Assembly: GCA_023105745.1 (NCBI GenBank) | Contig: JALGQZ010000011.1 | Location: forward strand, 44,112,698-44,176,697 | DNA from: Austropuccinia psidii | Taxonomy: Eukaryota > Basidiomycota > Pucciniomycetes > Pucciniales > Sphaerophragmiaceae | Length of the DNA stretch: 64,000 nt | Direction of reading: 5' to 3' | In this document: piece by piece, positions 1 through 64,000 of the stretch | Numbering within the stretch: the first letter of the stretch is position 1 | Layout: the number at the start of each line of letters is the position of its first letter | Translations under genes and position numbers: made by a program | The notes under the pieces: generated by a model | Seen by the model: the letters and a program-made list of their open reading frames with translations, nothing else | Databases searched by the model: none | Told to the model about the DNA's origin: nothing

Positions 1-182
1 TTCTGGACTCAAAACTCAAAAGAGGTAAATTATGGTATCTTGTAGAGTGGAAAGGATTCAGTGAAGACCCAGAAAGAACCACTTGGGAACCAGCATCCAA
101 CCTTACCAACTCACCAGACCTTGTCAAGGATTTCCATTCATTGTATCCAGACAAGCCTGGTCCAATTACCTCAAGAGTTTGA
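1..182 (+). CDS. integrase C-terminal chromodomain (partial pol end)
   Basis: Reading from base 3, about 59 codons are open to a TGA at 180-182. The peptide contains WYLVEWKGF, then TTWEP and a DLVKDFH helix, which is the canonical chromodomain core (aromatic cage Y/W/W plus the WKGF turn). In chromoviruses this module sits at the C-terminus of integrase and directs integration toward modified histones. The 5' end is cut by the window. Unlike the divergent chromodomain-like tails at 18.0 kb and 40.2 kb, this one keeps the classical aromatic residues, so E1 belongs to a different lineage from E2 and E3. Confidence 0.9.
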   Translation, partial: LDSKLKRGKLWYLVEWKGFSEDPERTTWEPASNLTNSPDLVKDFHSLYPDKPGPITSRV

Positions 183-688
183 TTTTATGGTGCTTGGTGG
201 GGAGAAGAAGTTATGAAAGTAAGTTCCTCTCCTGGCATGCACCTTTAAGGGGGTATTCTACCCATATGTTGTTGTAAGCATCACCTTGGCCACTTTGTGA
301 GCACTTGTCAATTCTTTGGACAGGTTCAGGAAGCATACAACATCAATACCCTCCATTTGGACCTTATCAAGATATGGCCCAATGTTTTCTTTCTTTGTGT
401 TTCATTTTCTTTCTTTATTATCATTTCATTTTATGCCATTCATCATAATTCAAGACATTCATTACTTCAAGTCATTTACGGCAAATCTTTTCAGAAGCCA
501 TTTATGGCAATTCATTTCAGAAGTCATTTATGGCAATTCATTTCAGAAGTCATTTATGGCAATTCTTTTCAGTTTTATGGTGCTTGGTGGGGAGTGGAAG
601 TTATGAAAGTAAGTTCCATCTCCTGGTATGCATCCCTGAGGGTTCTACTTCTTGTAAAACATCACCTTGGCCACTCTGTGAGCATCAA
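182..688 (+). repeat. direct duplication with internal 26-bp tandem repeats
   Basis: A block of about 120 bp beginning TTTTATGGTGCTTGGTGGGG just after the pol stop (182-302) recurs at about 572-688 with scattered differences. Between them, about 466-570, lie three to four 26-bp units with the core CATTTATGGCAATTC. It is non-coding on the plus strand apart from chance frames. Such arrays are common between pol and the polypurine tract of large gypsy elements; no function can be read from sequence. The stretch 689-986 is A+T-rich with no feature recognised. Confidence 0.7.
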
Positions 689-986
689 ATGCTTGGTTTT
701 CATTTTTTCAGACACTTCTTGGCCAGAATCAAGCAACTCACCACAAGAAGGACCAGCCATCAGGAATTTTTCTTTATTTCTTTCTTTACTCTCATTTTCT
801 CTTATTATTTTCTTTCTTTCTTTACTTGTATAATTTTCTTTCTTTTATTTCTTTAAAGCAGCAGCATCCCCTCCCCAAATCATGTATTGGGAGGTTCCAT
901 TATCTTTTTTATTTTTTTTATTTATTTTTTAGTAGTTATAAGAGTGGGGATAGGAGTCAAACCAAACACAAACAAGGAAAAGGAAA

Positions 987-2227
987 CTAGTTATCTCTAC
1001 CCAAGTCATCAAAAGTTCTCTGGAAATCATTTATCAACTCATCTTCATACCAGGCAAATTTTGCAGCCATTTCTTCAGAAGCAGTACCTGGAATCGTCCT
1101 GTCATTGGCATACATAATCACCTCTCTGCTATTTCTGTCAACTCTCCTGAACCATCTGGCCACAGCATCTTGATTTTCACTAGCCGCGTTGGGATCTTCT
1201 CTGGTAACCCGGATAGGCCAACGTTCTCTTCTTTGGAATACTTGAGCGGCAGGAAACGGCAAAGGGGACATCCCATCTCTTCTTCTGCTGGAGCTGGCCA
1301 CAGGTTGGAGTTGACGGGAGGTGTTTATGGGTGAGTTTCTGGGCTGTTGAACTGGAGATGGTCTTACTGCTGGATTCAAGGCAGGCCTGGTGGTGTGGGA
1401 AGTAGTTGGTGATGGAGGAGGAAGGGTTGTAGGAATTGAAGCAAGCATTGGTTGGAAGGTTCTTGGAGTGCTGGGAACCACTTGGCTTTGGAATCTGGGG
1501 TTGGCAAGAGGTTGAGAAGAGGAATTGCTGGATGGATGGCCACTTGAATGAGGAATAACTTGAACTTCTTCACCATCCAACTCATCACTTCCTTCAGCAT
1601 CTGGATCTGATGGGGAATCAACAATTCTTCTTAGCTTCTTCACTACTTTCACCACTCCATCAGCATTGGTCCTTGAAATGGGAATTTCTGAGCTGTAGTG
1701 GATGGGCCTACCACCAATCGGAATGGGCCCTCCAACATTAGTCCACCTGGCCACATCCCTCTGCCTGGAACCAGTCACTACATCAAAATATCAGCATCAA
1801 TTCAACCAAGAAATGCAAATCACTCACATTGAGAAAATCCAGAAGTGGCATCAGGGGTAGGTTCCTCAAGAATGGGGAATTCCTGCCCATAAGGCCCATC
1901 CTTCCTACTCCACAAGTGTCTCTTGACCCGGGACAAAGTTGATCCGGTACGGCGGCATGGCTTCTTCCCAATAAAGCAGAAATGGCATTTTGACGATCGA
2001 GGATTGTAATGTTGAAAGCAATCCTTCCCCCTGGCCAAACACTCAGTACAGGCAGGATCAAGAACTTCAACTGCTCTGAACCCATCATATGTTTGGGAGG
2101 GGTCAAAATGGCCAGAAGACGCCATGGAGGGAGAAGACAATCGACTGAAGATGCCAGAACCATGAAGAACAGACGGTGGCGGTGCAGAAGGGGAAGATTC
2201 AGTGAGTTCAGTCAGTTTGGAACTCAT
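987..2227 (-). CDS. antisense spliced gene with Zn2Cys6-like cluster inside E1
   Basis: Two exons on the strand opposite to pol: 2227-1828 and 1777-987, separated by a 50-nt intron (GTGAGT ... GATGTAG, branch-like GCTGATA). Joining keeps the frame and gives about 396 residues with no stop. An upstream open extension to 2281 has no ATG, so I chose the ATG at 2227. The N-terminal third holds cysteines spaced C-x2-C-x6-C-x10-C-x2-C-x6-C, which fits the fungal Zn(II)2Cys6 signature. A Pro/Ser-rich middle follows, then a conserved-looking C-terminus containing EVIMYAND and a DFQRTFDDLG helix. The gene lies between pol and the LTR, tail toward pol. A DNA- or RNA-binding regulator is an inference; the cluster lacks the usual basic RxRKxKC pattern. 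It resembles unnamed proteins I associate with A. psidii. Apparently intact. Confidence 0.75.
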
Positions 2228-2339
2228 AACTGAAGAAAGTGCAAGCAGAAGATTCAAGACGTCAGAATCAATCCACTCCACATCAAGAAAAAGAAATTTG
2301 ACTCAAGGAACTGGGGCCATAACTCAATTATGCCCCACC

Positions 2340-2960
2340 TCAAAGCCTCTAAGGTGAAGGTTCATACCCCTTTGGGGCTGAACTCATCACCCAGGGCCTC
2401 CCCTGCAACTTTGGGGAGGCCAGGATCTTGATGGTCCTGGACCCCATCAATGGGTCCAGGCCATGTAGGAAAAAAAATGGGTAAGGGCCATTTCTGGACC
2501 CCTTGGTCACCCTGGGTCCCCAGTAAATTTGGGCCCAGGGGCTCTATTTTGGTCCTGGGGGCCTCCAATAGCCCCCACGGACCGCGGCGTACGGCCCACG
2601 GCCCACGGACCGCGGACCACGGACCACGGACCGCGGCGTACGGACCGCGGACCGTAGGATCCCAAAAACATCAAAAGGCCTATTATGGCCAAAAAACCAG
2701 AAAAATCAAAAAAAATTGCCCTAATCACCAAAACACCCAGCAAGGCCAAAAAGGCCATAAAAAGCAAGATACATCAAGATCACTCAAGATGGAGGCCACA
2801 GTCCAAAACCCACTGGGAGGGCTGCCTGAGGCCAATTCCTTGGATCATGGGGACAAGACCCCTTGGAGGTTCATTGAATGGATTAAGTCTGGGCCAATGA
2901 GTACAAGTCATATACTCATTGGGCACCAATTTTTGAGCACAAGTGCTCAATGGCCTTTAT
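2340..2960. repeat. GC-rich palindromic block 5' of the antisense gene
   Basis: In an otherwise A+T-rich region this stretch is G+C-rich and full of short hairpins, for example CCTCCCC..GGGGAGG near 2398 and TGGACCC..GGGTCCA near 2440. At about 2578-2660 it becomes a tandem array built on CGGACCACGG / CGGACCGCGG. It lies just upstream of the antisense gene and downstream of pol, so it could hold that gene's promoter or a transcription barrier. Open frames here (183 aa on plus, 86 aa on minus) are by-products of the repeats. The stretch 2961-3230 holds no gene. Confidence 0.55.
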
Positions 2961-3230
2961 TCTGGGATATATCCCAAGGCCACATCCCAAGACATGGCTG
3001 ATTGAATCAAAAGAAAGAATTGCATACTCTGGAAGGAATACTCACTCAAATTTGAAAAGAAAGGGGGGAATCAATTGAATTTGGCAGGGAAGAAGTAATA
3101 AAGGATTTTCAGGATAATGGTCAAGAGGAAAGAAATTTAAAAAGAAAATTTTTTTTGAAAAAAATGTGGGGATATTGAGATGCCACTCAACAGTGGCAGG
3201 GTATTATGGTGTTCAGGAGCCCACCAGTTT

Positions 3231-3244
3231 CAAGAGGGGGATAC
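3231..3244 (+). promoter_or_regulatory. polypurine tract of E1
   Basis: CAAGAGGGGGATAC directly precedes the LTR start TGTAACA. A purine run abutting the 3' LTR primes plus-strand DNA synthesis in LTR retroelements, and its position fixes both the element's orientation and the LTR boundary. Confidence 0.75.
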
Positions 3245-4013
3245 TGTAACAACCATCCATCAGGGGTAAGGGTATTCATTCATACACCCACTCAAACACC
3301 TCAAATCAGCAAATCCAGTATCTGCATCAGCAGTCAGTTTCAGCAATCTTCATTCTGAAACATGCATACAGTTTGGTACATCAATACAGCCTGTCAATAC
3401 TTGTACAGGATGGATTCACCCTAATACAGTTTCAATACACCAGTATGAAACTGTATGATCACTCCAATACACCACACCTCTTGTACAGGTCCTGTACAGC
3501 TGTACAAGACCTGTATTGGCCAGACTCAATTCAATCATCAAATATTCTCATGAAAATTCTTCCTCTGGATCAGGGCTGGTGATTCTCACATATACCAGCC
3601 CCTCTTTCTCCCCCCTGGGGACTTTTCCCCAGTTAATTAATTTAGTTGATTTATTATTATCTGAATATTCTTATCCTTATATTTTGGGTATTATATTTAT
3701 TTAATCTTAAGTTAGTCTTTGTTTTTTTTTCTTTCTTCGCCTGTACAGTATGAGTTGGGTGGCCATATCCTTATTAACCCTTCTCTTTCCATTCTGACAG
3801 GTTGAAACAGTGGACTTGGACTTGTTTGTGGTTGGCTCTTCTATTTCTTATTCTTATTTCTTTTGTTGCTGCTTTTCTTATATTCATTCTTTTAGTAATT
3901 CATTTTTAACACTCTTAAGTGTACCTCATCTTATCTTATCTTTGAGCCCTCCATAAGTGAGTCCCAGTTTACTGAGTGCCAGGCCCTCTTCACTTTGAAG
4001 AGCCCCTGTGACA
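3245..4013 (+). repeat. 3' LTR of E1
   Basis: This 769-bp segment begins TGTAACAACC and ends CCCCTGTGACA (6 of 7 terminal inverted bases match). It carries several CTGTACAG-type palindromes around 3370-3520. A pyrimidine-rich, TATA-poor region at 3640-3900 could hold promoter and polyadenylation signals, but I cannot place them. The left boundary is set by the polypurine tract, the right by the inverted terminal bases. The short frames at 3373-3704 are not genes. Confidence 0.75.
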
Positions 4014-5539
4014 TAGTACTATATGCCAAAAATAGGTAGGTAATTAAGTAGAATAAAGGCTTAACTTAGTTTTGGAACTGGATTTTACTTATGAAGGACT
4101 TCAAAAGACAAATAAATTCTTTTCAATAAGGAATATATATGTAGGGTTGAATGATTATAGCATACAATATCTGCATGAAGATTAAAATAGAACGCAAAGC
4201 CTTTTCCATCAATGAATATTTTTGAAGATATCTCATATAATGCAGTACATATGTATTGTATAGAATAACAAAATATTACTATGTTGAAAGTTCTTTGATA
4301 CTCCAGTGGCTTGGAAGAACCTGGAATATAAATAAATATTAGAATCCTGGGTAAAATCCAATTCAGAGGAGAGATCCAAGCCCATTCCATTCTGTGTCTA
4401 AGCTAAATCTCAAATGAAACACCTACTTTCAGGTGCAGCCAATGCGCTCATGGTAAATAAGTAAGCTATCTGTAATTTATGCTCATTTTTTCATGCTCAA
4501 AAGTTACATTTAGGGGACTCACCACATTCTTTACTTAAAGGTAATTATTATCAATATTCAAATTGGGCTTATCCATGAAGAACTATTTTTATAATCATAA
4601 TTTTATATGATAACTCTATAATAATCAAAGTTGATAACTATTGAGAAATTTTGTAAGTGATTGTACTGTCTTACATGTAGTATTTCACATCCTTAGACTT
4701 GAAAGAATTTTTTTTGACTCTAGTAATCAGATAAGAGTTTTATAAATTAAAATTTTAAATTAATTTAGGATCTTGTTATATATTGATTTATTTGAAAAAA
4801 AGCTGAGGATTAAAAATGAATCTTATTTAATTTTTTCCCACTTATTTATATTATATAGGGATAAGGCAGGTATTTATGTTGAAATTACCAGATCTTCACA
4901 AAAACACACCTTTTATGAAAAGACTTATATTTATTTGTATTTCTGAGTGTTTGAAGACAATCTAATTACTGTTAAAAGATTGGTGAAAGAAACTTGTGTA
5001 GGTTCCCCAAAACCAACCCCAATTAAATAAGGAAAAGCCAACAAATCGTTTTTCCCAGGAACCACCATTCAGGATTCTGAATGTGAGCAAATGTTTTTAA
5101 AAAGCTTTAAAAAACAGTTTTTTTAATATTTTCTTCTTTCTGTCTTACTATGACTACAAGAAAAGGTTTTCCATACTCCATCCAATTTGATGGGAGTAAA
5201 TTCATAATTGGAAATTATTTTACAAAAGAGACAAGCAAGGGAAAAAACCCCAGTGGAAAAGAATCCACACAAGGAAGTGCCCTATCCCAAAGGAAATTCA
5301 TTGAGATGACAATTATTTCTGGACCATAATTGGAACTAAGTATTAACCCTTCAATCAGAGATAAATCACATTTATAAGGATCAAATAGACATATAATTGA
5401 GCCATAAGAAACAGTATTACACAGTATGAAAAGAGAAGAATTGGGAAATTTTACCCCAAATCCACCAATGAGTGGTGAGCTCTTGGTACATTATCAAGTA
5501 ATTAATTCAAGAGAAAGAAATGGTGAAACTATCCAATGT
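4014..5539. other. A+T-rich interval, no gene recognised
   Basis: This stretch lies between the E1 LTR and the first recognisable gag residues of E0. It could hold the degraded 5' LTR and leader of E0, but I could not match it to any other LTR in the window. No frame here resembles a known protein. Confidence 0.5.
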
Positions 5540-8068
5540 ATGGAATCAACTATTTTCCAAATTTCAAATCAAAAAGATAAATGAGTATCACAGAAAAAGG
5601 AGGGAGGAAAGCAATGTAGAAGTGCAAGTAGCTCCTACCAGAAATCCTCAAGTCAATCAGACTCCCCAATAAGGGAGTAGGGACAAGAAAAGAAGTTGGA
5701 AGAATCAATACTACCCTGATTGAAGGATTCCCAGAATTCAAAAAGATTCCATAGAGAATTTTTTCAAAACAGCCATAACTTTGAGGGAAATAATAGAGAA
5801 AGAAGAAAAAAGAATGAGACAACCATCTTTCCCAAAGAAATCACTTTGTCTCCTGATGTTATAAATACCTTAGAAGGAATTAAAAACAGAATCTTACCTT
5901 CAAACAACATTAAAATTATTTAATTATAATTAAAATGAATAAATAGCAGTTAATTATCCTTATCCCAAATTGCTGGAAAAAGTAAGAAAGAGATAGATAA
6001 TATAAAATTTATTGTTTAAGGCAATAAAACAAAAAATTCAATAAATAATACTCAAAAATTGATAGAGGGACAACAAGGATTGTATAAAAATATCAAAGAA
6101 ATTAAAAATAAAACCTTAAAAATGAATTATGACCCAAGTATTGATAATATAACATGAAAATTAAATAAATTATACATATATGTTGAAATATTCTAAGAAA
6201 AGACTTGCTCACCCCAAGAATTACTTTTGGACCATGTAGAAAAAAGTGATGAAGAAATATTTAGTGTTTAATATCAAATTCATAATGAGATTACATTAAT
6301 TACTGAGAAAACGGATACTATAAATGAGGCTAAATTAAATTTGACAACGCTATAAACACATTTTGTCATATAAGAAGTCGTGTTAAAACAAAAGTAGAAG
6401 TAATAAATAATTTTATGAAAAAATCAAGCCAACATGGAAATGATTAGCTACAAATGAAAGAAGTATCTCAACTCAAAGAATGACCAACATTCACAGGAGA
6501 AGTTGAATACAATCATATGTCACTTATAACACAATTGATATGCTTCAAGAATATTATGCCATACCATATGAACAAATAACTGCAACATCGCACTCAATAT
6601 TTGAGAAATATGTAAAGAAATGGTGTGATAGCATAAGAAAGGAAAATGAACAGAGATAACTGGCCTTGGTGAAAAAAAGAAATTCTTTCCAAATTGGAAA
6701 ATGATGCCTGGAGGTATAAAATGTAGAATGCATTTGAAGATTTATTCTTTGATAAAGATAAGGAAAAAATTTTCATTTATTCCTAAAACAAGTCAAAAAT
6801 TTGAATTTCCCATATCCAGAAATTTCACAAAAAATAAGAAATGTGGAGGTGAAATTCAACAATCCCTAAAAAATAGATGCATAGATCCATGCTCCGCAGA
6901 AAAGTACATTAATTCACTCAAAAATATTGTGACGAGAACAAAGATTGGAAGAACCTGGAAAAATTGGACATAAAAAGTCCAAATAAACAAAAAACCCTTC
7001 CTAACCTAACAATACCAATGAGAAATGGAAATGCCATAGATGTGGTGGTATTGTGCACTTGGCCAATCATTTCCTTGAAGACGCAAAAAAATAATGGAAT
7101 TATAGATAAAAAAGAAAACAATGACAAAGAAGAAGAGTCTTCTTCTGAAGAAGAAAATGAGGAATGAGAGAACTCTTAAAGTGATTAAATCAATATAATT
7201 AATGCCAAAAATGAGAATATTGGTTTACTCTATGACATATTCAATGTCAACTATAGCTTATCACAAATTGGAAAATCTGATGCATGCCTTACAAGCATAC
7301 AAGATTCCAAATTTCATAGAAAAAAACCTGAAAAAGGGATGGGGTATACAGCTGTGAAGTCTATTATAAGAATTTTTATGATAAAAAATCAACAAGAAAG
7401 GATAAAGTTAGATACAGGTGCATATTTTACTTGTGTTGGGAAAATATATCTAAAAAAATTTATAGCACATTGAGAAGATAGGCTTATAGCAATTCAAGGG
7501 GTAAAATTCAGTAGTGCAATTGAAAGAATGAAAAGCCTTGTAATTATTAATTTAAAATTCATTTTCCCACATCCAGCTCAATGTATAAGACTAAAACTAG
7601 AGCTTGAAGTAATGGAAAACTGTACCAGTGATCACTTCATAATTAGAAATGATTATCTGTCATAATATGGAATAGATATATAAAACCAAAAAGATAGGTT
7701 TTTACAATAGGAGGTAATAAAACAAACAAATTTTCCTTCTTATATAATAAGAGAAAAATTACCGTCACAAAAAAATGAAGAAACTAGCCCAAAAACACCA
7801 TTTATTAATAAGTGAACAGTTGAAAGAGGAAGAATTGTATGAAAAATTAAAAGAAAAAATGAAAGAAAGGCTGTTTGATCTTGTGTATAGATACCAAAAA
7901 AGCCTTTGAAAATGATAAAGAGGAATTAAGATCTATAATTGGCCATGAAGTAGATATTATACAAAATTTAGAAAATACTTATACACCATTTTTTAGAAGA
8001 CCAACTTATCCAGGAAGCTGGAGAGGAAGAAGATCCTGAGAGGTCCACATCAAAGAATTGATGGACGT
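5540..8068 (+). pseudogene. degenerate gypsy gag-protease-RT start (E0, left part)
   Basis: Plus-strand remains related to E2, with many stops. Recognisable pieces in order: a gag segment ending FPKK (about 5700-5850); a capsid piece like the E2 EYNHI region (about 6450-6560); a segment with CGGE, RC.DPC and TRTKIGRTW (about 6841-6965), matching E2; a zinc knuckle at 7032-7073 whose last Cys is Phe; a protease motif LDTGA near 7405; and the pre-RT motif FRRPTYPGS near 7990. The frame then reads KELMDV and is cut by the LTR of H at 8069. It resumes at 37284. The A+T richness and dense stops make it the oldest element here. Confidence 0.8.
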
Positions 8069-8599
8069 TGTGCTAGCTCCTTTTGGTGTGGGATAAAATA
8101 AGGCAGTACTTTGAGAGGGAAATTATTGGTAAGTCTGTTTTGAATTTCAGAATTGTCCAATAACCATGGGTGCTAAGGTGTATTAGCTGCCCCTCTAAAT
8201 AATATTGAATAGTCAGCCTACAGAGAATCACAAAATAAAATAAAATTTGTGGCTTTACTAGATAGAGAAGACTTATCAGCAGTCTTTAAATTAGACATAT
8301 CAATAACACTACAGTAAAACTTTGATTTAAAACTAAAATTTATAATAAAATAAAGAATAAGATTTCTTTGTTATTTTAATAAAGGTAATTATAATGTTTT
8401 TCCTGGTTTTCTGTTATTTTAATAAGACTAATAAGAATATTTCATTTTATTTTTTTATTTTTATTCTTGTATGTTGATTATAATGATTTTTATATTAATA
8501 CTAATAATAAGACTACTGGATTTGATTTTTTAATATTTTTTAATAATATTTTTAATACTGACTTTATATCACTACTAATTTTTTTTAATAATCCCAGGC

Positions 8600-8895
8600 T
8601 TCTGAGAAAGGCTACTAAGCTTTTCACTATGGTTATGCTACTATTCTCCAACAACACTAAGCTTTTCCCTATGGTTATACTACTGTTCTTCAACAATACT
8701 AAGCTACTGAGCTTTTTACTATGGTTGTACTACTATTCTTTAACAATACTAAGCGACTGAGCTTTTTACTATGGTTGTACTACTATTCTTCAACAATAAT
8801 AAGCTACTGAGAAAGGCTACTAAACTTTTCACTATGGTTGTACTACTATTATTAAACAATACTAAGCTACTGAGCTTTTTAAGACTAGAAAACAC
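8600..8895. repeat. tandem repeat inside H LTR, about 60-bp units
   Basis: Units contain AAGCTACTGAG, a TTTTCACTATGGTT stretch and TACTACTATTCT, repeated four to five times. Fewer copies of the same unit occur at 29925-30075, and variants at 54285-54440 and 57100-57260, so copy number varies between LTRs. The 97-aa frame over it is repeat-generated. Confidence 0.75.
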
Positions 8896-9607
8896 TACTA
8901 CTACTATAGATATACTGCTAGTTCAGGGATGGTTGTGATTATGGATAGTGGGAACTTGTTCCATGATGATGGGGAAAATGAGGGAGAGAGGACCTCTATT
9001 TATAGCTTTTGGGCCTCCATAGAGCTTCTCAAAACAGGGTACTTAGAAAAAACATAGTTGAGAGGTTTTAGCTGGTGAGATGTGTAGTTTTGGTGTAGCA
9101 ATGTGACACGGGATCCAAGTTCTGACCAAGGAGATTGAGCTTTCACATTAATTGGTAATTATAGGTATGCACCTGGAATTGCTTTGAATTCTGACCAATC
9201 AAATGATGTTATTATTTTGCTGTACTTTGGACGTGAATTCTGACCAATGAGATTGATTTATCACGTAAATTGATAATTATAGGTATGTACCATGAATTAA
9301 TTTGATTTCTGACCAATCAAATGATGTTCTGATAAGTCTTGAATAATTTGTGGTTTGTATTTGAAAGGATTAGTCAGCTGCTATGCAATTGTTGTTATTT
9401 TAATGTCCAGCTTATGGGTTAGGTTAAAATAATTCTTTTTTTAAAAGAATACTTTCTGTTTTATTCCAAAAGTATTTTATTACTCTGTTTTGGCTTTTTC
9501 ATCCTTCTTGGAACTTACACAAACAATAACTATGAAATTGCCTTCAATGTGGCTTGAACCAGCTAAATGAACAATCCATAGGTGAATAGCTCCTTCTTGT
9601 CAACTGA

Positions 9608-9721
9608 CACTCCCAGAATTTTGCAGTTGTTGCGGTCCGCAGTGACACCTGACAAATGCTGAATCATCCGCAACAATTGGGTGTTGCTGCGGACTGTAAC
9701 TACTGCAAAATGCTGGTAGTG
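9608..9721. mobile_element. 114-bp CACTA-type MITE
   Basis: It has 35-bp terminal inverted repeats beginning CACTCCCAG and CACTACCAG, with 30 of 35 positions paired, and is flanked by TGA on both sides (9605-9607 and 9722-9724). Ends in CACT plus a 3-bp duplication are the hallmark of the CACTA/EnSpm superfamily. It is non-coding and would need a transposase supplied in trans. It sits directly against the next element, sharing one TGA. Confidence 0.85.
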
Positions 9722-9724
9722 TGA

Positions 9725-11456
9725 CACATCAGGAAAATGCCTGATGTTTCAAATGCAACGTCGCGCTGAAATTGCATTACATTACACAACGTCAAGAAAC
9801 CTCACAGCTGACATAACAGTCTTTCAATTAGTAGAAATGTTTAATTTCACAATTTGTTTATGATCAGTCTCTCAGTTCATATCTTTGAAATACCAATTCC
9901 TTTTGAATTTATGCCATCTGCAGCTACAGTACCTATGTAGAAATATATTTACAAATTTTTTGGCCCTAATTTTTTAAAATTCCTGTGCTATGGCTGCAAA
10001 ATTTAACATATTAATCACAGGAGCTCACATATAATAAAAAGATAAAATTCATGACACCAATTCTAAATTTCAAGAAAAATAGTGTCTCTAAACCTCCTAC
10101 ACATACGTGCCAATGGTACCAATTTTCCAAATATGTGTTCCCAGAAAGCCTTTGAGATTCTCAGCTAAACCTCCTTAATAAAGAATCTCATATAAGGTGA
10201 GAAAGAATACTATATAAACCTACTGAATTTTGCTCCAATTCTTTGGCTTTTGTAGAAAATGTTTGCTTGAGTTCTTCTTTTTTGGTGAAAATTTTATGAA
10301 TTTTGTTTTGCTCATAATATCTGTTGATTAGTGCTTAGTATTTGCAGCCAAGAGTTGCAATTCATTTATTTTTCTGGCTTTGATCAATGAATATTTTTAA
10401 AAAGTACTATAAAATAGATAAAAAGCTATATTCAATTATGTTGTGTTAAAAGATATAGAACAAGGAGCAAATTAGAGATAAGAAATAAGGAATGAAGAGC
10501 ATGTGATATCAACTCACAAAAAAGTAACAAGATAAAAAATACCAGTATATAATAGAATTTTGAAAAGAGGTCAGGAAACGCAAAGTACACAATGAGATCT
10601 AGAAAAATTAAGGGGAGGAGCATTAGAGTTTTTTAATGAGATTAGTGAAGTAGAATGATAAACAAAGTAATTAGTGTGAATTAGTAGCTGATTGGAAAAG
10701 CTATTTTGGGAGAAAAGGAATGATTACCAATTCTTTAATTGCTTTTTGATGGTATTTAAATGGTAAGTTGCATCTTGATTGTTTGAGTAAATGTGTGACA
10801 TTTGTGCCATTCCAAGTTGCAGTATCCTTTGATAGCTGTTTTTTATGTTTTACTGAGCAAAATCAAACCAACAACTTGAACATCTGGCCTTGATTCCGAA
10901 AGATTGAATTGCATAAAAACTTTTCAGTTAGAGAAATCATAACATCAGGCCTTCAATGTTTGTTTTTGTAAAGTAAATAAAATTCAAAATTAATAAAGGT
11001 ACCTTTAAAATTTATAGTAGTGTATCTTGTTTGTATGGAATTTTAAAAAAAGGTTTTGTGAAAGATCACGGTTGTAAAATATTTCTGGGCTGTAGTCTTA
11101 AGGAGAGGATTGAGGTTGTTTTAGGTTTCAAGAATGCATACACGGCTCAGGTTTCTGAGCTGCACAACCTCAAGTATTTTATCTATGAGGGCTTTGCAAA
11201 ACTAGTACCCCCTGGATTTGTCAACCATCTTAACCAGTAAACTGGATAGACTTGCAATTTGAATGAGTGCAAATCTCCATGACAAGAGAGGAGTGAAAAC
11301 TAACAACAGAAAAAAAAATAAGTAAAACAAGCAAATAAAAAGAATGAATGTCAGAGTAAGATGAGTTGTGCACAGTCAAAGGATGTCACCCCCTGCAACA
11401 TCACTGAAACGTTGGCGCGACATTTTGGCTGAAATTTCAACCCTTTTCCTGGTGTG
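9725..11456. mobile_element. 1.7-kb CAC-ended non-autonomous DNA element
   Basis: The ends are CACATCAGGAAAATG and, reversed, CACACCAGGAAAAGG (13 of 15 match). TGA flanks it on each side (9722-9724 and 11457-11459). Ends and duplication length fit a CACTA relative. No transposase is recognisable inside. The subterminal zones share GTCGCGC and GGCGCGAC, and the centre is A+T-rich. Confidence 0.7.
11031..11240 (+). other. small ORF of 69 codons inside the 1.7-kb element
   Basis: The predicted peptide has ordinary composition rather than low complexity, with stretches such as GCSLKERIEVVLGFK and KLVPPGFVNHLNQ. I do not recognise it. It may be a captured host exon or a chance frame; no splice sites or start context decide this. 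Confidence 0.25.
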
Positions 11457-11627
11457 TGAGAAAGGAAGGTTTTCCTTTTTTAGTGCGGAATTCAAAGTGT
11501 GTCTGTAGCAATACTCTCCTTTTCAGTTCTTTACAAATATTAAAAAATATTGGATATATTAAGTTCTATTTTTTTATTTATTCTTCTGGTAAGCTTGAAA
11601 CTGAAAATAATGGTATGGAATACCACA

Positions 11628-11640
11628 TACCCCTCTCCAT
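11628..11640 (-). promoter_or_regulatory. polypurine tract of H
   Basis: On the minus strand, ATGGAGAGGGGTA directly precedes the LTR start TGTGGTATTCC. The same run is found next to the H2 LTR at 55882. This marks the 3' end of the internal region and confirms minus-strand orientation. Confidence 0.75.
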
Positions 11641-11700
11641 TTAATACTTTCCCCAGAATTCCAGTTGAAAAGCTTGCCAGTATCAATCATATTCATTTTG

Positions 11701-12139
11701 TTAAATTTCTTCTCCCTCCAATATTGACTCTTCATCTTCAATTTCTTCACTGCTTTCATTTTCTGACTCTGCACTTGATTGAACTTTCTTTCCTGTGGGA
11801 TAAAGCCTCTTGATGTGACTTGCTGCAAATTTTCTTGTAATTTTGGTGCCATGCATTTCTTCAAGCTCATAAGGTCCATTATTAATTTTATTGATAACTC
11901 TATAAGGTCCATTCCAACGGTTCTTGAAGAGTAAACCCCACTGTGACTCAAGTGACTTATTATAAGCTAATACCAAGTCCCCTGGTTCAAGTGGATTTCT
12001 CAGTCTATGAGAAATCATTCTTTCCAAATATTGAACTGATTTGTGTCTTGCATCTCTTAATTTCTCTGCTTCTGCTAATCTTGTTCCCTCTTTTTCTGCA
12101 ATCTGTATGGTTCTTGCTTCTAATAGTTCTTCTCTTGTT
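11701..12139 (-). pseudogene. integrase C-terminal tail of H
   Basis: About 145 codons are open. The segment contains LRDARHKSVQYLERM, then GDLVLAY, WNGPYRVI, NGPYELEEMHGT and FAASHIKRLYP, the typical post-catalytic end of gypsy integrases (GPY/F-like module, DNA binding). A glutamate-rich tail with SESENESSEEIEDEE follows. There is no chromodomain. The catalytic integrase core and RT that should precede it are missing; instead a minisatellite begins about 120 bp upstream. A sister copy lies at 55937-56390. Called a pseudogene because it is an isolated fragment, although the frame itself is open. Confidence 0.75.
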
Positions 12140-12261
12140 TATATTTTCTTCTGATTGAATGTTCCTAATTGTCCTATTATTCACTTTGGTTGTTGCTTTT
12201 GATATCTTCATTTTTCTTCATTTTCTTGATTCCTTGATTTTACTTCCATATTCAGCCCTCT

Positions 12262-12765
12262 GGTGCACTACCCCTGTAGTTTGAGACATACAAAGACTGA
12301 TTTTGGCCTTCTGGGAACCACCCTGTAGTTTAAGTCATACAAAGACTGATTTTGGCCATCTGGGAACCACCCTGTAGTTTAAGTCATACAAAGACTGATT
12401 TTGGCCATCTAGGAACCACCCTGTAGCTTTAAGTCATACAAAGAATAATTTAGCCTTCAGGTTGTTGCCCTGTAGTTTAAAGTCATACAAGGACTAACTT
12501 TAGCCTTCAGGTTGCTACCCTGTAGTTTCACGTCATACAAGGACTAACTTTAGCCTTCAGGTTGCTACCCTGTAGTTTAAAGTTATACAAGGACTGAATT
12601 TTGGCGGTCTGGGAAGCACCCTGTAGTTTAAAGTCAGACAAGGACCAATTTTAGCCTTCAGGTTGCTATGCTGTAGTTTAAAGTCATACAAGGACTAATT
12701 TTAGCCTTATGGTTGCTACCCTGTAGTTTAAAGTCATACAAGGACTAATTTTTTGCCTTCATTAT
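12262..12765. repeat. minisatellite, about 10 units of about 50 bp, in H internal region
   Basis: Units start with CCCTGTAGTTTAAAGTCATA, continue CAAGGACTAATTTTAGCC and end TTCAGGTTGCTA or TCTGGGAACCA. Left units are the GGGAACCA subtype, right units the GGTTGCTA subtype, so the array evolved by local duplication. Five units of the same family occur at 56535-56748 next to the same integrase tail, so the array is a fixed part of this element family. From 12766 to 13440 I see only A+T-rich sequence. Confidence 0.85.
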
Positions 12766-13439
12766 TTGATATGATATTCTATCCTTAATGTTAATCAAGA
12801 CTTTTTATTTTATTCATTTTTATTATTTTTTTTATGTTTTGAAAAATCTTTTTATGTTGAAAAAAAATATTTGTTTTTAATGTTGAAAAATTGTTTTTTT
12901 TTATGTTGAAAAATAATTTTTTTTAATGTTGAATTTTTTTTTGAGGAGTGATTAAATTGATTAAGTGATGTTGAATGAGGTTTCAATTTGAGGAGTGACA
13001 TTATATTTTCAAATGGTGTAGTTGTTCATGATTCTGGGTTGCTTTCAACTTTCATTAAATTGGAAATGGGTCCAATTGCCCCCTCTGGCAGTAATTCTTC
13101 TTCCAGAACTGTCAGTAATTCTGCTGCCAGACCTGCCAGTTTCAGGAATAGGGTAACCATTCTGGGTAGCATATTCAGAGCCTTGAGCAAGCTTAGTAAT
13201 GCAATTTGGTCTTGTTGTGTTCCTTGAGTCTGTCAAACCAGATTGATCTTTGGGAACTTGTTGTGATTGAGGGTGCTCAAACTTGATCATGATTTGAGAA
13301 GTACTTATTTCAATTTCATTATTTAAAATTCTGAAAGGATGCGTGCTTGTCAAAGATTGGCTAAACTCATTAATTTGGGGCTATAAGAATGTCAGCCAGT
13401 ATAAATGGTGGTAGCCTTTTGGTGAGTTGAATTATTTTC

Positions 13440-13840
13440 TGTATTGAGGTGGTCATAATTCAACACTTTTTTTGATTTTCTTCTATGATTATGTACACCT
13501 GTACATTATTTTCATGTATTGAGGTGATCATTTTATGACTGGCAGTCATAATTTGAAATTTTAAATTCTTTGATCTTCCTTTTATGTATCTGAATGGTCT
13601 ATGGTTTTTGGTTGGTCTTTCTTCCCTGTCTTGATATAGTTCTCTTGCTTTTAGGGAAAATTATGACTGGCAGTCATAATTTTGAAATTTTAAACTTCTT
13701 CTATCTTCTTTTTCTGTATCTTAAGGGTCTAGCTTGTTTGGTTGGTTTTTGTTTCTTCTTGTTTTCCTTTCCATATTTTATCTCTTCCTGTCTCAAAGAA
13801 CCAAATTATGACTGGTGGTCATAATTTTGTCATTTTGAGC
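13440..13840. repeat. dispersed repeat carrying perfect palindromes
   Basis: Roughly 130-bp units each contain TTATGACTGGCAGTCATAA or a variant (near 13532, 13661 and 13807). The main form has 9-bp arms around one base. The flanks share a TTTTGAAATTTTAAA and CTTCT..CTGTATCT context. No coding frame is supported. The palindromes could be binding sites or hairpins. Confidence 0.6.
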
Positions 13841-14085
13841 TATCTGTATCTTCTTTTGCTGTATCTGCACACCATCTTTTCTTTTCTTTTTTTCTAAAAA
13901 AAGAGAAATAACATTAATAAAGGCCTATGGACCCACCCTTCCCCAAACTTGTGCCATTTTTTTATCAGCTGGCATAAGAACAGATAACCACCCCTCCTTT
14001 TTTAAATAAAACCATGATACTTGTACATTGAAAAGAATCTTGTGGAAAATGTTGCGTTTGAAGTCATTTATTGAATCCTGATACA

Positions 14086-14395
14086 TAGCCTTGACTGATA
14101 AGAGACATGAAAAATAAAATTGAAAATATTGAAATTCCTCTTTAATAAGGCAGGAGGTCACCGCCCTTGAGTGATAAGAGTCTTGAAGAAAAATTTAAGT
14201 AAATTGAAATTCCACTTTGATAATGCAGGAGGTCACTGCCCTTGAGTGATAAGAGTCTTGAAAAAAATTTTAAGTAAATCAAAATTCCTCTTTGAAAAGG
14301 CAGGAGGTCACTGCCCTTGAGTGATAAGAGTCTTGAAAAAAAATTTAAGTAAATTGAAATTCCTCTTTGATAAGGCAGGAGGTCACTGCCCTGAT
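14086..14395. repeat. tandem repeat, about four units of about 76 bp
   Basis: Units contain GGCAGGAGGTCACTGCCC, GAGTGATAAGAGTCTTGAA and AAATTGAAATTCCTCTTTGA. The GGCAG..CTGCC portion forms a small hairpin. The array lies between the integrase tail and the unknown ORF of H, where RT and integrase would be expected. It is non-coding. Confidence 0.75.
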
Positions 14396-14506
14396 GCTAA
14401 TACAGATATGAAAATAATTCTCTTTTTTAGGTGATTTCTTTTATTATTTTGATATTTTTTATGGTGGTTTTTTTAATTGGTGATTGAAATTGAACTACTT
14501 CAGTTC

Positions 14507-15951
14507 TTATTGAGAAATATTCAACCTTCTGTTGTGAATTACTGAAAGACATATGTCCTTCAATATTTCTCCAAATATTTTGTTGCCTTGTTTACTTTGT
14601 GAATTTCCTTTCCATTCTGAAACAGAACCCTTTACTTCATGAATAAACATGTACCCAAAATTACACCAGAAAAGGTTTCCTCCCAAGATTCCCAAAACAT
14701 CTAGATTCAAGTATTCTTGAGCCCATAACATTATATGATACAGTCCTTCTATTGTCAATTGATAATATCCATAAGTATTCTTCCAGTAAGGATTCCTTAA
14801 ATTTCCTTTGATTCCAATAGTGGTTGGTAATTCCAAAAAATCAACATTTTTAAGATTGGATCTGGGTAGTTCTGAGAGATATTTGGTTTGAATTATTGGT
14901 AAATCTGGCTCATAATCATACAGTTCTTCAAATGTTATCATTGGAAGTATTACATAATCTTCCACCCCTTCATATTCTGGTATGTCTTCCTGTATGCCAT
15001 TTTGATTCTGGAAGTCATTTAGTAATCCAGATGTAATTACTTAATTTTGATTAAATAAATCAGTTGAGCCTGAAAAGCAGCATATTTGATCATAGGCATC
15101 ATTAAATTCTTCTAGAATGCTAAGTCCAGCTAGCCTTTGTGCATTTTCTGATAACTCTCCTTCCTCTAGGTCTTCAAATATTCTGCCTTGTTTATATTTA
15201 TCTTTCCAATTTCAATTATTTTGTTGACATAACTTCAATTCATCTTCTGATTCTACCGATTTTTCTTGTAGAAATATTTCCATTCTTTGTTTAATCCCTT
15301 TTTGAATATATCTATCCCAAATTTGATCCATTTTGTCTTCAGTAATTATGGAGATTTCCTTTTCCAATTCTTCAAATTTTCTTTTTTCCAATGGCTTGAT
15401 TATGCTATCTTTTGGTTCTTCACTTATTAAATATTTTTTAGTATCACTAATGTACCTGGTTTCCTCCTGGATTAAATTGAAATAATCTTCTGCAATTCTT
15501 GAGCAATTTGCTTCAGGTTGCTTCAGATCCATTTTAAATTTCTTCTGTGGGATTTCTCTTTGTTTTTCTTTATGAATACCACTTAACTTAAGTGCTAGCC
15601 ATCTCTCTGGGTCTTCTATGGCTATTTCCAAATTTATTCCCATCTTCTTTAGTTCCTTTTTGATTTTTTCTATTGCTTCACTATCTTCTACCTCCAGTTT
15701 ATCTTCTGTCTCCTTTCCTTCAGATTTTATATGAGTTACAGCTGGAATAATTTCTTTAGATGAAGATAATACGCTGGACTTTTCTTCAATTATTATCTTA
15801 TTAAAATTTTCAAATACTAAGATGTTCAGGTAGGTTTTTTCTTCACTTTAAAAAGTGACTTCAAGATTTTTAATTTGACCAATTGGCTTCAAAGAGTTAT
15901 CTGTTGATTTTGATGGGTAAGGGCTGATGTTTAATTCTACTTTTAGGGATA
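14507..15951 (-). pseudogene. unknown ORF of H downstream of protease (left part)
   Basis: About 480 codons on the minus strand with a few stops. The reading continues directly from 26269 once E2 is removed: the join reads NFITQEIS then LKVELNISPYP in one frame. Segments include KMDQIWDRYIQKGIKQRME, RIFEDLEEGELSE (after a break) and VEDYVILPMITFEELYDYE, ending LCLSVI near 14520. It is rich in Glu and Lys, with no RT, RNase H or integrase motif. Its place after gag and protease suggests an element-specific protein or a remodelled pol. I do not recognise a domain. Stops near 15850, 15211 and 15040 show decay. Confidence 0.65.
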
Positions 15952-17878
15952 TGTAAGATGTGTCTATGAAACTGATGATAATATTACTATTAATCAAAAG
16001 TACTATGACTGTTCTTATGAAATAAAATAACAAAGTGTTATTATAACCACAATTAAATAATTAAAGAATGATTTCTTTCATGTGTTAAACACTACTAGTG
16101 ATTTTAACAGTGAGAAAGGAATTGTCTACAAGAATCAATTACAAGAAGATTTTAATGATAAAGCTTCTTTTTATTAAAATAATAAAATTATTTGAATTTA
16201 TAATTATCTTTTGAAAGAATGATTATAATGGTAATTCTTGAAGAAAACTAATTTTAGAGAAAAACTTCAAGAATTATAGAAAAATCACTCACTAATATTC
16301 CAAAGAACTTATTGAAGGATAAGATAGAGAGATTTGATGTAGAGTTGTGGATTTAAAGGATCAAAATGAATTTATAAGAGTATTACAACAATTTATTGTT
16401 GGATTTTATGATCTAATGTCTTTATGATTGATTATGAAAGAATTAAAACACTTAAGAATAGCTTTAACTAATACTTACTTGTTGGTAACAATGTTATAAA
16501 TGATAATAAGATGATGATGATATGGAAAAAACAGCAAGAGGAGGCCTCTTTTAAGTCAACAACAGCTCACAGAGGCATTCCATGGAGCAAACTGAAAAAC
16601 CAGTGAGTGAGAAAACAATAAAACCTTTTGGATTATTGATTGCATCATCTGTTGTCATGTAAGATTATCATAATTACTTAATTGATGCTTTTACATGACT
16701 ACCAACCCCAATATGGTTAAGAATAAAAGGAGTAAAATCTGTCAATATTATTTTATTCAAAAATAGTCATTGATTTCTCAAAGTTATCAATGTTATTGGC
16801 AATTTAATTGCAGGTTGTAATTACTGTGAATTTTTGAAGATTCAGTGTTTCACGTAGAATAGTCAGAAATGGACTGTAAGTAAAACCTTTAATTTTACTA
16901 GTAAATCTGCAATTATTTCTGGTTGTACCATAAATAATACGGCTCTCCATTTGTACTTGAAGTTTCAGAAAGATTCATTAAGAGTTGTATTTTGAATGAA
17001 TTTTTGAAGTTTTTACATCATTTCTACGTAGAATTGCAAATATCAGTGTTTAACTGGTTGCTATGAGGTAAATCAATGGATAAAAGTCCAAAAAGGGTTT
17101 TAATTACTCTTTTGGGGTTTATCCATGGAAATTCATTAAGAATTGACATGGTTACAGGAGTATAAGTAGCTTTTTAACTCCCTGGCATGTCAAAATAACA
17201 GGTTATTTGCTATTTTCTTAAGATTTACTGTAGTTGTAACATGGTAACCAAGTTATCAAAGTGTTTTAGTTTACTAGTTGGGCCAAGATCAGCCATGTAT
17301 CCAAGCTTTGGAGCTTTCCACGACTCTGAGGCCTCAGAAGTTGGGTACCCTGGCTCTCTGTGATGTCTTTTGTCACCCTTGCTGATTTTACACGTCAAAA
17401 ATAGAAATTCAAGCTTCAAGTGAGATATCCACTATGGGTGTACCAAAGGTCCATGTAAGAATACCACGATATTAAGTGCTCAAAACATGCATAACACTAC
17501 TCTTAGTGTATATGTAACATGGGGTTTCTCACATTCCCATTATTTTAGCGTGAAATTAAGAAAAACAAAATTTTTCATGGATCTTTTATGTGGTATTGAT
17601 GATGTGGTATTGAAGTATTTTCCATATTACCACCTCAAAGAGTTAATTTGAGCTTATTCACTCTATGGAGCTACCCTGAGTGAATTTTTGTGTAGAATCC
17701 AAATCTGGCCTTAAATCCATGGATTTACCTACTCAATAAAAGGGTATTCATCTTTTCTGAAATCAAAAATTATGAATACTGGACATAGGCATGACTTATG
17801 AGTTATGCAGAATTCAAAATTTATTTTCAAGATAATTGTGACCTATTTGGGTATGTAAAATATACCTCAAGGCTCACA
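15952..17878 (-). repeat. E2 left (3') LTR
   Basis: Its mate is 24341-26268, and both ends match exactly. It is A+T-rich, with no coding frame conserved between the two copies. The 61- to 65-aa frames seen within LTRs are chance. Confidence 0.95.
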
Positions 17879-17890
17879 TTCCCTCCCACC
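17879..17890 (-). promoter_or_regulatory. E2 polypurine tract
   Basis: On the minus strand GGTGGGAGGGAA abuts the LTR start TGTGAGCC. It is the expected plus-strand primer of the element. Confidence 0.75.
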
Positions 17891-18020
17891 AAAAAAGAAA
17901 GTTGTATTACAATTTTATCAATGGTATAGATTATAAAAGCCCCAAAGGGGGCTAATGTTCACTGTCCAACCTTTTTACATCACTTAGATCATGTAATTTA
18001 AAGCACATTTATAGACATAT

Positions 18021-21000
18021 TCAGGCTTGTGGCCTTCTTTCATGTCTAAATCTTCTCAAGAGTTTATCTGAGTCAGGTATTTCTGATTCTGCCAGCCATT
18101 CATCTTCATGTACTGGATTTCTATATCTGACAAGATATTCTCTCTGATTTTTACCCCTAAGTCTCCTTTCTTTAATGACTTTCTTTATCTTTCTGTCTTC
18201 ATTCTGTTCCACTGGTGGTACAGTTAAAGGAATTGGGTTCCTTCAAGGAAGCAATTCTTTGTCAGCTGGTTGATAAGGCTTTATCAAGCTTACTGGAAAA
18301 GTGGGGTGTTTATTTTCCAATTCGCCACTCAATTCCACTTGAACTGCATTGGTTCCATGTAAGGAAACAATAAAAAAAGGTCCTACATAAGAGTATTTAA
18401 GTTTCTTTGGGCCTTTGATATTATTAAAATTCAAGGTTGAAACTAGAACAGAGTCCCCTACTTTGAAGTCTGGTACTTTGTGACTCTTGTACCACTTCTG
18501 TTTTGCATAATCAAAAGCATCATTCATACTTTATTTTTCATGATGCTTTAATTTATCAAGAATTATCTTGAATCTGGAAGCTGTAGGATGAATGTCAATC
18601 AAATCTTTCCTCAGTGTGTCTGCTGGGAGTCTTGGATTCCATCCTTTTTCTAACATAGCAGGAGTTTGTCCTGTGGAAGAATGGACTGATGTCTTGTATG
18701 CCAATTCTAATGCAGGTATCAGAGTGCACCAGTCATGGGTAAAGTCATCTGAGTCTTTGAATTCTAACCCATAAGCACAAAATCTCCTGATAATGTCCTC
18801 TAAAGTTTGAATCATCCTCTCTGCTAGCCCATCTGTCTGAGGGTGGTATGCTGTAGAGAATGATAACTTAGTCCCAAACAATCTATGAAGATTGGTCCAA
18901 GGTGCAGATGTGAGCTTGGGATCTCTGTCACTTATGATATTCTTAAATAATCCTGTATGAGAAATAACTCTACTCCATAGAAGAGAAGCTGTATCCATAG
19001 CAGTATCATCTTTATGACATGGTAATAATATGGGAGTCTTGCTATATCTGTCCACAATGACTAAACAAGCATTATAACTTTTGTCACCACTTGGAGGAAG
19101 TTCTGTGACCCAATCCATGTGAACAACTTCCCAAGGGGATTTTGGTTCTTGAATATGGATCATAAGTCCAAATTTCTTGCCTGAACTCCTGTTTGCTTTT
19201 TGACATCTGTCACAGGTATGGCAATATTCAATGGTTTCTTTCCTCCAAGATGGCCACCATGCACAGTTCTTCACTTTTTCAAGTTTTCTGTCCTCTGACA
19301 GGTGTCCCGAGTAGATGCTATCATGGCATTCATGAAGAATTGTATTGATAATAAATCTGCTGCATAATGTCATTACACAAGAATTTTTGGTTCTGTGGTA
19401 AATAATCCCATCAAACAAGTGAAATCTTCCTTCAGAATAGGAATTTCTCCAGACTTCATCTAGTGCATTGACTAAAGATGTATCTTTGCAGTCTTTATCT
19501 AATAAAGAAGTAAAGATATGGCAATTCTTGTCTTGCTTATAAGATTCTCTGACTTCTTCAATGAATTCAGTCCCAATATCAGTTATGTTAATCCCTTCAA
19601 TTGGAATCTGTGGTTCAGCTTCCAAAGGTACATAAGCTGGGTTATCAGGAGTATTGGCTAATGCACACCTACTAAGTCCATCAGAGTTTTTGTGAATGTT
19701 CCCTGCTTTGTGGACTATAGTCATGTTTCCTCTATATTTTTGAATGGCTATTTGCCATCTCAACATATGTCTGTTGGGAGTCTTCATGTTAAGAAGTGAT
19801 TTTACTGCATTACAGTCAGTTATCACTTCAAAAACACTTCCATCAAGATAATAGTGTAATTTCTCAAGTGCCCATACCAATCATAAGCACTCCATTTGGC
19901 TTGCACCATATCTGGCCTCTGTTGGTTTGATTTGTCTTGAGATATAACAAACTGGTCCCTCTGTAGGTTTGTCATTAATAATTTGAGCTTGATGTAGGGC
20001 TGCCCCTAATCCATCTCCACATGCATCAATGTACAATTTAAAAGGAATATTCCAGTCAGGCATGAGGAGTAAAGGTGCTTCTATAAGAGCTTTCTTTATC
20101 TTCTCATAAGCTTTAATTCTCTCCTGTGTCATCTCAAATACAGTCTGTTGATCACAGATTCTATATAGTGACTTGGCTAGAATTGCAAAGTCTTTCAAGT
20201 GTTTCCTATAATAGCTGGAAAACCCAAGAACAGACATCATTTCTTTTTTATTCTGGGGTATTGGCTTAATTAACACTTCTGATACTTTGTTTTTGTCAAT
20301 ACCCAAGCTTAAACCAGAAACAACATGTCCTAATGATTTGAGTTCTTCAAAACCAAAATTGCATTTCTTAAGTGAAATTTTCATGTTCACTTCTGCAACT
20401 TTGTGAAGTACCCTTGCAAGTCTTTCAAGGTTTAAGGACCAAGAATCAGAACATATGATAATATCATCAATATAAATGATAAGCCATCCTTCAGACAATT
20501 CTGTGGGAAGGATGGTGTTCATCATTCTTTGATAATGGGATGAAGCATTTTTAATGCCAAATGGCATTCTAAGATACTCATAAATACCACAGTGAGTGAT
20601 AATTCTCAGTAATTTCTTAGCTTTAGGCGTCAAAACATTTTGATGAAAGCCTTTCAATGCGTCCATTGATGTTATATACTTGGCTTTAGACAATTGAGTC
20701 AAGGTTTCCTGAGTTCTAGGGATTGGATACCTATCTGGAACTGTGTAGGTATTCAATTCTCTGAAATCTCCAACCATTCTTGACTTATCATTATGCCAGG
20801 AAATAATAACAGGTGTTGTCACTTCAACTTCCTCATTATGGCCTCATTTTCTTAGTACACCAAGTTGGATCAACTCTTGTATATGTTATTCCAAGGCTTC
20901 TCTAGCTCTGGGACTGGCTGGATAAGCTGGTCTTCTAAGTACTGGAGGATATGGTCTGTCAATATTAAGAGTAATATCAACTTCATGTCCCCTTATAGCA

Positions 21001-22120
21001 CCTAATGGTTCATTATCAGAGGTGAATGCATTATTGTATGTGTATAACACATTAATAAGTTCATTCCTCATTTTTGGTGACATTGATGGATTAATTTGTA
21101 CTTCAACAAGTTGATTAGATAAAAATTCATCTTTATAAGTATCTTTAACAGAAGATACCACAGATATTTGCTTTGGCATATTGGAAAAAGCAAATTTTTG
21201 TCTTTTGTTATCCCCAATTGTGAAATATCTGTCTTTATGGTTATTGATGTCAATACCATAAATATTCAAGTAATCATTTCCAACAATGATGTGCTGAGAT
21301 GTGCAATTATCCATTACCACAATCTCAGTTTTGATCCTTACACTTCCTGCTGGGTGTGGAAATACAAGATTAGTTTCTAATATACCCAAGGGGTACATAT
21401 TGTTACTGGCACTACTAAATTGCACACCTTCTATTGGTAATAGATGGTTTCTCCATTCAGGAAGTATAGCTTGGAAATAATCTTTGCCCACACAAGTGCA
21501 AAATGCCCCTGTATCAAAATTTACTTTGGCTTCAATATCACTCATCAAAACTGATGTGATACAGGATGCTCCAGCAGTGTAACTTTTCCCTCTAGCAGGT
21601 TTTGTTTTACACATTTTGGCATCTTGGATTTTGATCAGTATGCAGCAATCCTCACTGTACTGTGGCAAGTGGGTATGAACTTCTGTGACCTCAAAGAAAG
21701 CTGTAATGTTTTCAATGGAATAGTCCTCAACTGGTATATCCTCAGAGACTGCAGAATCTTGATCAGATTCCTCTTTCTCTTCAGTACACTGAATTCCTTC
21801 AATGACCTGAACTTCATTAATTTTTGTCTTTTTGGTGCAAGTGTTGGCTAAATTTGAAGTACTTCCACATTTATGACACTTCAAGACAGGTCTTTCTGGT
21901 CTTTTATCCTCTCTGGGAATCTTTGGGACCATATTGGATTCCATGGGGATTCTAGTCCAAGTCTTACCAATTCTTGTTCTGGTAATGATATCTTCCATTG
22001 CATTAATGTAGTCCTGTGTTGAACAGGGATCCACACACCTGCTTTTGATAGCAGGTTCCAGTTCTCCTCCACACTTTCTTAATATTTTCATATTAATCAT
22101 AGTGTCAGACATATCTGGGT
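18021..22120 (-). pseudogene. E2 pol: protease, RT, RNase H, integrase, chromodomain-like tail
   Basis: Domains in order on the minus strand: zinc knuckle CHKCGSTSNLANTC (the His is Asn) near 21860; protease NFDTGAFCTCVG near 21515; RT with [12 protein letters not shown] and [10 protein letters not shown] near 20475; RNase H with [16 protein letters not shown] near 20030; integrase HHCC zinc site ending [11 protein letters not shown] near 19215; integrase DDE core with HMDWV, SDRDPKL and [12 protein letters not shown]; a GPFFIV module; and a tail with REYLVRYRN..DEWLAE near 18090. Breaks: TAA and TGA near 20884 and 20833, TGA near 19880, TAA near 18530 and TGA near 18242. Catalytic residues remain, so loss is mainly by nonsense codons. 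It acts in reverse transcription and integration. Confidence 0.95.
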
Positions 22121-23740
22121 GTAAAGCAGATTATCTGTCTTCCTGCTTGAACAACCAAGTAAGTGTTTTATCTTTCTATGAGTTAACAATGGCATTTTCA
22201 AAATCATTTTCCATTTTAAACTCCAAGAATTGTTGGCCCATTTGGTAATCACTTCAGATTTCCACCAAGACCAATCATGTTTCCCATGATCAATCCTCAT
22301 CTTTTAATACCATTTCTTTGCAGTTATGGTAAACAGAGAGTGTAGTTTTCCCACTATGATTTCATCAGGTATATGAAAGTCTTCTTGAAACATATCAATA
22401 GTCGTAATGAACTAAATATGGTTATATTCTCCTTCACCAGAGAATGTTGGCCATTCTTCCAATTTGGGAATATCTTTAACAGAGACAACATTTTCTCCTA
22501 AAAGTGGTGTAAAACTTCCTTCAACAGAAGGTTTTTCTTCAGTCAAAGGTTTAGAATGTCTTGACATATGTGGTACATAATTCTTATGAATTTGTTCTAC
22601 ATTTGGAATGATTTCATTCTTTAACTTCTGCCTTTCACTGTCACTTTTTGCTAAATGTGTAGCAAACTGATTGGTATTCTCAACTATTTCTAAGACATGA
22701 TCTTTCAGAATTTTAAGTTGATAATTCATTTTAAAAATGGAAAGATCTTCCATTTCATCATTTTGAACTTGAAATGTACTTCCAATTCTGTTACATGTAT
22801 TAATAATTGAATCAATTCTGGCATTTGCCACTTGATACCATTCAGAATATCTTTTGTCATTCCTTTTTAATTCACTTATGTCTTATGTAAGTTTATTTAT
22901 CTTTGAATCAAATTTACCAAGGGCTACATGAATACCAGATTGAACAAAATGTATCTGATCTATTATTTCTTTGGAAAAGTTCTGTTCATCCTTTCCTGCT
23001 CTTTGGCTGTGAATTCCATCAAAGTCCTGGCAATGTTGAATACACTGTCCACGGCTGAAGGCTCCAGTTTGGGGCTCCTGTATCCCTGTGGGTAAGGTCT
23101 GTGACAATTGGCTTTGCCTTTCCCCTTGCCTTGATGGTTCTTGGGACCTCTCTGCTTCTTCTGAGGTCCTTTGGGCCTGTCTTTGGACACTTCTGGAGCT
23201 GGTTTGGAGCTGGTAGACGCCACTGGGGCCTCTGTCTCCAAAGCTGGAGTCATTTCCAGTTCCTTCTTCTGGTCTATGGATAAAAGACTTTGGTTCTTCA
23301 ACCAGTTCTTTATCTTTTTGAACTTGTCTTTGTAAGACAGGAGACTCCATCCTCCTAAGAGTTCTATGGTCTTCTCCTGACCCAGAAAGCTCTTGATGTG
23401 TAAGTAGGAATTCATGGCCCCCTGCCAAAGGCATGGGCATATTCCCCACTCCTCTTCTTTGGCTGCTCTCAACCAATTTTTGTATTGGTATTGATATATT
23501 TCTATTGCTGCCACCTGAAAATGGTTCAGCCCTGGAAAAATTATCATGAATCAGTTCAGGCTCAGCATTCACGTCAAAATCTGTGGGTACAGACCTTGGG
23601 GAATGGGGGGCAACGCTGGCATCCTCCAAATGTGTCTTTCTTGAGGAAGACTTGGCACTTCTGGATTTGGTCTTGCCTCTTCCTTGTCCACATCCATCTG
23701 GTTGGACTGAATAGCTGCTTCCATTTCTGGTATGCACCAT
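22121..23740 (-). pseudogene. E2 gag (capsid precursor), interrupted
   Basis: The frame from the ATG at about 23740 (MVHTRNGSS) is open to a TAA at 22883. It resumes in the same frame through a coiled-coil-like stretch (ARIDSIINTCNRIGS, KILKDHVLEIVEN) to WPTFSGEGEYNHI and a TAG at 22412. It then continues through DFHIPDEIIVGKLHSLF to a TAA near 22300, with a frameshift near 22210 after KWANNSW. It rejoins pol at MSDTMINMKILRKC. The gag matrix/capsid assignment follows from position and from homology to E0 and E3, which share the FSGxGEYxH motif. An upstream frame (23748-23951) could be a 5' exon. Confidence 0.85.
22963..23547 (-). other. long open frame overlapping E2 gag in another phase
   Basis: A 195-codon frame entirely inside gag. 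Its last 44 residues (from YPQGYRSPK to the end FPKK) align without gaps with an E0 segment at about 5710-5840 in the matching phase, sharing A.TL.E, KE..RM and FPKK. The other phase of E0 is full of stops there. This suggests the frame is, or was, translated, perhaps as the N-terminal gag product reached by a frame change at the FPKK/FSKE overlap. It is rich in Lys and Pro in the middle (GPQKKQRGPKNHQGKGKGK). Confidence 0.5.
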
Positions 23741-24322
23741 TTTCACGTCAATTCAAAGATAAAAAGGTGAAAATATAAGATAAACACACACCTTTTGGTG
23801 GTATTTTATTCTTTTCTGAGTTAAATAAGGTACCTCCTTTAGCAATTTGCACCTCAATACTGTCTACAGATTCTGCCTCTGAAGATTCTGGACTAGTGAT
23901 ATATCTCTTACTGAGTCTGTTTCCAGCTGCACAGTATTTGATTAAAGACACTAGAAAAAATTATGAAAGAGAAAAAATTATTTTTTTATACTTTTTAAAA
24001 GATTTTTAAGGATTTTTCATAAGTTTTATATTTTTTAATATTAAAACAAATTATTCTTTTTGAAGAAAAGAAATTAAAGTTTTAATATTTTGAATGAAGA
24101 TTAATTCAGAGTAACTCAAAAAATAATTTTATAAGTTTTTGGATGTTGAAAGGCATGTGTAAAAACAGTATAAAATTAAACCCAATTCCTCAATGAAAAG
24201 ATTTCCAAAACAATTTCAAAAAATAAGAATTATTTTAACTTTAAAATGAAAGAAAAAATCATTAAATTAATATATTATGGAACTTCAAAATATATGAATT
24301 TAGGGTACAAGGTTCAAAGAAA

Positions 24323-24340
24323 CATGGCCAGGCCCCCAAA
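24323..24340 (-). promoter_or_regulatory. E2 primer-binding region
   Basis: On the minus strand, TTTGGGGGCCTGGCCATG directly follows the 5' LTR end CTTACA. The same GGGCCTGGCCATG core abuts the E3 5' LTR (63320-63338), so it is conserved between families and probably anneals to the priming tRNA. I cannot name the tRNA. The leader 23750-24322 is otherwise A+T-rich. Confidence 0.6.
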
Positions 24341-26268
24341 TGTAAGATGTGTCTATGAAACCAATGATAATATTACTATTAATCAATAGTACTATGACTT
24401 TTCTTATGAAATATAATAATAAAGTGTGATTATAAGCACAATTAAATAATTAAAGAATTATTTCTTTCATGTGTTAAACACTACTAGTGATTTTAACAGT
24501 GAGCAAGGAATTGTCTACAAGAATCAATTACAAGAAGATTTTAATGATAAAACTTCTTTTTATTAAAATAATAAGATTATTTTAATTTATAATTATCTTT
24601 TGCAAGAAGAATTATAATGGTAATTCTTGAAGAAAACTAATTTTAGAGAAAAACTTTAAGAATTATAAATAAATCACTCACTAATATTCCAAAGAACTTA
24701 TTGAAGGATAAGATAGAGAGATTTGACATAGGATTGTGATTTTAAAGGATCAAAATGAATTTATAAGAGTATTGCATCAGTTTATAGTTGGATTCTATGA
24801 TTTCACGTCTTTCTGATTGATTCTGAAAGAATTAAAACACTTAAGAATAGCTTTAACTAATACTTACTTGTTGGTAACAATGTTATAAATGATAATAAGA
24901 TAATGATGATGTGGAAAAAACAGCAAGAGGAGGCCTCTTTTAAGTCAACAACAGCTAACAGAGGCGTGCCATGGAGCAAACTGAAAAACAAGTGAGTGAG
25001 AAAACAATAAACCCTTTTGGATTATTGATTTCATCATCTGTTGTCACATAAGATTATCATAATTACTTAATTGATGCTTTTACATGACTACCAACCCCAA
25101 TATGGTTAAGAATAAAAGGAGTAAAATCTGTAAATATTCTTTTATTCCAAAATAATCATTGATTTCTGAAAGTTATCTATGTTATTGGAAATTTCATCAC
25201 AGGTTTTAATTACTGTGAATTTTTGAAGATTCAGTGTTTCATGTAGAATAGTCAAAAATGGACTGTAAGTAAGACTTTGAATTTTACTAGTAAAACTGTA
25301 AGCATTTTTGGTTGTACCATAGATAATACAGTCCTCCATTGGGCCTGAAGGTTTCAGAAAGATTCATCAATAATTGTATTTTTAATGAATTTTTGAAGTT
25401 TTTACCTCATTTATACGTAGAATTGAAAATATCAGTGTTTAACTGGTTGCTATGAGATAAATCAATGGATACAAGTCAAAAAAAGGGTTTTAATTACTCT
25501 TTTGGGGTTTATCCATGGAAAATCATTAAGAATTGACATGGTTAAAGGAGTCTAAGTAGCTTTTTACCTCCTTGGCACGTCAAAATAGCAGGTTATTTGC
25601 TATTTTCTTAAGATTTACTGTAGTTGTAACATGGTAACCAAGTTCCCAAAGTGTTTTAGTTTACCAATTGGGCCAGGATCAGCCGTGTATTCAAGCCTTG
25701 GAGCTGTCCATGCCTCTGAGGCCTCAGAAGCTGGGTACCCTGGCTCTCTTTGATGTCTTTTGTCCCCCTTGCTTATTTTTCACGTCAAAAATAGAAATTT
25801 AAGCTTCAAGTGAGATATCCACTATGGGTGTACCAAAAGTCCATGTAAGAATACCATGATATTAAGTGCTCAAAACATGCATAACACTACTCTTAGTGTA
25901 TATGTAACATGGGATTTCTCACATTCCCTTTATTATAGCGTGAAATTAAGAAAAACAAAACTTTTCATGGATCTTTTATGTGGTATTGATGATGTGGTAT
26001 TGAAGTATTTTCCATATTACCACCTCAGAGAGTTAATTTGAGCTTATTCACTCTATGGAGCTACCCTAGGTGAAGGTTTGTGTAGAATCCAAACCTGGCC
26101 TTAAATCCATGGATTTACCTACTCAATAAAAGGATATTCATCTTCTCTGAAATCAAAAATGATGAATTCTGGATATATTCATGACTTATGAGTTATGCAT
26201 AATTCAAAATTTTTGTTTAAGATAACTGTGGCCTATTTGGGTATGTAAAAGATACCTCAAGGCTCACA
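24341..26268 (-). repeat. E2 right (5') LTR
   Basis: Mate of 15952-17878; begins TGTAAGATG and ends GGCTCACA. It is followed by the GGATA target copy and the interrupted H frame. Confidence 0.95.
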
Positions 26269-27100
26269 GGATATTTCCTGAGTTATAAAATTCAAGTCAT
26301 TTTTTGCTTCAAAAATAGCTGAGAAGGGTATTCTGTTTGGTCCAAGAAATATTGTCTTCACCTTTGTTGAAGATTGACTTTCTGTTTCCTCTGTTTCTTT
26401 TCTTTTGGATGATTCTACTTGATGCACTGACCATTTTCCAATATCTGAAGATGCACAAAGCTCCATACCATGTGGTGGAGCAATTTTCCAACCCATGACT
26501 TGAGGGTTACATATTGATAAACATAATTGGCCTCCATCTTGCTCTGGATAACAAAATAATTCCCCTTAATTGTGTGAAAATTCCAATTCAACATTATTAT
26601 CTGCTACAAACAGTCTTCCAAGTATGGTGTGTACAGCTCCTTTTGCTATGAATAGATGAATTTCTTTTTCTTCTCCTGTTATCATAGTAATTGGTGTGAA
26701 TTCTGTGGGTCCAACCAAAGATGTTGTATTTCAACCAATTCCTCTGAGATTCATACTGAGCTTTCTACTTGTAAGTGAGGCTTTAATTGCAATTTCCTCT
26801 GGTATTATGTTAATTTCTGATCCAGTATCCACCAAGTCCATTGTAGGATATTCTTCTCTTCCAATAAATACTTCAAGCTAAGTGGGCATGCATAATGTAA
26901 TCTTGGTGTATCATAGTCCCTTAGCTTTACTGAAAATAGTCTTTCTTGAATATGAGATGTATTGACTGATTTTATCACCTCTTTTTCCTGGGTGGTTAAA
27001 TTGTGTAATTTGTCAATAAAGGTTGGTGAAATTGATAATATTTCTTCACAAGTAAGATTTATCTTTTTTCAAGTATTTTCTTCATCACATGTTAAATCAT
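26269..27100 (-). pseudogene. H protease region and start of the unknown ORF
   Basis: On the minus strand the segment near 26850 reads MDLVDTGSEINIIPEE, a retropepsin active site (DTGS), followed by TILGR and GWKIAPPHGMELCAS. Several stops interrupt it. It ends NDLNFITQEIS exactly at the E2 target site and continues at 15951. The aspartic protease would process the H polyprotein. Confidence 0.75.
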
Positions 27101-27142
27101 TAGCTTTGGGGTATTGGCTGTAGATTTTATCTTGTTCTTTGA

Positions 27143-29476
27143 TTACATCTTTTGTGAATCCTGTCTAAGTTCCTCCTTATTCTTTTCCTTGGAAATGATT
27201 TCAATATTGTCATTATTTTCTTCCTTTCCTTCTTGTGTTTTCTTGTATTTTGTTGGAATTAGAACTCTTATTTCTTCTTCTGCCTCATATTCCTCATGGT
27301 AAGAGCCTGGTATCTTCTTTTTAAAGGGTTTGTGTGTTTCATTTTTATCCTCTTGCTGGGTTTGACTTTGAATTTCCTGTCTTGCAGCTCTTTTCCTTGT
27401 ATGTTTAAGCCCAACATTTATTTGAATATTTTTATTTGATGGTGATACTTGAGGAGGTTTCCAGTTTCCCCATTCTTCTATTTGAGCTATAGCTGCTGCC
27501 TTCTTACCTTTGCTTTCCTCAATGACTGTTGTTTCTTGCTTATTTGGGGGTGAATTTGTTTTTTTCATCATTTTCTTTGTAAAATCCTGCCGTTCTTTAG
27601 CAAACGTTTTAACCAAATCCTTTGCAGATGTAGGGCCTTCTGTGGGTACTCTTTGAAAATTTGGACAAAGATATGTTCCTCCACGCTTCAAGACAATCCT
27701 TTCCTCCAAGTCTTCTGTGAGATGATTACATCTTATTGCAGAATGTCCTTCTTCTAAGAAGTAATAACACTTCAGTAGCTGTCTTGGAGCCATTTGAGCT
27801 GGCACATATGGTTGATAACTTGAAGATATGGGTGGTAAAGGATATCTTGGCCTGAATGGCTGTGAGCTTTGCATAACTTTCTGATCTTGATTATTGCTTG
27901 CTTTTGTTTTCTTTGGAGATGCAACTACTTCTGAAATGTGTTTGAGCTGATTCAATAGTTCCTTAACTGATTTGTTCCCAGTATCCTTTGATTGATGATA
28001 TTGTGGCTGTGGATTTTGAATTTTTTGGGTAAGATCTTTCATTTTCTTCAAGAATTCTTCCCAGCTTTCCTCTTCAAACCTAGCTTTCTTCTCTTGTGAC
28101 TTTGCTTGTGAAAATTCCTTCTGTTGAATTAAGAATTTGGCTTCTAAATCTTGTTCAATATATATTTTTAAGATTTGCAATCTTGAAATGATATAACCAC
28201 CATCCAAAGGTTGCACCATGGACTTATCTTTTATCATTTATTTGTAAATAGATTCCTGAACAATTGAGGAAAGACTAGCCAAAATTTCTTGATTGTGATT
28301 GATATCTCCTTGTATATATTGATACCTCTTGAGATAATTAATAATGGATTCATATTCCCCAATGAACCTTTTATATTGTGTCATATTTTTAATTCCTCCT
28401 TCTTGTTGTATCTTTATGAATAGTTTAGTAATTGAAGAAAGCTTCTATCTTCTTTCAGGTGATACTGTTCCCAATCTTCTCTTCATATCCAATTTCAATT
28501 GCTCCCAATCTCCAGTTTCATATCCAGGAATTCCTTCAATATGGTAACTAATATCTTGATCTTTAGTCAAAAGGTATAGTTGTCTTGCTATATCCCTTCC
28601 ACTTTCTCCTTCAATTTCCACTATGTTTTCCACTCTTTTAATACGTCTTTCTACCTCTTTTCCATCAAGCCATAAATTATAATCCTTTGGTCTAATATTG
28701 ACAATGGGTGTATTATTTTTTGGGATTTCCTGTTGAAATGGGCCTGAAGCCTGTGCATAGATATTCACCCTCTTTGGTAGAGTATTTGGTGTTTGTGAAG
28801 TAAATGGTGTTGATGAGGCCATGGGACCTAAATATGATGAGGGCGACCCTCCTTGTCTAAAGATTTTTGGCATGCTTATACTTTCTTCCATTGGGATGTT
28901 TTCTGTGGTAAATCTTGACCCTTTTCTTTTTCCTTCTTCTTTAAGGAGTTCAATTAGTTCTTGTTGAATTTCCAGCATTCTTTGATGAAGTCTTTCAACA
29001 TAAGTAATATCTTCTTGTCCTTGCATGGATTCTTCATTTATAATTTCTTCTTTGGATTCTTCTGTATTGTGGATTATCTTTGATGATAATGCTGAATTCA
29101 AATTGATATCTTCTTTTGTGATTTTCTGTTGCTCCCTTTGTTTTTTCAAATTGAAATAGTTCTTTGAGTAACTTTTGAGAATACTCCGTAACTATCTTTT
29201 TATCTTTCTTCTTGATTCTGGGTGTACCAACTGGTATACTATAGTCTATAGGTGATTCTTCTCCAGGTGATGTTTCTCCTCTTTTTGGATAATAATAATG
29301 AAATGATTTTGTTGAAGAACTTGATGGTGACACTGATTTAGAATTCTGTGGTTTTTCTGATTCCAGATTGACTTGATAGGCTTTTGAATTTTCTTCTGAT
29401 TGATAAAAGGCATTTAATGGATTGAATTTGAATGTTTTTTTTGATAATTGACGGATTATTGATGGTTGAAGCTGTA
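27143..29476 (-). pseudogene. H gag polyprotein, three open blocks
   Basis: The blocks are 29588-29034, 29149-28445 and 28237-27143, separated by a frameshift near 29100 and stops near 28445 and 28240. Motifs: RPKDYNLWLDGKEVERRIKR and YHIEGIPGYETGDWEQLK (retrotransposon gag core), then IEQDLEAKFLIQQKEFSQ, a Gln/Pro linker, and a zinc knuckle CYYFLEEGHSAIRC near 27750 whose second Cys is Phe. The C-terminal part is Lys/Glu-rich (NKEELRQDSQKM at the end). No ATG is visible between the primer site and the first block. The product would form the virus-like particle shell in the cytoplasm. Confidence 0.85.
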
Positions 29477-29477
29477 G

Positions 29478-29494
29478 CCACTGTTGGGACACCA
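29478..29494 (-). promoter_or_regulatory. H primer-binding site
   Basis: On the minus strand TGGTGTCCCAACAGTGG follows the LTR end CCACA after two bases (TC). TGG at the start complements the CCA end of a tRNA, as in a standard retroelement primer site. It fixes the 5' LTR boundary at 29497. Confidence 0.8.
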
Positions 29495-29496
29495 GA

Positions 29497-30804
29497 TGTG
29501 GTAACTCCTTTTGGTGTGGGATGAAAGAAGGCAGTACCTTGAGGGGGAAATTATTGGTAAGTCTGTTTTGAATTTCAGAATTGTCCAATGTCTATGGGTG
29601 CTGAGGTGTATTAGCTGCCCCTCTAAATAATACTGAATAGTCAGCCTACAGAGAATCACAAAATAAAAGAAAATTTGTGGCTTTACTCGATAGAGAATAC
29701 TCATCAGCAGTCTTTAAATCAGACCTATCAATTTTTCTGGTTTTCTGTTATTTGAATAAGACTAATAAGAATATTTATTTTTTATTTTTTATTTTTTTCT
29801 TGTATTTTGATTATAATGATTTTTATATTAATACTAATAATAAGACTACTGGATTTGATTTGTTAAGAATCTTTTTTAATACTGAGTTTATATCACTACT
29901 ACCTTTCTTTTAATACTCCTAGGCTTCTGAGGAAGGCTACTAAGCTTTTCACTATGGCTATACTACTATTCTTCAGCAATACTAAGCTACTGAGCAAGGC
30001 TACAAAGCTTTTCAATATGGTTACACTACTATCCTTCAACAATACTAAGCTACTGAGCAAGGCTACTGAGCATTTTATGACTAAAAAACACTACTAATGC
30101 TCTAGATATCCTGTTATTTCAGGGATGGTTGTGATCCTGGATAATGGAAACTTGTTCCAGGATGATGGGGAAAATGAGGGAGAGAGGACCTCTCTTTATA
30201 GCTTTTGGGCCTCCATAGAGCTTCTGAAAAGAGGGTACTTAGAAAAAATCATATTTGAGAGGTTTTAGCTGGTGAGATGTGCAGTTTTGGTGTAGCAACA
30301 TGACATGGGATCCAAGTTCTGACCAATGAGATTGAGTTGTCACGTCAATTGGTAATTGTAGGTATGCACCTGGAATTAATTTTAATTCTGACAAATCAAA
30401 TGATGTTATTATTTTGTTTTACTTTGGACATGAATTCTGACCAATGAGATTGATTTATCACGTAAATTTATAATTATAGGTATGTACCATAAATTAATTT
30501 GATTTCTGACCAATCAAATGATTTTATGATAACTCTTGAATAATTTGTGGTTTGTATTTGAAAGGATTACACAGATGCTGTGCAATTGTTGTCCATTTTG
30601 ATGTACTGCTTATGGGTTAGGTTAAATTAATTCTTTTTTTGAAAAATATGTTCTGCTTTATTCCAAAAAGATTTTATTCTTCTGTTTTGTTTCTTTCATT
30701 ATTCTTGAAACTTCCTCAAACAATAACTTTGAAGATGCCTTCAATGTGGCTTGAACCAGCTACATGACCAATCCAGAGGTGAATAGATCCTTCTTGTCAA
30801 CTGA
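29497..30804 (-). repeat. H right (5') LTR, proximal part
   Basis: It aligns with 8069-9607. It begins TGTGGTAACTCC and is cut after CTTGTCAACTGA by the CACTA transposon at 30805. The remainder of the LTR is at 37115-37283. Confidence 0.9.
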
Positions 30805-30823
30805 CACTGTATGCAAAATGAGG
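30805..30823 (+). repeat. CACTA-1 left terminal inverted repeat
   Basis: CACTGTATGCAAAATGAGG, preceded by TGA. It pairs with 37096-37114 at 16 of 19 positions. Confidence 0.9.
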
Positions 30824-31432
30824 TTGTATTTTTGTAAACCACAAACAGTTTTTTTATCTTAAAAGTTTCTTGGTAAACCTTAATTACAACACTGATGTTA
30901 GTTCATGAAGTAGTGCAGTCCTTTCAGTTTTTGTTAGGGTTTGTTGTGCTGTACTGTACTTTTGCTCCTGTGTGCACAAAAGCCCAGAAAGCTTTTTTTT
31001 ATCCCTGTACCATCTTATACCAGCTGAGCAGATTATCACTATTATTGAACCTTTTAATCTTTCACTTACCACAAATTCTTTCTGCATTCATTAATTACAA
31101 CAATGGAAATTCAGATTTCCCTTATTCTAGAAGAATCCATTAATTTCTTTGCACAGCAATTTTCACTACAACAAACGATTCCTTTTTACTTGATTTTTTC
31201 ATTCAAATACCTTTATTACATTACCCTATTGTTGAATAAACACCCTTTCAACTTTCAGAATACTCATTTTGATTGATAACTAGCTGAGTAGGGTCAAGTT
31301 TCTTATTTTATTCCATCACTTTTTATTTGATAATTCAAAATGGTTCTCCGCAGCCTTATCTCTTTATTTTCAAAACGTGATTATGTTATGATCAGTAAGA
31401 TCTATTTCCTTCTTACAATCCTCTTTTCAACT

Positions 31433-33301
31433 ATGAATCGAAATACCCAATCCCCTCCATCCCAATCGATTCCTACTACAAACAATTTGTTAGACCCTAT
31501 GATTGTCACAGAGCTTCAAAACTCTGTTTTGCACAAAGACGAAGTCATTTCCCAGCTCCTCAATAGGGTTCAGGCCATGGAACTACAGATTCAAAGTCAT
31601 ACCTCCACCAAGAAGAAGGCTTGTTTGAAAAAAGGAACTTCAACAAGAAACACTTATCATTTTTGAAAGAATCAAGGAGAGAAGGAACACTCACAATCTC
31701 AATCACCAAAATCTAGGAGATTCTCTTTGGATCAAAAAGCAAAAATAAGGCAATTTGTTCACAAGAAAAATTCAGACTCATCATCAAGGAAAAGCCCACT
31801 TCAAATGGTCGGAAATGATTATCCAGCAGGATATAAGCATACAAAAGTATGTCTTCCAAATTTTTCTGAATCAATATCATTTTTACTTATCTGGGTTATT
31901 TTTAGGATGCGTTTTATATACACATAAAGCTTCTATGGGGTGTAATTGAAAAAAACGCAGTTCCATCTGCTCCCGATCCTTCACAATTGAATGAGTTTTA
32001 TCAACGTTTCTCCACCCCTGACCAAATCGAATCTGCTTCAGCAAACAATGGACCTGCATTAGTACCAGTTGATACAGTTCAAACCCTTTGTAATGCTCAT
32101 CAGAAACATACAAAAGCTGGAAAGTATTTCATACATCTCTCTGAATTCTCAATTATCTATGTTCATAGCTCTTTGTCTAAATTAGGAATTCGAACATGGG
32201 CACCAAACCTCTATGAGCAACCTGACTCATTGTATAATGAAGCCTGCCGCATCAATGCCTTGAAGACTTTCCAACAGCTTGTTGTTGGTGGTACTTACAA
32301 GTTCATGAATGTCAACCAAAGTTACATCAACAACCTGGGTCTCTTGACAAAATTATATGACCACTATGTTCATTTCTACTTCTATAACATATTCAACAAG
32401 GAGCAAGTATAAAATGGAAAGCATCGCAAAGATAATGACAGAAGAGCATTGCAAGAATCACGCACAAAGGTAAGTGCGAGCCAAAAGGTCAATCAAATAA
32501 TGTGATTATCATGGTATTAACACAATATTGCAGCTTCGTGACTTACGGTATAGATTTGCCATCAGCCTCAACTTTCCAAAACGGTACATTAGAGTCTTGA
32601 AGCCCATTCAGGCCCATAGCAATGAGGAGTATGTTGAAAGCAAGGAAGTCTATGTTGTTAGAAAGCTTCCTTTCCGATCTCAATCAGCAAACACTTTGAT
32701 ACGCAAGCTTGATGAAGCTATCAAAAAGACAAACGCTGCTGATGGAAGGCATTCTAAAAGAAGACATCAAATACGAATCAAAAATCCACCTATTACATTA
32801 TTTCCAAAAGCTCCAAAGGGATTACCACTTGATTTCTATGATGTCAAATGGTTTAACTCTAAGCTTCCAGCTCAGCGCAAAAATCTAGCCGATGTGGGTT
32901 CCATTGCCTTTTTAAGAGATCCAACAGCCTCACTCGAATTTAAATCACCAGATGAGAAGATGGGTGATTCAAAATTTACAGACAAAAACTGGGATGATGC
33001 CACAAAGGATTACGATTTAAATTTTTTAGTCTCAGTAGAATACAACTCAGATGACAAATCTAGTGAGGGAACAGAATCTGATTATGGTGAAAGTATTGAG
33101 ATGGAAACTTCTGATGAGGAGGAGGAGGAGGAATATGGTAATCCAAATAATGAAAATGACAAGATGGCAGGTGTAAAGGGGAAGGCTAGAGAAACTTACA
33201 GCAAATATGATGAAGATGAAGAAGCTATGGAAATTGAAACATCTGGACAAGCAGGATATTACGGTGGACTAACAGAAGAAGAGTGGGACCAATGGCAGTG
33301 A
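31433..33301 (+). pseudogene. CACTA-1 accessory protein (second gene of the transposon)
   Basis: Three exons: 31433-31846, 31906-32469 and 32534-33301. The introns are 59 and 64 nt with GTATGT/TTTAG and GTAAGTG/TTGCAG. All joins stay in frame (HTK|DAFY and SRTK|LRDL). The N-terminus has a short coiled coil (ELQNSVLHKDEVISQLLNRV). The middle contains HIKLLWGVIEKNAVPSAPDP, LNEFYQRF and GIRTWAPNL; the third exon has FPKAPKGLPLDFYDVKWFN and a strongly acidic tail (DEEEEEE). In-frame TGA at 31664-31666 and TAA near 32410 disrupt it. I associate this protein with rust CACTA elements but know no biochemical function. By position it corresponds to the TnpA-like partner of plant CACTA elements; that equivalence is only inference. 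Confidence 0.75.
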
Positions 33302-33665
33302 GAATCAATGTTTATGCATTAATCCTATTATTTATATACTTTGACTGCTTGAATGGTGTGTATATTGTTTCTTGTGAAGAATGTTTTTCTTTTGAAACGT
33401 TGTAAATAGTTTTGCTATCATGAATCTTAGAAAAGGTCTTATTTAAAAAAATGAAAAATCTTAGCTATGTTTTTTGTGCTATTGTTCTATTGGAAACTAT
33501 CATCAAACCAATTTCAACTTTCAATAAATGAGTCTCCTTTCAGGAAAAATGAGATCAATCCTTAATTAAGCATCTCAATTTCCATTCCATGTGAATTAAA
33601 GCGCTTTGGTATGCTCATGCAGTTGAAAAAACATAAAAACCTGTATTTTCTAATCAATATTTAAA

Positions 33666-36621
33666 TCAAACAAGAAATTCGATGAATAAAAAACATTTGT
33701 ATAAATCTATTTCCATATTCATCAAGCTTTTGGTATTAAGTAGAGGAGCTGCAACAGATGATGTTGGATGCAAAAGATATGTAGGTTTACTTTGTCCAAG
33801 CGACCAGGCAGGTAGTGTGCGGTATGCAATTGGTTTCAATTGGGAATCTACAAGAATATACTCATGCCCACTCAAGGTTGCTTGAAAAACATTCAATCGC
33901 TTCCAAATTTCACTCACCCGAAAATCTGACTCAACTTCTTTGGCGCAAACAACTTTGATTATGGTGAAGTCAACATCTCCACAGAGCTGAATTGTTTGAG
34001 CAACACAACCGTAAGCTTTATTTTCTTTCCTCCTATATTCAATCATGTTGTTGGGTTTGTTTTTTGATATATTTGTACCTCTAATATCCAATGATTTGAT
34101 TTCAGTGACTTCATTAAATAAAACTTTTGCATTTTCAGGATGAGGAAAGTAATAATAAGGTCTTAAATCAGGAACTGTCTTCTGCAAAAATACAAGTATT
34201 TCATTTTAAGCCTTATCATAAATGATTATTGTTTTTTTGACCTCAGCTTTCTTGTTTTCATCCAAAAAATTCAGGTCATTCTGTATTTATAATTTTTGAA
34301 GCCAACAAAAGCAATTCATAATTGAAACCCCAACATGTCCTATTGAACAAAAATCATCTTCAATCACCACCATTTCTTCAAATGAATTTACCATCTTTTA
34401 CTTACTTGATGTCAGATTGGATTTAAATTTTTGCAAGAGCCCAACTAGTCGTTCTCCAGGGAACTCTGAAACCCCAGTGATAGGACCCCACCATTTCAAT
34501 TGTTCTGGTATGTGTAGTGAGTAATGGTGGTTCGGTAGGGTCCTCATGTTTGGGAATACCTTTCTAGATGTCACCATGTAGTTCAAATATTCCTCTTCAA
34601 ACGTTTTGCAATCACCTTCTTTCACGACTCTTGAGCTGACAATTCTTGTACATTGAACCAGTGAGCATAGGTTGTCAATTACATCATGATACTTTTCCAG
34701 ATCTTCTTCAAATGAATCCCATCTGAGCAAGCTATCAACAAATGACAAAGGCAAGTGAATGGCAAATAGAGAGTGCCATTCACTTGCCTTCAGCTTCCCA
34801 TTCTGATTTGTACCTAATCCTTTTGGCATTGGAGTAAGTTGACTTGGAGCCACAACCTCCATTATTGATGAAATTAGTTTATTTTTTGTTTCATTGCTTA
34901 ATATCCCTCTTGTTGAAATTACTGTTTTATCACTTTCTGTTTCTTTTGATGCATCACTTGTTTCTGTGTCTGTTAATCCTTTCAGCAGATTTTCTTGAAG
35001 TCCATTTATTCCCCACCGAAATTGGAAATGGTGTCGCAATACACCTTTATACCAATTGTGAAGAATTCCAAGCACTACGCACTTTACAGGATCCCAGTAT
35101 GGAAGCCAATTAAGTTCTGACCATCTCACACCCATTTTCCTAACAAGGAGTTTTTGTTGAGTTTTTTGTTGTTCATCATGCCATCTCATCGCAAGTGCTT
35201 CTGTTGAGTTTTCATTTCGTGGCTTTCTAATTTCCATCTTTGCAATGTCAGCCTTAATTACTTCACACCAAGAGCAAAATTTGTGTCCGGAGTGTGATGT
35301 AAATCCAGCAACCTTGTGTGTTGCAATAACGTCACCAAGTAAGGCTTGCAGTTTCACTCTTACATTTTGCCCCTCAGGCTCCTGATAGGTTTGAATTCTT
35401 ATTGTTTTGTTCAGTTCAATTAGCTTGTTTACTAATGGTTTCAAAACATTATTCATGGTGACCATGCTTGGTTGGTTTGGAGCTGGAATGATTCCTGCTA
35501 GATAGGTATACTGAGGTTTGTATCGCATTGATGGCGGCAAGTTGAGACAGGTGAGGGCCAGCACTCCTAAAGATACCTGTTTCCCAGAACACTTGTTTCC
35601 AAGCGGATTAAACAAATTGACAAATAAGGTGAAGGCCAAGTCAAGGTGTGGATATTGTTTTTGCAAATTATTTTGAATATCTGACTGAAAATTGGCCCAA
35701 GATTTGGAGTGGCAATAATCAATGATTTTGTTTTCATTTGTGATTAAGCTTTTGCTCCACTTGTCAATCAAAGATTCAACTCCAGGGATGCATAGGAACC
35801 ATTTTAACTACTCCACAAAACTTTGGCTGACAAAAACACTTGTTGGGTTCATCATATGAGTTATTTTTCCTCGAGATTGTCGCAAGCGCTGTGGGAAAGC
35901 TCTTGGGATCCCCTCCCATATTGGAATTTTTCTTGCATCAAATAAATCAGTACTACAAATTTCTGAACAATTTGTGGACTGATAGCCACATTGGGATGGT
36001 GCCACCTCAATATCGTATAGTGAATAGCAGGAGGGGCAGCAAACATGGAATTCAAGGTTCACACAAAGTTTGAGATGCTTGTTTATTGTCCGTATGTCAT
36101 TTGAAATATTTTTTTCCATCTCAACTTGTGGTGGGAGCTGACGTGAATGCTTTATAATATATTTTAGATATTTTATTGCTTTCTGACATTTCGCCTGACT
36201 GATTCCACAAACAAGGTACAACCATGCTATAAAGAAGAAAACAAAAGCTGAATACAAGTTTTGATCAGTGTTTTCAAGAGTTCTTCACAAAATGGGAGGA
36301 AAAAATTGACTTAGTACCTTGATTAATAGGGGGTTTCTCATAGCCTACATCGTTAGAATAATCTGAATTGCTTTCACTCTCATCACTTCCAGTTGAATTC
36401 TTTGCATTTATCTCTTTTCTACTTTTTCTTTTGGAATCTTCTAGTATTAGGTGGGTCATTGATTCCTCCATCATTGTGTTTTCCATTTGAGTGTCTTTAG
36501 CCCAGTGTTTGCGACAGGTACTGGGATGCTTGTAGAGACCTTGGCACTCAACCCCAGTTTAATCAGTAAAAGAACTCTTGCTACACATTGAACAAGTGAA
36601 AAGAACTCTTTGTGGATCCAT
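33666..36621 (-). pseudogene. CACTA-1 transposase (Tnp2-type)
   Basis: Four exons on the minus strand: 36621-36318, 36226-34406, 34339-34242 and 34181-33666, with GT-AG introns of 51-91 nt. Exon 1 encodes a zinc-finger-like start (CSMC ... HPSTCRKH) and an acidic Ser-rich linker. Exon 2 holds the catalytic part: CGKQVSLGVLALTCLNLP, GHKFCSWCEV, YWDPVKCVVLGILHNWYKGV and a C-terminal HHYSLHIPEQL..GERLVGLL motif. The last exon has YRRKENKAYGCV and AYRTLPAWSLG. Nonsense codons: TAA near 36560, TAG near 35806 and TAA in the small exon 3. The product would bind the terminal repeats and cut and paste the element in the nucleus. Confidence 0.85.
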
Positions 36622-36903
36622 TTGAATTTAGAATATTTGAGTAGAGACACGAAAGATTAAAAAACAGATATCTTTACTTTGAGCGAACAAGAAGATCTGA
36701 CTATGAATTTGGCAGGAAAAAAATGAATATTTATTTCTTGTTTGTGCGTACTTCAACAATAAGGTGAAAGAATTTTCTCCGGTTTGGGTTATCTTTACTG
36801 CGTCAGTTGCTGTTTCAGCCTTTGGTTTTCCCTCTTTACTGGTTTTTGTGACAATCAAAGTGTCATTATTATAACGTTTTACAACAATTGACAAAGGATT
36901 ATG

Positions 36904-37026
36904 ATGCTTGCATACACATGCGGCAGTACTGTACTATACAGTACAGTACAGTTGTACATGTAGTCTCTACTGTACAGTACACCATGGTTTATTATAATGC
37001 TTGCATACACATGCGGCAGTACTGTA
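36904..37026. repeat. subterminal repeats of CACTA-1
   Basis: A 30-bp sequence is present in two identical copies (36904-36933 and 36997-37026), each containing CATACACATGCGGCAG and ending TACTGTA. Between them lies a run of GTAC palindromes (ACTGTACTATACAGTACAG). At the other end a related GCTGTACTGTACTTTT occurs near 30946. Subterminal arrays are the usual transposase-binding sites of CACTA elements. Confidence 0.7.
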
Positions 37027-37095
37027 GTACAGTTACACTGTATGAGTTCACAAAACCTCATGTTAGACCACCACTCATGGTTACATAAAAAAGCA

Positions 37096-37114
37096 CCCAA
37101 TTTTGCAGACAGTG
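37096..37114 (-). repeat. CACTA-1 right terminal inverted repeat
   Basis: Reversed it reads CACTGTCTGCAAAATTGGG. It is followed by TGA. Confidence 0.9.
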
Positions 37115-37283
37115 TGAGAAATGAAGGTTTTCTTTTTTTAGTCCGGAATTTTAAGTGTTTCTGTAGCACTACTTTTGTTTTCAGTTCTCTACAAATCTTA
37201 AAAAATATTGGATATATCAAATTCTATTTTTTTTTATTCTTCTGGTAAGCTTGAAGCTGATAATAATGGTATGGAATACCACA
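37115..37283 (-). repeat. H right LTR, distal part
   Basis: It aligns with 11457-11627 (shared AGGTTTTC, CTGTAGCA, AAAAAATATTGGATATAT and GGTATGGAATACCACA). It ends the H insertion; E0 resumes after it. Confidence 0.9.
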
Positions 37284-37640
37284 ATGTAGGGGCCTTAACA
37301 AAAGTAGGAAATAATGAAAGACTAAAAGTGACTAAACCAGTTAATATAGCCTGAAAAAATGGTAAATCAAGCATGGTAGGAGATTTTAGAGCGCTGAAAA
37401 CCTCCAATATCCCTGACAGATATACAATATCTAGAATCCATGTGACCTTTACACAATTCCTACAGGCTAAATATATCACAGCCATGGATGCCATTAAAGA
37501 TTTGATACAAATTGTATTAACAGAAAATGCCAAAAAGTGATAAGGATAATAGTCTATTGTGATATATATATATACCTGAGAGTTCCATTTGGTATAAGCA
37601 ATGCCCCTTTCCATTATGTGAGCCTTAGAAGTATCTTTTT
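37284..37640 (+). pseudogene. E0 reverse transcriptase fragment (right part)
   Basis: Plus-strand residues LTKVGNNERLKVTKPV, MVGDFRAL, PDRYTISR, AKYITAMDAIK and LRVPFGISNAPFHY align with the E2 RT ([36 protein letters not shown]). Stops are frequent. The reading follows directly from 8068 if H is removed. Similarity ends near 37625, before the catalytic YIDD motif. Confidence 0.85.
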
Positions 37641-38381
37641 ATACCAAAAAGACAACAAAAGTGAAAGTAAGTCACAATCAAAAATGAAAAGATAATTTTA
37701 TTTTTGAATATAAAACTAGAGTTTATAATGAAAATTTGAAAATAAATGTACATTAAAAATTAAAAAATGTGAAAATTTATTTTTACTTGAAATAATGAAG
37801 TAAAACAAATTTTTAATAAAAAGATAAAAAATAAAATGTTTTTTTTTGATGAAGGTTAATAAATATTATAATGAATTTCTTACAATTAATTAAAATATGA
37901 AAATTCATTCACCATTTGATTCCTCATGAAATATTAGGTGGGGCCACCTCTGAGTGAAAACTCTGTAACTCAACTCTAAATAAACTTCAAGTAAGTTTGT
38001 AGTATTTTATGTATGAAAATCTGAAGATAATCAAGAAATAATTGATGATTTCACCCCACAGGTGGTGTTAACCATCATTTTTGTATTAAAATTGAGGTGT
38101 TGTGTGTATATTAGAAGGTATGGGGAGCTGAAGTATTTTCAATTGAAATGTCAAAATGTGTGCATGTATCAAGGCTTCCCAGTCAGTTACTCCCTTCAGT
38201 TAGAATGAAATGAATAAATCATCAAATCACAAATGTTTTTTTTCAAGTTTATACTGAAATTATCAATAAAAATTGAATTACCAACCAATATAATCCATAC
38301 TCATTTATGCACTGGTTCAAAAATTCTCAATTTTTTCTCTTATTTCAATTTAATCTTACCTTTGACTTTTTTGACTAAATT
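37641..38381. other. very A+T-rich interval, no gene recognised
   Basis: This lies between the end of E0 RT similarity and the LTR fragment at 38382. It may be decayed E0 sequence. No motif or splice structure is visible. Confidence 0.5.
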
Positions 38382-38755
38382 TGTGAGGTGTATCTATGAA
38401 ACTGTTGATAATATTACTAGTAATCAACAGTACTATGACTGTTCTTATGAAATATAATAAAAAATTATTATGAGGAAAATTCAATAATTATTTAATTCAA
38501 TAATTATTTCTTTTACTTGTTTGAAACTACTAGTGATTGTAACAGTAAGCAGTAATTGTCTACTAGAATCAATTACAAGAAGTATTTAATAATGAAACTT
38601 CTTTTATTAAAATAATAAAATTATTTTTGTATAGAATTATCTTTTGAAAGAATAATTATAAATATAATTCTTGAAGAAAACAATTACTAGAGAAAAGATT
38701 TAAGTATTAACACAAAACACTCACTAATACTTCAAAGAACTTATTGAAGATAATA
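38382..38755 (-). repeat. E2-type LTR fragment interrupted by E3
   Basis: It begins TGTGAGGTGTATCTATGAAACTG and follows the E2 LTR (15952-16315) through ACTTATTGAAG, where the E3 LTR begins. No primer-site motif precedes it, so it looks like the 3' (left) LTR of another minus-strand element whose remainder would lie beyond E3, outside the window. Confidence 0.7.
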
Positions 38756-40160
38756 TGTCAGGCTGAGTCTATGATAAAGGTGTATAATGGTATTTACAGG
38801 CTTTAACTATGACTTTGAAATGGTGAAAATGATTCAAAAAGAGTTTGATTTATAATAATGAAAGTTTGTAATGATGATAAAAGGGCTTTACTATTGTATA
38901 ATAGTGGTGGTGAGCACTGCTGAAAGCCCTGGGTGCAGTCTTACCAGATGGGTTACTATAATAAGAGCTAAAATACTCAAGGTCAAAGTATAACCTGGCT
39001 ATTTTCCAAGAGTATAACTGGTTTTGAAATTTGTACTACATAGGAATAAAAGAGCAGGATGAGGAAACCTCTTCTGGCTGTGAAAAGGCCCCTTTTTATC
39101 CTAAAATGGGGTTAAAAGGCTTCTAGACCTTTCCAAATAGAGGAAGTGAATATTTTCCACTACCAAGTACTGGATTGTGGTTGTTACAGAGCCTTTATAG
39201 CCTTTATTGGGCGCAGATGTGGTTTTGAAACCACATCTGGCCGGTTTTCACCAATAAAGGGTGAATATTTTCATCTGGGGACCACATAGACGTATTCTGA
39301 CATGTATTACGTGTAGAATGCTGTACAGAACCTGCATGTGACCCCAGTATTGAATGAGCTATGAGGTATTGAAGTATAAACATTCTTCTTTGTCTGTTTG
39401 ACACCTCATCATCATGCTTATGGGATACCATCCCACTATAAGGCTGTATTGGCCAAACTGTGGGATTTTGACCTGTAAACAGCCATAGATTTGTTGGATT
39501 TTGAGATATCAACCTCAGAATTGGTTCAGTGTGTAGCCCTGGATGTTTTCTAAACAATGGTACATCATTTGATATGGAAAAGGTATGCCATGTCCAAGTT
39601 TTCTTATACACATTTAGGATTTATCCAAAAGCTGTATGGGGCTTGTTTGCTCCATATCTTTTGTTCTGGATGAGATATGGGGAAATGGATGGCAAAATCA
39701 GATAGCCCTGACTGTAATCTTCCCAAAAAGACCCCACTTTAGGTATCTCACACTAAAACTGTAGGAGTTAGATTAGAGGTGAATATTTTACTCACCCTTA
39801 CTTGACCTTATTTTGGTCATAACTTCTGTAATTCTGGTGCTAGCTTGGTTTGGATAGTAAAATTGAATAGCCCTGACTTAGAGCTTCATTTTGAATACTC
39901 ATTTGGTGGGGTTAAGCATCTTCCTCTGTGCTTCAGATGAGAGGTGAAAATTAAGGTTTATGCTCAGCAAAAACTTTGTTATTCTTTGTCCAATGATGAT
40001 GGGACTTGTAAATTTGGAAAGGGGTGAGTTTTTTCTTTTGTTTGATACCTTTAGAGTGGTTTTGGCTCAGCTCCATGTTTTGGTGGTATCTTGGCTATAC
40101 CATTGATTTATGGTATTTGGCTGTCATGTTTGTGCTCTGGTTTTGAGTCACAGGCTGACA
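38756..40160 (-). repeat. E3 left (3') LTR
   Basis: 1405 bp with ends TGTCAG ... CTGACA (perfect 6-bp inverted pair). It aligns with 63339-64000. It contains a perfect palindrome at 39214-39239, with 12-bp arms CAGATGTGGTTT / AAACCACATCTG around TG, which is also present in the right LTR. The 135-aa frame at 39204-39611 is not supported as a gene. Confidence 0.9.
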
Positions 40161-40180
40161 TACCCTCCTTTTAAAAAAGG
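40161..40180 (-). promoter_or_regulatory. E3 polypurine tract
   Basis: On the minus strand AAAAGGAGGGTA directly precedes the LTR start TGTCAGCC. Its place next to the pol stop matches E2. Confidence 0.65.
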
Positions 40181-40184
40181 GTCC

Positions 40185-43100
40185 TCACTGATGAGATTGT
40201 TCATACCTCCTGGAGTTCCTTAATATCCTTAGATGAAGGTTCCCATCTGGTATGGCATATTCTGCCAACCACTTGTCTTTGTCAGCTGTCTGGTTCTTGA
40301 ATCTGACTAAGTACTGTCTTTGATCCTTCCCATTAAGTCTGATCTTCCTAGCCTTGATGATTTTCTTCACAGGTCCAGGCAAATCCTCCACTTCTACTAT
40401 TTCTGGTGGGGTGGGGTTCTTCTTCCTGGAGGGGAATTTTCCCTCCACTGTCTGGAAGTATGGACTGACTAAACCCACTGCAACGACTGGGTGTTTCCTG
40501 GAAAATTCCTCTGTTAGTTTGACTTCCACTGCAATTTTCCCTATCAACTTAATGATAGTGAAGGGCGCTACAAATGAGTCTCTCATCTTCTTAGGTCCTT
40601 TGAGATTATTAAAGTTCAGTGTAGAAACTAATACTTGGTCCCCTTCCCTAGAGTCAGGTTCCATGTGTGATTTGTGCCACCTCTAATTATTATATTCTTT
40701 TGCCTCAGCTCTGCATTTGGCAGCTGTGTCACAATCCCTCTTCCACATTTCATGGAAATCTTTGGCTGTGGGGTGGATGGTCAGAAGATTTTTCTTCAAG
40801 TGATCCACAGGAAATAGGGGTATCCACCCTTTCTCTACCAGTGTGGGTGTTTTTCCTGTGGTAGAGTGCCAACTTGTATTATGAGCCAGCTGGACTTCTG
40901 GTAGAAGGGTAACCCAGTCATGGGTGTATCCTTCATGGTTGTTGTATCTCATTCCATAGGCACAGAATCTTCTAAGGATGTCCACCATTGTCTGAATCAT
41001 CCTTTCAGCTAATCCATCTGTTTGTGGATGGTAAGCTGTGGAAAATGCAAGCTTGGTGCCAAGAATGTCATGCAAGTTTGTCCAAAACTCAGATGTGAGC
41101 TTTGGGTCCCTATCACTAATAATTATTTTTGGGAGTCCACAGGTAGATATTATGTTATTCTGAAACAACATAGCAGTATCCATGGCTGTTTCCTCCTTGT
41201 GACATGGTAGGCACCTCATACTCTTGCTGAACCTATCAGCTATAATAAAGCAGGCATTGAAGTTCCCTTTGCCCCCCGGGACAAGTCCTGTGACCCAGTC
41301 CATGTTGATGGTTTCCCATGGGTGTTTGGGTTCTTCTATGTGTTGAAGTAACCCATAATTCTTCCCATGTTTCCTATTTGCCTTCCGGAATCTCTCACAA
41401 GTGTTGATGTATTCACTCAACTCTTGTTCCCATTTCGGCCACCAAGCTGTGCTTGCTACCCTTTCCTTGGTCCTGTCTTCACTCATGTGTCCCATATAGG
41501 GGCAGTCATGGCATTCTTGTAGGATCAAGGATATAGGGTCCCTGTCTATTATTGTGAGTGAACTAATGTGCGTTTCTCTATGGAAGAGCAGGCCATTTAT
41601 GAGGAAATACTTGTTTCCCTTATACTCCCTCAGCCAGGGTTCCTCTAAGTGGGATTCCAGCTATGGGCTCATGTACTTTTGTTGAAGGAGTTGCAAAAAT
41701 ATGCCACACCGTTTTTGTTTGGAATATGTCTTCATCACTTCATTGAAGAATTTATTATGCAGTTCTGAGGAGCTTATTCCCAATATGGGAGTTTCTGTTC
41801 CTTCTGAATCAGTGTTTCCACTGTCTGGGTTACCACGTTCTGGTTCCCATTCAAAAAATTTGAAGTTTTTCCTCCTATCTATTTCCATGGAATGGATAGG
41901 GATCTTGGCTGCTACTTCAGGTTCATAAGATGGATTGGTTTTGACATTATCCAGTGGCCATCTGCTGAGGCCATCCGCATTGGTATGACTTTTAACTTCT
42001 TTGTATATGATGGTGATGTTCCCTCTATACTCTTGGATGGCTATTTAACACCTTAGCATGTGTCCATTGGTAGTCTTCATGTTTATTAAAGACTTCAAGG
42101 CTGTGCAGTCTGTGTAGACTTCAAAGACTGCAACCTCCAAATAATAATGGAGTTTATCCAGAGCCCAGACTAAGCATAGACATTCAGTCTGGGTGGCCCC
42201 ATAACTGGCTTCTGAATCTTTCAGCTGCCTGGAGATGTAACATATTACTCCCTCTCTTGAATAACCATCTACAATTTGTCTCTGGTGAAGGGCTGCTCCC
42301 AAGCCTTGGCTACATGCTGCATTTAAGTATAGCTGGAATGGTAGTTCGAAGTCAGGCAAGGTGAGTTCATGTTTGATCCTCTAATATGCATCCCTTCTTT
42401 CCTCGGTAGTTTCAAAAAATACATCTTTTGAACATAACCTGTATAAACTACTAGCTATGTGGGCAAAAACTTTGATGTGGTTTCCCTAGTAGCTAACAAA
42501 CCCAACAGACTATTACCTCTCTTTGATGTTTCTTGGTACTGGTTTTTTCAGTACTTCTGCTACTTTGTTCTGGTCAATTGCCAGACAAAGACCTGAGAAT
42601 TTATGTCCTAGAGTTAGTAGCTCTTCTTGGCCAAAATTGCACTTTTTCAGTGATAATTTCAGATTTATGGGTATGTGTTGACTTAGAACTTTGTCTTTGT
42701 ATTGCATATGGTCTGCCCATGTCTGTGAGTATATAATGATGTCATCAATATATACTACCATACAGCCTTCCAATATTTATTCTTGAAATATTGTATCCAT
42801 CATCCTTTGGAAGTGAAATGGTGCATTCTTGATGCCAAATTCCATCCTGGTATACTCATATATGCCTATATGGCATATGATTCTGAGTAATTTCATGGAG
42901 TTTGTTTTAACTCAATTCTGGTGGAAACCTCTCATGCAATCCATCTTGGTTATGTATTTGGCTTTTGCCAGTTTGTCTAAGGCATGAGGTATCCTGGGTA
43001 TTGGATACCTGTCAGCTTTTGTGTAGTTATTCAGAGCTCTGAAATCTCCACACAGCCTAGACTTTCCATCATTCCAGGTGATAAGGAAAGGAGTAGTAAT

Positions 43101-43796
43101 TTACACTATCTCATTGTTTCCAATTGTTCTGATGACATCAATATCCAGGAGTTCATTGATATGTTTTTCAATTTCCTTCCTGGTTTCCAGACTTGCTGGG
43201 TAAGGAGGCCTCCTGAGCGTGGGTGTATAATGTGTTTCAACCTCCAGATATAGTTATATATCATGGCGTCTAATCTTGCCTAATGGTTCTTCACCAATGG
43301 CAAATGCTGGTCTATTCCTTCTCAGAATCTTCAGTAAGCTTAGTTTCTGTTTACTGGTGAGGGTAGTGCTAAAGTGTCCCTCTCTGAATTAATTCAGTAA
43401 TTCTTCAAGAGGGTCTTGGGCAGATATTTGGTATATATCAAGTCAAAATTTCTTTTCCTTTTTGGTACCAATGGTAATGTGCCTGTTTTTACCATTGTAA
43501 GTATCTATGCCATACATCCTCCGGTAATCTGTTCCCAGTAAGAAGCCTTGGATGTGGGCATCATCAAGCACAATAAACTCTGGGTTAAGTCTGATGTTAC
43601 ATTTACTATGGGGTATAACTATCTCTTTGATAATTGTCCCAATGGAAGTCATCTTCCCTGATGCACTCTTGAAGTTCTTTACCTTGGTGGGAAAGAGCTG
43701 GTTTGCCCAGTTTGGGAATTGGCTGTCTGGATAATTTCTGGCCACTATGGAGCAGTGTGCTCCACTGTCAATGATAAATTGATGTTGATAATCATC
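40185..43796 (-). pseudogene. E3 pol: protease, RT, RNase H, integrase, chromodomain-like tail
   Basis: Domains on the minus strand: protease FIIDSGAHCSIVARNY near 43770; RT with VVYIDDIIIYS near 42740; RNase H with [17 protein letters not shown] near 42320; integrase zinc site [10 protein letters not shown] ... [10 protein letters not shown] near 41410, where the last zinc Cys is Phe; DDE core [14 protein letters not shown] and [12 protein letters not shown]; tail RQYLVRFKN..DKWLAE near 40270. Stops and frame changes occur near 43440, 43160, 42770, 42400, 42045 and 41660, and at 40683 between integrase core and tail. The family differs from E2 in RT and protease sequence but has the same layout, including a chromodomain-like tail lacking the WKGF core of E1. 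Confidence 0.93.
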
Positions 43797-43839
43797 CACC
43801 AGGGAAAATCTTGCATCAATCGTTAGCAATTGACTTCAC
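43797..43839 (+). repeat. GT left terminal inverted repeat
   Basis: It starts CACCAGGGAAAATCTTG and ends GCAATTGACTTCAC. It pairs with 60224-60266 with seven mismatches, mostly transitions. From 43840 to 44039 are short CATCA / GTCA-rich repeats and no gene. Confidence 0.85.
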
Positions 43840-44039
43840 ATTGCACTGGGGTCAGTATAAAATATTGCTTTAGCTGCATTAGTGTCACTTTATAGTCACT
43901 GGATTTAGTGGGTCATGTCATGTCATCATCAAGACAACGTCAATCGTCACATCTGTCACATGAGAATGTCACTCAAAGCCCAAACCCATTTGAACACTAT
44001 TCGCAACATTCGGGTAATTTCACCTCATTGGCTTCTGCC

Positions 44040-44390
44040 TCCCCGACGCTTAGCATGCTTACGCGCACGCACCCCCCTCCAGATGAGACTCCAACACTGC
44101 CCCCTCATCTCTGTCCTCACCACTCCTTATGCCTTCACACCCCTTCCCCGACCATCCTTAGGCTTGTGTAGTGCCCTCCCAACATGCCTCTGACACAGCT
44201 TACCATCCTTACGCTTGCAGAGCGCCCTCCCCACTTATCATTATGCTTGTGTAGTGCCCTCCTGACATGCTCCCAACACCACTTATCCTTACACTTGTGC
44301 AGTGCCCTCCCGACATGCCTCCAACACAGCTTACCCTCCTTATGCTGGCGGAGTGCCCTCCCGGCATGCTCATAACACCACTTATCCTTA
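44040..44390. repeat. GC-richer tandem repeats in GT left arm
   Basis: Units contain CTTATCCTTACACTTGTG, AGTGCCCTCCCGACATGC and CCAACAC in four to five imperfect copies, in alternating subtypes. The 87- to 115-aa frames across it (both strands) are repeat-generated. From 44391 to 45122 I see no gene. Confidence 0.7.
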
Positions 44391-45122
44391 CCCTTCCATA
44401 TTAAATGCATAGTGTACAGTGGCTTGTTGGAGTACGGGATGAACGCAATCGCCAAAATATGCTGAGTGGCCTTCTCTGCCAACAGGACCTAAGGGGAAAT
44501 TGGTCAGTATATTCAAAATGTTGTGGTTAGGGTTTAAATCATGAGACTCACAAATTAAAACCTAATAATTGGACTATTTAAGACAAGAATTGTGTATCTT
44601 GTTTCCCCGACAAAACCATTTTATTTCATATCATTCAAATGGAACACTTTCCTTAGTCCTTACCTCATGAGCATTGAATAGTTCAAAAGTTGACTTTATT
44701 AGGTTTCTCACTAGTCAACTTTATTCAATGTCTCACAAGGAAGTGATTTCATTTGAATGAGATGAAATAATTTGCAACAAATCGCCTCCTTCAATTTCCC
44801 GACAGATTATATTTTGCAAATGCAATAAAATTTCAATAGAAGGTTCCAAGTCTGTTGATGCACAGGTTTATTTTGGTCAGCTTGTGGTTCTAAAATTTCT
44901 TTTTTCTAGAATATTCAATAACTCTTAGACTGCTTTAAATTGATATTTAACTTCTTCCAAACTCACCAAAATTCTCCAATATTACCTTGAAAAGAATCAA
45001 TTATTTTAAACTTATTTTACTTCCACCTTTTTTCTTCAATTTGGATCTTTTTATTCAAAAGTTTTCAAACAAGTTATCAATTAACTCGTCACCATCTATT
45101 TGCTAAATAAACTACCTCCGCT

Positions 45123-46949
45123 ATGGCCCAAACCCCGGGAAATTCAACTGAATTCAATGAACAACCAACTTTAGCCCCAGAGAGTGGAAGTAAAATCTCT
45201 GATATGGCCAGTAGTTTTGAATTAGGCATTGAAGTAGAGAGCCAGTCACATGAAGATAATCAAGATCCACCAGTTCTTCCAGAATGTGAGTATGCATCCA
45301 TCTTGAATATTTCAAATCTTTCAAAACCTGATATTGTGTCATAGCCTTTGTTTTTGGTCATCCTCAAGCTCTCAGAAACCAAATTTTAAAGATATGAGAA
45401 GGAAAAGACTGTTTAACCTTGTGCACCGACAGAAGATGATGGGCAAGATGATGTAATTTTCAGTGGGGAGGTGGAAATTATATCCAAGGAACAATTTGTC
45501 TCCAACATTGCTCAAACTATCCCAAGGCTCAAAAAAATTCAAAATGATAGTAAAATTTCTGATTATGTGCCTCAAAAGATTGCTGAAGCCATGAGCCTCC
45601 TCAAAATGGATTTGAATAGTAAGTCCATTACTAATTCAGAAAGAAATTGATAAAAATAGCTTCTTACAATATATGGGCAGGTGTGGAGGTGGGAGAATCT
45701 CTACCTGAAGGATCTCAAGTAGTAATTGGATTTCCAGGAAAAGGATGAGGAAAAAGACCAAATATAAATGCAACCAAAAAACGCCATACCTTTGAAGCTG
45801 CAAAGGATTCTCAGGATCAAGGTGATGAAATGATCAATTTTAAAGCTGACCATATTGATAATGAACCTCCAAATACTGAACCCCCCCATACTCAATGAAA
45901 CAATCCATGCTGAAAGCCCCCAATACTGAATAAAACAATCCATGATGAAGCCCCTCCCAACCCTCCTTGGAATATTAAAGCCTTTCAAGAAAGGGAGAAA
46001 ATTAAACATGATACAATGGGACGAGATATGACTGATATAATTCCTGACCCTGAACCCAAAGTGTCATCCTCTTCTAATTTTCAAGGAATATTTTTATCCC
46101 ACATGGAAGAGTTTGCAGGCATTTTGAATTATCATTCCAATATTACTCAACAATAATGGAAAAGGGGGCTTGATAATATCAATAGTATTCACAAAAATCA
46201 TTGGGACAATTTACCAACAAAGGATTCTCATACATTCCTGCCCATTGGTATTAAGGTGATCAGTAACAAAGAGCTTAAAATGTTGGGCTGGCTGGAGGAC
46301 CTTGATATGGCAGGTGAGTTTTATCTTTGTGCATGATACATGATTATTGGCTGTCAACTGGTGATATAAATTGCAATATACAGGGTTAGATTTTCTTAAG
46401 CCAACAGAAAGAGAAGCGTTTTTTGATCACAACATTTGGAATCTCAAATTGATGAAGGAATCAGCTAAACCTCCAGATAATCTCCCAAAATCTGAACACT
46501 CCTTCTTCAAAATGGTTCAGAGACTTCTTTACCCCGCCAATCCAGTTAAACATTTTTGGGCAAATGTTATGTTTGAATCCATTAGTTTAGTCTCATACGA
46601 TGTGATTGCACCCAAACCATATGTTGCACCAACATCAAATTCAACTGATCCTCTTGGACTCAAATGGGGAGCAGTTGAATACCTTGCCTCCTGCTTGAGT
46701 AAATCAAAGCAACGTGCAACCCAGCTCAGCATTGAATGTGGCGGGGATGACAGTGAGATGTCCACAAAGCCGCACAAGAAACTAGAGGATCTAATGGATA
46801 CAGTTATCCATTTGATGATTGCGTACAACATGGTACATGCACATACAAAGGTCAAAGTTAATGGCATCAAAGGCAAACTCACAAACTCAAAAAAAAATGA
46901 GGCCATCAAAGATCTTTTGATGTGTCACAAGAATCTCGGAATAAATTGA
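45123..46949 (+). pseudogene. unknown multi-exon gene of GT
   Basis: It starts at an ATG (MAQTPGNSTEFNE). The open pieces are 45123-45344, about 45430-45650, about 45690-45890, about 45955-46310 and 46371-46949. One clear intron lies near 46314-46381 (GTGAGTTTT ... ATATACAG). The last exon has KPTEREAFFDHNIWNLKLM, SYDVIAPKPYVAP and LMDTVIHLMIAYNMVHAHTKV. In-frame stops occur at 45342-45344, near 45745 and near 46155. The N-terminal part is acidic and the C-terminal part basic. I recognise no domain and no similarity to the accessory gene of CACTA-1. Its place at the left end of GT suggests a transposon-encoded partner protein. 46950-48082 holds no supported gene. Confidence 0.5.
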
Positions 46950-48082
46950 ATTTGCTATGGTACATTAGCGGCATTCTGTGTGGCGGGGGTTTGTAGTTTG
47001 ATGGTATTCTCAGATGACTGGAGAACAAGCTCAGTTAAAGGGGCTTTATCACTCATTGACATTTCCAAAAAACTTTCAGAGGGTAAAAATCTAGTGGAGC
47101 CGGTGTGGCTACGTACCAATTAGTATATATGTAATTGACTGAATGAAAGTTTCTTCTCATCAGAGTCTTTTAACCCCACTGTACCTCTTAGATTTGAATT
47201 TTCATGATGCTTAGTATTAGACTTTGGTGATGCCTGGGTGGCAAAGCGGGGTCTTGGTTCAAGTGATGAGGTCACATTGACTGTACCCAGGTCTGCTAAA
47301 CTTACAACCAGGATTGACGCGTTTTAGATTAGCTTTGTACCAGATAAATTGTAATTTAATTTTTCAAAGTCATTTATGAATTTATTAATAGTGAATACCT
47401 ATCCTACTACTGCCCGGATGTCACAGCATGAATACCAATAGTAATTGTACAGCGGCATGCCTCTGTACACCATTGAAAATACTCCTACAAGACGCAAGCT
47501 GAGTCAGGCAGTTGTGCCCGCAAGTAGCACATGCGGGGGCAATGTGGGCAGTCGCTTTTATCACTTCCCACCACCCCATAATAAGACAAATGTTCCTGTG
47601 TCTTTCAAGAGGACTAGGATAACTAGGGATCCGCAGCAGGGTGCATATTGCATTTGTGCGTGCTTGCGATATTCCACATGGTTGGATTGGAAAATGATTG
47701 CATGGGAACATCAATGTGTAAAATTGAATAATTAAATATCCACTGCAAATTTCAGGTTCAGGTATTTGAGATCGCGAATTCGCAAAGGTCAGGTGTGATC
47801 TTTCTTTTTAGCTGCAATTAAAAAAAGATTCATCGACCGCAATCAAATTTAGGTGATATTAATAAATCAGTAATCATTTGGTTTCATTTCATTTTCTGCT
47901 GCAAGCATGCCATTCACGAAAAAAGGAAAAGAGCGTAAAAGGGAACTCGCGGGAACGCATCGGGGTGAGGAAGGAAAGTGTGAGTTGCTTGCTTAATCTC
48001 AGCGTATATATATATGATTCCACATTTATGTGGCCCCACATTGGGCCCCATGGAAGAACATTGGCTTTAGTCGGTTCAGATT

Positions 48083-49288
48083 GTGCCAATGCCATGTGGG
48101 CTCCAACAGGGAAGTCAAAGGTGTGTGCCAAATAAAGCTCATTGGGCTTTGGGCACCATTCTGGACTCAAAACTCCTTAGCTTCAAATGGCAGGAAGCAG
48201 TATCTGATATCTTGTCTTCTTCAAAAAATAGTGATCCCTCAACCACACGGAATAGTGGGAGATCCCAAAAGACAAATAAGCGCAAAACAACCCAAATGAA
48301 TAGGTTGTTTTCCTCCTCTTGCGCAACAGCACAAATATCAATGCCAGTATCAGCAAATATGACCCCAAGTGAAATTTGGAGGGTTGTGGATGTCAATCAG
48401 ATCAAACGCATTCACTTTGGCCATGTGGCAATTTTCTCTTCAACCGGATTACTCATTGCCCTTGTTGAATTCTGACCATTCACAATAATGAGTGAAGTCA
48501 AGGTAAATCAATGGAATGAATTATCACAATTCTTATTTTGCAAAAAGAGATTCACCGACCCAATTGCAACAAATGGAGCATTACTGGAGGGACTTATGTT
48601 TGCAATTGGGTGGCACAAATGCAGCACAAAGAATGAACAATTTGGTCTGTATGGAAGTGTTGGGAAATTTGAAAACACAAAAGATGAATGGAAGAACCAA
48701 GGTGCCAATCTTAGCTTGGTGGGTTGCATTCTAGGTCAATCCTTACAATATGTTGGGGATAATTTATTTGAGAAGATTCAAAATTGCTACAGCTCATTGG
48801 GGGTTCCATCTTTTGATCAAGTCAACTATGAAGGCAATATTCCCGCAAATCAGGGTGCACGCGAGTTTTCTTCCGCACTCACTTTCACCATGAATGGATT
48901 CAAAAACTCACCTCATCTTGATAAGGATGCATCGCTGTATGCTTTGGGATGGTGGATTCAAGCTGATAAGTGGACCAGCCAAATTCAAAGAGATGCGTCA
49001 AAGCGGTGTACAGGGGGAAAATTGATTTTCCCAAATGAGCATTTTTGGATTGATCAATCTGATTGTCATTGGCCCATTCAGGTAGTGTGGGCCAGTAGTA
49101 CATTTTTTAACTATACTGATCCAGCACAGGACAATGAAAGCATGACACCAGTGGGTATGTCCGCACAATGCTCAAGGAGGTTGGCAGAAAAAAGGTGCCA
49201 AAAAAGCCATGGCTATTATGAGATTGGCAAGGGAGTGGGCTATCAAATAAGGGATGGTCATACAATCTCATGCCAATTCAAAGAATGA
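48083..49288 (+). pseudogene. TET/JBP-like 2OG-Fe(II) dioxygenase, one nonsense codon
   Basis: One frame of about 402 codons interrupted only by a TGA at 48473-48475 (LVEF*PFT; a C-to-T change of CGA would explain it). The N-terminal part is Ser/Lys-rich; a block IHFGHVAIFSS precedes the core. The core has SPHLDKDASLYALGWW (HxD iron site, H at 48914-48916), GGKLIFPNEHFWID (jelly-roll strand) and IQVVWASSTFFNYTDP, where Asn at 49109-49111 occupies the place I expect for the distal iron His. GMSAQCSRRL then follows. Rust genes of this type are annotated as Tet-like 2OG-Fe(II) oxygenases. TET/JBP enzymes oxidise methylated or plain thymine/cytosine bases in DNA and occur with fungal transposons. 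Start uncertain; upstream exons may exist. The assignment comes from motifs and memory. Confidence 0.7.
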
Positions 49289-49499
49289 GGAGATTTGCAT
49301 GTGTGTTGGAATTGCAGCGTGATGGCTCAATAATGGTGGGGTAAGGCAGAGGACAATATACACCAGGATTGGATGGTTTTGAGTGCGGGAGATAGGGTGG
49401 CTCACATTAAAAAGGGGTGAAGTGGATTATGTACGGTGGCATGCCATCATACATATGTCCTGGCTTGTTGCTCTTGTCCAGGATGCTGATGCCTCACAC

Positions 49500-50560
49500 G
49501 CGAATCCTTATTCTTGTGCAGGTTCCAACAATGCTAAAAGTTCCTTACGCCTGTTCGGGCTGCCCATGATTCACACCCAAATCATTACACTTGTACGAGC
49601 TCCTGACAATTCAAAAAACTCGCTATGGCCGTGCAGGCTTTGACGCCTCCTACGGAATCCCTTATGTTCTGCAGGTTCCCAAAAATTTAACAGTTTTCTT
49701 ACACCAGTGCAGGCATCCAATAGTTGACACACAAATCCTGACGCTTGTGCAGGTTCCTGACAATGCTGAAAATTTCTTGCGCCTGTGCAGGCTCCCAACA
49801 ATTCATACACCAATCCTTACGCTTGTGAAGGTTCCCCACAATGGTAAAAATTTATTACGCCTGTGCAGGCTTCGGAAAATTCACACGCCAATACTTACGC
49901 TTGTGAAGGTTCACGACAATGCTGAAAATTTCTTACGCCTGTGCAGGCTCCCAACAATTCACACGCCAACCCTTAGGCTTGTGAAGGTTCCCAACAATGC
50001 TAAAAACTCCTTATGCCTGTGCAGGCTTCCAACAATTCACACGCCAATCCTTACGCTTGTGAAGGTTCCCAAAAATGCTGAAAATTTCTTATGCTTGTGC
50101 AGGCTCCCAACGATTCACATGACAATCCTTACGCCTGTGAAGGCTCCCGACCATTCACATGCCAATCCTTACGCTTTTGCAGGCTCCCAAAAATTCACAT
50201 GCCAATCCTTACACCTGTGCAGGTTCCCAAAAATGCTAAAAATTCCTTATGCCTGTACAGGCTTCTTACAATTCACATGCCAATCCTTATGCTTGTGAAG
50301 GTTGCCAACAATTCTGACAATTTCTTACCCCTGTGCAGGCTCCCAACAACTCACACGCCAATCCTTATGCTTGTGAAGGTTCCCAACAATGCTAAAAATT
50401 CCTTACGCCTGTGCAGGCTTCCGACAATTCACACGCCAATGCTTACGCTTGTGAAGGTTCCCGACAATTCTGAAAATTCCTTACGCCTGTGCAGGCTTCC
50501 AACAATTCACATGCCAATCCTTACGCTTGTGAAGGTTCCCAACAGTTTAAACAATTCAAT
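49500..50560. repeat. 78-bp minisatellite, open over 235 codons
   Basis: About 13 units of 78 bp, each made of two related halves: CAGGCTTCCAACAATTCACA.. and AAGGTTCCCAACAATGCT... Because 78 is 26 codons, one plus frame (49591-50298) stays open with the repeat LPTIHTPILTLVKVP..LRLC, and a second (50091-50570) continues. No start context or signal sequence supports translation. Similar CTTACGCTTGTG cores link it to the array at 44040-44390. 50561-50965 holds no supported gene. Confidence 0.85.
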
Positions 50561-50965
50561 ACATGACTAAGATTAATAGCTTGTGACCATAGGAAAGGCA
50601 ATGTCTCATGAATCTGGAGTGGATTTCTCACATGCAGGAACCTCCAGCTTTTTTACAGTTAAGATTTGATATGGCTCTAAACCATGGAAGAAGAAAATAT
50701 AGGAGACAGTAACAGTGACTATTGGCACATTTTTGGCAAAAGAGGTTCACACAAACAAATACTCACTCAAACCTTTGGTGGGGCACTTACAAAAATTATT
50801 CTCACACAATCAGGGATTTTCTCTAAGGAGGAAATAAATAATTTTTACGTGAACAAAGAATGTAATAGAAATTGAACATAACAATGATTGAATACAAATA
50901 ATTTATTTAAAAGAAAGTATTACAAAAGATAAAAAGTGGAAATAATGAGATTTGTTTTTAAATTT

Positions 50966-52247
50966 TTATTTTTCTAGGAATTTGGGGACTATCCCGATGA
51001 TGTCCTCCTTTGGATAAGCCTCCAGTGCCTGGGCAAGGAGGGAGTTTAGTTCCTCCCGGAATTCCCAGTGCATCTCATTTCAATTAGTTGCATCCACAAA
51101 AGGAATCATGTGGAGCAAGCGGCAATGCTCCAACAAGATTCGGTTGATCAATTTTTGCACAATGGCTCAAGGAATCATCAAAGTCGGTCATAAGTTGGTA
51201 AATTCCTGGCGAGTGTCATCGTGGTAAATGAGAGGGGCTTTGCACCAGGGGGAGGAGGCGTTGGGGTTCTCGGGGGAACTGGCAGGGATCTCTGGGGAGG
51301 GGGGGATCAAACGGGCATATCGTCAATGATAATTATTGAGAGTGTAGTGGCGGGACGAGCTGGAGATGGTCAAAAAAAACGTGAGGAAAAGTTGATAGGA
51401 GTGAAGAAAGAGAAGTGGTGACTTACCAAAAGGTTCCTCCGTGGATTGCATAGGAGCCACCTCAGGTTCTGGCTCAAGAGTTGTAACGTCCTCAGGTGGT
51501 TGGGAGGATGGACTCGGGCCAGGAATAGGTGGCTGTTTGGTTTGGGAGGGTTCTAAAAAAGGAGTAAGAGTCAGTTAACTCAAATCAAAAGTGAAAGTGA
51601 AAATGAAATGAAACTTTGGCTGCTTACTGCAGAATAATTCCTCTGCCCATTGGGTGCCACCCGGGCCTGGAGTGGGTTGCCGCGGGGTTTGCTCGTGAGG
51701 CAAACTAGGAATAGGAGAGTCTTGTTGGGGGGGGATTTGGAGGGTTTTGTTCTATGAGTAATTGAAAAAAGTCAGTATTTTTGCGTTAAGAGAAAGAAAA
51801 CTTACTTTGGTGTTTGAATCCCATCAGTGACAAGACATGGTGACAATTGGCCCAAGCTCGAATGTCCTCTTGCCATTGCCATCCTTCATCGGCAAGATTA
51901 TCACTTCACTCAGGTCGAGGAGTGAAGTGACCATTGGATGGTGGCCTAGGAGGGGGGGTGGACAAATCAATACTTGAGGGAACAGGGCTAATCATCTGGA
52001 ATTGTTCCCGTTGACCTGCTTGGGGTCCCGGTGTCCATTTGCGCTTGGATATGGTTTCATCATTGCTGACCACAAAGGAGTCCTCAAAAGGGTGTCTTGG
52101 GCGAGAACTCCTCTGGCCACGTGGTTGGAAGGGGCAGACAACAAACAAACATTTCTTGTGTGCTTGTCGGCAAGCATCACAAGCGTTGGTCGTCATTGAG
52201 GAACAAATGCAGGGGATACCCTGCTTGGTGCATAAAGTGCACAACAT
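50966..52247 (-). pseudogene. antisense gene of GT with Zn2Cys6-like cluster
   Basis: Four exons on the minus strand: 52247-51806, 51751-51628, 51552-51427 and 51359-50966, with GTAAG/AG introns of 54-75 nt. Exon 1 has cysteines spaced C-x2-C-x6-C-x9-C-x2-C-x6-C (starting MLCTLCTKQGIPC, then ACDACRQAHKKC), the same pattern as the E1 antisense gene and as fungal Zn(II)2Cys6 factors. Pro/Ser-rich linkers follow. The last exon ends with a helical stretch FREELNSLLAQALEAY and KFLEK before the TAA at 50966-50968. Breaks: TGA at 51906-51908 in exon 1, a run of eight C near 51730 that shifts the frame, and TGA near 51310. ATTTTAG just before the first ATG may be an upstream splice acceptor. Function unknown; DNA binding inferred. 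Confidence 0.6.
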
Positions 52248-53735
52248 CTAAAATCAAAACAATTGAGGTTAGTAACTGAATAGAAAGTGAAAAATCAAGA
52301 AAGAAAATGAAGAAATACGATGAATTATATAAATTTAAAATGGATACAAAATAAAGACGCTCTAGTCGGAAGTTTTTAAAAGTCTGGAAGAGAAGAAAAA
52401 TAAGTATTAATATTGGAACATAATGTAGACAGAAGTTTAAAATGGAGGTAACACACAAGGTAGATAGATGTGGGGTTCTGAAAGTATGAGCAGGAAAAAC
52501 AAACAGGAAAAAGGAAGGGGAGTGGGTTTAGTGGAGTGCGAAAGAAAAGAGTGGAAAGGCAGGAAGACCAAGGGGAATACAGACAAGAAGGACAACAGCG
52601 GGTGAGAAAGAAAGTGAAGGGCTTGTCAGGTGAAGGTGGTCTTCTATACCATGGTGAAGCTGAGATGATCTCAGCAGTTGCAGAACCCACAAAAGTCTCA
52701 GCTTCAAGGCATGTGGGCAAAATTGAAGCTCAGTCTCAGCGAATGCTGCAACTGAGAAGGGAAATGCTAGTGTGAGGCAGAAGAACAATGGGGTTCTGGA
52801 TGAGTATTGCAATTGATTGAATTGTCACGCTCAGTCAAATCCCGTTTGTTTCCTTAAATAGCCACCCGATCACCCAGGAGGGTGGTTGTGAGGCCCTTGT
52901 TGAATGTGCATGGTGGGTGCAATGCACAAGTGCCCCATGCAGAAATGCATGTGGTTCATTTGGTCACAAGTGACCGCGGAAGGATTACCAGCCATATGGC
53001 CTGGTGATAGTGTTTGAACAAAGGGGGGCTGTAAGACAAGTGAACACAGTGTGAGCTTGGCTCGACCCATTGCTCAGGTTTGCTTTTGGGTCATAATTGA
53101 AATGCTCAGTGGCTGAACATTTAAATTGCACAGTAATTGAACTATTGATATAACAATATCAAATGCACCATTCTGAGCAATTGCTAGATCATTTTTGTAA
53201 GCACAGAATCTGAGCATTTGGCACAGCATCGGATGACATTTCACACGCTTTGGTGAAATGCTCCAAACTGAGCCTTCCAATGAGCTATTGCAAAAATGGT
53301 CCTGACCATGGCTTTGCTGAGCACTTCCACACAGTGCTTTTGACCATGAATTGCTAAGCTTGCGTGTGCAAATAGGGTGAAACACAATTCTGAGCATGTG
53401 GCACATGAGGTATGTATATGCAAACAATCAGAAAGTAGATACCCATTGGCTATATGCATGCAGGCTGAATTAGTATTACACCTTCCTAATCTGTACAGCT
53501 GACACTGTAGTACGCAGTACACCTTTGTAAATGTATGCTGCCGAGCAGAGCAAAAGCTGTTCAAAAATGTAACATGAAATCAGGTCAAGCCATCAAGTCA
53601 TATATCTCAACTGCATCCCTTTGATGCACCTTGTTGGAGAGCTCTGCCTAACTACTGCACAGATGCGGGTGTAATCCAAGTTAATGAAAGTGGGTCATGA
53701 TGGGATGACTTATTTTTTGGGTCATAAAAAAACAG
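52248..53735. other. GT interval, no gene supported
   Basis: It contains a minus-strand frame (52812-52528) with a hydrophobic, signal-peptide-like start (FFCLTLAFPFSVAAFA) but no ATG, and a TATTTAAG about 45 bp upstream. It could be a first exon of the neighbouring antisense gene or chance. From 53080 to 53735 nothing is recognisable. Confidence 0.35.
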
Positions 53736-55881
53736 TGGATTCACTCCGGTGTGGGATGAAATAAGGCAGTACTTTGAGGGGGAAATTATTGGTAAGTATG
53801 TTTTGAATTTCAGAATTGTCCAACAACTATGGGTGCTAAGGTGTATTAGCTGCCCCTCTAAATAATACTGAATAGTCAGCCTACGGAGAATCACAAAAGA
53901 AAATAAGATTTGTGGCTTTAACAGATAGAGAATACTTATCAGCAGTCTCTAAATCAGACCTATAAATGACACTACAGTAAAACTCTGATCTAAGATTTGT
54001 GATAAAATAAACACTAGATTTTTTTTAATTTATTTTAATAAAAGTGATGATAATATATATATATATGTTTTGGGTTTCTGTTATTTTAATAAAACTAATA
54101 AGAATATTTTTTTTTGTTTTTTATTTTTGAATAAGAATGATAGGAATATATATTTTTTATTGTTTTAGGTTGATTATAATGATTTTTTTGATATGAGTAC
54201 TAATAATAAGACTACTGGATTTGATTCTTTTAGGATTTTTTTTAATACTGAGTTTATATCACTACTACTTCTCTTTGTTAATAACACTAAGCTTTTGAGC
54301 AAGGCTAATAAGCTTTAACTATGGTTATAATACTATTCTTCACTAATACAAAGCTACTGAGAAAGGCTACTGAGCTTTTACTATGGTTATACTACTATTC
54401 TTCACTAATACTAAGCTACTGAGCAAGGCTACTGAGCTTTTCACTACTAAAACACTACTACTATTCTAGATATCCTGCTAGTTCAGGGATGGTGGTGATC
54501 CTGGATAGTGGGAACTTGTTCCATGATGATGGGAAAAATGAGGGAGAAAGGACCTCTATTTATAGCTTTTGGGCCTCCATAGAGCTTCTAAAAAGAGGGT
54601 ACTTAGAAAAAATCATAGTTGAGAGGTTTTAGGTGGTGAGACGTGTAGTTTTGGTGTAGCAGCATGTTTGCTGAGAGAATTATGCTGGTGGTGCTTTTTC
54701 TTATCAAAATCATGTGATGTATTTGAGATAATTTTGCTGGTGAGACTTCCTTTTTTCCAGAGTCATGTGAAGTCATTGAGATAATATGGCTGGTGATGTT
54801 TTCTTTAAGGTGGGGAAAGTATTTTTTGTTTCTATTTTTACATATGTTATGAGAGAATTATGCTGGTGGTGCTTTTTCTTATCAAAATCATGTGATGTAT
54901 TTGAGATAATTTGGCTGGTGAGATTATCTTTCTGCAAAGAAAGTGGAGAAAATACCGCTCCTGACAATTGAACTTTCTTCTAGTCATATGATATATATGA
55001 GAAAATTATGCTGGTGTTTCTGTTTCTTATCAAAATCATGTGATGTATTTGAGATAATTTGGCTGGTGAGATTTTCTTTTTGCCAAGAAAGCGGAGAAAA
55101 TACACCTCCTGACAATTGAGCTTTCTTCTAGTCATATGATATATATGAGAAAATTATGCTGGTGTTTCTGTTTCTTATCAAAATCATGTGATGTATTTGA
55201 GATAATTTGGCTGGTGAGATTTCCTTTTTGCCAAGAAAGTGGAGAAAATATAGCTCCTGAAAATTGAACTTTCTTCTAGTCATATGATATATATGAGAGA
55301 ATTATGCTGGTGTTTCTATTTCTTATCAAAATCATGTGATGTATTTGAGATAATTTAGCTGGTGGGTTTTTCTTTTTTGGTGACTTTGTTACGTGTTTTC
55401 TGAGAGAATTATGCTGGTGTTTCTTTTTTAGTATTGTATCATTTCATATGGAGATTGCATCATTTCTATCAAGCTTGATGCATGTCATTATTACTAAGCA
55501 AAAATTTGTCATTATTACTAAGCAAAAATTTGTTCTTGGAAAATATATTGTAATTTTATGCATAGCCTTGAGGTATTTCTTCTTTCAATTGAATCAAGCT
55601 GGGGAAAATCAAGCTCTGATGCTGTGGTGCATCTTCCTTCACCTTCCTTTATGATTAACTGCTTTTAATTGCATAATTTGCTATTGATGATGCAATAAGG
55701 TGGATAAATACTTTGATACTATACTGTTTTGATAAGATCTTGAGGCTGTGTATTGTATATTTCTTTTTGAAATTTGTAGTTGTAATGTTTAAATATGTTT
55801 TTTGGAATTTGTTTTATTATCATTTTTTTCTTTTTTTTATTGGTAAGCTTGAAACTGGTACCAATGGTATGGAATACCACA
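53736..55881 (-). repeat. H2 left LTR
   Basis: The first 920 bp follow the H LTR. From 54665 to 55430 the middle is replaced by a subfamily-specific array. The end GGTATGGAATACCACA again matches H. It is a distinct LTR subfamily. Confidence 0.8.
54665..55430. repeat. tandem array of about 148-bp units in H2 LTR
   Basis: Units contain GAGAAAATTATGCTGGTG, TTATCAAAATCATGTGATG, GAGATAATTTGGCTGGTGAG and GGAGAAAATACAGCTCCTGA. About five units are present, and about three and a half in the partner at 57490-58012. The 61- to 89-aa frames over them are not genes. 55431-55800 is unique A+T-rich LTR sequence. Confidence 0.8.
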
Positions 55882-55936
55882 TCCCCCTCTCCATTTAATG
55901 CTGTCCCCAGAATTCCAGTTGAAAAGCTTGCCAATA

Positions 55937-56390
55937 TCAATCATATCCATTTTGATCAATTTCTTCACCCTGTAATATTGACTCTTCATCTTCAATTTCT
56001 TCACTGCTTTCATTTTCTGACTCTGAACTTGTTTGAACTCTCTTTCCTTTGGTATAAAACCTCTTGATGTGACTTGCTGCAAATTTTCTTGTAAGCTTAG
56101 TGCCATCCAATTCTTCAAGCTCATAAGGTCCATTATTAATTTGATTTATGACTCTATAAGGTACATTCCAATGGTTGAAGAGTGAACCCAACTGTGACTC
56201 AAGTGGTTAATTATAAACTAATACCAAGTCTACTGGTTCAAGTGGATTTCTCAATCTATGTGCCATCTTTTTGTCCAAATATTTAACTGATTTGTGTCTT
56301 GAGTCTCTTAATGTCTCTGCTGCTGCTAATCTTGTTTCTTATTTTGCCACAGTCTGTATGTTTCTTGCTTCCAATAGTTCTTCTAGTTGG
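55937..56390 (-). pseudogene. H2 integrase C-terminal tail
   Basis: Same module as 11701-12139: NGPYELEELDGTKLTRK, FAASHIKRFY and SESENESSEEIEDEESI. It has a frame break near 56190 (the equivalent of GDLVLAY lies in another phase) and a stop near 56345. It is an isolated fragment without catalytic core. Confidence 0.75.
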
Positions 56391-56534
56391 TATTTTGTTT
56401 TGATTGAATATTATTCATTAATTTCACCTTGAAGTCTTCATTATTTTATTATTCACCTTGGGTGTTAATATTGATATCTTCGTTTTTTTATCTTCTTGAT
56501 TCCTTGATTTTACTTGCATATTCAATCAACTGGT

Positions 56535-56748
56535 GTGCTATCCCTGTAGTTTGAAGTCATACAAGGACTAATTTTGGCCGTCTTGGAATCACCCTTTAGC
56601 TTAAAGTCATACAAGGACTGATTTTAGCCTTCAGGTTGCTACCCTGTAGTTTAAAGTCATACAAAGACTAATTTTTTTCCTTCAGGTTGCTACCCTGTAG
56701 TTTAAAGTCATACAAGGACTACTTTTAGCCTTCAGGTTGCTACCCTGT
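56535..56748. repeat. H2 minisatellite, about five 50-bp units
   Basis: Units share CCCTGTAGTTTAAAGTCATA with the array at 12262-12765 and lie at the same distance from the integrase tail. The last unit is cut at the right LTR piece. Confidence 0.8.
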
Positions 56749-58012
56749 AAGACTTATCAGCAGTCTCTACATCAAACCTATTAATAACACTACAGTAAAA
56801 CTCTGATCTAAAATTTCTGATAAAATGAACACTAGATTTTTTTATTTTATTTTAATAAAAGTGATGATAATATATATATATATATATATGTTTTGGGTTT
56901 CTGTTATTTTAATAAAACTAATAAGAATATTTTTTTTGTTTTTTCTTTTTGAATAAGAATGATAGGAATATATATTTTTTATAGTTTTAGGTTGATTATA
57001 ATGATTTTTTTGATATGAGTACTAATAATAAGACCACTGGATTTGATTCTTTTAGGTTTTTTTAATACTGAGTTTATATCACTACTACTTCTCTTTGTTA
57101 ATAACACTAAGCTTTTGAGCAAGGCTAATACGCTTTAACTATGGTTATAATACTATTCTTCACTAATAGAAAGCTACTGCGCAAGGCTACTGAGCTTTTA
57201 CTATGGTTATACTACTATTCTTCACTAATACTAAGCTACTGAGGAAGGCTACTGAGCTTTTCACTACTAAAACACTACTACTATTCGAGATATCCTTCTA
57301 GTTCAGGGATGGTGGTGATCCTGGATAGTGGGAACTTGCTCCATGATGATGGGAAAAATGAGGGAGAAAGGACCTCTATTTATAGCTTTTGGGCCTCCAT
57401 AGAGCTTCCAAAAAGAGGGTACTTAGAAAAAATCAAAGTTGAGAGGTTTTAGCTGGTGAGACGTGTAGTTTTGGTGTAGCAGCATGTTTGCTGAGAGAAT
57501 TATGCTGGTGGTGCTTTTTCTTATCAAAATCATGTGATGTATTTGAGATAATTTTGCTGGTGAGACTTCCTTTTTATCAGAGTCATGTGAAGTCATTGAG
57601 ATAATATGGCTGGTGATGTTTTCTTTAAGGTGGGTAAAGTATTTTTTGTTTCTATTTTTACATATGTTATGAGAGAGTTATGCTGGGGGTGCTTTTTCTT
57701 ATCAAAATCATGTGATGTATTTGAGATAATTTGGCTGGTGAGATTTTCTTTTTTCCAAGAAAGTGGAGAAAATACAGCTCCTGACAATTGAACTTTCTTC
57801 TAGTCATATGATATATATGAGAAAATTATGCTGGTGTTTCTGTTTCTTATCAAAATCATGTGATGTATTTGAGATAATTTCGCTGGTGAGATTTTCTTTT
57901 TGCCAAGAAAGTGGAGAAAATACAGCTCCTGACAATTGAATTTTCTTCCAGTCATATGATATATATGAGAAAGTTATGCTGGTGTTTCTATTTCTTATCA
58001 AAATCATGTGAT
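56749..58012 (-). repeat. H2 right LTR piece, truncated
   Basis: It aligns with 53936-55340 of the left LTR, including the 148-bp array with fewer units. It lacks about 200 bp at one end and about 540 bp at the other. Confidence 0.8.
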
Positions 58013-59226
58013 GGATATCACTGCACTGAGTGATCACCAGATCAAGGGTGAGGCTCTGGAGCATCTCCAACAAATCATATCTGAGACAATAATTCCCTCA
58101 TCATGGATAAGAGTACCTTGCAACATGGGTTCCCCCTCTCATGGTAGCTTAAAAGCCACTGAATGGGCTCTCTTATATAAGGTCTATATTCCATTTTTAA
58201 TGCTCAGTCAACAGATGTAATTAGATGCACACCAATCAGCCAACACTCAAAGAAGAATGGGTCAGTCAGAAGAACTTGCAAATGAACTAACCAAGAATAC
58301 ATTCCATTTGATTAGTGCTATCAAAATTGCCACAATTTGGACTGTTTCAATAGATGATGCGACTGCATTTGCTGAACATTGGAAAAAATTCCGCCTTTTC
58401 AATCAACACCTACTCCAAAACAGAAAAGTAATCCAAATCATCATTTTTCTGATCATATTCCCAAACTCTTGCAACATTGGGGCCCAGCACAAGCTTCAGC
58501 CACATGGGGTTATGAGCGCTTGATTGGAGTATTTGCAAAGATGCCAACAAATAACAAAATATGTATTTCAATTAATAAGATCAATATATTCACATTAATT
58601 ATAGACCTGAAATGAATAAGACTAACTTTTTTCAACTCTGAATAGATTATATAGATAGAACCTTACTTCAACATATCTGTTGATTTTCCAACCTTTCCGT
58701 TCTCCTGAAATCCCCATCCGTGCCATGTTAAATAAAAGAGCTTTTTGAATAACAGCCACCTTCCCTGTTCAGTTACCATAAATATAACAAACCATCCCGC
58801 AATGACCAACAAAATTATGATTGCCTGGTTGAGTACTTACAGAATTTTCATGAAACAAGGGAAATAGTTGATTGGATCAGCTTAGACACTACCATGCAAT
58901 CCTTAAGTCATCCCACTTCAAGGATTGTCTCACCTTGGTATTTTTCAGCTTCAAACATTAATATTGGGAACAATATATTTTCAACTGAATCCAAAAATTT
59001 CAGAAACAGTGTGATATGTTTTCTGAGGGGCAACTAACAAGGATTTGATATTATTAATAGCATTTTTAAAGTCTCTGAGCCATCTAGCATACTGAACAAT
59101 AACTTTCTGATCTTAAAAACTTTGAAGATTGATGTGAATTTCTTACCAGATTGGCCGCATCTCAATATTTGTAAAGCTGTTGGTCTTGATGATGGACACT
59201 TTATTATATCTGAAGAAAAAATATAA
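58013..59226 (+). pseudogene. CACTA transposase C-terminal part of GT
   Basis: The reading starts right at the H2 edge (DITALSDHQIKGEALEHLQQ), continues to MGSPSHGSLKATEWALLYK and, after a stop at 58217-58219 and a frame change near 58430, to PNHHFSDHIPKLLQHWGP and TWGYERLIGVFAKMPTNNK. These align with the CACTA-1 transposase (NQNGKLKASEWHSLFAIHLP, PNHHYSLHIPEQLKWWGP and FPGERLVGLL). Further pieces reach HFIISEEKI near 59226. The N-terminal catalytic part is not found left of H2, so it was lost or displaced. This is the evidence that GT is a CACTA-type element. Confidence 0.75.
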
Positions 59227-60223
59227 GGTAACTGTGGATTGTATGATAACAAAGCTCTGTCATGTGGACTGCTTGTAATGATACAGCCGTTATTTCATGA
59301 TATTTAGTCTAAAAAAATGCAAATCTCTCAGATTCATTAGCAATTTTGCTAGTGAAATAACTGCCTCAAAATTTAGTGACAGAGACATGCCATTGTGACA
59401 AGCAAAGCCCATTATTTCACATTGCCACAAAGAACTTACTATTTTGACATTGGGTACAGTGTGAATAAGACAAGTTCAATGATCAAATGACCCACACACT
59501 CACCTTTCACAGCATCCAAAATTTCTAACTGCGCCATCATCATGTTGGAAGGGGAATTGGCCCTTGCGCACCCACACATGCCAATGCACACGCAAGCGCA
59601 CCCGCACACACCAATGCACACGCAAGTGCACCTGCACCCGCCAAGAGTGGTTTCATGTGTCACCCACAAATGGTCAATGCCACCTGACATTAGGCCCTCA
59701 CATGTATTGCCTTTGTGTGCATGTGTAACCCATGCACCCACTGCATTGTGCATCGGGCTCTAACCAAGTCACCCCTCCTGTTGAGCTAGCTGATTCATGG
59801 CTTCACAACATTAGGACAACACATCATTTGGCCATGGTGTGCCTGTCACACACACACACCCGCACCCGCAGTATTGTGCGGCACGCTCTACCAGTGTCAT
59901 CTGCAAAACAACAATCCCGCTCAGGCGGAGTCCTTTCATGGATGACCTGGTGAAGTCAAACCCCCCACCTACATCAAGACTGGCTGAAGGACCTCTTTGA
60001 TGTGTGTTTGTGCAAACAGGCGGGTCTTGTGTAATTTTTACCAACCATCGGATGTTTGCGGGATGATCAGGTGGTGAGGAATCTGAGTTGAAGGCACAGG
60101 GGAACCAATATTGGTGGATGTCATAGGATTTGGTTCAAGACAAGAGTGTGACGTGTGCTTGAAGTTTGCTTGATTTTTGCTTGATGTGAGCTCAGCTTTT
60201 ATCCTGCTTGAAGTTTGCTTGAC
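59227..60223. other. GT right arm, low-complexity, no gene supported
   Basis: 59560-59650 and 59840-59870 are CACGCA/CACCCGCA-rich low-complexity DNA giving spurious frames on both strands. At 60150-60225 the phrase GCTTGAAGTTTGCTTGA is repeated and may serve as a subterminal transposase site. Confidence 0.5.
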
Positions 60224-60266
60224 GTGAAGTCAATTGCCGACAATTGACACAAGATTCGCCCTGGTG
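60224..60266 (-). repeat. GT right terminal inverted repeat
   Basis: Reversed it starts CACCAGGGCGAATCTTG and ends GCAATTGACTTCAC. It pairs with 43797-43839. Confidence 0.85.
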
Positions 60267-60269
60267 GTC

Positions 60270-62730
60270 AATACAGACAGTCATTTTTGTGGCTGTTCCA
60301 TGTATGTATGCCATTCCTTTGGTTGGTATGACCAAGAATGTTTGTGCATCCTGTGTATGTTTGCACAAGTTTTTGTTGGCTGTGTCTTGTGGCATGCCTT
60401 CTTCTAACTGTATGTCCTACCTTTCTAGTGGGGTTTCCTCTGGGTATTTCACTAGGAATTCTTCTCTTGGGGCTTGCTCTTAATCAGATTGCTCTCTGAT
60501 GGCATCTACCATAGAGTCTGAGTCAGAATCCTTTGTTGGGGATTCCTCCTCTGGGACTTTCTCAATAGCATAGACTTTTTTCTTTGCCTTTGGACACTTG
60601 TTGGAATAGTAGTTCTTTGAACCACAGTTGTGACAAGAATTTTTCTTCTTTGCCACTTCTGCCACCCTTTCTCTGGGTTTGTCTTTAAACTCCAACCTGA
60701 AAGGACGTTTCTCTTTGAAACCACTGCTTTTATATGGGGTGTATTTCCCTATATTAGTTCTTTTCCTTACATCTTGTAAGGTATACTAAATGTCATCTAG
60801 AGTGCAACTGTGGCTTCATCTGCATTTCACTGCATGCTCTAGTTCTCCTGGAATTTGCTACAGAAGTTTGTGATTCCCCATCTGAATATTAACTTGAGGA
60901 TCAATGGCTATAAGTCTTTTAGACTTTCTGAGACACCAATCATATGGATCTTTGTCCACACAGTATTTGTCATTTTCAAATGACATGGTCTTTTTACATA
61001 TCCAAGTACCATTTAGCATGTCGTTTAAATGCTGTATTAAGTCTAGAAGTAATCAAGTAATCTGGTATGCTTGGTACATCAATTATGAGTCCATCAATAT
61101 AATCTATGAGTTTCATATGATCATATTCTCCAGTTCCAGAGAATTTGGGCCAGCTTGGGGACTCAGGAAGTTGTTTCAGGGCTTCCATCTCTGAATAAGA
61201 AATATTATCTCCATCCTGGTATTGTGATGGAGATCTTGCCTTATTAATCAACCTGGAATCTGGTTTTATGTCATCTTGGTGATATGGATTATCCATAACA
61301 TGGCCTTGTGGGTGGGGCTTCATGTTATGGTAGACATTGAAAATTTTGTTTATGTCTTTATCCAGAAAATCCTGGTCCCTTTTGCTGTGATGTTGTTCTT
61401 AAAATATCAGATTCAGTCTTTTGTTTCTTTCTTCAGAGGATTTGCTCAATTGCGCATTGCCTTCTTGAAGGGGTTTAACGATTTTGTCCATGGAGGGGGT
61501 TAATTTTTGAATCCTCTCATGGCTTGCTTCAAGTTCTGTAAACTGCTTTTGAGTTTGCTCAACATATTGGGACATTTGTAACCACAATGCATCACTCTTT
61601 AGGTTACTCTCAGGTGTGAGAAAGTTATGTTCAATCTGAGTGGGTTTAATAGTTCTATTAAGGGGACTACTTATTCTAGAGTTATGTAGAGCTACTTCTG
61701 GTTCTTGTGAGCTTTTTTCACTAAATCCAACAGCTTCTGGATCATTGGGCCTGAATCTATCTTCCTTTGGTTGAAGGTGGTCTTGTTTTTACCCTTGTAT
61801 CCTTGTCTTCTCCTGGAAACTTCCTGGTATTGTGAAGAATGGTGACTCTTGTGAACTGATATGTTGGTTTCTGAATGGTATGAAGCCACTGGAGAGCTGA
61901 TTTGGCCTGCTCCTTATGAGCCTGAAGGAAGCTGGGTATTCCCTGTCTGGGTCGGCTGTTCTTCTCTAGCTTGGATAGTGGCTCGATTCTCCCTTATCCT
62001 GTTTGCCCTCACCTCCAGGAGTCTGAACTGCTTGGTGGGATTTCAAAATTTGGTGATTACCATAATGTCATTTAAGTCTATCTCTTTGAGAAATATGTTC
62101 TAGAAACTTGCTCCAAGTTCTGCCCAGTGAGATGCCAGGTTGGACCTCTCTGAAGAACTTGATCCATATCTTTCCAGTCCTCCGGTTTGAGGCTCCTGTT
62201 GAATTGGAAAGTGAATGGAAGAGTGGTTATGGTTTCCCTCAGTGTCTTGCCATCCACCACTGTGTCCAAGGTGTCCTCTTCCAGTTCTTCTGGTTCTGGA
62301 CAAGCCTTCTCTGTCCGCTGGCTGGTTCCTTTGGGAGCCCATGTCTCTGAGCTGTACAGGTGATATATCAGTGTTTGCAAGAAGTCAAAAACCTTATTTT
62401 ATTAGAGTATTTACCTTTGACTGTGCCTTGTAAAAATTTTTTGTCTGCTGCTTTTAGAAATTTTCCTTTAGAGGTTAAAACTAGGTTAATCATGGAAATC
62501 TTCCCTGTACAAGTTGTTAAGGTTGGTTTACTTTGTACTGAAGCAGAGTTTCATGGTTTTCTATTCCTCTGAGTGGAAATTGGTGTCCACGTTTTTGATT
62601 TTATGAGGCCTTTGCTATGCCTCTTTCCTTTGCCCTTGCTGCCCTCTGGTTCTGAGGGTGTCACTGGCGTGTTGGCCTGTGACTGGGTTTCTAGTGTGAT
62701 GTAGTTTTCTTTCACTGAAATGAAACAGGG
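60270..62730 (-). pseudogene. E3 gag, frameshifted
   Basis: Pieces on the minus strand: ENYITLETQSQ near 62710; an N-terminal block around 62380-62078 (LKPEDWKDMDQVL); a coiled-coil block 61587-61399 (QKQFTELEASHERIQKL); capsid 61323-60994 with WPKFSGTGEYDHMKLIDYIDG, matching the E2 motif; a zinc knuckle CHNCGSKNYYSNKC near 60615 whose His is Tyr; and the block 60395-60270 ending KMTVCID at the GT insertion. Many frame changes and stops. Its role is virus-like particle formation. Confidence 0.8.
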
Positions 62731-63319
62731 AAAGATGGTGTAATGTCAGTTAAGACCTCTTAATATGCTGTTTGCACGTGTTAGAATGGCCTCGGGGCTT
62801 ATATATCTCTCCAAATTATGCCCTTGTATAATGAAAGTGTAATTGAATTAACAATTCCACGTCAGAAATACAGCTTACAGATATCTGGTATAATGTTTGT
62901 ATACCAATATCTCACAGAAGAGCTTGTAATTAGCAAGTATAATCTGAAAAAGTGTGGTATGTAAGGGGGTAATTGAATTAACAATACACCCAACCACGCC
63001 TCAACTGTTGGTTTTAAAGTAAGAGGTGTCCTTATTTGATCAAAGAAAGGACTTTATGAGTGGCTTAAAGTGTTTTTATTTGTAAAACACACCAAAAATA
63101 AGGGTTGGTGTGGTGCTTAAACTATAATTCACCACACAACAATATATTACCAAAAAAGATAAAGATAGTGGTATATAACATATACCACTAGAAAAAAGTA
63201 TATATATGATATGTTTTGTATTTACTTTTGAGAAATTACACCTGAAAAGATAAAACATTATTTCAGAATATAAAAAAATAAGTAAAAACCTCACTTGTAA
63301 GGTCCAAAAAGTCAAAAGA
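62731..63319. other. E3 5' leader
   Basis: A+T-rich sequence between the gag remains and the primer site, with no gene. It contains two copies of GGTAATTGAATTAACAAT-like sequence near 62840 and 62970. Confidence 0.5.
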
Positions 63320-63338
63320 CATGGCCAGGCCCTCAAAG
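63320..63338 (-). promoter_or_regulatory. E3 primer-binding region
   Basis: On the minus strand CTTTGAGGGCCTGGCCATG follows the LTR end CCTGACA. The GGGCCTGGCCATG core is shared with E2, supporting a common primer. Confidence 0.6.
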
Positions 63339-64000
63339 TGTCAGGCTGAGCTACAATAAAGGTGAAGAATAGTATTTACAAGCTTTAACTGTGACCATGA
63401 CATGCTGAAAATTAGTTAAAAATAGTTTTATTTATAATAATGAAAGTTTGTAATGTTGATAAAAGGGCTTTATTATTGTATAATAGTGGTGGTGAGTGCT
63501 GCTGAAAGCACTGGGTGCAGTCTTACCAGTTGGGTTATTATAATAAGAGCTACAATACTTAAGTTTAAAGTGTAACCTGCTTATTTTCCAAGAGTATAAC
63601 TATTTTGACAGTTGTACTATGTAGGGATTCAAGAGCAGGATGAGGAAAACATTTCTGGCTGTGAAAAGGCGCCTTTTTATACTAAGATGGGGTTAAAAGG
63701 GTTCTAGACCTTTCCACATAGAGGAAGTGAAGATTTCTCACTCCCAAGTACTGGCTTGTGGTTTTTACAAAGCCTGTATAGCCTGTATTGGGCTCAGATG
63801 TGGTTTTGAAACCACATCTGGGCAGCTTTCACCAATACAGGGTGAAAATTTTCATCTGAGGACCACATAGCCTGATTCTGATGCGTATTACACATAGAAT
63901 TCTGTACAGAACCTCTAAGAGACCCCAGTATTGAAGTATAAACATGCTTTATTGTCCGTTTGAAACCTCATAATCATGGTTATGGGATACTATCCCACTA
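63339..64000 (-). repeat. E3 right (5') LTR, cut by window end
   Basis: It starts TGTCAGGCTGAG and aligns with the left LTR from 38756 to about 39440, including the palindrome at 63795-63820. The rest is outside the window. Confidence 0.9.

Follow-up and report, generated by a model that had tools for sequence, protein, structure and literature searches.

A segment of the Austropuccinia psidii genome that lies inside a Gypsy protease frame holds a gene for a TET/JBP-type dioxygenase (TET). The locus raises two questions: whether this base oxidase travels with a DNA transposon, and what it might do for such an element.

Ends, class, and precedents of the insertion

In the window, by which we mean the whole stretch of 64,000 nucleotides analyzed, positions 43797 to 60266 are one CACTA/EnSpm-type insertion within a Gypsy protease frame of A. 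psidii. Inverted ends of about 43 bp had been claimed in an initial annotation, and the left terminal inverted repeat (43797 to 43839, plus strand; start CACCAGGG) does pair with the right one (60224 to 60266, minus strand; end CCCTGGTG) at 36 of 43 positions, compared with a best inverted match of 31 of 43 among 300 random 43-mers of the window. By eye, the seven mismatches between the arms make up four dinucleotides, with CG in one arm or CA versus TG, and six of the seven are transitions, a pattern expected if the arms were once alike and then lost CpG. The 3-bp flanks, ATC (43794 to 43796) and GTC (60267 to 60269), agree in two of three bases; the target site duplication that they had been taken to represent is exact in four sister copies (TTA, ATT, and AAA among c7, c8, and c10, and TCT in a copy designated C8). 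When the flanks were joined by script with one 3-bp copy, a single open frame ran across the Gypsy protease motif, as the same annotation had it. The downstream part of this frame is at 43443 to 43793 (minus strand), and the upstream part is to the right of 60269.

The inverted repeats begin with CAC and end with GTG in the window copy, c7, c8, and c10 (CACC..GGTG in the C8 copy), and subterminal repeats accompany them as in CACTA/EnSpm elements, with copies of a 14-base motif near the left end and of GCTTGA near the right end. The Tnp2 profile (PF02992) scored above the cut-off in three of four family transposase proteins (P0245, P0284, and P0292 but not P0264; best E value, 1.6e-12). As candidates for the C(2)C and H(3-4)H motifs of the CMC clade, CNFC and a DIMHNLILGILKDH stretch were noted by eye in one copy. 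KDZ transposons, which are said to have been reported by Iyer in 2014 to carry TET/JBP genes in mushrooms, resemble the present family in this respect but differ in the transposase. No match to the KDZ transposase family was found in the four transposase proteins at E ≤ 0.01, and the duplications are 3 bp long, not 7 to 8 bp as in Kyakuja and Dileera (PMC12730594). Matches to Plavaka (PF18759) in P0264, P0284, and P0292 were under the curated cut-off; Plavaka-like rust elements of this kind have been classed as EnSpm (PMC12730594).

The pairing of a TET gene with such an element had been put forward as a new transposon-epigenetic partnership. This claim does not stand, because TET-carrying EnSpm elements in rusts were described in December 2025 (Kojima 2025; PMC12730594). 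Those of Puccinia striiformis have CAC..GTG ends and 3-bp duplications, and the present family has in common with the TET-carrying EnSpm elements of Pucciniales these ends and duplications, an EnSpm/Plavaka-like transposase, and a TET/JBP-type dioxygenase (PMC12730594). The same source describes related EnSpm families in A. psidii, for which it does not state TET carriage outright, and places Austropuccinia TET genes in four clusters. Neither SNF2 nor zinc is a word of its main text, beyond which we describe here an SNF2 ATPase gene, a Zn2Cys6-like gene, two further genes (O and G5), repeat arrays, a copy survey, and genome-wide linkage; the published sequences may already hold these genes.

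Gene content and decay of the window copy

A 2OG-Fe(II) dioxygenase gene had been annotated within the element, and the Tet-like family PF20515 matched it at 48476 to 49285 as scanned (E = 9.8e-38; E = 1.1e-46 for P0001); at E ≤ 1, the window copy matched nothing else in Pfam. The gene spans 48296 to 49285 on the plus strand and contains a stop codon at 48473 to 48475. H143 and D145 are kept, and Asn stands at 208, the third iron-ligand position, which is His in 101 and a gap in 8 of the 120 homologs listed; the HxD...H iron triad is whole in 89 of these 120. Because of the stop codon and the Asn at the third iron-ligand position, the dioxygenase of the window copy is probably inactive. Sequence and profile searches of solved structures with the dioxygenase returned no match, a pattern scan of viral contigs found nothing, and a structure predicted from a close paralog was unusable (mean pLDDT, 36).

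An extra gene absent from the initial annotation, here called O, was located by tblastn of P0228 at about 45938 to 47324 (plus strand). Its protein, 439 amino acids (aa) long in P0228, has no family assignment, and a structure model from a close paralog was likewise unusable (mean pLDDT, 49). Stops interrupt the window copy of O (five in the second exon region versus one in copy c8). In two predicted proteins, O continues into TET.

The gene annotated as a zinc cluster lies at 51861 to 52247 on the minus strand, with an open frame at 51909 to 52247 (113 aa) and a similarity to P0121 that continues past the stop to 51861. The Zn2Cys6 DNA-binding pattern is CX2CX6CX5-12CX2CX6-8C, and the cysteine spacing of the protein (C-X2-C-X6-C-X9-C-X2-C-X6-C) fits it by eye, though a Pfam scan of the protein gave no match. 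Several of its 107 homologs with E ≤ 0.001 are named Zn(2)-C6 in UniRef.

Two separate arrays, the left subterminal tandem repeats at 44155 to 44395 and a 78-bp tandem repeat array at 49465 to 50623 (both plus strand), are linked by the 14-base motif TCCTTACGCTTGTG. The former is also present in sister copies and the latter in c3, c7, c8, and c10, and the motif recurs in c7, c8, and c10. All 23 matches to the motif in the window are within the element and on one strand (0.26 by chance), a count that restates the arrays because the motif was derived from the repeats.

The window copy is a decayed, internally deleted member of its family. The annotated size of 16.5 kb is accurate for this copy (16,470 bp) but is that of an element from which ~8.6 kb is absent and to which ~4.3 kb of LTR-like sequence has been added at the same place; the SNF2 ATPase gene of sister copies has been lost. 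The foreign sequence at the deletion site (53752 to 58011, without strand) consists mostly of two LTR-like direct repeats (53931 to 55196 and 56749 to 58016; 96% alike) that a short stretch separates. No target duplication was found for this block, and the frame between the repeats had no Pfam match. The annotated transposase C-terminus is present at 58011 to 59304 (plus strand) and is of the CACTA/EnSpm (Tnp2) type; the portion equivalent to roughly residues 1 to 294 of P0245 is missing. Elsewhere in the window, a second Tnp2-like transposase is found at 33669 to 36284, for which no comparable pair of ends was seen among the longest inverted repeats (best 25 of 59) at 29000 to 41000.

Sister copies and linkage across the genome

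The family is a large, recently amplified, and abundant group of CACTA/EnSpm-type transposons of A. psidii. First-look genome candidates for its ends and genes, which are unscored, run to thousands; the ends gave 1441 on the left and 2568 on the right, and the best 40 of each were scored. Four copies bounded at both ends are 19.0 to 22.1 kb long. The gene order is O, Tet-like dioxygenase, tandem array, Zn2Cys6-like gene (opposite strand), SNF2 ATPase, G5 (opposite strand), and Tnp2-type transposase. In the 20 kb fetched from each of ten other left-end copies, O was present in nine, the dioxygenase in eight, the Zn2Cys6-like gene in five, and the transposase in four; the two copies without the dioxygenase diverge from the family sequence before that point. 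The dioxygenase, zinc-cluster, and transposase genes recur in constant order between copies retrieved by their ends, and the position of the dioxygenase is shared by eight of the ten, in agreement with the earlier proposal that it travels with a CACTA-type element.

The SNF2 ATPase gene, located between the zinc-cluster and transposase genes, matched PF00176 in two pieces (E = 3.2e-28 and 1.8e-9). Copy c8 has the motifs GLGKT (Walker A) and DEAQ (DEAx box), and by eye a helicase C motif VI, DRLHCIGQ, lies downstream in another frame. SNF2 and G5 occurred in all four left-end copies reaching the transposase (c3, c7, c8, and c10) and in three of five right-end copies; in the 10 kb read, right-end copy d3 had no SNF2 and d5 had none of the family genes. 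Basidiomycete DNMT5 has an SNF2 part (PMC13297926). A link between the gene and DNMT5 was considered; none of the SNF2-matching chains listed (best 60 of 62 and 24 of 24) was named DNMT5, and their names include a helicase-like protein, SNF2-family, STH1, RAD5, and others.

Linkage was assessed from best-scored genome matches less than 25 kb apart, compared with a null. TET and SNF2 formed nine same-strand and no opposite-strand pairs, 6.5 to 7.5 kb apart (null mean, 0.64; largest, 4), where TET matches may include genes from other transposon families. SNF2 and the transposase formed 19 same-strand pairs and 1 opposite-strand pair, against a null mean of 0.47 (largest, 4). Of the 19 same-strand spacings, 18 were either 6486 to 6487 or 7059 to 7061, two values that differ only because the strands number matches differently. 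Linkage between TET and the transposase was weak, with three same-strand pairs at 13.3 to 13.7 kb and none on opposite strands (null mean, 0.51; largest, 4). Neighbor pairs by MF-1 locus tag on contigs of equal length, which are weak because short contigs can share a length and which the genome data superseded, numbered at least four for TET and O, two for TET and the Zn2Cys6-like gene, one for TET and the transposase, two for the Zn2Cys6-like gene and O, and one for the transposase and O, with none for the Zn2Cys6-like gene and the transposase among the matches listed (best 120 of 324 for TET, 107 of 107 for the Zn2Cys6-like gene, and best 120 of 155 for O or the transposase).

A candidate anti-silencing kit and its alternatives

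The ends, 3-bp duplications, gene order, and recurrence were observed directly. We consider it likely that this decayed, internally deleted copy belongs to a recently amplified CACTA/EnSpm-type family whose gene kit counters host silencing, which would make the kit a mobile anti-silencing function. Experimental validation of transposon-borne TET function is so far lacking (PMC12730594). Transposable elements of A. psidii bear 5mCpG and lose CpG through deamination (PMC12774611; PMC8063080). In the proposed mechanism, the Zn2Cys6-like (or O) protein would bind the common 14-base repeat motif, the SNF2 motor would open packed chromatin at the motif repeats, and the dioxygenase would oxidize 5mC; the genes of the element would then be expressed, and the element would spread ahead of the methylation and CpG loss that disable its copies one by one. 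Any such protection would be incomplete because copies do lose CpG.

TnpA of maize Spm/En is likewise a CACTA product tied to repeats and demethylation, in that it binds subterminal repeats and promotes demethylation; to our knowledge, however, Spm has neither a dioxygenase gene nor an SNF2 gene. VANDAL elements belong to a superfamily other than CACTA. In Arabidopsis, their VANC proteins remove silencing through tandem-repeat binding and so share with the proposed kit an element-encoded anti-silencing directed at the element's own tandem repeats, but they differ in host and are sequence-specific binders, for which the abstract names no base-oxidizing enzyme (PMC10398659). In JBP2 of kinetoplastids, a TET/JBP-type dioxygenase works with a SWI2/SNF2 domain that is required for de novo base J synthesis (PMC10057400). 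JBP2 is a single fused host protein that acts on thymine, whereas the rust family has two separate genes inside a transposon and is in this sense a mobile parallel.

A more far-reaching version, which we regard as conceivable but rather doubtful, is that the family forms a complete self-directed un-silencing machine. This split counterpart of JBP2 would combine a sequence-specific guide, an SNF2 motor, and a 5mC oxidase, sustaining a CpG-rich active lineage and its wide multiplication in a genome of methylated, CpG-stripped elements. The family joins the oxidase to an SNF2 ATPase and to a guide that probably binds DNA, which makes self-erasure of silencing marks directly testable in A. psidii, a fungus for which single-molecule methylation data have been published. 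The pairing of TET and SNF2 could show how transposons escape silencing.

Capture of host genes is common among the CACTA elements of plants, and the accessory genes could instead be passengers of a gene-collecting CACTA element, spreading with the transposase lineage without benefit to it. Mean dN/dS values among fetched copies, only moderately below 1, are compatible with this explanation (TET, 0.58 [36 pairs]; O, 0.49; Zn2Cys6-like gene, 0.51; G5, 0.63; SNF2 pieces, 0.66 and 0.95; transposase pieces, 0.68 and 0.91), although the set includes decayed copies and no significance is attached to the values. Passive TET transfer between transposon families has also been described (PMC12730594). 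We nevertheless consider passengers unlikely, as TET, SNF2, and the transposase follow one another in the same order and at recurring distances in many copies. The matched stretches at the best-scored places are also mostly stop-free (100 of 121 for TET, 109 of 110 for SNF2, and 85 of 86 for the transposase), fractions that are not genome-wide rates because the scored matches come from the top of long candidate lists, a selection favoring intact copies.

Less probable again is that the dioxygenase and SNF2 protein serve transposition, marking or remodeling the ends of their element to let the transposase distinguish these from host DNA; the inverted repeat contains several CpG sites and one motif array is close to the left end, which would suit this role, but the 14-base motif had no match near the right end. 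That the dioxygenase segment is a separate insertion nested by chance between CACTA ends is highly improbable and was rejected: TET genes are spread over many transposon superfamilies of rusts (PMC12730594), but alignments of the window copy with c3, c7, c8, and c10 run unbroken through O, TET, and the Zn2Cys6-like gene with no boundary at TET, which keeps its place in most left-end copies.

In line with a lineage that stays rich in CpG, although in a comparison confounded by age and base composition, the CpG observed/expected ratio of the youngest-looking copy measured was 0.74 in its left part and 0.51 in its right part, versus 0.01 and 0.27 in its flanks.

Structure and decay of the window copy

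The CACTA/EnSpm-type insertion at 43797-60266 carries a Tet-like 2OG-Fe(II) dioxygenase gene (PF20515) and a zinc-cluster gene, as the initial annotation had correctly observed. Its proposed inverted ends of about 43 bp form a real pair: 43797-43839 and 60224-60266 (starting CACCAGGG and finishing CCCTGGTG) match at 36 of 43 positions, compared with 31 for the best of 300 random 43-mers from the window. The seven mismatches between the arms (six transitions, one transversion) sit in four dinucleotides that are CG in one arm or CA versus TG, a pattern that would mostly follow if two like arms had lost methylated CpG. A sister copy on contig C8 that looks young has CG at all four places in its left arm. 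Exact 3-bp duplications flank sister copies (TTA, ATT, and AAA, with TCT at the copy on contig C8); for the window copy itself, the duplication that had been claimed is imperfect, its flanks ATC and GTC differing at one base. Once these flanks are joined, one open frame runs across a Gypsy element's aspartic protease motif, which bears out the suggestion that removing the insertion restores the protease frame.

The window copy is broken. A stop at 48473-48475 removes an N-terminal part of its dioxygenase, a part found by string test in 60 of 120 listed homologues. The third iron-binding position is Asn, while 101 of the 120 listed homologues have His, 8 have a gap, and 11 have another residue (Asn in 4 of the 11). 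Gene O contains five stops in its second exon region. Small insertions aside, window positions 43797-53751 and about 58012-60266 align to sister copy c8, and c8 element positions 9426-18065 are absent. Since the missing segment includes the transposase N-terminus, the window copy is a deleted form. Positions 53752-58011 hold foreign sequence made up largely of two LTR-like repeats, and a search for a target duplication of this insert found none.

Smaller features were also seen. A 266-bp insertion relative to c8 and c10 (59595-59860), rich in CACACGC repeats, lies near an alignment overlap of ~8 bases, a possible target duplication. A 185-bp stretch at 44827-45011 is missing in c2, c7, and c8, and at that site c3, c9, and c10 hold additional sequence of similar length; on sequence comparison, this is a presence/absence difference within the transposon family. 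A 34-nt inverted repeat (82% complementary, arms 82 nt apart) lies within the element at 44621-44770.

Sister copies and genome-wide linkage

The A. psidii genome is described as gigabase-sized (PMC8063080), and the assembly searched comprised 1,015,390,075 bases in 84 contigs. Listed homologues were all named Austropuccinia psidii MF-1, both for the zinc-cluster protein (107/107) and among those listed for the dioxygenase (120 of 324) and for O or the transposase (120 of 155). Of 39 other scored left-end matches, ten (all among the best eleven) were sampled at 20 kb each, and three were extended. Gene O was present in 9/10 copies, the dioxygenase in 8/10, the zinc-cluster gene in 5/10, and the transposase in 4/10. 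In c4 and c9, which lack the dioxygenase, family sequence ends before its place. Copies bounded at both ends were c7 (22,070 bp), c8 (20,002 bp), c10 (19,030 bp), and the copy on contig C8 (20,635 bp by the coordinates of its ends, with sequence read for its two outer parts); no right end of c3 was found in 22.5 kb.

In all four of c3, c7, c8, and c10, an SNF2 ATPase gene (PF00176) lies between the zinc-cluster gene and the transposase, as does G5, an opposite-strand gene of no assigned family (L024:3895-4803, minus strand; no Pfam or NCBIfam match). When five copies were sampled via the right terminal repeat, three had SNF2, G5, and the transposase. In the 10 kb read for each of the others, one had the transposase and a part next to G5 without SNF2, and one lacked all three.

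Linkage was assessed among the best 121 of 6674 dioxygenase (TET), 110 of 8322 SNF2, and 86 of 8873 transposase first-look candidates; TET matches may include other transposon families. Nine TET-SNF2 pairs occurred within 25 kb, all on the same strand with SNF2 6.5 to 7.5 kb downstream (random placement: mean, 0.64; maximum, 4 in 2000 trials). SNF2-transposase pairs numbered 19 on the same strand and 1 on opposite strands, compared with 0.47 by random placement. The TET-transposase pairing was weaker than both, with three pairs at 13.3 to 13.7 kb (random, 0.51; maximum, 4). Of the 19 SNF2-transposase spacings, 18 fell, to within 1 base, on two values that differ only through hit numbering on the two strands; the paired copies are thus near-identical in layout and probably recent. 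The matched stretch was stop-free at 100/121 TET, 109/110 SNF2, and 85/86 transposase places, although choosing the best-scored places favors intact copies. Dozens of transposase genes among the scored places share near-equal scores and an 836-residue open frame, a sign of a recent burst. The family with dioxygenase and SNF2 is abundant and seems recently active.

Known pairing, new component, and possible role

The initial annotation had suggested that the combination would be a distinct transposon-epigenetic partnership. That suggestion does not stand, since the pairing of dioxygenase and EnSpm element as such is already published (PMC12730594, December 2025). According to that study, TET-carrying EnSpm families in P. 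striiformis are bounded by CAC..GTG ends and flanked by 3-bp duplications, and related EnSpm families occur in A. psidii. It groups transposon TET genes from Austropuccinia into four clusters and already suggests that such elements evade methylation. Neither "SNF2" nor "zinc" occurs in its main text, to which our comparison was confined. Among the papers listed in literature searches, none had the pairing of dioxygenase and SNF2 in its title or the opening of its abstract. Relative to that main text, the new part is the recurrent SNF2 ATPase gene that travels with the dioxygenase and was lost from the window copy.

Transposable elements of A. psidii are reported to be methylated at CpG, with CpG falling with age (PMC12774611, PMC8063080). 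The dioxygenase might oxidize 5mC on the element, with access provided by the SNF2 motor and targeting perhaps by the zinc-cluster or O protein via a 14-base motif. This motif occurs near the left end and in an array behind the dioxygenase gene. All of its 23 occurrences in the window fall inside the element on a single strand (0.26 expected by chance), and c8, c10, and c7 contain 19, 8, and 13; because it was read from the repeats, these counts show that the motif is shared and conserved but do not show binding. CpG observed/expected ratios were 0.74 and 0.51 for the two outer parts of the copy on contig C8, 0.50 for c8, 0.45 for c7, 0.33 for the window copy, and 0.27 for c10; the window flanks gave 0.15 and 0.12, and the foreign insert gave 0.11. 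These ratios do not show protection, since younger elements keep more CpG anyway. Separately, 78-bp repeats at 49741-50544 resemble part of the zinc-cluster gene's coding sequence (52164-52186) on the opposite strand, at up to 87% over 23 bases.

Other features of the window

A second, different Tnp2/Plavaka-like transposase lies at 33669-36284 on the minus strand (matched part, 34401-35807; PF02992, E = 1.3e-7; PF18759, E = 2.5e-6). Repeats listed for 29000-41000 included no comparable end pair for it. Another small protein, at 1823-2302 on the minus strand, had zero matches in a Pfam search; by eye, its Cys groups resemble a Zn2Cys6 cluster.
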